A stretch of 32,764 nucleotides of DNA, taken from positions 1 to 32,764 of the forward strand of contig CAIYDQ010000119.1 of the NCBI GenBank assembly GCA_903925075.1, written 5' to 3'. The notes under the pieces are model-generated. The model was not told where the DNA came from, did no database searches, and saw only the letters and a program-made list of their open reading frames with translations. This stretch comes from an uncultured Geobacter sp. (GTDB lineage: Bacteria > Desulfobacterota > Desulfuromonadia > Geobacterales > Geobacteraceae). The number at the start of each line of letters is the position of its first letter. Position 1 is the stretch's first letter. Both the position numbers and the translations under genes were made by a program. This document shows positions 1 to 32,764 of the stretch, piece after piece.

Positions 1-156
1 AATGCCGCGGGATAGGTGGCAAAGGGCTTCATGAAGCGTTAAGTCTCGGGTGTTGGCGAAACTGTCATCAACCTAGAGCGCAACAACCCATAGGCTGGAG
101 CGTGCGGACCTTGGCTAGCGCTATCATGCGTCAGCGATGCGGCGGAGTTGCGCTCA

Positions 157-185
157 TTGACATTCGACAGGCGCTCATATATGGT
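157..185 (+). promoter_or_regulatory. candidate sigma70 promoter for the sensor kinase
   Basis: TTGACA at 157-162 is followed after 17 nt by TATGGT at 180-185. It would start a transcript near 192, leaving a leader of about 115 nt before the kinase ATG at 308. The -35 is a perfect consensus and the -10 matches partly. Nothing else recognisable is seen in 1-307: a short minus-strand reading frame there has no family resemblance I know. Confidence 0.4.
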
Positions 186-307
186 TGCTGACACTAAATA
201 TTCAGCGTCAAATCCATAAACCGGATACTTGCGGGCAAGAACCATCTCCGACGGCATTCGGGAATCCGGCTGAACCCACGGCTCACTGGAAGGCAAAGGC
301 AATCGGC

Positions 308-2158
308 ATGTTTACCAAAAAAAACACCACCATCCGCCTGCAACTGACCTGCCTGGTAGCTGCCTGCGTACTGCCGGTCTGGGTGATAGCCGCGCTGCTG
401 GTCTCTCACGCCTACTCGTCAAAGCTGACGCAGCTAAACAGCGGCATGCTGCAGACCGCCCAGATAACGGCCATGGCAGTCGATCGTGAATTATCCAGCG
501 TCCAGGCGGCCCTGCTGGCGCTGGCCACCTCCCCTTCCTTCAAGAGCGGCGACTTTGAAAACGTGCATCGCCAAATCTCGGAGCTGCTGCAGTCCTATCC
601 GGGAGCGGACATCATTGTCGCCGACGCGACCGGGCAACAGTTGGTCAACTCTTTCCGTCCCTATGGCGCCCCTCTACCCAAGCGTAACGGTCTCCAGGCG
701 CTGCAAACCGTGTTCCGGACGGGCAAGCCGACGGTCAGCGATCTCTTTTTCGGCGCCGTCACCAAACGAGCGCTGATCGGCATAGACGTTCCCGTTTTCC
801 GCAATGGAACGGTGGCCTACGACCTGAGCATGACCTTCCCCTCCGACCGCATCACGACCATGTTGCCGAGCAATAAACTGCCCGACGGGGCGTACTACTC
901 GGTGCTGGATCGCGAGGGGATCATAGCCGCCCGCACCGCCGATCCCGACAAACACGTGGGGAAGCGGGCCAACGCCACTTTCCTGCAGGCTACGTCGGGG
1001 GCGAACGAGGGGACTTCGGACGTGAAAAGCATCACCGGGGTGCCGGTGCTGGCAGCTTTTTGCAAGTCGCGCCTGTCGGGTTGGACCGTGGCCTTCGCGG
1101 TTCCTAAAGCCGCCCTGATGGCCGACATCTATAAATGGGTGGCGTGGGCGGTCATGGGCGCGACCACCATCTCCTTGTTCGGCGTTTTGCTGGCCATGCG
1201 CATTGCCCGCAGCGTTGCAAAGGACATACAATCCCTGGTGGACCCGGCCCTGGCCATCGGCCGCGGCGAGTTCGTGACCTCGATCGGCGGCAAATCGGTC
1301 AAGGAAACTGCCGAAGTCGGCCAGGCCCTGGTGCAAGCCTCACAACTGCTGCAACGCCGGGCGCTGGAGCGGGACGAGGCGGAAGCGCTGCTGTCGCTGT
1401 CCATCGAGGAGCTGCGCAAGGAAACGGCACAGCGCATAGAGGCCATGGAGGAGCTGCGCCACAAGGAACAACTGCTCATCCAGCAAAGCCGCCAGGCCGC
1501 CTTGGGCGAAATGATCGGCAACATCGCCCACCAATGGCGGCAGCCGCTGAACGCCTTGGGGCTGATAGTCCAGCAGCCGGCCTTGTTCTACGAGTTCGGC
1601 GAGGTGAATCAGGAATTTTTGGAGGACAACGCCAGGAAGGCGATGGACGTCATCAAGCACATGTCGCGCACCATCGACGATTTCCGCAACTTTTTCAAGC
1701 CCGACAAGGAGAAGACCTGCTTCCAGGTGCGCGACGAAGTCGCCAAAACCTTGTCGATCATGGAAGGGAGCTTTCAGGGAATGCAGGCGGCGATCCAGTT
1801 CGAGGCCAAAGAAGACCCGGTCATCAACGGCTACCCGAACGAATTTTCCCAGGTGCTGCTCAATATCTTGATCAACGCCCGCGACGCCATGGCGGAGCGG
1901 GAAATCGCCGTGCCCAAGGTGGTCATCACCCTCAGTACGGAAAACGGCCGGTCGGTGGTCACCATTGCCGACAATGCCGGCGGCATCCCTGATGAGATCA
2001 TCGATAAGGTTTTCGACCCGTATTTCACCACCAAAGGGCCGCAAGTGGGCACCGGAGTCGGGTTATTCATGTCGAAAACCATCGTCGAGAAGAACATGGG
2101 CGGGGTGCTTTCGGTGCGCAATGTCGACGGCGGAGCCGAGTTCAGGATCGCGATCTGA
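308..2158 (+). CDS. membrane-bound sensor histidine kinase
   Basis: A 616-aa two-component sensor kinase that autophosphorylates on histidine and passes the phosphate to a response regulator not present in this window. Order of parts: a transmembrane helix near residues 10-32, an extracytoplasmic sensor of about 240 residues (probably a double Cache/PDC fold, from its length and position), a second membrane helix near 278-298, a HAMP-like linker and coiled coil, then the catalytic core. The H-box GEMIGNIAHQWRQPLN places the phospho-acceptor at His408; the N-box asparagine is N523, the G1 box DNAGGIP starts at D555, and the G2 box GTGVGLFMSK follows. The frame is open upstream to 185, but the ATG at 308 begins a normal basic N-terminus (MFTKKNTTIR) directly before the first helix, so I prefer it. 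It is a single gene, convergent with mocA. The ligand cannot be read from the sequence. Confidence 0.92.
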   Translation: MFTKKNTTIRLQLTCLVAACVLPVWVIAALLVSHAYSSKLTQLNSGMLQTAQITAMAVDRELSSVQAALLALATSPSFKSGDFENVHRQISELLQSYPGADIIVADATGQQLVNSFRPYGAPLPKRNGLQALQTVFRTGKPTVSDLFFGAVTKRALIGIDVPVFRNGTVAYDLSMTFPSDRITTMLPSNKLPDGAYYSVLDREGIIAARTADPDKHVGKRANATFLQATSGANEGTSDVKSITGVPVLAAFCKSRLSGWTVAFAVPKAALMADIYKWVAWAVMGATTISLFGVLLAMRIARSVAKDIQSLVDPALAIGRGEFVTSIGGKSVKETAEVGQALVQASQLLQRRALERDEAEALLSLSIEELRKETAQRIEAMEELRHKEQLLIQQSRQAALGEMIGNIAHQWRQPLNALGLIVQQPALFYEFGEVNQEFLEDNARKAMDVIKHMSRTIDDFRNFFKPDKEKTCFQVRDEVAKTLSIMEGSFQGMQAAIQFEAKEDPVINGYPNEFSQVLLNILINARDAMAEREIAVPKVVITLSTENGRSVVTIADNAGGIPDEIIDKVFDPYFTTKGPQVGTGVGLFMSKTIVEKNMGGVLSVRNVDGGAEFRIAI

Positions 2159-2167
2159 CCCTATAAG

Positions 2168-2198
2168 GATCGAGCCGACCTGCAAGGCCGGCTCGATC
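2168..2198. terminator. hairpin between convergent genes
   Basis: GATCGAGCCG (2168-2177) pairs perfectly with CGGCTCGATC (2189-2198). A second small stem, CTCCC/GGGAG, follows at 2211-2225. There is no clear T-run on either side, so this is a plausible but not classical terminator between the kinase and mocA. Confidence 0.45.
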
Positions 2199-2263
2199 AC
2201 CCCCAGCCTCCTCCCGCAAGGGGAGGGGGAGCCTCGGCAAGAAAGATTCCCGCTTTAGCTCCC

Positions 2264-2881
2264 TTAGTCCCGATCATCACCCCTTGGCCATTGCAGCAGC
2301 CGCCGGTAGTCCTCCTCGGTGTCGACGTCGAAATGAATGGCAGGGTCGTCGACGGCCACGGTCAACAGGCGCGCCGCATACTCCTGAAACAGCGGCCTCG
2401 CCCCGCAATCGTCGCTCAGCGCCTGGATGCCGGCAAAGGTCTCCCGGCTGAAGAGCACCGGATTGCCGCGCCTGCCGTCATGGACCGGCATCACAATGGG
2501 GCTTTCGGAAGAGCGGTAGGCGGCAAGGATGCGGTCGATGAGCGCCGGGGTGACCAGCGGCTGGTCGCCGAGCAAAAAGAGCACCGCGTCGGCGTCGTCG
2601 GATACGGCGGCCAGGCCGGCCTTGAGGGAACTGCTCTGCCCCTCCCGGTAGCGCGGGTTGATCACGATCCGGACCGCGGTTGGCTCCAGCAGGGGCTTGA
2701 GCAGATCGGCCCGGTGGCCGAGCACCACTATCACCTGCCCAAGCGAGGAGGCGAGGGCGCTCTCCACCGTGCATTCCAGGATGGTCTTGCCGCGAAAAGG
2801 GAGCAGTTGCTTGGTCTTCCCCATGCGGCTCCCCTCCCCCGCCGCCAGGATGATGCCGGTGACGCGTGGCGAGTAGGTCAT
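2264..2881 (-). CDS. mocA: MocA-like molybdenum cofactor nucleotidyltransferase
   Basis: A 205-aa member of the MobA-like NTP-transferase family. The N-terminal signature ILAAGEGSRMGKTKQLLP (about residues 11-28) is the nucleotide-binding loop with its lysine, and LGDQPLV near residue 104 is the usual metal/nucleotide-binding acidic motif. MocA enzymes attach CMP to molybdopterin, giving the dinucleotide form used by xanthine-dehydrogenase-type hydroxylases; two such hydroxylases are encoded later in this window. Its ATG overlaps the yqeC stop (ATGA, 4 bp), so the two are translationally coupled. A MobA-type GTP enzyme for formate dehydrogenase is the alternative, but the partnership with yqeC and the resemblance to the short MocA subgroup favour a hydroxylase role. 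Confidence 0.85.
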   Translation of the reverse strand: MTYSPRVTGIILAAGEGSRMGKTKQLLPFRGKTILECTVESALASSLGQVIVVLGHRADLLKPLLEPTAVRIVINPRYREGQSSSLKAGLAAVSDDADAVLFLLGDQPLVTPALIDRILAAYRSSESPIVMPVHDGRRGNPVLFSRETFAGIQALSDDCGARPLFQEYAARLLTVAVDDPAIHFDVDTEEDYRRLLQWPRGDDRD

Positions 2882-3669
2882 GGCTGCGCCTCCAGCGCAT
2901 AGACGGCGTGCACGCGGATCTCCTGCGAAGCCTGGCCGACGATCAGGGACTCGGCGACGGAAGGGGCGAGGCGCAGCAGTTGGGCGGCGATTTCGGCAGC
3001 GCTCGCCCGCCGCTCGACGTCGTCGGCCTTGTTGAGAAAGATAAAGCGGCGCGCGGCGGCCGGGGCGCCCTTAAAGGCGCCGAGCGGGTGGGCCAGGAGA
3101 CGCGCCAAGGCCGCCTCGCTGATGGTGTCCCCGATTTTCAGCCCCATGAGCGGGCCGGCCAGCTCCGAGCGAAAGACCAGCTCCTCGGACAGGGGCCGGC
3201 CGAGCACCTCCAGGCCGGCCACGGCAACCAGCACGCTGCTGTTTGGCGGGATCACCGGTTCGTGGCTGGCGGGAGCCTTGAGCGGCCGGCGGGCCGAGCC
3301 GTCGGCCTCCACCAGTATCCAGTCGAAAAGGCCGGACGCCGCGAAGGTTGCGATCACCTCGACGGGAAAGCCGATCAGCTTGCCGGTGTCGCTCTGGAGC
3401 GCCGCCGCGGCGGTGAGGTGGCGAGAGGCCTTGCGGCAGGACGCCGCCTGCCGCAGCAGCTCTGCCGGGTCGGGTGCGATCAGCACTGTTGCCGACTGCT
3501 CGGCTTTCGGGGGGAAGATTTTGGTGGTGGTGGTGGTCAGCACCGTTTTCCCGCTCCGCTCCAAGAGCCGCGCCAGGTGAAACATCAGGCTCGTTTTCCC
3601 GCCGGCGCCGGTGAGGCTCACTACCCCGCGCGCTTCCCGGCACAAGATCTCTGCAATCGGCTGCATCAT
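2878..3669 (-). CDS. yqeC: selenium cofactor biosynthesis protein YqeC
   Basis: About 263 aa. A P-loop, GAGGKTS, lies about 20 residues from the start and is followed by TTTTKIF, the pattern of the YqeC family. YqeC occurs with YqeB in genomes that make selenium-dependent molybdenum hydroxylases; its exact reaction is not established. NKADD about two thirds along resembles the NKxD base-specificity motif of P-loop GTPases. The frame extends to 3747, but the paired ATG codons at 3669/3666 with GGAG about 11 nt upstream fit the family N-terminus better than the upstream start. It runs into mocA with a 4-bp overlap. yqeB lies about 24 kb away beside xdhC, so the maturation set is split. Confidence 0.85.
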   Translation of the reverse strand: MMQPIAEILCREARGVVSLTGAGGKTSLMFHLARLLERSGKTVLTTTTTKIFPPKAEQSATVLIAPDPAELLRQAASCRKASRHLTAAAALQSDTGKLIGFPVEVIATFAASGLFDWILVEADGSARRPLKAPASHEPVIPPNSSVLVAVAGLEVLGRPLSEELVFRSELAGPLMGLKIGDTISEAALARLLAHPLGAFKGAPAAARRFIFLNKADDVERRASAAEIAAQLLRLAPSVAESLIVGQASQEIRVHAVYALEAQP

Positions 3670-3768
3670 GCCCAGATTTTCTCCGTGGCTTATCGGTTTT
3701 TGAGTCGGCACTACTTTAACCAATCTGCGCCCAGAAAGACAGAGCAAATCCAGGGGCCGGTTGGAGAC

Positions 3769-3797
3769 TTGAAACAGAACGCGATTTGGAGTAATGA
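3769..3797 (+). promoter_or_regulatory. weak candidate promoter for the formate dehydrogenase operon
   Basis: In the 222-bp divergent region between yqeC and the formate dehydrogenase genes, TTGAAA (3769-3774) is spaced 17 nt from TAATGA (3792-3797). Both boxes are imperfect, so this is only a suggestion. I saw no convincing sigma54 site here. Confidence 0.25.
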
Positions 3798-3891
3798 TAG
3801 GACTCGGATCGCCGGCTCTTCCCGGCTGGCGGCACCCCCCGGAAAGGGGGCGCGATCAGAGATGCAACATCTGCCTGACAGGAATCCCCTT

Positions 3892-4752
3892 ATGGAATGC
3901 CAGCAACAACAAGCCCCGGAGGCCGGCGCCTCGCTTTACCTGCCGATGGAGTGCGAGGTCCTCGCGGTGAGCCGGCTCACCCCCAACGAGAAGCTCTTTC
4001 GCCTCCGGCTGGCAAGCGGCGCGCCGCTCGGGCAGCTCCCCGGACAGTTCGTCCAGGTTTCGCTCCTGGGAAGCGGTGAGGCGCCGATCTCGGTGGCCTC
4101 GTCGCCGACGCGCAACGACGGCGTCTTCGAGCTGGGGGTGCGCCAGGTCGGCTCTCTTACCGCCGCCATGCACAAACTTGTCGCCGGCGACCGCATCGGC
4201 ATCCGCGGCCCCTTCGGCCGTCCCTTCGACCTGACGCGGCTGGCCGCCCGGGACCTGCTGCTGATCTCGGGGGGCTGCGGCCTGGCGCCGATGCGCTCGC
4301 TGATCCAGTACTGCGAGGACCGCCGGGAGGAGTTCGGTGAGATCACCATACTCTACGGCGCTAAGAGCGTCGCCGACACCCTCTTCAAGGAAGACCTCGC
4401 CGATTGGGAATCCTCCACCAGTTTCGCCTGCAGCAGGACCGTGGACCAGGCCGCCGACAGCGACTGCTACGACGGCAAGGTGGGGCTGCTCACCTCGCTG
4501 ATACCGCCGCTGAAGATCGAGCCGCGGCGGACGGTCGCCGCCATCGTCGGGCCTCCGGTGATGTACCGCTTCGTGATCGAAGAGCTGCGCAAAAAGGGTC
4601 TGGGGCCGGAGCGGATCGTGGTCTCCCTGGAGCGGCACATGCGCTGCGGCGTGGGGAAGTGCGGCCATTGCACCATCGAGCACCTGTACTGCTGCCAGGA
4701 CGGCCCGGTTTTCTGGCTGAACGAGATCGAACATCTGCGGGGGGCGCTATGA
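3892..4752 (+). CDS. FAD/NAD(P)-binding [2Fe-2S] oxidoreductase subunit
   Basis: A 286-aa ferredoxin-reductase-type protein of the dihydroorotate dehydrogenase electron-transfer / sulfhydrogenase gamma / AsrB group. It has an FAD-binding barrel (GQFVQVSL near residue 51), an NAD(P)-binding region (LLISGGCGLAPMRSL near 123-137) and C-terminal cysteines C252, C257, C260 and C268, spaced for a [2Fe-2S] cluster. It would move electrons between NAD(P)H and the formate dehydrogenase encoded next. The frame is open far upstream opposite yqeC, but that part is a shadow; AGGAA about 8 nt before the ATG at 3892 decides the start, with ATG 3862 as alternative. The stop overlaps the next ATG by 4 bp. Confidence 0.85.
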   Translation: MECQQQQAPEAGASLYLPMECEVLAVSRLTPNEKLFRLRLASGAPLGQLPGQFVQVSLLGSGEAPISVASSPTRNDGVFELGVRQVGSLTAAMHKLVAGDRIGIRGPFGRPFDLTRLAARDLLLISGGCGLAPMRSLIQYCEDRREEFGEITILYGAKSVADTLFKEDLADWESSTSFACSRTVDQAADSDCYDGKVGLLTSLIPPLKIEPRRTVAAIVGPPVMYRFVIEELRKKGLGPERIVVSLERHMRCGVGKCGHCTIEHLYCCQDGPVFWLNEIEHLRGAL

Positions 4753-6785
4753 AGAGGACCTTGACGGTCTGCCCCTACTGCGGCACCGGCTGCATGTTCT
4801 ACCTGGTCAGCGACGGCGGCAGGCTGATCGGCGTGGAACCGAGCTCCACCCATCCGGTGAGCCGCGGCAGCCTCTGCGTCAAGGGGTGGAACGCCTTCGC
4901 CTTCGTCCACCACCCGGACCGCCTCACCACCCCGCTCATGCGCCGGGGGGGCGAACTGGTGCCGGCAAGCTGGGACGAGGCCCTGGCGACGGTGGTCGAG
5001 CGGCTCAAGGAGGTCCAGCGGCGCCACGGCGCCGACGCGGTCATGTTCGCCTCTTCGGCCAAGGCGACCAACGAGGAGAACTACCTGCTGATGAAGCTGG
5101 CCCGCGCGGCCTTCGGCACCAACAACGTCGACCACTGCGCCAGGCTTTGCCATTCCTCCACCGTTTTCGGGCTGGGCGAGGCCTTCGGCTCCGGGGCGAT
5201 GAGCAACTCCATCGACTGCGTCGACCGCGCCGGCTTGATTCTGGTGATCGGCTCCAACACCACCGAACAGCACCCGCTGATCGGCAGCCGCATCCTGGCC
5301 GCGGCCAGGCGCGGCACGCGGCTGATCGTCGCCGACAACCGCCGCATCCGCCTCTCCCGCCACGCGGACCTGCACCTGCGCCACAAAAACGGCTCGGACG
5401 TAGCGCTCTTGAGCGCCATGATGCAGGTGATCATCGCCGAGGGGCTGGAAGATCGGGCCTTTATCGAGCAAAGAACCGAGAACTTCCCCGAACTGGCGGC
5501 GGCGGTGGCGCCGTGGACGCCGGAGCGCGCCGCGGCCGTCACCGGCCTTGAGGCCGCCGACATCGTGGCCGCCGCCCGTCTCTTCGCCGGCGTCAAGCCC
5601 GCCATGATCGTCTATTCCATGGGGATCACCCAGCACAGCCACGGGGTCGACAACGTCCGCTGCTGCGCGGCGCTGGCCATGCTCACCGGCAACCTGGGGC
5701 GGCCCGGCGCCGGCGTCAACCCGCTGCGCGGCCAGAACAACGTCCAGGGTGGGTGCGACATGGGAGCGCTGCCGGACGTTTTCAGCGGCTACCAGCGGGT
5801 GGCCGACCCGGCGCTGCGCGGGAAGTTCGCCGCCGCCTGGGGGGTGGCGGAGCTGCCGGAAAGCCCCGGACTGCCGCTCACCCGCGCCATGGACGCCGCG
5901 GCCGCGGAAAGTCTTAAGGGGATGTTCGTCATGGGGGAGAACCCGATGCTCTCCGACCCGGACCAGGCCCACGCCCGGCACGCCCTGGAGAACCTGGAGT
6001 TCCTGGCGGTGCAGGACATCTTCCTCACCGAGACCGCGGCGCTGGCCGACGTGGTGCTTCCCGCCGCCTGCTACGCCGAGAAGGACGGCACCTTCACCAA
6101 CACCGAGCGGCGGGTGCAGCGGGTGCGCAAGGCGGTCGAGCCGCCGGGCGAGGCGCGCGCCGACTGGGAAATCATCTGCGCGCTGGCGGAGCAAGCCGGC
6201 TATCCCGGCATGCGCTACCCGGGTCCGGCGGAGGTCATGGACGAGATCGCAAGCCTCACCCCCAGTTACGGCGGCATCGCCTACGACCGGCTCGACCCGC
6301 ACGGGCTGCAGTGGCCCTGCCCCGACCGGAGCCACCCAGGTACGCCGGTGCTCCACCTGGAGCGCTTCACCCGCGGCCCGGGCCGTTTCGTCCCGGTCGC
6401 CTACCGCCCCTCGGCCGAGAGCCCCGACGCCGAATTCCCCTTCGTCCTCACCACCGGCCGGACCTATTTCCATTGGCATACCGGCACCATGACGCGCCGA
6501 AGCCATCTTCTTGACCGGGAGGAGGCCACCGCTTTCGTGGAACTGAATCCGCAGGACGCCGCCGCTCTGGGGGTGCGCGACGGCGAGCCGGTGTCGGTCG
6601 CCAGCCGCCGCGGCCAGATTACGGTGCGGGCCCGGGTCACCGAGATGGTGGTGCCCGGCGTGCTTTTCATCCCCTTCCACTTCGCCGAGGGGGCCGCCAA
6701 CGCCCTCACCAACAACGCGCTCGACCCGGAAAGCTCGATTCCGGAATTCAAGGTCTGCGCGGTCAAGATCGGGAGGGCGTCATGA
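4749..6785 (+). CDS. fdhA: formate dehydrogenase catalytic subunit, cysteine type
   Basis: A 678-aa molybdopterin oxidoreductase of the FdhF/FdhA family, expected to oxidise formate to CO2 (or the reverse) with a Mo- or W-bis-MGD cofactor. C8, C11, C15 and C43 bind an N-terminal [4Fe-4S] cluster. The active-site stretch VDHCARLCHSS puts Cys134 where E. coli FdhF has selenocysteine (codon TGC, not TGA), followed by the conserved His135; PLRGQNNVQGG supplies the conserved arginine (R327). The C-terminal quarter is the molybdopterin-dinucleotide-binding domain. There is no extra N-terminal ferredoxin domain as in FdsA-type enzymes; the electron-transfer parts are separate neighbouring subunits. 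Genes are coupled by ATGA overlaps on both sides. The sulfurtransferase FdhD that such enzymes need is not in the window. Another formate-dehydrogenase-like activity cannot be excluded, but the active-site set is complete. Confidence 0.9.
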   Translation: MKRTLTVCPYCGTGCMFYLVSDGGRLIGVEPSSTHPVSRGSLCVKGWNAFAFVHHPDRLTTPLMRRGGELVPASWDEALATVVERLKEVQRRHGADAVMFASSAKATNEENYLLMKLARAAFGTNNVDHCARLCHSSTVFGLGEAFGSGAMSNSIDCVDRAGLILVIGSNTTEQHPLIGSRILAAARRGTRLIVADNRRIRLSRHADLHLRHKNGSDVALLSAMMQVIIAEGLEDRAFIEQRTENFPELAAAVAPWTPERAAAVTGLEAADIVAAARLFAGVKPAMIVYSMGITQHSHGVDNVRCCAALAMLTGNLGRPGAGVNPLRGQNNVQGGCDMGALPDVFSGYQRVADPALRGKFAAAWGVAELPESPGLPLTRAMDAAAAESLKGMFVMGENPMLSDPDQAHARHALENLEFLAVQDIFLTETAALADVVLPAACYAEKDGTFTNTERRVQRVRKAVEPPGEARADWEIICALAEQAGYPGMRYPGPAEVMDEIASLTPSYGGIAYDRLDPHGLQWPCPDRSHPGTPVLHLERFTRGPGRFVPVAYRPSAESPDAEFPFVLTTGRTYFHWHTGTMTRRSHLLDREEATAFVELNPQDAAALGVRDGEPVSVASRRGQITVRARVTEMVVPGVLFIPFHFAEGAANALTNNALDPESSIPEFKVCAVKIGRAS

Positions 6786-7768
6786 GGGTACTTGCCCTTG
6801 AGGGAGAGGACGAGTTTTTCGCCGCACTGGAAACGCGTTACCTGGTGCGGCTCCCGGTGCTCCTCGCCGACGGCAGCCGGGCGCTGGGAACTCCGGGGAG
6901 CGCGCCCCTGGCGCTGGCCGGCGGGGCGCTCCCGGCGAAGCCGACCTCGGCCTTCTTTCCCCACTCGGGCCCGCTCTTCAGCGCCGGCCCGGAGGGGGTG
7001 CTACTGCCGCCCGCGCCGCCCAAGCCGCTGTTCGTGGCGGGCTTCACCCCCCGCGACCTCGATTGCCTGCGCTTCATCGACCGTTTTTTCGCCGACGGCA
7101 TGCTCGACGACGTCTACTTCCGTCTCAGGAAAGGGGCGGTCATCGCCGCCGTCTCCGGTTATTGCGGCGCGGGGGGCGCGCTGCTCGCGCCGGCCGGCGG
7201 CGGCTGCGATCTTGAGTTCGTCCGGGACGCCGATCGCTGGCTGGTGGTCCCGTACAGCGAGGTCGGCGCGGCTCTTTGCTCGGGACTTCCGGACACGGCG
7301 CCGGACGAGGCTTTGCAGCGGCTAAAACGAGAGGGGGCGGCGCTTCCCGACGAGGATCGGACCATTATCCGGGAAGCGTCCCGCCTGCTTCGGGAGGATC
7401 TGGTGCCGGACAGCTTCTGGGCGGAGATCGGCGACCGCTGTATCGCCTGCACCGGCTGCAACCTCGCCTGCCCCACCTGCACCTGCTTCGGGGTCCAGGA
7501 CTGGCGCTATGGTCAAGAGGTGGAGCGCGGCCGCATGTGGGACTCCTGCCAGTTGTCCGGCTTCATGCGCGAGGCGAGCGGGCACAACCCGCTGGGAAGC
7601 GAGGCGCTGCGCACGCGGCGGCGCATCCACCATAAGCTGGCCGCCGACGTCACGCGCTGGGGAGAGATCAGTTGTTTTCTCTGCGGCCGCTGCGACGCGG
7701 TCTGCCCCACCGGCATCGGGATGCTGGCCGTGGCCGGGGAGATGGTGGAGCGCTTCGGGAAAAGCTAA
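6782..7768 (+). CDS. 4Fe-4S dicluster electron-transfer subunit (HydB/AsrA-like)
   Basis: A 328-aa soluble protein whose C-terminal third carries two four-cysteine motifs: C220, C223, C226, C230 (CIACTGCNLACPTC) and C298, C301, C304, C308 (CFLCGRCDAVCPTG). This architecture, an uncharacterised N-terminal region followed by two [4Fe-4S] clusters, is that of sulfhydrogenase beta and anaerobic sulfite reductase A subunits, which pair with a gamma/B subunit like the one encoded two genes upstream. It most likely wires the formate dehydrogenase to the flavin subunit. The ATG overlaps the fdhA stop by 4 bp. It is the last gene of the unit; the next gene is convergent after 14 bp. Confidence 0.82.
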   Translation: MRVLALEGEDEFFAALETRYLVRLPVLLADGSRALGTPGSAPLALAGGALPAKPTSAFFPHSGPLFSAGPEGVLLPPAPPKPLFVAGFTPRDLDCLRFIDRFFADGMLDDVYFRLRKGAVIAAVSGYCGAGGALLAPAGGGCDLEFVRDADRWLVVPYSEVGAALCSGLPDTAPDEALQRLKREGAALPDEDRTIIREASRLLREDLVPDSFWAEIGDRCIACTGCNLACPTCTCFGVQDWRYGQEVERGRMWDSCQLSGFMREASGHNPLGSEALRTRRRIHHKLAADVTRWGEISCFLCGRCDAVCPTGIGMLAVAGEMVERFGKS

Positions 7769-7782
7769 CTCACGGCAAGGCG

Positions 7783-9249
7783 TCAGCGAGCCCGCAGCTC
7801 GCGCGCTTCCTGCGCCATCACCATCAGGAATCCGCACGGCGCCAGGGCGAAAAGCGGCAGGGCGTACCAGGTCCTCTGCCCATAGGCGAAGAGCAGGGGG
7901 AGCAAGGCGTAGCAGAAAAGGATGCCGTTCATGACGAGGTAGGGGACTCCCGACTGGCGGTACAAAGCGGCCTCTTTGGGGAGCGCGCCCTTGCCGGCGA
8001 TGCCGAATTTCGGGGTGCGCTCGAAGAATCCCCCCCGGCGCCACATGCCGCTTAAGACGGACAGCGAGACGCTGGGGCCAAGGCCGATGCAGATCATGGG
8101 GAGCGCCAGAAAACAGCGCCAGCGGCCGGCGCCGCGGTTGGCCGCCTGGTGCGCGAAAAAATAGCAGAGTATGGCGCAACTGGTCGCCAGAAACAGGGGG
8201 AGATCGAGGCGCAACATCTGCCAGGGTCCGACACCGATCCGGGAAACGATGGCCGGGTAGAGCGTGAGAAAGATGACCGTGCCGAGCACCCAGCAGAGGT
8301 TGGCAAGCAGGTGCGACAACGCCTCGCACTTGACGGCCAAAGGCAGGTCCCGCCGCAAAAGCCGCGGCAGGATCTTACGCGCGGTCTGCACCGACCCTTT
8401 GGCCCAGCGCTGCTGCTGGCTGCGGAAGGCGGCAAGCGTCACCGGGAGTTCCGACGGCACGGCGTTGCCGTCGAGGTAGACGAAACGCCAGCCGGCCAGT
8501 TGCGCCCGGTAGCTCAGATCGAGATCCTCGGTCACCGTGTCCGCCTGCCACCCCCCCGCGGCCTCGATGGCCCGCCGCCGCCAGACGCCGGCGGTGCCGT
8601 TGAAGTTGAAGAACAGCCCGCGCCGAAAACGCACCTGGTGCTCGATGCTGAAATGCGGGCCGAGCAAGAGCGCCTGGACGCCGGTCAAAAGGGAATGTTC
8701 GGCGTTGCGAAACGCCCAGCGCGACTGCACCATGCCGACTCGCGGGTCCGCGAAGGAAGGGACGCTTCGGCGCAGGAAATCCGGGGCCGGGGTGAAATCG
8801 GCGTCGAAAATCGCCAGGAACTCGCCGCGCGCCTGCGCCATCCCCTCCGCCAGCGCGCCGGCCTTGAAGCCGTCGCGGTTGCCGCGCCGCAGTTGCCGGA
8901 TGTCGACCCCTTCGGCCCGCAGCTTGGCCACTTTCAGCGCAATCAGCTCGCTGGTGTCGTCGGTGGAATCGTCCAGCACCTGTATCTCCAGCCTTTCAAG
9001 CGGCCAATCGAGCGCCGCCGCCGCGTCCAGCAGGCGCTCGGCGACGAAGCGCTCGTTGAACAACGGGAGTTGCACGGTCACCAGGGGGAGCGCCTCGGCA
9101 AGGGGGCGCGAGGCGTCCGGGGTGCCCGGGGTCGCGCGCTGGCGCCACCAACAGGCAAGGAGCCATAGCCGGTGCGCTCCATATAGGGAGAGAGCACCCA
9201 ACGCGGAAAAGTGGATGACGGCGCAGATGTGCGTCAGGGAATGGATCAT
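7783..9249 (-). CDS. membrane family-2 glycosyltransferase, cellulose-synthase/glucomannan-synthase-like
   Basis: A 488-aa processive-type glycosyltransferase. An N-terminal membrane helix is followed by a cytoplasmic GT-A domain with QLPLFNE, DDSTDD, the metal-binding DAD (IFDADFTP), the acidic TED motif (VTEDLDLSY) and QQQRWAKG (the QxxRW motif), then several membrane helices to the C-terminus. These are the marks of beta-glycan synthases and related enzymes that transfer a nucleotide sugar while exporting the product. The frame runs on to 9783, but the upstream part overlaps other genes in a different frame; ATG 9249 precedes the first helix, although its ribosome site is weak. The polymer made is unknown. 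Confidence 0.85.
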   Translation of the reverse strand: MIHSLTHICAVIHFSALGALSLYGAHRLWLLACWWRQRATPGTPDASRPLAEALPLVTVQLPLFNERFVAERLLDAAAALDWPLERLEIQVLDDSTDDTSELIALKVAKLRAEGVDIRQLRRGNRDGFKAGALAEGMAQARGEFLAIFDADFTPAPDFLRRSVPSFADPRVGMVQSRWAFRNAEHSLLTGVQALLLGPHFSIEHQVRFRRGLFFNFNGTAGVWRRRAIEAAGGWQADTVTEDLDLSYRAQLAGWRFVYLDGNAVPSELPVTLAAFRSQQQRWAKGSVQTARKILPRLLRRDLPLAVKCEALSHLLANLCWVLGTVIFLTLYPAIVSRIGVGPWQMLRLDLPLFLATSCAILCYFFAHQAANRGAGRWRCFLALPMICIGLGPSVSLSVLSGMWRRGGFFERTPKFGIAGKGALPKEAALYRQSGVPYLVMNGILFCYALLPLLFAYGQRTWYALPLFALAPCGFLMVMAQEARELRAR

Positions 9250-9334
9250 CGGTTCTCGGGGCGGGGCTGCGGGACGATCGAGCCTGGAGTTTTTGGACCA
9301 AGGAGTTGCCGGAGAGCGGAGCCGTGGCGGGGCC

Positions 9335-9922
9335 TCACGGGGCTTCCTCGCAGACGCAGGGGATGCCCAGCTCCTTCTCCTCGAAAAGGTAGCGCTCCGG
9401 GCGCCAGGCCGTGGCCGTTGCCTGGTTCCCCGATCTCGCCAGGTCGGCGCGCAACACCAGCCAGATCTTCTTGGTCCATTGTGTCCAGACGCCGGCCAGG
9501 CGCAAGGCGCCCTCCCGGTCGCTCTTTCCCTCGGCCAGCAGATCGGCCTTGTCCGGCAGATCGCCGTAGCGCACCAGCGCATAGCCGGTCGACGGCGCCA
9601 GCCCCCCCGCCGCGAAGACGAACTCGCCGTTTTGTTCCCGGTAGCTGAGCGTCCCGGCCGCCCCTCCGGCAATCGGCTTCCAGGTGACGGGATCTTTGGC
9701 AAGGAGCAGCAGCTTCCCCAGGGATGGCCGTTTCGCCGGCTCCGCCCCCTGCCCGGCAACCGGCCCCGCGGCCCGGGCGGCAACCGCCGGCAGGAAACAG
9801 CAAAGCAGGGCGCCGACCAAGAGCCTTTTCGCCGGGGAGGCTCGCCTCCACCCCCTCGGAAGCGCCGTCGTTAATGCTTCTTGGCGGCAAAGTAGCACTA
9901 GCGGGTCGCTCTTTTTTGCCAT
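9335..9922 (-). CDS. secreted protein of unknown function
   Basis: 195 aa. I do not recognise the family. A long basic N-terminal region (about 30 residues) precedes a hydrophobic stretch, LLVGALLCCFLPAVAARAAG, that looks like a signal peptide ending near residue 52. The mature part contains a short beta-rich region (LSYREQNGEFVFAAGGLAPSTGY) and ends in a Cys-x-Cys (CVCEEAP). A good GGGAGGG site lies about 7 nt before the ATG at 9922, which overlaps the end of the upstream rhodanese gene by 25 bp, so the two are probably coupled. The glycosyltransferase follows 85 bp downstream on the same strand. The unusually long n-region leaves some doubt about the start. Confidence 0.6.
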   Translation of the reverse strand: MAKKSDPLVLLCRQEALTTALPRGWRRASPAKRLLVGALLCCFLPAVAARAAGPVAGQGAEPAKRPSLGKLLLLAKDPVTWKPIAGGAAGTLSYREQNGEFVFAAGGLAPSTGYALVRYGDLPDKADLLAEGKSDREGALRLAGVWTQWTKKIWLVLRADLARSGNQATATAWRPERYLFEEKELGIPCVCEEAP

Positions 9923-10776
9923 GCGGCCATCCCTCCCTCGTAGTTGCGCGCCTCGGGAAGCCCCGAGAGCTCGTGAACCAGCCACGCATAGCCCGAGCGG
10001 ATCCCTCCCAGGCAGTAGTAGACCACCGGCTTGCCGGCATCGACGCCGTGCTTGGCGAGGAGCGTTTTCAACTGCTGCGCCGAGATCGGGCGTCTCTCCT
10101 TGCCGGTGTAAAACTCGTCCCACGGGATGTGCACCGCGCCGGGAATCTTCCCCTGAAACCACTCAAGCGTCGAACGGACGTCGACCACGGCATAGCCTCC
10201 CTTGCGGCGCTCAAGCTCTTCGGTGGCGATGTCGAGCTGCGCGTTCAGGCGCGCCTGATAGGGGCGCTTCTTGACGGCGGGACGCTCGGCCGACCTGCTG
10301 AGCGGGAGGTTCCGCGCCTGCCAGGCCTGGACGCCGCCGTTCAAGATCCGGATCGGTCCCTGGTGCCCGAGCCAGGAGAGCACCCAGGCGTCCCACCCTT
10401 CCCCCCCCCAACTCTTGTCCGCGTCGCCGTAGATCAGGACCGGGCTCTTTTCATCCAGCCCCATGGCGCTCAGGGCGGCCGACATCTCTGCAGGCGGGAA
10501 AACCCGATACTGTACACCTTTGTCGTCGGTTCGTGTATAGTTCTCCCACGAAAATGAGCGGGCTCCGGGGATGTGCCCGGCCGCCCATTCTGCCCTGGGA
10601 CGGGCATCGAGCACGATCCACCCCGAGCCGTCGCCGCTTAAAGCCGCCGCGTCCATCAACCCCAGGTCGGCGCCGCTGGCTGCGCCGATCCACGAGAGAA
10701 CCATGGCAAACGCCACCCCAAAATATCGCCAGCGCCTTGGAATCCCCGGTCTGGCCAGCTTTACCATCGCATGCAT
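9898..10776 (-). CDS. exported two-domain rhodanese (thiosulfate sulfurtransferase-like)
   Basis: 292 aa. Basic residues RRWR followed by a hydrophobic stretch to about residue 35 indicate export to the periplasm. Two rhodanese domains follow (about 40-160 and 180-290). The first has no cysteine in its active loop (YGDADKSWGG), the second has CLGGIRSG with the catalytic Cys255, the usual arrangement of an inactive plus an active half. It should transfer sulfane sulfur or a related anion to a nucleophilic acceptor; the natural substrate is unknown. The 5' end overlaps by about 74 bp the divergent membrane glycosyltransferase gene if both starts are right; an internal ATG at 10701 would remove the overlap but destroy the signal peptide. 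Confidence 0.85.
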   Translation of the reverse strand: MHAMVKLARPGIPRRWRYFGVAFAMVLSWIGAASGADLGLMDAAALSGDGSGWIVLDARPRAEWAAGHIPGARSFSWENYTRTDDKGVQYRVFPPAEMSAALSAMGLDEKSPVLIYGDADKSWGGEGWDAWVLSWLGHQGPIRILNGGVQAWQARNLPLSRSAERPAVKKRPYQARLNAQLDIATEELERRKGGYAVVDVRSTLEWFQGKIPGAVHIPWDEFYTGKERRPISAQQLKTLLAKHGVDAGKPVVYYCLGGIRSGYAWLVHELSGLPEARNYEGGMAAWQKRATR

Positions 10777-12106
10777 CGTTGTTGCCTCCTATGGCGGTTA
10801 TGCGTGCCAGCCGAACCTGCGGCTGGCCATTCCGGTGCTGGTCGGGGCGAGCGCCCTGGTTTCGGGCGCCCTTGCCGTCGCCCTCTATCTGGGAGAGAGG
10901 GGCCGACTCGACTGGGCACCGGGATTGATCCTTGGCATCGCCCTGATCGCAAGGCTTTTTTTTCTTTTTACCCCGCCGCAGCTCTCGGACGACATCTACC
11001 GCTACCTCTGGGACGGGCTGCAAACGCTCGGGGGGGCGAACCCCTACGCCGCGTCGCCGGCTGCGGCCCCCGCGGCGTCGGCCGCGCAACGGGCCCTGCT
11101 GCCGCTGGTCAACCATCCCGAATTGGTGACCATCTACCCCCCGGCGGCGCAGCTTGTTTTCGCCGCCGGCGCCGCGCTGGGAGGCGGGGTCCTCGGCATG
11201 AAGTCGCTGCTGGTGCTGCTCGATCTCACGCTCTGCCTAGTGACGATGCGCCTGCTCCGGCGCCTGGGACTCCCTGCATGGAGGGGGGCGCTCTACGCCT
11301 GGTGCCCGCTTTCGGTGCTGGAAATCGCCGGTTCCGGCCATGTCGACGGGGCGGGGATCCTCTTCCTGCTGCTGGCGATCGCCGTCGTCGTCGACGGGCG
11401 GATCTCGGGGAGGAGCGCTGCCGGGGAGCGGCTCCCCTTTGCCGCCGCCGGCGCCCTGTTCGCCCTCGCGGCGCTGGTGAAACTCTTTCCCCTGGCGCTT
11501 TTCCCCGGCATGATCGTCTTCGTCCCGCCCGGCTGCCGGCGCTCGTTTCTGGCGGGTTTCGCGGGCCTGGGCGCGCTGCTGCTGCTCCCTTTTTCCAAAG
11601 CCCTGCCGCAGCTGGCGCAGACCCTGGCACTCTACGCCAAGAACTGGGAGTTCGCCGGCTTCGCCTTCAACGCCCTGCGCGCCCTCACCGGCTCCGGCCC
11701 CGCCGCCCGCTTCCTTTTGTGCGGCGTATTCCTGGCCGCGCTCGCGCTCTCCACCAGGCGGCTCGCGCGGGGACTCGCGCCCCTTCGCGCCGGAGCGCCC
11801 GGCGAGGATGCGGCTGCCGGGCGCCTGCTGGCGGGGCACTGCTACCGGGTGGCCCTGGCCTTCCTGCTGCTGACGCCGACCCTGCAGCCGTGGTACGCGC
11901 TCTGCCTGGCGGCCTTTCTCCCCTTCTCGGCGGGGCCCGCCGGCCTCGCGCTCTGCTGGTCCGTATTCCTCGCCTACCGCGTGCTCATCCCCTATACGAT
12001 TCTTGGCCAGTGGCAGGAATCCGGCTGGGTGACCCTGCTGGTCTTTCTCGCCCCGGCCGCCTCCTTCGGGCTGGCCCAGCTGGCGCGCCGCGAGGGCGCG
12101 ACTTGA
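10703..12106 (+). CDS. polytopic membrane glycosyltransferase (GT87/mannosyltransferase-like)
   Basis: 467 aa with about ten or more hydrophobic helices. The first extracytoplasmic loop carries LSDDIYRYLWDG near residues 93-104, the acidic motif of GT-C enzymes that use polyprenyl-phosphate sugars, followed by NPYA; this pattern is typical of DUF2029/GT87 and bacterial alpha-mannosyltransferase relatives. It probably adds a sugar to a lipid-linked or surface glycan. The nearby GT2 at 12162-12932 (of the type that makes the lipid-phosphate sugar donor) is a plausible partner. ATG 10703 is chosen because the frame upstream lies wholly opposite the rhodanese gene; no strong ribosome site is visible. 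Confidence 0.75.
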   Translation: MANATPKYRQRLGIPGLASFTIACIVVASYGGYACQPNLRLAIPVLVGASALVSGALAVALYLGERGRLDWAPGLILGIALIARLFFLFTPPQLSDDIYRYLWDGLQTLGGANPYAASPAAAPAASAAQRALLPLVNHPELVTIYPPAAQLVFAAGAALGGGVLGMKSLLVLLDLTLCLVTMRLLRRLGLPAWRGALYAWCPLSVLEIAGSGHVDGAGILFLLLAIAVVVDGRISGRSAAGERLPFAAAGALFALAALVKLFPLALFPGMIVFVPPGCRRSFLAGFAGLGALLLLPFSKALPQLAQTLALYAKNWEFAGFAFNALRALTGSGPAARFLLCGVFLAALALSTRRLARGLAPLRAGAPGEDAAAGRLLAGHCYRVALAFLLLTPTLQPWYALCLAAFLPFSAGPAGLALCWSVFLAYRVLIPYTILGQWQESGWVTLLVFLAPAASFGLAQLARREGAT

Positions 12107-12161
12107 GCTGAGGGGAAAAGCCGATTTAACCGCTCCCGCTTTTCGCAGTTCTCGGATTTCC

Positions 12162-12932
12162 TCAGATTTTCTCCGTGGCAAAAGGTTTTGGCTGAAGATT
12201 TGCCTCCGTCTCGCCTCCCTGCCAGAGTTCCCTGCCGATCACCCAAAGGATCTTGGTCCCGGCCCGCGCCACTCCGGTCAGGGTGCGGCTGATTTTCGAA
12301 ACCCCCGCGATCCGCGGGTAATAAGGAAGAGGGCATTCCTTCACCTCCAACCCCGCCTTCAGCGCCTTGATCTGCATCTCCACGGTCCAGCCGAAGTCTT
12401 GGTCGACCATGTTCAGCTTCTCAAGCGCCCCCCAGGAAATAGCCCGCATCGGCCCGAGATCGCCGTAGGAGTGCCCCCAGATGAGCCGGATCAGGGTGGT
12501 GGCCAGCCGGTTGCCGAAGCGCTGCTGCAGGGTGAGCGCCCGCTCTCCGACCGGGACCCGGCGTGCCAGAACGAGGTCGGTCGCCTCCTCTCGGATGAGC
12601 CGCAGCAGGACCGGCAGGTTCTGCACCCCGTCGCTGCCGTCGGCATCGGCAAAGGCGACCACGCCGGGCGGCGCCTCCCTCAGGGCGGCGATCCCCGCCA
12701 GGCACGCCCTGCCGTAACCGGGAACCGGCTCGAAGACCACCTCGGCGCCCAAGGCGCGCGCGACCGCCGCGGTGGCGTCGGTCGAGCCGTTGTCGACCAC
12801 CAGTATTCGCGTCACCGCATCGGGAACCATGGAGAGGACCGCGGGGAGGGAAAGCGCCTCGTTTCGGGCCGGGATGATCAGCGCCACCCCGCCCCCCGCG
12901 GGCTTCCCCGTCCGGGTGAAATCGCCGTTCAC
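12162..12932 (-). CDS. family-2 glycosyltransferase (polyprenyl-phosphate-sugar-synthase-like)
   Basis: A 256-aa GT-A enzyme without clear membrane helices. Motifs: ALIIPARNEA near residues 17-26, VVDNGSTDAT, and FADADGSD, which carries the metal-binding acidic residues. It resembles dolichyl/undecaprenyl-phosphate mannosyl- or glucosyltransferases that load a sugar on a lipid carrier. The start is GTG with AGGGGGG about 4 nt upstream. It lies 46 bp behind the first beta-barrel gene on the same strand, so it may be co-transcribed, but a functional tie to the rhodanese module is not evident; the convergent GT-C gene is a more natural partner. Confidence 0.82.
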   Translation of the reverse strand: MNGDFTRTGKPAGGGVALIIPARNEALSLPAVLSMVPDAVTRILVVDNGSTDATAAVARALGAEVVFEPVPGYGRACLAGIAALREAPPGVVAFADADGSDGVQNLPVLLRLIREEATDLVLARRVPVGERALTLQQRFGNRLATTLIRLIWGHSYGDLGPMRAISWGALEKLNMVDQDFGWTVEMQIKALKAGLEVKECPLPYYPRIAGVSKISRTLTGVARAGTKILWVIGRELWQGGETEANLQPKPFATEKI

Positions 12933-12978
12933 GACGCCCCCCTGCTCATGCCGCGCCCAGTGGTCATCGGCGGCCGCC

Positions 12979-13818
12979 TCAGGGGGTCTTGTAGTACAAG
13001 GCCAGGGAATAGTTGGCGCCGGCCGCCGTATTTTGCCCGTAGACGTCCGGCCGGCAGCCGGCTTCCAGTCCCAGGGCCGGCGTTATCTTATAGCCGACCA
13101 CGAGATCCAGCTTCCCCAGGTCGAAGTTGTTGGTGGCCGTGGGGTTGCCGCTACCGTCCATTTTTGTGCCGTTGTCGACGCTCAGGGTTCCATCCAGCTT
13201 GGCGCGGGCGTAGACGCTTTTGGTGACGTCGACGCCGAATTCGACCAGATAGCGGATCTCGTCGGAAGGGGCCTCGGCCCGCCAGCGGTAACCGATCTCC
13301 AGGTTGCCGTAAGCCGGGATCCACGGATACAGGGAGCGGCCGTACAAAAGCTTCAGCTCCGTGTCGAACTGGCCGTTGCCAAGCGGCAGCGGGTCGTTCT
13401 TGCCATACGCGCCCGGGATCTTGACCAGCAGCTGGGTGGAAACGACGCCGGCCTTCTCGCTGTCCAAAAGCTTGTAGCGCACTCCGAGGTCCACGTCTCC
13501 CAGGCCGTACCCTTTGGAGACGGCGGTGTCGTCCTCGTTTCTCAGCCACTTGTAGGTGAGGGAGTTGATCACGGTCAGGTCGTCGGTCAGGCCGTATTCG
13601 AAGTAGTTGCTGATATCGTAATCGGAGAATTTCCCGTTGTTGGGCATCGCCCCGCGGGTTCCGGATTGGTCGAAGTTTTGATGGGCGTAATAGTAGTCGA
13701 AGGAGAGCTTCTCGTAGAAGGCGGACTTTGGGGCGGTCCAGGCGCCGGCGAAGCAGCTGGATGCCGAGGCGCCGACGACGAAGAGCGCCCACAGCGATAG
13801 GTGCACGATTTTTTTCAT
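12979..13818 (-). CDS. outer-membrane beta-barrel (ExtI-like porin), module 1
   Basis: A 279-aa protein with a signal peptide ending at CFA|GAW and alternating aromatic/hydrophobic strands throughout, as in a small outer-membrane barrel. It is clearly paralogous to the barrel at 16477-17397: both share GAWT-PK-YEK at the mature N-terminus, YGLTD-L, G-GDVDLG, and VKIPG-Y-NDPLPLGNG-F in the middle. Each barrel gene follows a multi-rhodanese lipoprotein gene. In G. sulfurreducens the barrel ExtI is encoded beside the rhodanese ExtH and has been linked to selenite and tellurite reduction; that this protein is the same family is inference from context and fold. GGGAG is too close to ATG 13827 and well placed (9 nt) for ATG 13818. 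Confidence 0.75.
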   Translation of the reverse strand: MKKIVHLSLWALFVVGASASSCFAGAWTAPKSAFYEKLSFDYYYAHQNFDQSGTRGAMPNNGKFSDYDISNYFEYGLTDDLTVINSLTYKWLRNEDDTAVSKGYGLGDVDLGVRYKLLDSEKAGVVSTQLLVKIPGAYGKNDPLPLGNGQFDTELKLLYGRSLYPWIPAYGNLEIGYRWRAEAPSDEIRYLVEFGVDVTKSVYARAKLDGTLSVDNGTKMDGSGNPTATNNFDLGKLDLVVGYKITPALGLEAGCRPDVYGQNTAAGANYSLALYYKTP

Positions 13819-13841
13819 CTGGTTCATCTCCCGGGATGGTG

Positions 13842-13869
13842 AAGAGGGCGCCGGTCAAGGCGCCCTCTT
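13842..13869 (-). terminator. intercistronic hairpin, module 1
   Basis: AAGAGGGCGCC (13842-13852) pairs with GGCGCCCTCTT (13859-13867 plus TT to 13869) around the loop GGTCAA: an 11-bp perfect stem between the tetra-rhodanese stop and the barrel start. On the minus strand no long T-run follows, so it may act as a processing or attenuation structure rather than a full stop. Confidence 0.55.
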
Positions 13870-13904
13870 TGTTTGAGCGGAGCGTACGAGCGGGCTGCCG
13901 TGCG

Positions 13905-15638
13905 TCAGGGCGTGGAGGCTGCCGCCGGCAGGGTTGCATCGGCGCTCCATTCGGTCCAGGAACCGTCGTAGTTGCTGACGTTGAACCCCATGAGCCTGAA
14001 GATGAGATACTCCTGTCCGGAACGGTAGCCCACGTAGCAGTGGGTTATCACCGTCTTGCCGGCCGCGATGCCGTTGCCGTCCAGGACGGCCTTCAAATCC
14101 GCATAGGATTTGACCGTGTTGTCGGCGTTCAAAAAGGCGGTCGTCAGGATGTTCTTGGCGTTGGTGATGTGCTTGGTCGCGTAGTCGGCCGCTTCCCTGG
14201 AATCCACGATCGCGTAAGTGGCGGTGGCCGCCGTCGAGGCGTCCGCGTAATGGGCCAGCACCTCGGCTTTGGTCGCCAGTTTGCTGCCGTCGGGGACCGG
14301 GGTGAAGGTGGCGGCCGTGGGCGCGGTGGCAGTGGTTACCGTGGCCCGCCCGTCGCTCAGCCACTTGTCGAAGCCGCCGTCCAGCACGTGCACGTCTTTC
14401 GCGCCCAGATACTCCAGCATCCAGAACACCCTGCCGGCGTTGGCGTCGACGTCTTTGGCGTAAACGACGATGCGCGTGCCGTTGGAAATGCCGGCGGCCC
14501 CGAGCATGGCGGCGATATCCGCCGGACTCTTGAGGTCGGTGCTGTCGATCCCCGCCCCCCCCTTGTCGAAAGAACCGGGGGGCAGGTTGACCGCGTTCTT
14601 GATATGGCTCGCCGCGTAGTCGGCAGCGGATCTCGCATCGATGATCACCTGGTTGGCGCTGTCGAGATTGGCAGCCAGCAGGTCCCCGGATTCCAGCAGG
14701 TTGCCGTTGATGCGACTGGCCGTGGGGAGCGTCGGATCCGCGTTCCACTCGGTCCAGGAGCCGTCGTAATTGCTGACGTCGTAACCCATGAGCCGGAAGT
14801 AGAAATACTCCTGCCCGGAGCGGTACCCGACGTAGCAATGGGTAATCACCGTCTTGCCGGCGGTGATCCCCTTGCTTTCCAGGAGCGCCTTGATGTCGGC
14901 ATAGGATTTGACCGTGTTGTCGGCGTTCACAAAATCGCCGGTAAGGACGTTTACGGCGTTGGGGATGTGCTTTGCGTCGTAAGGTAGGTTCGCTCCCGTC
15001 TTGGTGCCGGTGGCGTCCGTCGCGTCCCGCGAATCCACGATGGCGTAATTGCCGTTGTTGTAGTTGGCCAGCACGGTCGCCTTGGTGGCGGATTTGGAGC
15101 TGTCCACGGCCGGCACGAAGGTGGCCGGCGTCACCGCCGGCAGTGCGGTCGCCGCGGGGTTGCCGTCGCTCAGCCACTTGTCGTAGCCGCCGTCCAGCAC
15201 GTGCACGTCTTTCGCCCCCACGGACTCCATCAGCCAGAACACCCTCCCGGCGCTGAAGTCCGGATTGTTGTTTTGTCCGTAAATCACGACCTTGGTGGTG
15301 GCGGTGATCCCCGCTGCGCCCAAGATGGCGGCGATTTCCGCCGGGGATTTGAGGTCGGTGGTCCCGGCAACGTTGAAATTGCCGTAGGGCAAACTAACCG
15401 CATTCCTGATGTGGCCGGCGGCGGCGTAGTTGCTTCTCACGTCGACGATCACCTGGTTGGCGCTGTCGAGGCTTGCCGCCAGATCTGCCGTGCCGACCAA
15501 CAGGGCGCTGTTCTTGAACGTCGCGGCGGCGACAGCCGTAGGTTGAACCTTCTGCGCAACGCTGCTGCCGCAACCCGCCAGCAGGGTGCCCCCCAGCGCA
15601 AGGACGGCCAGTCCCATCCAAATCGATGCTCTTTTCAT
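13905..15638 (-). CDS. four-domain rhodanese lipoprotein, module 1
   Basis: 577 aa. The signal peptide ends in a lipobox LLAGC (Cys23), so it is a lipoprotein, probably at the outer membrane. Four rhodanese domains follow, at about 45-165, 185-300, 310-430 and 450-570. Domains 1 and 3 lack the catalytic cysteine (loops YGQNNNPDFS and YAKDVDAN); domains 2 and 4 have identical loops HCYVGYRSGQEY with Cys268 and Cys534. The two halves are so alike in protein and DNA that they arose by duplication of an inactive/active pair. It should carry persulfide or an analogous selenium adduct; the substrate is not known. GGAAGGAG lies 9 nt before the ATG. Barrel and glycosyltransferase genes follow on the same strand. 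A predicted LysR-controlled promoter lies upstream. Confidence 0.88.
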   Translation of the reverse strand: MKRASIWMGLAVLALGGTLLAGCGSSVAQKVQPTAVAAATFKNSALLVGTADLAASLDSANQVIVDVRSNYAAAGHIRNAVSLPYGNFNVAGTTDLKSPAEIAAILGAAGITATTKVVIYGQNNNPDFSAGRVFWLMESVGAKDVHVLDGGYDKWLSDGNPAATALPAVTPATFVPAVDSSKSATKATVLANYNNGNYAIVDSRDATDATGTKTGANLPYDAKHIPNAVNVLTGDFVNADNTVKSYADIKALLESKGITAGKTVITHCYVGYRSGQEYFYFRLMGYDVSNYDGSWTEWNADPTLPTASRINGNLLESGDLLAANLDSANQVIIDARSAADYAASHIKNAVNLPPGSFDKGGAGIDSTDLKSPADIAAMLGAAGISNGTRIVVYAKDVDANAGRVFWMLEYLGAKDVHVLDGGFDKWLSDGRATVTTATAPTAATFTPVPDGSKLATKAEVLAHYADASTAATATYAIVDSREAADYATKHITNAKNILTTAFLNADNTVKSYADLKAVLDGNGIAAGKTVITHCYVGYRSGQEYLIFRLMGFNVSNYDGSWTEWSADATLPAAASTP

Positions 15639-15783
15639 GATTTACTGCTCCTTCCAACGGAATAAGTTCCTCAAAGGGGAACGCTGTGCGGGGGGGGGGG
15701 CGAAGACGCAATGGAAACGCCGGCGGACGCGGCGGACCGGCAAAACTGTGCTGCACTGCACTGCGTCGGCCTGCCTGCGGGGG

Positions 15784-15812
15784 AAGCTAACAAACTCACT
15801 CATTAAAGTCAA
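15784..15812 (-). promoter_or_regulatory. promoter of rhodanese/barrel module 1
   Basis: On the minus strand TTGACT (plus positions 15807-15812) is spaced 17 nt from TAGCTT (15784-15789). The whole block 15787-15813 is conserved in front of module 2 at 20143-20170 (shared start CTAACAAAC and end AAAGTCAAA on the plus strand). The weak -10 suits an activator-dependent promoter. The remaining region 15639-15783 is leader, including an 11-G run at 15690-15700. Confidence 0.55.
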
Positions 15813-15832
15813 ACCGAAAAGATCGATTAAAC

Positions 15833-15847
15833 AGATCAACGCTATCG
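15833..15847 (-). promoter_or_regulatory. predicted LysR-type regulator site, module 1
   Basis: AGATCA-ACG-CTATCG: one half matches the CTATCG half-site perfectly, the other is degenerate (3 of 6). It ends exactly 19 nt before the TTTGACT block, the same distance as in module 2, putting the centre near -63. Confidence 0.5.
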
Positions 15848-15923
15848 TTTTCAGCAATACACTTCCGCCGTCGTCCCGCTCCCGACAGCGTCGGCGGCCC
15901 GGCGAACAGGCTCGGCCTGACGC

Positions 15924-15964
15924 AAAAAGGGCGCGCTTCGCGGTCAAGCGAAACGTGCCCTTTT
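15924..15964 (-). terminator. terminator of the module 2 operon
   Basis: On the minus strand a nearly perfect stem of about 17 bp (15924-15941 with 15948-15964) around the loop TTGACC is followed by five T residues. It lies 45 bp downstream of the single-domain rhodanese gene and is a strong intrinsic terminator for that transcript. Confidence 0.8.
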
Positions 15965-16008
15965 GTCGTGCATCGAGCCGGCAGCGGCGGCACCTGCCGC
16001 GCAGGTTA

Positions 16009-16440
16009 CTAGCGGCGCTCGACCGGCGCGCCCGGCACGTCGACCAGGCCCGGTATCCCCGGGGCCGCGATGTTGTAGACGTGCTCGAAACCGTTTCTCA
16101 CCAGCAGTTCCGCGGCGCGCCGGCTGCGCAGGCCGCACGGGCAAGCCAACAACACCTTCTTCTCCTTGTAGGCTGCGATCTCGCTCAGGCGCCCGGCCAA
16201 CTCGCGCTCGGGGATCATGGTCGCCCCTATCAGAAAGTCGTGCTTGCTTTTCATTTCCTTCTCGGAACGGACGTCGAGGATCAGGATGTCCTTTCCGTTC
16301 TTTAGCATGGCCACCGAATCGGCGGCGTTCAGATCGGTGACGTCCCCGGGGCCGAAGGCGGAAAACTTCAATCCATTGCCGGCGCATCCCAAAACGGTCA
16401 TGGTCCATAGCAGCGTTGCCAGCACAAGCACTTTTTTCAT
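16009..16440 (-). CDS. single-domain rhodanese lipoprotein, module 2
   Basis: 143 aa. The signal peptide ends with VLGC (Cys19), a lipobox. One rhodanese domain follows, with ILDVRSEKEM near residue 54 and the active loop CPCGLRSRR. The loop fits CxxGxRS with Cys100 as the catalytic residue and an additional Cys102 inside the loop, which is unusual. It lies 36 bp behind the barrel gene with AAGGAG 7 nt before its ATG, so it is the third gene of the module 2 operon, and a strong terminator follows. It may act as a small sulfur or selenium shuttle next to the barrel; this is inferred from position only. Confidence 0.85.
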   Translation of the reverse strand: MKKVLVLATLLWTMTVLGCAGNGLKFSAFGPGDVTDLNAADSVAMLKNGKDILILDVRSEKEMKSKHDFLIGATMIPERELAGRLSEIAAYKEKKVLLACPCGLRSRRAAELLVRNGFEHVYNIAAPGIPGLVDVPGAPVERR

Positions 16441-16476
16441 TTTATTCTCCTTTTATGGCGAGTCGGTTCGGCGCGT

Positions 16477-17397
16477 TTACCTGAGTAAATAGTAGAGACC
16501 CGCCGCATACGAGGTGGCCGCTGAGGTGTCGCCCGTGCGCAGCGTCGGGCTGTAGCCAAGCTGCGCTCCCCATCTGTCGGTCAATTTATAGGTCAGCACC
16601 AAATTAAGGAACTGCTGGTTCCGATTGTCGCTCGTGGTGCTGTCGAGGCCCGTAATCGCTCCGTTGCCGCCGCAGCTTGCGACGCTCTTCGAGGTCAGCT
16701 TCGCAGCCACCGGATTGAGTCCCGTGTTCGCCCGGTTGTCGCCGTTTCTCATGCTGAGGATCCCGTCAAAGGTCAGCTTCACCTGAATCCTTTGGGTCAG
16801 GTCCGAGCCGAATTCGGCGCCGTAACGGAACTGGTCCGAAAAACCTCCGAACCTGAAACGGTAGCCGGACTCGAAATTGATGTACCCGGGAAACCATCTC
16901 CACATCGAGAGCCCGTACAGAGCGCGGTAATCCACCTCGAAGCGCCCGTTGCCCAGCGGCAAAGGATCGTTTCTGTCGTAGAGTCCGGGAATCTTCACCA
17001 TCAGCTTGTGCGAAACGACGCCGAAGTCGCCGTCCGCCAACTTCTGCTTCAAGCCGAGATCGACGTCTCCAAAGCCGTTGCTCCTCGTGGTCGTGTCCGT
17101 CGTCAGGTACGCCCCGTTGTTGCTGTTGTTGTCATATACGGTGGAACTATACTGATTCCAGAGAAATTTATAGAATATGGAACTGACGAGGCTTAAGTTG
17201 TCGGTAAGTCCGTATTCGAGATAATTGGCTATGGTTATATCGTTGAATTTATTTTCCGTGAGATAAATCAGGGAGACTTTCTCGTACATGCCCCCTTTCG
17301 GTTCAGTCCATGCCCCCGCCAAGCAGTAATTCGCCGACAGGATGTAAACCGCGACAGCGAAGAGGACTAACGTCTTTGGAACAATGTGCATTTTCAC
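16477..17397 (-). CDS. outer-membrane beta-barrel (ExtI-like porin), module 2
   Basis: 306 aa from a GTG at 17397, or 304 aa from the ATG at 17391; GAGG is about 6 nt before the GTG and 12 nt before the ATG. The signal peptide ends CLA|GAW. The body is a run of amphipathic strands rich in Tyr, Phe and Trp, and the end is GLYYLLR. It is paralogous to the barrel at 12979-13818 (shared GAWTxPK, YGLTD, GFGDVDLG, VKIPG-Y-NDPLPLGNG) but carries extra loop residues such as an Asn/Ser/Thr-rich insert near residue 90. It probably forms an outer-membrane pore whose solute is unknown; the ExtI analogy suggests oxyanions. Confidence 0.77.
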   Translation of the reverse strand: MKMHIVPKTLVLFAVAVYILSANYCLAGAWTEPKGGMYEKVSLIYLTENKFNDITIANYLEYGLTDNLSLVSSIFYKFLWNQYSSTVYDNNSNNGAYLTTDTTTRSNGFGDVDLGLKQKLADGDFGVVSHKLMVKIPGLYDRNDPLPLGNGRFEVDYRALYGLSMWRWFPGYINFESGYRFRFGGFSDQFRYGAEFGSDLTQRIQVKLTFDGILSMRNGDNRANTGLNPVAAKLTSKSVASCGGNGAITGLDSTTSDNRNQQFLNLVLTYKLTDRWGAQLGYSPTLRTGDTSAATSYAAGLYYLLR

Positions 17398-17425
17398 CGG
17401 CGTCCTCTCGTTTTAAGATAAAAAA

Positions 17426-17450
17426 GAGGGCTCCCTTGCGAGGAGCCCTC
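17426..17450 (-). terminator. intercistronic terminator, module 2
   Basis: GAGGGCTCC (17426-17434) pairs perfectly with GGAGCCCTC (17442-17450). Read on the minus strand it is followed immediately by six T residues. It lies between the hexa-rhodanese stop and the barrel start, so it probably terminates or attenuates part of the transcript inside the operon. Confidence 0.75.
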
Positions 17451-17467
17451 CCGCATGAAAACATCCT

Positions 17468-20083
17468 TTACGGAAGACCGCTCGCCACGGGCCGTCCCGA
17501 CGGCGTCTGCACCCCGTTCAACATGACGGAGCTCCAGGTATTCCAGCCGTCCGTGTAGACGCGAACCTTGTCGTAACCCATGAGGTAACCCATGAGGAAG
17601 GCCTGGGAGGCGCCGTAGCCGTCGCCGCAGTAGAACCAGGCGTCGCTGTCGGCCGTTATCCCCAGGGAGTTGTAGAAGCTCCTCACCTCCGTGTAGCTGG
17701 CGTAGGTTCCGTCGGCGTCGGTCTTGCGAACCGAGGCCTGCACCGCGCCCGGTATGCGCCCGGCGATGTTGGTGTAGGAATAGCCGCTGTAAAGGCCCAA
17801 GTAGAGCCGGTAGCCGCGGTCGTCCATCATCGGCGTGGGTTTGTCCGCATAGTGCGCCAGCGCCTGGGCGGTGGTCGCCCTGATCGCCGAGTTTATGGTG
17901 CCGCTGAAGGCGGCCGGCGTCGGCGGGTTGTTCTTGGTTTCCCCCGCGTAGCCGGCGTTGGGCCAGGCGGCGTAACCTCCGTCGATCAGCCGCACGTCTT
18001 TCACGCCGACGTATTTGAGCAACCACCAAATCCGGGCCTCGAAGTTCGGCTGGTCGCTGTAGACGACCACCGTGGTGTCGGCGGTGATGCCCAACGCCCC
18101 GGCGTGGGCCTGCAGGGTCGCGTCGTCCTTCAGGTTGTAGAGCGGTGCGGTTTCCCAAGGGTCGGTGTCGGCGTGCACGGCGCCGGGGATATGGGCCGTG
18201 TTGTACACCGTGGACGGGGTCCCCCAGGAGCTTTCCAGGATGAGGTACTTGTGGGTCGCCTTGTCGTAGGGGATGCCGTTGGCGTCCGTGTATTCGAGCG
18301 GCGCGGCGCTGCTGCTCCCCGGCGCGTAATAATCGATCAGCGACTTCACCCAATCCGCGTTGACCAGTTCCTGGTAGTGAGCCGCCTTTTCCTCGGGATA
18401 AGCGGCGGCGTCGGCGGCGCTCCACTCGAACATGGACGCGTCGTAGTTCGAGGCGTTCGCATACCCCATCAGGCGGAGCAGAAAATAGACGTAACCGCTG
18501 CGGATGCCGGCCGTGCAATAGGCGGTGACCTGCTTGTCCGTGGTTATGCCGCGGGATTCGAACATCTGCTTCAGGGATTGATAACTGAGCGTGGTCTTGT
18601 CGGCGTTGTAGAAAGCCCCATAGGGAAGGTTGAAGGCGCCGGGGATATGCCCGCCCCTGGTTTCGCCGCAAAACTTCCAGCCGTTGAATTCCTCGTGGGT
18701 GCGGGAGTCGATGACGGCGAAGCCGGCGCTGCCGAGTTGGGCCTTGATCTGGGCACCGGTGAGCTTTCTGGCGGCCTGCACCGAGGAGGTGAAGGTCGCG
18801 GCAGGGAGCGTCGTCGCGGTCGTCGATTTCACGTTGCTCGCATCGGCTGCCCATTTGTCCCAGCCGCCGTTGAGGATATGCACGTCGGCGCACCCCAGAT
18901 ATTCCAGCATCCAGAAGAGCCTTCCGGCCGCGCCCCACGAGGCGGTGGTGTCGTCGTAAATGACTATGGTGGCGCTGCGGCTGATGCCGGCGGCTCCCAG
19001 CAGCCCTTCCAGGGTCGCCAGGGGTTTGAGCCCCGCGCCGGCCGTCCAGTAGTCGTTATGGACGACGTTGATGGCGCCGGGAATGTGGCCGGCCGCGTAC
19101 TGGGCGGCGCTTCTGGCGTCGATCACCAGCGCGGGGGCGGCCAGGGCGCCCTTGTCCACCAGCAGACCGGCATTGGGATAGCCGGTGGCCGCGTTCCACT
19201 CCGTCCAGGAGCCTGCGTAAATGCGCACATCGAAGCCCATCAGGCGAAGGATCTGGTATTCCTGGCCGGCGCCGGCGCTGGAACCGCCCGGCGTATCGTA
19301 GACGATTATCTTCTTGTTGGCCGCGGCCCCCGTGAAATCCGTCAACCATTTGAGCTTGGTGTAGGACAAGAGCGTTTTGTCCCTCTCCAGAAAATCGCCG
19401 GGAAGGAGGTTAATGGCCGAGGGGATGTGCCCGGCCTGGTAATCCTTGGCGGGTCGGGCATCGACGATCACGGAGCCTGGGTCCGTGGCGGCGGCGATCA
19501 CGTCCTGCTTGCTGGCGAGCCGGCCGGCATCGACCGTGGCCGTGAAGGTCTGAGTCTTGCCGTTGAGCGGGATGGAGGTAGCGTCGGTCACTTTCAGGCT
19601 GCTGTCGGCGGTGGTCAACCACTTGGCGTAACCGCCGTCCAGGATATGCACATCCTTGGCGCCCAGGTACTCCAAGGCCCAGAAGATCCGCCCCATGCCG
19701 GCGTCCACGTTGGCGCCGTACAGGATGATCTTGTTGGTGTCGGCGATGCCGTAGGTGGTGCCGAGCAGCGCCGCGGCGGCGTCGGGGGTGAGCAGCGCGT
19801 TCGAGGTGGGGCTGGTGTCGAGCGCCGTGGCGGGCATGTTGATGGCGCCCGCGATGTGCCCGGCGGCGTAAAGGGCCGCGCTCCTGGTGTCGATGACCAC
19901 CTGGTTGGGCGCGCCCAAAACCAGGTCCGGGACGCTGACCGCCAGGGCTGCATTGGGGGCGACGGTGAGCGCCACCTGGGTGGCCGGAGTGACGGATGTC
20001 GTGGAGCTGGAATTGCCGCCACAGGAGGCGAGCATAAATGCTCCAACGAACCATAAAGCAAGGTTCAAAAATCGTGTTTTCAT
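17468..20083 (-). CDS. six-domain rhodanese lipoprotein, module 2
   Basis: 871 aa, far longer than ordinary two-domain sulfurtransferases. Start ATG 20083 (AAGGAG 10 nt upstream) is preferred to the in-frame TTG at 20104. The signal peptide ends LASC (Cys21), making it a lipoprotein. Six rhodanese-like domains stand as three pairs, at about 50-160, 190-300, 315-415, 440-560, 610-715 and 735-855. Only domain 4 has a canonical loop, CTAGIRSGY with Cys523. Domain 6 has a cysteine in an odd loop, CGDGYGAS (Cys819), and domains 1, 2, 3 and 5 have none. The others may bind partners or substrates without catalysis. A barrel and a small rhodanese lipoprotein gene follow on the same strand. Confidence 0.87.
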   Translation of the reverse strand: MKTRFLNLALWFVGAFMLASCGGNSSSTTSVTPATQVALTVAPNAALAVSVPDLVLGAPNQVVIDTRSAALYAAGHIAGAINMPATALDTSPTSNALLTPDAAAALLGTTYGIADTNKIILYGANVDAGMGRIFWALEYLGAKDVHILDGGYAKWLTTADSSLKVTDATSIPLNGKTQTFTATVDAGRLASKQDVIAAATDPGSVIVDARPAKDYQAGHIPSAINLLPGDFLERDKTLLSYTKLKWLTDFTGAAANKKIIVYDTPGGSSAGAGQEYQILRLMGFDVRIYAGSWTEWNAATGYPNAGLLVDKGALAAPALVIDARSAAQYAAGHIPGAINVVHNDYWTAGAGLKPLATLEGLLGAAGISRSATIVIYDDTTASWGAAGRLFWMLEYLGCADVHILNGGWDKWAADASNVKSTTATTLPAATFTSSVQAARKLTGAQIKAQLGSAGFAVIDSRTHEEFNGWKFCGETRGGHIPGAFNLPYGAFYNADKTTLSYQSLKQMFESRGITTDKQVTAYCTAGIRSGYVYFLLRLMGYANASNYDASMFEWSAADAAAYPEEKAAHYQELVNADWVKSLIDYYAPGSSSAAPLEYTDANGIPYDKATHKYLILESSWGTPSTVYNTAHIPGAVHADTDPWETAPLYNLKDDATLQAHAGALGITADTTVVVYSDQPNFEARIWWLLKYVGVKDVRLIDGGYAAWPNAGYAGETKNNPPTPAAFSGTINSAIRATTAQALAHYADKPTPMMDDRGYRLYLGLYSGYSYTNIAGRIPGAVQASVRKTDADGTYASYTEVRSFYNSLGITADSDAWFYCGDGYGASQAFLMGYLMGYDKVRVYTDGWNTWSSVMLNGVQTPSGRPVASGLP

Positions 20084-20139
20084 GCCTGCCAATCTCCTTT
20101 TCAATTAAATACGCATAGACTTGCCGGTTTCGGTCCGGC

Positions 20140-20169
20140 ACACTAACAAACGTACCTAATGAAAGTCAA
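20140..20169 (-). promoter_or_regulatory. promoter of rhodanese/barrel module 2
   Basis: On the minus strand TTGACT (plus 20164-20169) is spaced 18 nt from TAGTGT (20140-20145), or 17 nt from TTAGTG. The block 20143-20170 matches the module 1 promoter block apart from a few substitutions and one indel. The leader to the ATG is about 50 nt. Confidence 0.55.
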
Positions 20170-20189
20170 ATTATAATATCCACTAAAAC

Positions 20190-20204
20190 CGATAGCGTCC
20201 ATCG
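20190..20204 (-). promoter_or_regulatory. predicted LysR-type regulator site, module 2
   Basis: CGATAG-CGT-CCATCG is a 6-3-6 dyad with one mismatch. It lies exactly 19 nt from the TTTGACT block, as in module 1, and a further palindrome ATTTGCAAAT follows at 20206-20215. Confidence 0.6.
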
Positions 20205-20342
20205 CATTTGCAAATACTCCCAAAGAGGTCGACTCGGCAAGAGAAGCAAAGGGATTGGGAACCGCGCGGGGTGGCGAATCGAGGAGGGGGGAAAGAATGG
20301 ATCGCGCCGTGACGGCTCCGGGGTGGCGCTCTTCGTACATCG

Positions 20343-20383
20343 GTAGGTCGAGTTGAACGGCTTCATCGTGTAACACGACATTG
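20343..20383. repeat. dispersed-repeat copy 1
   Basis: A 41-nt unit beginning GTAGGTCGAGTTGAACGG, repeated with three mismatches at 20440-20480. The intergenic region 20205-20596 holds this repeat and copy 2; no gene is recognisable in it. Confidence 0.7.
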
Positions 20384-20437
20384 CCATCGCGGCGCCGTTG
20401 CGACTATTCACCACATCAGCCGACAACCTCGCACAAC

Positions 20438-20532
20438 CCGTAGGTCGCGTTGAACGGCTTCATCGTGAAACGCGACATTGGCCCTGTGGCACCGTGGCGA
20501 CGTCGCGTTTCGTACCTCAACGCGACCTACGG
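20438..20532. repeat. REP-like palindromic element (copy 2 inside)
   Basis: CCGTAGGTCGCGTTGA (20438-20453) and its perfect 16-bp reverse complement at 20517-20532 bracket an inner inverted pair, GAAACGCGAC (20467-20476) and GTCGCGTTTC (20502-20511). The element can fold into a long two-part hairpin. A run of nine T and eight G follows at 20541-20557. It looks like a dispersed extragenic palindrome. Confidence 0.75.
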
Positions 20533-20596
20533 AAACTTTATTTTTTTTTGGGGGGGGAGGGAACTGCATTTTTTGGGGTGGGCTGGAGCTGCGGCG

Positions 20597-21493
20597 CTAC
20601 TCGCCGTAGGTCTCGGTCATCACGGCGGAAAAGGCCTTGGCTGCGGGGGAGAGCTCCCGCCCTTTTCTTTTGACCAGGTAGAACTGGCGCGTGATGGCAA
20701 CCCCGTCCACCGGCACGCGCACCAGCAAACCGTGAGCCAGCTCCAGCTCCACCGAGACCGCCGAAACGAAGGATACCCCGACGCCGGCGATCACCGCCCG
20801 CGTCACCGCATGGTTGCTGCCGAGGCTCACGGCTTCGCGAACGGCCCCGGTGTCGATGCCCGCCTCGCGCAAGGCCGCAACCGTCGCCTGCCCGGTGCCG
20901 GAGCCCGCCTCCCGCACCACGAAGGGCTCCCGCAAAAGCTCCTGAACGGGAATCGACCCGACCGTGGCCCAGCGATGGCCGGACGGGGCAACCAGCACGA
21001 TCTCGTCCCGGCAAAGCGGCTCGAACTCCAGCCCTTCTCCCGCGAAATGCCCTCCGACCACCCCGTACTCCACCTGCTCCGACAAAAGCCACTGCTGGAC
21101 GTCCCGGCTGTCCCCCTGGGTGAGGGTGACGGCAAGGCCAGGATATCTGCCGATCAGCGCCGGCAACGCCGCCGGTATCAGATACTCGCCGGGAATGCTG
21201 CTCCCCGCAATCCTCAGCTGCGCATGCTCCACCCCCTTGAATCTGCCGATGGCGATCGGGATCTCGCGAGCGTAACCGAGCATGCGGCGCGCCCGTCCCA
21301 AGAGGAGTTTTCCACCCTCGGTCAAGAGCGCCCCCTTCCCCGTTCTGTCGAAAAGTCTGAGGTCGAATTCGTCCTCCAAGGCCAGGACCTGCTGGCTCAC
21401 CGTCGAGTGGGTGAGAAAGCAGGCCTCGGCCCCTTTGGAGAAACTGCCGGTGTCCGCGACGGCGAGGAAAATTTCCAACTGTTTCAGATTCAT
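20597..21493 (-). CDS. LysR-type transcriptional regulator, possibly selenium/sulfur-related
   Basis: A 298-aa protein of standard LysR length. The N-terminal winged helix-turn-helix includes SFSKGAEACFLTHSTVSQQV (about 17-36), and the C-terminal two-thirds is a periplasmic-binding-like effector domain (start of fold near AQLRIAGSSIPGEYLIP). It resembles the CysL-like LysR group, and I recall annotation schemes listing a selenium-metabolism-associated LysR family of this kind; membership is not proven here. It is divergent from a small gene at 21606, with a perfect dyad between them. Near copies of that dyad with the same spacing stand in front of both rhodanese/barrel modules, so it is the best candidate for their activator. 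Confidence 0.9.
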   Translation of the reverse strand: MNLKQLEIFLAVADTGSFSKGAEACFLTHSTVSQQVLALEDEFDLRLFDRTGKGALLTEGGKLLLGRARRMLGYAREIPIAIGRFKGVEHAQLRIAGSSIPGEYLIPAALPALIGRYPGLAVTLTQGDSRDVQQWLLSEQVEYGVVGGHFAGEGLEFEPLCRDEIVLVAPSGHRWATVGSIPVQELLREPFVVREAGSGTGQATVAALREAGIDTGAVREAVSLGSNHAVTRAVIAGVGVSFVSAVSVELELAHGLLVRVPVDGVAITRQFYLVKRKGRELSPAAKAFSAVMTETYGE

Positions 21494-21514
21494 GCGTCGC
21501 CCTATTTGAAAAAT

Positions 21515-21529
21515 CGATAGCCGCTATCG
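21515..21529. promoter_or_regulatory. predicted LysR-type regulator operator in the divergent region
   Basis: CGATAG-CCG-CTATCG is a perfect 6-3-6 inverted repeat, 22 bp from the LysR ATG and 18 nt before the TTTGACT block of the plus-strand promoter. This is the usual position for a LysR protein's own divergent site. Confidence 0.65.
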
Positions 21530-21548
21530 GCGCATGGAATTTAACAAT

Positions 21549-21577
21549 TTGACTGCCGACTGTCAACTGGATTATCT
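21549..21577 (+). promoter_or_regulatory. promoter of the small divergent gene
   Basis: TTGACT (21549-21554), a 17-nt spacer and TTATCT (21572-21577). The transcript would start near 21584, which makes ATG 21588 almost leaderless and supports ATG 21606. Confidence 0.6.
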
Positions 21578-21605
21578 ATAGGCCAACATGAATGAAGGAG
21601 GCCCC

Positions 21606-22064
21606 ATGTCGGGAGAAGGCGCGTTCGAGGGACTTTGCGAGGAAAAGGTTCGCCTGATAGAGAAGTATCGGCTGGTCAACAGGAAGATCGGCAACAAGAT
21701 CTTCTGGGTGCGGCAGTTCGGCAATCGCCCGGACCACCCCTATGCCACGCACCGGGCAGTGGTTAAGTGCAGCGTCATCGAACTGGTCTTCAGTTTCTAC
21801 GACCTGTGCGTCGCCAAGATGACCTACTTCACCAAGAACATCGCCGATTACGACAGCTGCAAGTTCAACTGCCGGACCCAAGAGCTGGAACGCTGCGCGC
21901 TATGGGACATGGAATTTCTGGTCCAAAAGGAAACCGGCATCCCTGTCGACCTGAGAAATCTGGCCGACATTCACGACATAGAGGTGTTTCGCGAGTTGTG
22001 CGCGTGGCTGGAGCGGCAACTGCCGGCGTCGGAACAAGAGCAGCGCCTGGCGGTCGGCTTTTAG
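21606..22064 (+). CDS. small Cys-containing protein of unknown function
   Basis: 152 aa; I do not recognise the family. AAGGAGG a few nt before ATG 21606 decides the start over ATG 21588. No signal peptide or membrane helix is visible, so it is probably cytoplasmic. The sequence is mostly helical-looking and has seven cysteines (11, 55, 68, 85, 89, 97, 132), with CxxxC and a third cysteine seven residues on, which could bind a metal or take part in thiol chemistry. It is transcribed away from the LysR gene across the predicted operator, the classic layout for a LysR target. It could be a small enzyme or sensor in the same pathway, but nothing in the sequence says which. Confidence 0.75.
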   Translation: MSGEGAFEGLCEEKVRLIEKYRLVNRKIGNKIFWVRQFGNRPDHPYATHRAVVKCSVIELVFSFYDLCVAKMTYFTKNIADYDSCKFNCRTQELERCALWDMEFLVQKETGIPVDLRNLADIHDIEVFRELCAWLERQLPASEQEQRLAVGF

Positions 22065-22150
22065 CCGGCCCACCGAGCCTGCGTCGCGCGCAGGGAGGTT
22101 GGAACGGCCGGCGCCGCTAAGCGATCCCTTGCCCTCTTCGCAAATCTCTC

Positions 22151-22178
22151 TTGACATCGCTTTGCCGTTTATTATATC
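22151..22178 (+). promoter_or_regulatory. strong sigma70 promoter of the first hydroxylase operon
   Basis: TTGACA at 22151-22156, then a 16-nt spacer and TATATC at 22173-22178. The transcript would begin near 22185, giving a leader of about 350 nt before the first ATG at 22533. Confidence 0.7.
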
Positions 22179-22190
22179 TTGTGTACAAGA
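22177..22190. promoter_or_regulatory. operator-like palindrome over the transcription start
   Basis: TCTTGT-GT-ACAAGA is a perfect dyad overlapping the end of the -10 box and the expected start, the position of a repressor site. A similar sequence, TCTCGTATACAAGG, occurs at 22401-22414. The style resembles GntR-type sites, but the regulator is unknown. Confidence 0.5.
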
Positions 22191-22532
22191 GATGCCTGCG
22201 AGCGTTCAGTGCCAGCCGCCGGACAGCGAACCTGACCGGATACGGGCAAAGGGCGCCGAGAGGGATTGGCGACGCCGGAAGGCGGCTCGAACGCCGAGGA
22301 AAACGGGGCAAAACTTCGATTCCGGCAATTCGGCGCCCGAAGATCAGGCGCTGACAGGGGCATAAGGCGTACTTCAAAAATCATTTTTTTTGCAAATAAG
22401 TCTCGTATACAAGGCAAACAAGAAAATATTCCCATCGGGCGGACGGATCGAATAGAATCGGATAAAAGGGCGGAGATTGCCCGGCAACGCGCAGTACCGG
22501 AAGGAAGGGATCGTCGATCCCGGGGAGAAGTT
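22191..22532 (+). other. long untranslated leader before the hydroxylase operon
   Basis: About 340 nt without a credible gene. It contains several GC-rich stem candidates (around 22253-22300, for example GGCGACGCCGG followed by GAACGCC), an A/T-rich stretch at 22377-22400 and the second operator-like site. I could not match it to a riboswitch class; a molybdenum-cofactor riboswitch was considered without success. Confidence 0.35.
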
Positions 22533-23021
22533 ATGATCATCGTAAAAATGACGGTAAACGGCAATCCGATCGAAGTGGGCGTGGGGGACGAGGAGACGCT
22601 GCTGGAAACCTTGCGCCAGCGGCTCGGCTTGACCGGGACCAAGCAGGGGTGCGATCTGGGCGACTGCGGCTCCTGCACGGTGCTTATCGACGGCAAGCCG
22701 GCGCTTTCCTGCCTGACGCTGGCGGCCGACGCCGAGGGGCGTGAGATCACCACCATCGAGGGATTGGCCCATGGAGAGGATCTCCATCCGGTGCAGCGCG
22801 CCTTCCACGAGGCCGGCGCCGTGCAGTGCGGGTTTTGCACTCCGGGCATGGTCCTCACCGCCAAGGCGCTGCTGGACGCGAACCCCAACCCGGACCGAGA
22901 TACCATCAAAGGGGCGCTGGCCGGCAACCTCTGCCGTTGCACGGGGTACGTGAAGATCGTCGACGCGGTGGAGAACGCCGCCAAGGTTTATCCGCGGGCT
23001 CGGGTGGAGGAGGCGCGATGA
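22533..23021 (+). CDS. molybdenum hydroxylase 2Fe-2S subunit (HcrC-like)
   Basis: A 162-aa protein with the two [2Fe-2S] domains of xanthine-dehydrogenase-family small subunits: plant-type C40, C45, C48, C60 (GCDLGDCGSC) and helical-domain C99, C102, C134, C136 (CGFC and CRC in GNLCRCTGY). It passes electrons between the molybdenum site and the FAD subunit. The frame is open further upstream, but GGGGAG a few nt before ATG 22533 and the family N-terminus fix the start. First gene of a three-gene operon in the order small, Mo, FAD, the order of hcrCAB for 4-hydroxybenzoyl-CoA reductase. It overlaps the next gene by 4 bp. Confidence 0.9.
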   Translation: MIIVKMTVNGNPIEVGVGDEETLLETLRQRLGLTGTKQGCDLGDCGSCTVLIDGKPALSCLTLAADAEGREITTIEGLAHGEDLHPVQRAFHEAGAVQCGFCTPGMVLTAKALLDANPNPDRDTIKGALAGNLCRCTGYVKIVDAVENAAKVYPRARVEEAR

Positions 23022-25300
23022 ACTCCACCTTTCAATACGTCGGCAAGGACCTGCCCCGCATCGACGCGGTCGCCAAACTGACCGGAGACGCCCAATATAC
23101 CGACGACCTGCACCTGCCGGGAACACTGGTCGGAAAGCTGTTGCGCTCTCCGCACGCCCACGCGCGCATCAGGGGCATCGACGTTTCCAAGGCGGAGGCG
23201 CTCCCCGGCGTCAAGGGGGTCGTCGTCGGCACGGATGCCCCGATCCGCTTCGGCATCCTCCCCGCCGCCAAGGACGAAACCGCCCTCGCCATCGAAAAGG
23301 TGCGCTACGTGGGCGAGCCGGTGGCCGGCGTGGCTGCGGTCGACGAGCGCACCGCCTTGCAGGCGCTGAAGCTGATCGAGGTCGATTACGAGCTGTTGCC
23401 GGCGATCTTCGACCCTTACGAGGCGCTGACCCGCGAGGACGTCAAGATCCACGAGGGTTGCAAGGAGGCGAACGTCGAGCGGCGCGGCTCCCTGGAATTC
23501 GGCCAGGTCGACGCGGGCTTCGCCGACGCGGATTACATCAGGGAAGACAGCTTTTTCAAGGAGGCGATCACCCACGCCCCCCTGGAGACCCACGTGGCCC
23601 TGGCCAACTACCGCGACGGCAAACTGACCCTCTGGTCCACCACCCAGGTGCCGCATTCGGTCCACCGGTCGATCTCCGAGGTGCTGGAAATCCCGATGGA
23701 CAGGGTCCGGGTGATCAAGCCGACCCTGGGCGGCGGCTTCGGCGGCAAGGGAGAACCGTTCTCCTTCGAGTTCGTCGCCTGCATGCTTTCCAGGAAATGC
23801 GGCCGCCCGGTAAAAATAGTCCACACCCGCGAGGAAGTGTTCCTGTCCCATCGGGGGCGCCACCCGATGCACATGAAGCTTCGCACCGGGGTGAAGAAGG
23901 ACGGCACCATCACCGCCGTCGTATTCCACAACCTGTTGGACGGCGGCTCCTACGGCTCCTACGGCTTGGTGACCCTGTACTATTCCGGCCAACTCCTGAC
24001 CCTGCCCTACTCTCTGCCGGCCTACCGCTTCGACGCGGCGCGGGTCTTCACCAACAAGCCGGCCTGCGGAGCCTTGCGGGGGCACGGCGCGGTCGGGCCT
24101 CGCTTCGCCTTCGAGGTGCACCTCGACCGCATCGCCGCCGACCTGGGGCTGGACCCGCTGGAGATCAGACGGAAAAACGCTCTGCAGCCCAACACCATGA
24201 CGCTGAACGAATTGCGGATCACCTCCTGCGGCTTCGAGGAGTGCCTGGAAAAGGCGAGCCAGGCCATCGGCTGGGAGGAGCGGCGGGGGAAACTGCCGCG
24301 CGGCCGCGGCGTCGGCCTCGCCGGCGGGGGCTACATCTCCGGGGCGGGCAACGCCATCTATTACAACCCGATGCCGCATTCCAACGTCAACATCAGCGTG
24401 GACCGGGGAGGCGGCGTCACCGTCTTTTGCGGCGCCTCGGACATCGGCCAGGGATCAGACACCATGCTCGCCCTGGTGGCCGGCGAGATCCTGGGGGTCC
24501 GGCCGGATGCGGTGAAGGTGGTTTCGGCCGACACGGACACCACCCCGGTCGACCTCGGTTCCTACTCGAGCCGGGTGACCTTCATGGCCGGCAACGCCTG
24601 CAAAAGCGCCGCGCTCGACGTGCGCGGCAAAATACTGGCCATCGTCGCCGAGCACCTGGGGGTTGCCGCGGAGGCCGTGCGCATCACCGACGGCGTCGCT
24701 TCGGCGAAGGGGTGCGAGCGGACGCTGAGCTTCGCGCAGGCGGTGGTGTTGGCCGAGTCGAAAGGAGCGCCCATCTTCGGTTCCGGCGGCTACACGCCGC
24801 CGAAAATGGGGGGGAGCTACCGGGGCGCCGGCGTCGGGCCGAGCCCGGCCTATTCCTTCGGGGCGCACGCGGCGGAAGTCGAGGTGGACGAGGAAACCGG
24901 CGTGGTCAAGGTGCTGAGGCTGGTGGCGGCCCACGATCTGGGGCGCGCCCTCAACCCGCTGGCGGCCGCGGGGCAGGTGCAGGGGGCGGCGGTCAACGGG
25001 CTGGGCGAGGTGCTCCTGGAAAGCCACGTCATTTTGCCCGGCGGCCAGCACGCCTCTCCCAGTTTTCTGGAATACAAGATGCCCACCATGCTCGACGTCC
25101 CCGACGTGGAGCCGATCCTGGTGGAGAGCGTCGATCCCGAGGGGCCTTTCGGGGCCAAGGAGTGCGGCGAGGGGAGCCTGCATCCCTCGATACCGGCGGT
25201 GATCAACGCCATCTACGACGCGGTGGGAATCTGGCTGCACAATGCGCCGATCACGCCGGAAGCGGTCCTGGAAGCACTCAGGAAAAGGAAAACGCCATGA
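23018..25300 (+). CDS. molybdenum hydroxylase large (Mo-cofactor) subunit (HcrA-like)
   Basis: 760 aa, the normal length for a separate molybdopterin subunit of the xanthine dehydrogenase family. The cofactor-binding motif GGGFGGK is at 238-244, RGHG occurs in CGALRGHGAVGPR, DIGQGSDT follows, and the conserved catalytic-type glutamate is E718 in GAKECGEG. RGHG rather than RGPG is seen in nicotinate dehydrogenase and hydroxybenzoyl-CoA reductase relatives. It starts at the ATG overlapping the previous stop, with GGAGGAGG upstream. With the iron-sulfur-bearing FAD subunit next door, a reductive dehydroxylation of 4-hydroxybenzoyl-CoA (PcmRST/HcrCAB type) is the leading idea; other aromatic or purine substrates remain possible. 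Whether it carries selenium is not visible. Confidence 0.88.
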   Translation: MNSTFQYVGKDLPRIDAVAKLTGDAQYTDDLHLPGTLVGKLLRSPHAHARIRGIDVSKAEALPGVKGVVVGTDAPIRFGILPAAKDETALAIEKVRYVGEPVAGVAAVDERTALQALKLIEVDYELLPAIFDPYEALTREDVKIHEGCKEANVERRGSLEFGQVDAGFADADYIREDSFFKEAITHAPLETHVALANYRDGKLTLWSTTQVPHSVHRSISEVLEIPMDRVRVIKPTLGGGFGGKGEPFSFEFVACMLSRKCGRPVKIVHTREEVFLSHRGRHPMHMKLRTGVKKDGTITAVVFHNLLDGGSYGSYGLVTLYYSGQLLTLPYSLPAYRFDAARVFTNKPACGALRGHGAVGPRFAFEVHLDRIAADLGLDPLEIRRKNALQPNTMTLNELRITSCGFEECLEKASQAIGWEERRGKLPRGRGVGLAGGGYISGAGNAIYYNPMPHSNVNISVDRGGGVTVFCGASDIGQGSDTMLALVAGEILGVRPDAVKVVSADTDTTPVDLGSYSSRVTFMAGNACKSAALDVRGKILAIVAEHLGVAAEAVRITDGVASAKGCERTLSFAQAVVLAESKGAPIFGSGGYTPPKMGGSYRGAGVGPSPAYSFGAHAAEVEVDEETGVVKVLRLVAAHDLGRALNPLAAAGQVQGAAVNGLGEVLLESHVILPGGQHASPSFLEYKMPTMLDVPDVEPILVESVDPEGPFGAKECGEGSLHPSIPAVINAIYDAVGIWLHNAPITPEAVLEALRKRKTP

Positions 25301-26283
25301 TGCCATTGCCGAAATTCCATCTCGAAAGGCCGCAGAGCCTGGCCGCGGCGCTTCGCCTGCTTGCGGAATCCCCCGATGCGTTGCCGCTGGCCGGCGGCAC
25401 CGACCTGCTGGTTTCCATGAAGCAGGGGCTGTACGCGCCGGGCACGGTGGTCGATCTGAAAAAGGTGCCGGAACTGGGTTCCCTGGAAATCGGCGCCGGC
25501 GGCGCTTTTCTGGGCGCGGCGTTGAAACTCGCCGCCGTGCGGGACGAGCCGGCGCTCAAGGAGCGGTACGCGGCGCTGAGCGAGGCGGCGGCGGCGGTCG
25601 CCAGCCCCAACATTCAGAACATGGGGACCCTCGGCGGCAACGTCTGCCTGGACACGCGCTGCTGGTATTTCAACCAGAGCGAGTTCTGGCGTCACAGCAA
25701 GGGATATTGCCTGAAAAAGGACGGCGACATCTGCCAGGCCGCGCCCGGCGCCAAACGCTGCTTCGCGGTTTTCTCCTCCGACACCGCGCCGGCCCTGATC
25801 GCCCTGGGCGCCAGGGCGCAGGTGGCGAGTTGGGACGGCGAAAGCGCCCAACTGCGCGAGTTTCCTCTTGAGGAGCTTTACCGGGAGGACGGCATCAGTC
25901 GCATCGCCCTGGGGCAAGACGAACTGCTGGTGGGCTTGAGGCTGCCGGAGTCGCGTGGGGTCAAATCGGGGTATTTGAAATATCGAAAAAGAGGCGCCAT
26001 CGATTATCCCCTGGCGTCGGTCGCGGTGGCGCTGAGGATGGCGGACGGCGTGATGAAGGATGTCAGGATCGTACTGGGCGCCTTGGCCTCGGCGCCGGTA
26101 ATAGCCTTCGAGGCGATGGAACTTCTGGAGGGGGCGCAACCTTCGCCGGAACTGCTGACGCGCGCGGCGGAACTGGTCGGCAAAAGGACCTGCCCGGTGA
26201 AGAACCAGGCCGGCACTCCCGCGCATCGAAAGAGCATCGCCCGCGTCTATTGCCAGCGCCTGCTGACCGGGCTGGCAAAATAG
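25297..26283 (+). CDS. molybdenum hydroxylase FAD subunit with extra [4Fe-4S] insert (HcrB-like)
   Basis: 328 aa. The FAD-binding motifs LAGGTDLLV (about 31-39) and NMGTLGGNVC (about 108-117) are those of the CO-dehydrogenase/xanthine-dehydrogenase flavoprotein family. Between them and the usual TAPAL stretch sits an insert of about 40 residues with C122, C138, C146 and C155. This is the hallmark of the 4-hydroxybenzoyl-CoA reductase beta subunit, which holds an additional [4Fe-4S] cluster and reverses the usual electron flow from ferredoxin toward the substrate. The spacing agrees with what I remember for the Thauera enzyme. The ATG overlaps the previous stop by 4 bp. The paralogous FAD subunit at the end of the window lacks the insert in its visible part. 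Confidence 0.88.
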   Translation: MMPLPKFHLERPQSLAAALRLLAESPDALPLAGGTDLLVSMKQGLYAPGTVVDLKKVPELGSLEIGAGGAFLGAALKLAAVRDEPALKERYAALSEAAAAVASPNIQNMGTLGGNVCLDTRCWYFNQSEFWRHSKGYCLKKDGDICQAAPGAKRCFAVFSSDTAPALIALGARAQVASWDGESAQLREFPLEELYREDGISRIALGQDELLVGLRLPESRGVKSGYLKYRKRGAIDYPLASVAVALRMADGVMKDVRIVLGALASAPVIAFEAMELLEGAQPSPELLTRAAELVGKRTCPVKNQAGTPAHRKSIARVYCQRLLTGLAK

Positions 26284-26372
26284 CTCGGGTAACTATTCCG
26301 CATAGTCAAAACAAAAGGCGGGCGAACATCTTTAAACGATCAAAGGCTCGCACACGGAAACTGCGGAGGCAA

Positions 26373-26441
26373 CGGATAAAGGCAGATTAGGCAAGACCTT
26401 GGGGGTAACCCAAAGCCTTCCGTTTGATCCGCCTTTATCCG
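26373..26441. repeat. inverted repeat between hydroxylase operon and nuclease gene
   Basis: CGGATAAAGGC (26373-26383) and its perfect reverse complement GCCTTTATCCG (26431-26441) flank an inner TTGGG/CCCAA stem. It lies between two convergent genes and could be a shared terminator or a dispersed repeat. Confidence 0.6.
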
Positions 26442-26458
26442 TCCAGTCCGCTGTTTTG

Positions 26459-27364
26459 CTATCTTTCGTTCCTCAGCTCGTCGATCATGGCGTCAGTCAA
26501 TCCGGTGTATTTCCTGATTTTATCGTTCGACTCGCCATCTCCTATCATTTCCAGAGCAACCTCTTCCTTGCCCTCTTCCTTACCCTCTGCTCTCCCCTCT
26601 TCTCTCCCTTCCAAAAGGCCAAGCCCGTAGTTGGACTCGATCAGGCTGGCCTGATACCTGAGATCGTCCTGATAACGGACGAATGCCAAACGGTCCTTCT
26701 CGGGCAACCTCAGGATCGAAAAAGCTTTTTTGGCTTTCTGCAGTCCTTTGGCCTTGAAGTCGTCCTTGATCTCCTCGTTCTTGAGGAAGTAGATCCACTC
26801 GTCCAACGGGGTGGCCGCTATGTCGTTGAAGTTGTTGATCCTGATCAGATAGTATTCGGGGAAGAGATGATGTATCTGTTCCTTGCCGTACAGCTTTTGC
26901 TGCTTGCCGCTTAGCTGCAGGGTGTCGTTGTGGTGGATGCCGGTGAACGTGGTGGTGCCGCGATAGATGTAGTCGCTGCCATGTCCAAGATCGAAGTAGA
27001 GGATATTTACCGAGATCACCTTTACCAAATCCGAGTACGGCTCGCCCTCTTTTTGATGCTCGGTTAAGGCGCGGGAAACGCCATAGAGCATCCGCTGCAG
27101 GTAGTCGAACTCCCTCTCGTACTGCACCTCGACGATGATGATCTCGCCGGCTTTGTTTTTCACCTTGAGATCTACCCGATTGAACTTGTCGGCGGCGCTT
27201 TCCTTATTGCTTTCGCTCTCCAACACTTCAAGAATGACCATGTCTTCATTCAGAAGCTCGCTCAGGAACCCTTCGAGTATTTCGAAGTTCGCCTTGCTGC
27301 GCAGCAGACGCTTCATTGCCCAGTCAAAGGTGATTAGCTTCCGCTGCGTCATGGTGGGTTTCAT
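26459..27364 (-). CDS. Rpn-family / PD-(D/E)XK nuclease-type putative transposase
   Basis: 301 aa. It starts at ATG 27364 (GAGG about 6 nt upstream) with KLITFDWAMKRLLRSKANFEIL, the usual N-terminus of this family. The nuclease core is seen in RVDLKVKNKAGEIIIVEVQYE, where D, E and Q match the PD-(D/E)XK metal-binding pattern. The C-terminal part has a charged repeat, EGREEGRAEGKEEGKEE, typical of the family, followed by a short C-terminal helix. Members are abundant in some genomes and include recombination-promoting nucleases; no transposon ends are proven here, though an inverted repeat lies just past its 3' end. It interrupts the run of molybdoenzyme genes and is probably an accessory insertion. 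Confidence 0.85.
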   Translation of the reverse strand: MKPTMTQRKLITFDWAMKRLLRSKANFEILEGFLSELLNEDMVILEVLESESNKESAADKFNRVDLKVKNKAGEIIIVEVQYEREFDYLQRMLYGVSRALTEHQKEGEPYSDLVKVISVNILYFDLGHGSDYIYRGTTTFTGIHHNDTLQLSGKQQKLYGKEQIHHLFPEYYLIRINNFNDIAATPLDEWIYFLKNEEIKDDFKAKGLQKAKKAFSILRLPEKDRLAFVRYQDDLRYQASLIESNYGLGLLEGREEGRAEGKEEGKEEVALEMIGDGESNDKIRKYTGLTDAMIDELRNER

Positions 27365-27467
27365 AAAATGCCTCGAAGAGGGGAAACGACTCACCATGGT
27401 GTAACAGAAGCTTCCGGGAATATCAAGGACGATGGACCGCGGAACGGCCGCCGAGACTGCCGCCGGA

Positions 27468-28265
27468 TTAGCGGTTGTAGGCGGCCAGGATCGCTTCCAG
27501 CACGGCCCCGCCCAGCGCACGGGTCTTCTCAGAGATGGTGGCCAAGTAGCTTACCTCGCCGCGCGGATCGACGTCGCCGATCTTCAGCCCCTTGCCGACC
27601 ACCGAGCCGGGCCTGATCAGGCCGCGCAGGATGCCGTCTATCAGGGCGGGCACATCGACCCCGTCCACCCGACCGATCGCCTCTCCCCGGCAAACCCGGT
27701 CGCCTAACTGCCGCTCGCTGTTAAAGATCCCGGCCACCGGGGCGCGCAGCACGCGCTCCTTGGTGAAGCCGCCGATGTCGCCCGGTATGCCGGTGTTGGG
27801 CGCGGCCGGGCCGCTGGCGATCAGGCGCCCGAGATTGTGGCCGCGGTTGGTCTCGACCACCACGTGACAGTCCACGCCGGCCGAAAAACCGGGCCCCATG
27901 GCGATCACCAGCGGCGCGTCGGCGAGGGTGGTGCCGAGGTTGCGCTTGGCCAGCGTGGCGTCGATGAACACCTCCGGCCGGCACTCGCTAAGGCTTTCCC
28001 CGGCCGGGTCGACTCGCACGCCGATCCGCCCTCCCTCCCAGGCCTCCTGCAACTCGTCGCAATCCGCGACCTTCACCGCCTCGATCCCTTCCACGGTCAT
28101 CCTTCCTTCGTGCACCGCTTCGCAGAAGGAGACCTGCCTGCGCACGGCCAGGGGGGAGACGGTTTCCAGCATCAGGATGCGCCTGAAGTTGGCGCGGTAC
28201 AGCCGGCAGGCTATGCCGGTGGCCATCTCCCCCGCGCCCCTGATGACGATCACCAGATCTTTCAT
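27468..28265 (-). CDS. yqeB: selenium-dependent molybdenum hydroxylase system protein YqeB
   Basis: About 265 aa from ATG 28265; the in-frame ATG at 28295 lies inside the end of xdhC and lacks a ribosome site. The N-terminus VIVIRGAGEMATGIACRL is a Rossmann-type dinucleotide-binding motif, and the second half has GIPGDIGGFTKERVLRAP and a biotin/lipoyl-like segment (APVAGIFNSERQLGDRVCRGEAIG). This matches the YqeB (EF2563) family, found only with selenium-dependent molybdenum hydroxylases and thought to help install or protect selenium in the cofactor; the reaction is not defined. It lies 16 bp after xdhC on the same strand and presumably serves the hydroxylase encoded upstream. Confidence 0.88.
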   Translation of the reverse strand: MKDLVIVIRGAGEMATGIACRLYRANFRRILMLETVSPLAVRRQVSFCEAVHEGRMTVEGIEAVKVADCDELQEAWEGGRIGVRVDPAGESLSECRPEVFIDATLAKRNLGTTLADAPLVIAMGPGFSAGVDCHVVVETNRGHNLGRLIASGPAAPNTGIPGDIGGFTKERVLRAPVAGIFNSERQLGDRVCRGEAIGRVDGVDVPALIDGILRGLIRPGSVVGKGLKIGDVDPRGEVSYLATISEKTRALGGAVLEAILAAYNR

Positions 28266-28281
28266 TTTTTTGGCGTCCGAC

Positions 28282-29040
28282 TTACTCGCGGCCATAGTAG
28301 GTGGCGAGCAACTGGCTGGCGATGCTGATGGCGATTTCTTTGGGTGATTGGCCGCCGTTGTCGTGGCCGACCGGGCAGCGCACCCGCGACAGGTCTCCCT
28401 GACCTTGCAGGTTTTCCTTGATCTTGGCCCACTTCCCCTTGCTGCCGATCATGCCGATGAAGCGCGTGGGCTTCGGGAGCACCTCCTCCAGCACCTGCTG
28501 GTCGACCGCGCCCGAAAAGGTGAGGATGGTGACGAAACTGCGCTGATCGCACCAGTTGGTTTCCTTGATGACGTCGCTGTAGTGGCGCTTGTGGCGGATC
28601 ACGCCGCTCGGGATGGCGGGGGAGTCGATCCACTCGGGACGGTCGTCGATCAGATGGATGCGGAAGGGGGTTCCCTCCAGCACCTGGCAGAGGGCCTGGC
28701 CCACATGACCGGCGCCGAAAACGTAGAGGCGCGGGTTGTTGTTGATCATTTCCATGTACAGCTCCATGGTTCCGCCGCAGGCGGGAAACTCTCCTCTTGG
28801 TTTCAGCGGGATCTGCGAGGTCGTGCCCTGCATCTGCTCGAAGCACTTCTTGGCGTCCTCGAGGGCGAAGAACTCCGGCACCCCGCCGCCGACCGTGCCG
28901 AAGAAGGAGCCGTCGGGCAAAACGATCATCTTGGCGCCGTGCTTTCTCGGGGTCGAGCCGGTGCTTCTGATGATCGTCACCAGGACCGCCAACTGGTCCT
29001 GGCGCCTCAGTTCGTCTAACTTGCCTATCCAATCCCACAT
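28282..29040 (-). CDS. xdhC: XdhC/CoxI-family molybdenum cofactor insertion protein
   Basis: 252 aa. The N-terminal XdhC/CoxI domain has STGSTPRKHGAKM and GTVGGG; the C-terminal XdhC_C Rossmann domain begins YVFGAGHVGQAL near residue 106. XdhC binds molybdenum cofactor, protects it while it is sulfurated (or, in these systems, selenated) and delivers it to apo-hydroxylase. A ribosome site (GAGGT) lies 6 nt before the ATG. It is followed by yqeB, and preceded on the same strand by the second hydroxylase operon after a terminator, so it is likely to have its own promoter in 29041-29158. Confidence 0.9.
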   Translation of the reverse strand: MWDWIGKLDELRRQDQLAVLVTIIRSTGSTPRKHGAKMIVLPDGSFFGTVGGGVPEFFALEDAKKCFEQMQGTTSQIPLKPRGEFPACGGTMELYMEMINNNPRLYVFGAGHVGQALCQVLEGTPFRIHLIDDRPEWIDSPAIPSGVIRHKRHYSDVIKETNWCDQRSFVTILTFSGAVDQQVLEEVLPKPTRFIGMIGSKGKWAKIKENLQGQGDLSRVRCPVGHDNGGQSPKEIAISIASQLLATYYGRE

Positions 29041-29158
29041 GCTGCACCTCTATCTGCCGTTAAACGTCGGAAAAGTTTTCTTGCCCTGAAGATATGACGA
29101 TTGCCGAAAAAAAACAAGCCGGTCGGACCGGAGCCGGCGGACGAACGTACTTAAAACT

Positions 29159-29186
29159 GTGGGAGCGGCATCGCTGCCGCTCCCAC
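29159..29186. terminator. terminator between hydroxylase and xdhC-yqeB
   Basis: GTGGGAGCGGCA (29159-29170) pairs perfectly over 12 bp with TGCCGCTCCCAC (29175-29186) around a TCGC loop. TTTT follows on the plus strand and AGTTTT on the minus strand. It probably ends the hydroxylase transcript coming from the right. A smaller palindrome, CCGGTCGGACCGG, lies at 29119-29131. Confidence 0.8.
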
Positions 29187-29207
29187 TTTTCCTGCCCGCT
29201 TCGCTGG

Positions 29208-31568
29208 TTACGCCGGAGCAGCCGGTTGGCAGTATTCCGCGGCGGCCTGCGGCTTGGCCTCGTCGGCCTTGGCCTTGGCCTCCGCCTCCCGTTTCTCCTT
29301 CAGCGCCCGCCAGACCTTCTCGTAGGTGAGCGGCAGCGAATTCACCCTGACGCCCATGGCGTCGAAGATGGCGTTGGAGAACATCCCCAGCGTCGGGTTG
29401 GTGGAGCCTTCGCCCACCTCCTTGGCGCCCCAGGGACCGGAGGGCTCGTAGCTGTCGAGCACCTCCGACTCGATGGGAGGCATGTCCATCGCGGTCAGCA
29501 TCTTGTAGTTGGCCAACTCGGCGTTGAGGATCCGACCCTTGTCGTCGAACTGCACTTCCTCCCAGACCGACTCGCCCATGCCCATGAAGAGCGCGCCGTG
29601 CACCTGGCCGTGCAGCAGGCGGGGGTTGATCACCTTGCCGCAGTCGTGCACGTCCCAGATCCCCAGCACCTTGATCTCGCCGGTTTCCTCGTCGATCTGC
29701 ACCTCGCCCACCTGGGCGCCGAAGCTGTAGGCCGGCGAGGTTCCCACCGGCGCGCCCTTGAAGCTGCCGCCGAGCCGGGGCGGGGTGTAGACGCCCTTGC
29801 CGAGCATCGGTCCCCTGAGCACGAAATGCTTGCGCGCCACCGCCTCGAAGGCGATGGTCTTGTCCGGGCGACTCTTGGAGAAGATCACTCCGTTGTCGAC
29901 GTCCAGATCCTCCGGGGGGAGGGAGAGCATGAAGGAGGCCATGTCGATGATCTGCTTCCTGATCTCTTCCCCGGCAAGCTTGATGGCCGTCCCCGACATG
30001 TAGGTCTGGCGGCTGGCGTAGGCCCCGAAGTCGAGCGGGGTGGTCTCGGTGTCGGCGGCCACGATCTTCATCTGCTCGTAGCGGTAGCCCATGGCCTCGG
30101 CGGCCATCTGGCAGAGCACCGTGTCAGAGCCCTGGCCGATTTCCACGGCGCCGGTGTAGAGGGTGGCCGCGGTGCCGTCCTCGTTCAGCCTGATGAAGGC
30201 CGAGGCGTGCGGCAGGTCGGTGCGGTAGATCGGATAGCCGGCGCCGGTGACGAAGCTGCCGGTGGAAACCCCGATGCCGCGCCCCTTGACGCGGTTTTTC
30301 TTCTTCTCGTCCCAACCGGACATCTCGCGGGCCCGCTCCAGGCACTCGCGCATGTGGCAGGAGTTCACCTTGAAGTCGTTGGGGGTGACGGTGTCCGGGC
30401 GGCGGGCGTTCAGGATGCGGATGTCCATGGGGTCCATCCCCAGGTCCTTGGCGACGTTGTCCAGGTGGCTCTCGAAGGCGTACTTGGGCTGGGGAGCGCC
30501 GTGGCCGCGCTGAGCGCCGCAGGCGGGGAGGTTGGTGTAGAGCCGGTACATGTCGAACTTGAAGTTGTCGAACTCGTAGGTCATCGGCAAGAGCGCGCCG
30601 GCGTAATAGGCGCTGGCGATGCCGAGGCTGGTGTAGGCGCCGCCGTCCATCTTGAAGTTGGCGTGGGCCACCAGGATCTTGCCGTTCTTGTCGACGCCGG
30701 TGGTGATCTCCATCTGCTGCGCGTGGCGCCCGCGGTTGTGGGCGAACATCTCGGCGCGGTCGTAGAACATCCTCACCGGTCGGCTGGTCAGCTTGGCGAG
30801 CACGGTGCCGGCGAACTCCAGGCCGGTCGGCTCAAGCTTGCCGCCGAAGCCCCCCCCAACGAAGGTCTTGATGATGCGCACGTCGCCCATCTCCATGCCG
30901 AACTCGCGGGCGATGTAATACTGGAAGTAGTGCGGCGACTGGGTGGAGGAGTAGATGGTCAGCTTGCCGTTGTCCCACATGGAGACGGCGGCGTGCGGCT
31001 CGATCGGGCACTGGTAGGTGCGCTGGCCGATGAAGGTGTCGGTGCGCACGTGATACGCCTCGGCGAAGGCCTTGGCCACGTCGCCGAACTCCTGGTGGAT
31101 CTCGGTGTTGATGTTGTTGGCGTACTCCTCGTGGACCAGCGGCTGCCCCTCGTCCATGGCGGTGAGGAAGTTGAGCACGGCGGGGAGCACTTCGTATTCG
31201 ACCTTGATCAGTTTCAGCGCCCTGTAGCAGGTCGGTTCGTCAACGCAGGCCACCGCGGCCACCTTGTCGCCGACGAAACGGGTCTTGTCCGAGCAGAAGA
31301 TGTTCTCGTCCCAGCGGGCCGGGCTCAGGCCGTACTTCAGGGTCGGCACGTCCTTGTGGGTGATCACCGCCTTCACCCCGGGGAGCGCCTCGGCCTCGGA
31401 GGTGTCGATGGAGATGATCCGGGCATGGGCATGGGGGCTGGTCAGGATCTTGCCGTACAGCATGTTGGGGAACTTCAGGTCGAGGGTGTACTTGGCCGCC
31501 CCGGTGGCTTTCTCGGGACCGTCGATACGGGGTGCGCTATGGCCTATCTGGCTATACTGCTTGCTCAT
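29208..31568 (-). CDS. second molybdenum hydroxylase large (Mo-cofactor) subunit
   Basis: 786 aa. The motif set is GGGFGGK, RGHG (in CGAQRGHGAPQPKYAFE), EIGQGSDT and the catalytic-type glutamate E720 in GAKEVGEG. It belongs to the xanthine dehydrogenase / nicotinate dehydrogenase group; with xdhC and yqeB directly downstream it is the best candidate in the window for a selenium-containing hydroxylase. The substrate cannot be told. A Lys/Ala-rich tail of about 25 residues ending CQPAAPA extends beyond the usual end. AAGGAGG lies 6 nt before the ATG, which overlaps the 2Fe-2S subunit stop by 4 bp. It is clearly similar to, but distinct from, the large subunit at 23018-25300. Confidence 0.9.
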   Translation of the reverse strand: MSKQYSQIGHSAPRIDGPEKATGAAKYTLDLKFPNMLYGKILTSPHAHARIISIDTSEAEALPGVKAVITHKDVPTLKYGLSPARWDENIFCSDKTRFVGDKVAAVACVDEPTCYRALKLIKVEYEVLPAVLNFLTAMDEGQPLVHEEYANNINTEIHQEFGDVAKAFAEAYHVRTDTFIGQRTYQCPIEPHAAVSMWDNGKLTIYSSTQSPHYFQYYIAREFGMEMGDVRIIKTFVGGGFGGKLEPTGLEFAGTVLAKLTSRPVRMFYDRAEMFAHNRGRHAQQMEITTGVDKNGKILVAHANFKMDGGAYTSLGIASAYYAGALLPMTYEFDNFKFDMYRLYTNLPACGAQRGHGAPQPKYAFESHLDNVAKDLGMDPMDIRILNARRPDTVTPNDFKVNSCHMRECLERAREMSGWDEKKKNRVKGRGIGVSTGSFVTGAGYPIYRTDLPHASAFIRLNEDGTAATLYTGAVEIGQGSDTVLCQMAAEAMGYRYEQMKIVAADTETTPLDFGAYASRQTYMSGTAIKLAGEEIRKQIIDMASFMLSLPPEDLDVDNGVIFSKSRPDKTIAFEAVARKHFVLRGPMLGKGVYTPPRLGGSFKGAPVGTSPAYSFGAQVGEVQIDEETGEIKVLGIWDVHDCGKVINPRLLHGQVHGALFMGMGESVWEEVQFDDKGRILNAELANYKMLTAMDMPPIESEVLDSYEPSGPWGAKEVGEGSTNPTLGMFSNAIFDAMGVRVNSLPLTYEKVWRALKEKREAEAKAKADEAKPQAAAEYCQPAAPA

Positions 31569-32113
31569 ATGGAGCCTCCTTCTTCCCTGGGATATTCGTG
31601 TTCGCCCGGGACCAGCTTCCCTTGGGAGGCCGCCAAGACCGCCTCAACGATATGAACGTAGCCGGTGCAGCGGCAGAGGTTTCCGGAAATCGCCTCCCTC
31701 ACCTCGGGCTCGGTCGGATGCGGATTGCGGGTCAGGAGCGCCTTGGCGGAGAGCACCATCCCCGGCGAGCAATAGCCGCACTGAATGCCGGCGTAGTTGA
31801 TCATCGCCTGCTGGATGTCGTCGAGCTTGCTGTTGACCGCCACCCCCTCGATGGTGGTGATGTCGTGGCCGTCGGCGTCGACGGCGAGCACCATGCAGGA
31901 GTCGACCGGCGTGCCGTCCAAAAGCACGGTGCAGGAGCCGCAGTCGCCCAACTCGCAACCCTTCTTGGTGCCGGTGAGGTTGAAGTCGTCGCGCAGCACG
32001 TTGGCCAGAATGGCGTTCCCCTTGACCAGCACGGTGCGGGCGTCGCCGTTTACATTGAGGGTGATCAGGTAGCGCTTCACCCCGTCCCTGTCGGTAATAG
32101 TCCGATTTATCAT
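31565..32113 (-). CDS. second molybdenum hydroxylase 2Fe-2S subunit
   Basis: 182 aa. Plant-type [2Fe-2S] cysteines are C53, C58, C61 and C73 (GCELGDCGSC); the second cluster uses C112, C115, C147 and C149 (CGYC, CRC in GNLCRCTGY). It has about 10 more residues at each end than the paralogue at 22533. AGGGAG lies 6 nt before the ATG. It is coupled to the large-subunit gene by a 4-bp overlap and lies 12 bp behind the FAD-subunit gene, giving the order FAD, small, Mo, different from the other operon. Confidence 0.9.
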   Translation of the reverse strand: MINRTITDRDGVKRYLITLNVNGDARTVLVKGNAILANVLRDDFNLTGTKKGCELGDCGSCTVLLDGTPVDSCMVLAVDADGHDITTIEGVAVNSKLDDIQQAMINYAGIQCGYCSPGMVLSAKALLTRNPHPTEPEVREAISGNLCRCTGYVHIVEAVLAASQGKLVPGEHEYPREEGGSI

Positions 32114-32125
32114 GTCAGTCTCCCT

Positions 32126-32764
32126 TTATACGTGGCCTTCGTCGATGGCTTTGCGAAGGGCGCGTCTGGTGAGCACCCTGATCATTTCGCGGCGGTACTC
32201 CGCGGACCCCCTGAGGTCGGTGATGGGACGGCACTCGGAGGCCGCCGCGTCGGCGGCTTTTTCCAGCAGCGCATCGGTGATGGTCTGGCCCCTGAGGAGG
32301 TCTTCCGCTTCCTTGGCGCGCAGGGGAACCGGCGCGACCGCTCCCATGACGATGCGGCACTCTTCCATGACGCCGTCCTTGACGGTGACCGCCACCGCCA
32401 CGCCGACCACGGCGAGGGCGCCGGATTTGCGCAGTCCGAACTTGATGTAGGTGCTGCCGGTGGCGTTGCCGTCGGGGATGATCACCTCGGAGAGGATCTC
32501 GTCGCGCTTGATCACCGTCTTGCCCGGGCCGCAGATGAACTCTTCCAGCGGCACGATGCGCTCGCCGGCGTACTGCACCACTTTCACCGAGGCATGCAAG
32601 GCGATCAGCAGCGGCGGCAGGTCGGCCAGCGGCGAGGCGTTGCAGATGTTGCCGCCGATGGTGCCGCGGTTTCTGACCTGCGGGTTCCCCATCTCGTGCG
32701 CGGCCATGGGGAGCGAGAGGTAGCGCTCCTGCAAAAGTTTGCAGGTGTAGATGTCGTTGGGCGA
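32126..32764 (-). CDS. second molybdenum hydroxylase FAD subunit, 5' end outside window
   Basis: The C-terminal 212 codons of an FAD-binding subunit; the frame runs off the right edge, so the start is not visible. RNRGTIGGNICNASPLADLPP contains the flavin-binding TIGGNI-type motif, and the C-terminal domain (LRGSAEYRREM) is that of CO-dehydrogenase flavoproteins. Unlike the HcrB-like subunit at 25297 it has no four-cysteine insert after the GGN motif. It would pass electrons to NAD or another acceptor. Confidence 0.88.
   Translation of the reverse strand, partial: SPNDIYTCKLLQERYLSLPMAAHEMGNPQVRNRGTIGGNICNASPLADLPPLLIALHASVKVVQYAGERIVPLEEFICGPGKTVIKRDEILSEVIIPDGNATGSTYIKFGLRKSGALAVVGVAVAVTVKDGVMEECRIVMGAVAPVPLRAKEAEDLLRGQTITDALLEKAADAAASECRPITDLRGSAEYRREMIRVLTRRALRKAIDEGHV

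Follow-up and report, generated by a model that had tools for sequence, protein, structure and literature searches.

A 32,764-nucleotide stretch of DNA from an uncultured Geobacter sp. (hereafter the window) carries multi-rhodanese lipoprotein and outer-membrane barrel genes in a conserved neighbourhood together with a predicted processive glycosyltransferase. At slightly less than even chances, we read the window as a version of a conserved locus for surface-glycan synthesis and export with its own exported tandem sulfurtransferases. The reading draws on computed results: the domains found, the barrel fold, conserved active sites, co-inheritance and linkage. Rhodaneses are usually filed under sulfur trafficking or detoxification.

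Results

Gene content of the cluster

An earlier note on this DNA had described two paralogous modules, each with a rhodanese lipoprotein and a small barrel. The domain numbers it gave were confirmed: PF00581 was matched six times in Rho6 (P0005, 17468..20083), four times in Rho4 (P0002, 13905..15638) and once, at 32.3 bits, in Rho1 (P0003, 16009..16440, CPCGLRS loop). All three genes lie on the minus strand, as do Barrel1 (P0001, 12979..13827) and Barrel2 (P0004, 16477..17397), and all three proteins have a lipobox by eye (LASC, LAGC and VLGC). Rho6 likely starts at the ATG at 20083, where the interval of that note ended. Rho2 (9898..10776, minus strand), a two-domain rhodanese (PF00581 twice) with a signal peptide by eye, and three glycosyltransferases were missed at the time and belong to the conserved neighbourhood as well.

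The first glycosyltransferase, GT2_7783 (7783..9249, minus strand), is a cellulose-synthase-like membrane protein with PF13632, PF13641 and PF00535 over cut-off. Its motifs D86-D87, DAD142-144, TED233-235 and QQQRW271-275 (positions in the window protein) are invariant in 11 of 11 aligned rows and are the same D/DxD/TED/QxxRW motifs as in synthase-dependent exopolysaccharide operons of the BcsA-BcsB-BcsC type; judged by sequence, it is a predicted processive GT2 synthase for synthase-dependent polysaccharide secretion. GT2_12162 (12162..12932, minus strand; PF00535), a conserved neighbour, is polyprenyl-phosphate-sugar-synthase-like, and its best NCBIfam match, AglJ, scored 80.5 bits, under the cut-off of 325. 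The third is a GT-C-type membrane glycosyltransferase on the plus strand (10571..12106, real start probably near 10700) with a DDIYRYLWDG motif, assigned to its enzyme class by eye and presumably GT87; no family passed the cut-off in Pfam and NCBIfam scans, and its gene is a conserved neighbour at barrel loci. Also conserved in the cluster is sec199 (9335..9922, minus strand), a small secreted beta-sandwich protein (AF2 pLDDT 79.5) with no Pfam or NCBIfam match and no significant Foldseek match (best E 0.019).

A LysR-type regulator adjoins the cluster (20597..21493, minus strand; PF03466 and PF00126), and homologues also occur at 4 of the 20 named barrel loci (L051, L052, L054 and L058). Between Rho6 and Barrel2 lies a terminator-like hairpin (17424..17452, minus strand; 12 pairs, then T-rich), which has the longest stem among 13 terminator-like sites found by a consensus scan, with 12.2 expected by chance. 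A promoter scan of the window found 4 sites against 2.0 expected by chance, and neither an Rfam scan nor a tRNA scan gave a match there.

Barrel fold and rhodanese active sites

Barrel1 and Barrel2 are related, as had been proposed, being 37.6% identical by BLASTP (45% in the MAFFT alignment) and sharing NDPLPLGNG. Structure prediction of Barrel1 (AF2, pLDDT 86.1, pTM 0.78) gave the expected barrel, with 12 long strands by DSSP. The first two Foldseek ranks were 4rl8 (top E 2e-10, TM 0.72-0.77), which was also the only match of the barrel profile in the PDB (E 0.0036). On this model, Barrel1 is a predicted 12-strand outer-membrane barrel of the COG4313 / Phenol_MetA_deg channel fold. Twelve strands are likewise found in COG4313 channels (Pput2725, PDB 4rl8), the best fold match, and in FapF, whereas identity to Barrel1 is about 15% and the neighbours here are glycosyltransferases and rhodaneses. 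PF13557, which we take to be the Pfam model of this channel family, was matched by none of 21 barrel-family members at E 0.05; hits to PF01389 (E 1.7e-5), PF07642 (0.0094) and PF05736 (0.022) came from individual members instead. A GAWT segment is conserved ahead of the first barrel strand in the alignment and the Barrel1 model.

Of 70 rhodanese pairs counted over all cluster loci, 66 have a strict CxxGxR[SA] loop in their second domain, and no first domain has it; 8 rhodanese ORFs of odd domain number, some of them partial, broken or antisense frames, were left out of the count. This conservation makes sulfur-transfer chemistry plausible. In a motif scan, Rho4 consisted of two inactive-plus-active pairs with CYVGYRS twice, and it is internally duplicated (halves 62% identical, with a 263-nt DNA repeat at 80%). 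The same scan found an intact loop in Rho6 domain 4 (CTAGIRS) and degenerate domains 2 (without Cys) and 6 (CGDGYGA, without Arg), while the second domain of Rho2 has CLGGIRS. The same inactive-plus-active pair occurs in two-domain thiosulfate/3-mercaptopyruvate sulfurtransferases (1uar, 1e0c and sseA) and E. coli YnjE, and Rho4 matches this group strongly in sequence; here, in contrast, two or three pairs are strung within one lipoprotein. A phosphatase-like use of the fold was rejected because the loop is CX4R, the sulfur type, and not the CX5R of phosphatase-like rhodanese folds.

History of the two modules

Related genomes have a single rhodanese-barrel pair. Its barrel best matches Barrel1 in nine of nine genomes (56-68%), and its rhodanese lipoprotein best matches Rho6 in eight of nine, with one Rho6/Rho4 tie (50-52% identity in six). 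As the single pair thus corresponds to Rho6 and Barrel1, Barrel2-Rho1-Rho4 sits inside that pair, and these three genes are probably a later insertion between Rho6 and Barrel1. No cluster locus holds a relative of Rho1, and elsewhere in the same genome there is only one at 35%, which places Rho1 outside the conserved set. A barrel tree was built from 36 rows, leaving out L149, L151, L152, L157, L162 and the partial L062. It places Barrel2 in one group with a bin of Nitrospinota and an unclassified bacterium (L059 and L060, support 99/98), so that Barrel2 was probably acquired. Its long branch (1.24) casts some doubt on the placement; its GC content, 54% where the window has 64%, agrees with a separate clade. 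A simple tandem duplication of one module was rejected, since the relatives' single pair is Rho6 with Barrel1 and Barrel2 belongs to another clade. The description as two paralogous modules therefore holds only in part.

Co-inheritance and linkage across genomes

The barrel has a homologue in 9 of 38 related genomes, and in all nine a gene with at least two rhodanese domains adjoins it (broken into frames in G016), so the conservation of the pair exceeds chance. Together with a rhodanese at 30 of 40 barrel loci, this bears out the pairing that the earlier note had expected of a gene-neighbourhood survey. Across the 141 genomes surveyed in the order, 27 have the barrel, 30 Rho2 and 25 GT2_7783, with thresholds fixed before the searches (1e-60 for Rho2 and 1e-120 for GT2_7783). 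The worst barrel genome kept was G111 (best E 5.6e-59), and weak matches in G036, G091 and G112 (E 3.8e-5 to 6.4e-4) were left out. Rho2 was present in 27/27 barrel genomes and the barrel in 25/25 GT2_7783 genomes (Fisher 6e-26 and 1e-25, kinship ignored). Of the 19 genomes in the genus, seven carry the full set of three and the other 12 none of it. The genes are also linked, Rho2 lying at most 12 kb from the barrel in 26 of 27 genomes and GT2_7783 in 21 of 25. Three genomes (G023, G024 and G109) have Rho2 without the barrel, so that Rho2 can work elsewhere.

A first scan of named genomes with P0004 alone as query found no relative, and a second with alignment A1 as query found 20 loci; with 4 unnamed close and 16 distant loci (L153 and L162 from one genome), 40 barrel loci were compared. 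Alignment A3 leaves out the partial L062 and A7 leaves out L056, while A5 and A6 have 14 and 12 rows. A BLASTP match of at least 60 bits to one or more of the three window glycosyltransferases was found at 35 of the 40 loci; six had a glycosyltransferase without a rhodanese, one the reverse, and four neither. Of the five loci where no glycosyltransferase was found (L058, L061, L151, L157 and L162), three lie close to the end of a contig or on one that is short. As a control, none of seven other rhodanese-bearing stretches of the same genome (L036-L042) matched any of the three glycosyltransferases. A TVP38 membrane protein is encoded in 13 of the 20 named clusters, in 11 of these fused with an Fe-S dicluster part in one gene, assignments that rest on a Pfam check of one of each kind. 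The window cluster has no dicluster-TVP38 gene; a 53% relative lies on C32.

At 9 of the 16 distant loci, the barrel neighbours a GT2 gene on one strand, at most 111 bp apart, and at five of these nine no rhodanese was found. At L149, the absence of a rhodanese is judged from one flank, the other being 37 bp long. A BcsB-domain protein (PF03170; 63.7 and 52.8 bits, cut-off 21) adjoins the barrel in L154 and L155. At L154-L156, which have the three most distant barrels and include the BcsB cases, the adjoining GT2 proteins are only 27-29% identical to GT2_7783. Neither BcsB nor a known polysaccharide exporter or scaffold was found among the window proteins scanned, nine window gene models lying outside the scan.

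Discussion

In the reading we prefer, GT2_12162 and the GT-C-type enzyme would supply or modify a lipid-linked sugar, GT2_7783 would make a polymer or oligomer, and the product would leave through the 12-strand barrels. The outer-membrane rhodanese-pair lipoproteins beside the barrel, together with exported Rho2, would move sulfane sulfur at the envelope, whether onto the glycan, onto glycan-modifying proteins, or in exchange with matrix-held thiols and polysulfide; the probable target of the tandem sulfurtransferases is the polymer or else surface sulfane sulfur. We infer glycan export, a barrel serving as glycan pore and rhodaneses acting on the glycan from the GT2 motifs, co-inheritance, linkage, barrel-GT2 adjacency, BcsB neighbours, rhodanese loops and the control stretches. 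The likeness to BcsA-BcsB-BcsC operons extends to the GT2 adjoining the barrel in distant loci and to the BcsB-domain protein in two, whereas here the barrel has 12 strands, no scaffold was found, and rhodaneses and an Fe-S/TVP38 protein occur in the locus. Counting against this reading are the missing exporter or scaffold among scanned window proteins, the five loci without a glycosyltransferase found, the low identity of the most distant GT2 proteins, Rho2 without a barrel, the family-less GT-C-type protein and the single flank of L149. So do PMC4493636, which ties COG4313 channels to uptake of hydrophobic molecules and describes the 4rl8 lumen as very narrow and plugged, and the literature examined, where we found no 12-strand polysaccharide exporter named.

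That same link to hydrophobic uptake, with the fold and weak sequence match to the channel family (PMC4493636), speaks for handling of zero-valent sulfur or polysulfide, which we consider unlikely. The barrel would admit hydrophobic sulfur (S8 or organic polysulfide), the rhodanese lipoproteins and Rho2 would accept sulfane sulfur for respiration or assimilation, and a glycan matrix would attach cells to solid sulfur. The conserved sulfurtransferase active sites fit this explanation, and the TVP38 genes, mostly with a dicluster part, suggest redox work on thiols; yet barrels adjoin GT2 genes where no rhodanese was found, the window cluster lacks the dicluster-TVP38 gene, and among the conserved-block genes to which we gave an identity, without a model search for this enzyme class, none encodes a sulfur or polysulfide reductase.

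Uptake and reduction of selenite, tellurite or another sulfur oxyanion, which the earlier note had favoured by analogy with ExtH/ExtI, now appear quite improbable. In ExtHIJKL of Geobacter sulfurreducens a rhodanese lipoprotein gene (ExtH) likewise adjoins a porin-like barrel gene (ExtI), with a LysR regulator nearby as in the window (PMC6148476), and mutation of extI impairs reduction of selenite/tellurite (PMC5877670). In addition, selD of the same genome has an in-frame TGA and selenium-dependent Mo-cofactor genes flank the cluster. However, against the ExtH model NF040901 (cut-off 200 bits) P0002 and P0005 scored 94.0 and 62.7 bits, and barrel profile A3 was not detectably related to the barrels adjoining ExtH (hhalign probability 0.6%, E 0.096), for which four barrels adjoining ExtH genes over cut-off stood in for ExtI. 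Orthology of the pairs to ExtHI was rejected on these two comparisons, and four genomes with the barrel cluster (G002, G007, G008 and G009) have ExtH too, each time at a different locus. Glycosyltransferases accompany the pairs instead of ExtKL-type multiheme cytochromes: CXXCH occurs in 0 of 27 window gene models (a misframed FdhFAD among them), in keeping with the absence of cytochromes noted earlier, and among six-frame ORFs of at least 80 aa just once, in an antisense 101-aa frame opposite Barrel2. None of the nine relatives' loci has a match to the Mo-hydroxylase or cofactor gene models flanking the cluster, and over all loci compared flanking genes were matched only by XdhC-like (L147) and FdhA-like (L045, L144 and L036) genes; a link to the cluster was treated as incidental. 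Oxyanion uptake would also leave unexplained the near-perfect co-inheritance with a processive GT2 and the barrel-glycosyltransferase loci where no rhodanese was found.

We consider it very improbable that the rhodanese lipoproteins are what the glycosyltransferases glycosylate, or that these enzymes make a glycolipid, the barrel serving another need and the rhodaneses being surface sulfur enzymes partnered with their own glycan coat: a polyprenyl-phosphate-sugar-type GT2 and a membrane GT-C enzyme are the usual periplasmic glycosylation set, and Rho6 and Rho4 have Ser/Thr/Ala-rich linkers by eye, yet this would not need a processive GT2, which adjoins the barrel in nine distant loci, five of them without a rhodanese found.

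Within the surface-glycan reading, a rather unlikely extension is an exopolysaccharide or matrix that bears sulfur (as thiol, persulfide or a load of sulfane sulfur), with a dedicated exported sulfur relay, which would bind or exchange surface sulfur and soft metals in Geobacter relatives. We did not find such machinery, or the rhodanese-barrel-glycosyltransferase combination, described in the open-licence papers found by our searches. Rhodanese-plus-barrel pairs in Geobacter-type bacteria should not all be taken for ExtH/ExtI selenite systems. The matrix of these bacteria is important for how they attach to minerals and electrodes, and a surface glycan would be an unexpected place for sulfur chemistry. 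If the glycan link is true, sulfur-transfer chemistry would be tied to making or using a surface glycan in Geobacter-type bacteria.

Gene content of the two modules

The window is an entire contig, C119, of a 6.55-Mb genome. Five of its genes, on the minus strand at 12.9–20.1 kb, encode in this order Rho6, Barrel2, Rho1, Rho4 and Barrel1, the Rho proteins being rhodanese lipoproteins and the barrels homologous small outer-membrane proteins. The earlier note's account of this stretch holds, as PF00581 domains number six in Rho6, one in Rho1 and four in Rho4, a lipobox was recognised by eye in all three, and CXXCH occurs in none of the 27 gene models of the window. Neither barrel matched a Pfam or NCBIfam model at cut-off.

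The rhodanese proteins are chains of classic pairs, in which the N-terminal domain lacks the catalytic motif and the following domain has it. Of the 70 pairs counted in the window and at the examined cluster loci, 66 have the strict CxxGxR[SA] loop in the second domain, and none has it in the first domain. Both active-type domains of Rho4 are intact; in Rho6, domain 4 is intact, domain 2 lacks the Cys and domain 6 lacks the Arg. The halves of Rho4 are 62% identical, with a DNA repeat of 80% over 263 nt still visible, and its closest solved structures are two-domain sulfurtransferases. The extra N-terminal pair of Rho6 (P0005, residues ~45–318) shares 41–46% with Rho4 versus 38–40% with the middle pair of Rho6, so that Rho6 looks like a Rho4-like unit fused onto the usual four-domain form. 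Relatives of Rho1 were found in no other cluster locus. In Geomonas silvestris (locus L028/L049), the gene for the four-domain rhodanese lipoprotein upstream of the barrel appears split across several frames, and the barrel and glycosyltransferases look whole. Other cultured, non-pathogenic species with the cluster are Geomonas limicola (L050) and Geomonas anaerohicana (L047).

Conservation and co-inheritance of the cluster

The barrel was present in 9 of 38 relatives, and a rhodanese gene of at least two domains adjoins it in all nine, which bears out the rhodanese–barrel pairing for which the earlier note had proposed a gene-neighbourhood survey. Next in the same stretch in eight of the nine come GT2_12162 (polyprenyl-phosphate-sugar-synthase-like), Rho2 (an exported two-domain rhodanese; 9898–10776 in the window) and GT2_7783 (a processive cellulose-synthase-like glycosyltransferase); in L031 (G027) they lie on another contig. 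Most of the nine also have the small secreted protein sec199, the GT-C-type membrane enzyme (10571–12106 in the window), and a TVP38 gene with or without an Fe-S dicluster part. Rhodaneses occur at 18 of the 20 named loci, and at 16 a rhodanese gene lies no more than about 220 bp from the barrel. One or more of the three glycosyltransferases likewise occur at 18, and a TVP38 protein at 13, 11 of these with the dicluster part. As a control, none of seven other rhodanese-bearing stretches of the window's genome matched any of the three glycosyltransferases.

Co-inheritance was assessed in 141 genomes of the order, counting strong barrel matches (27 genomes), Rho2 at E 1e-60 or better (30) and GT2_7783 at E 1e-120 or better (25). 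Rho2 occurred in 27/27 barrel genomes and the barrel in 25/25 GT2_7783 genomes (Fisher values of 6e-26 and 1e-25, uncorrected for relatedness). Only two barrel genomes, G098 and G111, gave no GT2 match. In both, the contig begins close to Rho2 (within 0.3 and 2.7 kb, respectively) in the direction in which GT2 is expected, and G111 (locus L062) has a 76-aa GT2 fragment there. Rho2 occurred without the barrel in three genomes (G023, G024 and G109), and the fetched stretches around it there contained none of the three glycosyltransferases. Since all three genes were present in 7 of 19 genomes of the genus and none in the other 12, they are distributed like an accessory island.

The window's cluster has no dicluster-TVP38 gene; a 53% relative lies on contig C32 of the same genome. 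At L119 (C32, ~4741–10598), a second dicluster-TVP38 gene adjoins a rhodanese-like gene, with ABC-transporter genes seen nearby by eye, parts that we take to resemble E. coli ydjXYZ-ynjABCD-ynjE. The DedA families are treated in PMC10127716, and the FNR regulon in PMC3688515.

Fold and distant neighbours of the barrel

The structure prediction proposed in the earlier note was run on Barrel1 from a 21-row alignment (both window barrels and 19 of the 20 named loci), and AlphaFold2 returned 12 long strands (pLDDT 86.1, pTM 0.78). The top Foldseek match was 4rl8, a COG4313 channel (E 2e-10, TM 0.72–0.77), with FapF next; independently of this ranking, 4rl8 was the sole match up to E 5 of the barrel sequence profile among PDB chains (E 0.0036). 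The Pfam model of COG4313 found no match among the 21 members, and single members matched other barrel models; we thus describe the barrel as COG4313-like, not as a member of COG4313. Sulfur uptake through the barrel stays a live alternative, because PMC4493636 links channels of the COG4313 family to the uptake of hydrophobic molecules.

In a survey of 395 genomes sampled from the phylum (barrel at E 1e-10 or better), 17 had the barrel, the window's genome included. At least one of the three glycosyltransferases was present in 13 of the 16 distant loci, and a rhodanese in 8. Barrel and GT2 are immediate same-strand neighbours in nine (L144, L147, L148, L149, L150, L152, L154, L155 and L156), in five of which (L148, L149, L154, L155 and L156) no rhodanese was found. 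The GT2 proteins of L154, L155 and L156 share just 27–29% identity with GT2_7783, and a BcsB-domain protein adjoins the barrel in L154 and L155, both of which were scanned. As GT2_7783 also keeps the processive-synthase motifs in 11/11 aligned rows, we assign the barrel to glycan export first and to sulfur chemistry second. The barrel–GT2 locus L149 (873–7539) additionally has genes for DUF2064, DUF3641-radical SAM and B12-binding radical SAM proteins, a combination reminiscent of arsenosugar-type clusters.

The parallel with ExtH/ExtI of Geobacter sulfurreducens drawn in the earlier note was not supported, as the window rhodaneses scored far under the ExtH cut-off and profile comparison showed no relation of the barrel to ExtI, represented by barrels adjoining ExtH genes that pass cut-off. 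A search of 20 genomes gave ExtH scores over cut-off in 13, the window's genome not being one of them; ExtH and the cluster occur together in four genomes (G002, G007, G008 and G009). ExtI and the ext clusters are covered in PMC5877670 and PMC6148476, respectively.

Likely acquisition of the second module

The rows around Barrel1 in the barrel tree are mostly Geobacteraceae, and those that group with Barrel2 (support 99/98) are L059 and L060, from a Nitrospinota bin and an unclassified bacterium. The L060 rhodanese is Rho4-like (53%); that of L045 is too (53%), yet its barrel is Barrel1-like (67%). The GC content of Barrel2 is 54% against 64% for the window, and a hairpin with a T-rich tail, at 17424–17452, lies between Rho6 and Barrel2. 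Acquisition of the second module (Barrel2-Rho1-Rho4) from outside is the likeliest origin; descent of the Barrel2 module as an old paralogue is possible.

Other elements of the window and genome

Molybdenum hydroxylase gene sets flank the cluster on both sides (2264–3747 and 22536–32764). MocA, YqeC (TIGR03172), YqeB (TIGR03309) and the 4-hydroxybenzoyl-CoA reductase alpha subunit passed cut-off, and an XdhC-like factor and a second hydroxylase subunit fell under it, which suggests a selenium-dependent molybdenum hydroxylase. Elsewhere in the genome, selD passes cut-off at L164 (C198, 26717–27634) and has an in-frame TGA, which makes selenophosphate synthetase a probable selenoprotein in its own right. 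Two 62-nt repeats, 84% alike, lie at 20343–20532 between Rho6 and LysR; the second has 16-nt perfect inverted arms, similar sequence occurs on contig C32, and they look like a REP-type element.

Proposed function

We consider it fairly probable that this is a glycan locus. The further reading, with the barrel as the pore of the locus and the rhodaneses in its service, is, taken jointly, more tentative and falls slightly short of an even chance. Searches of open-licence PMC papers turned up no description of tandem rhodaneses in a glycan locus. In the proposed scheme, a lipid carrier would be charged with sugar, the processive GT2 would polymerise the carrier-linked sugar, and the polymer would exit through the barrels, and the rhodanese lipoproteins would be placed next to the pore at the outer membrane, where they would transfer sulfane sulfur.
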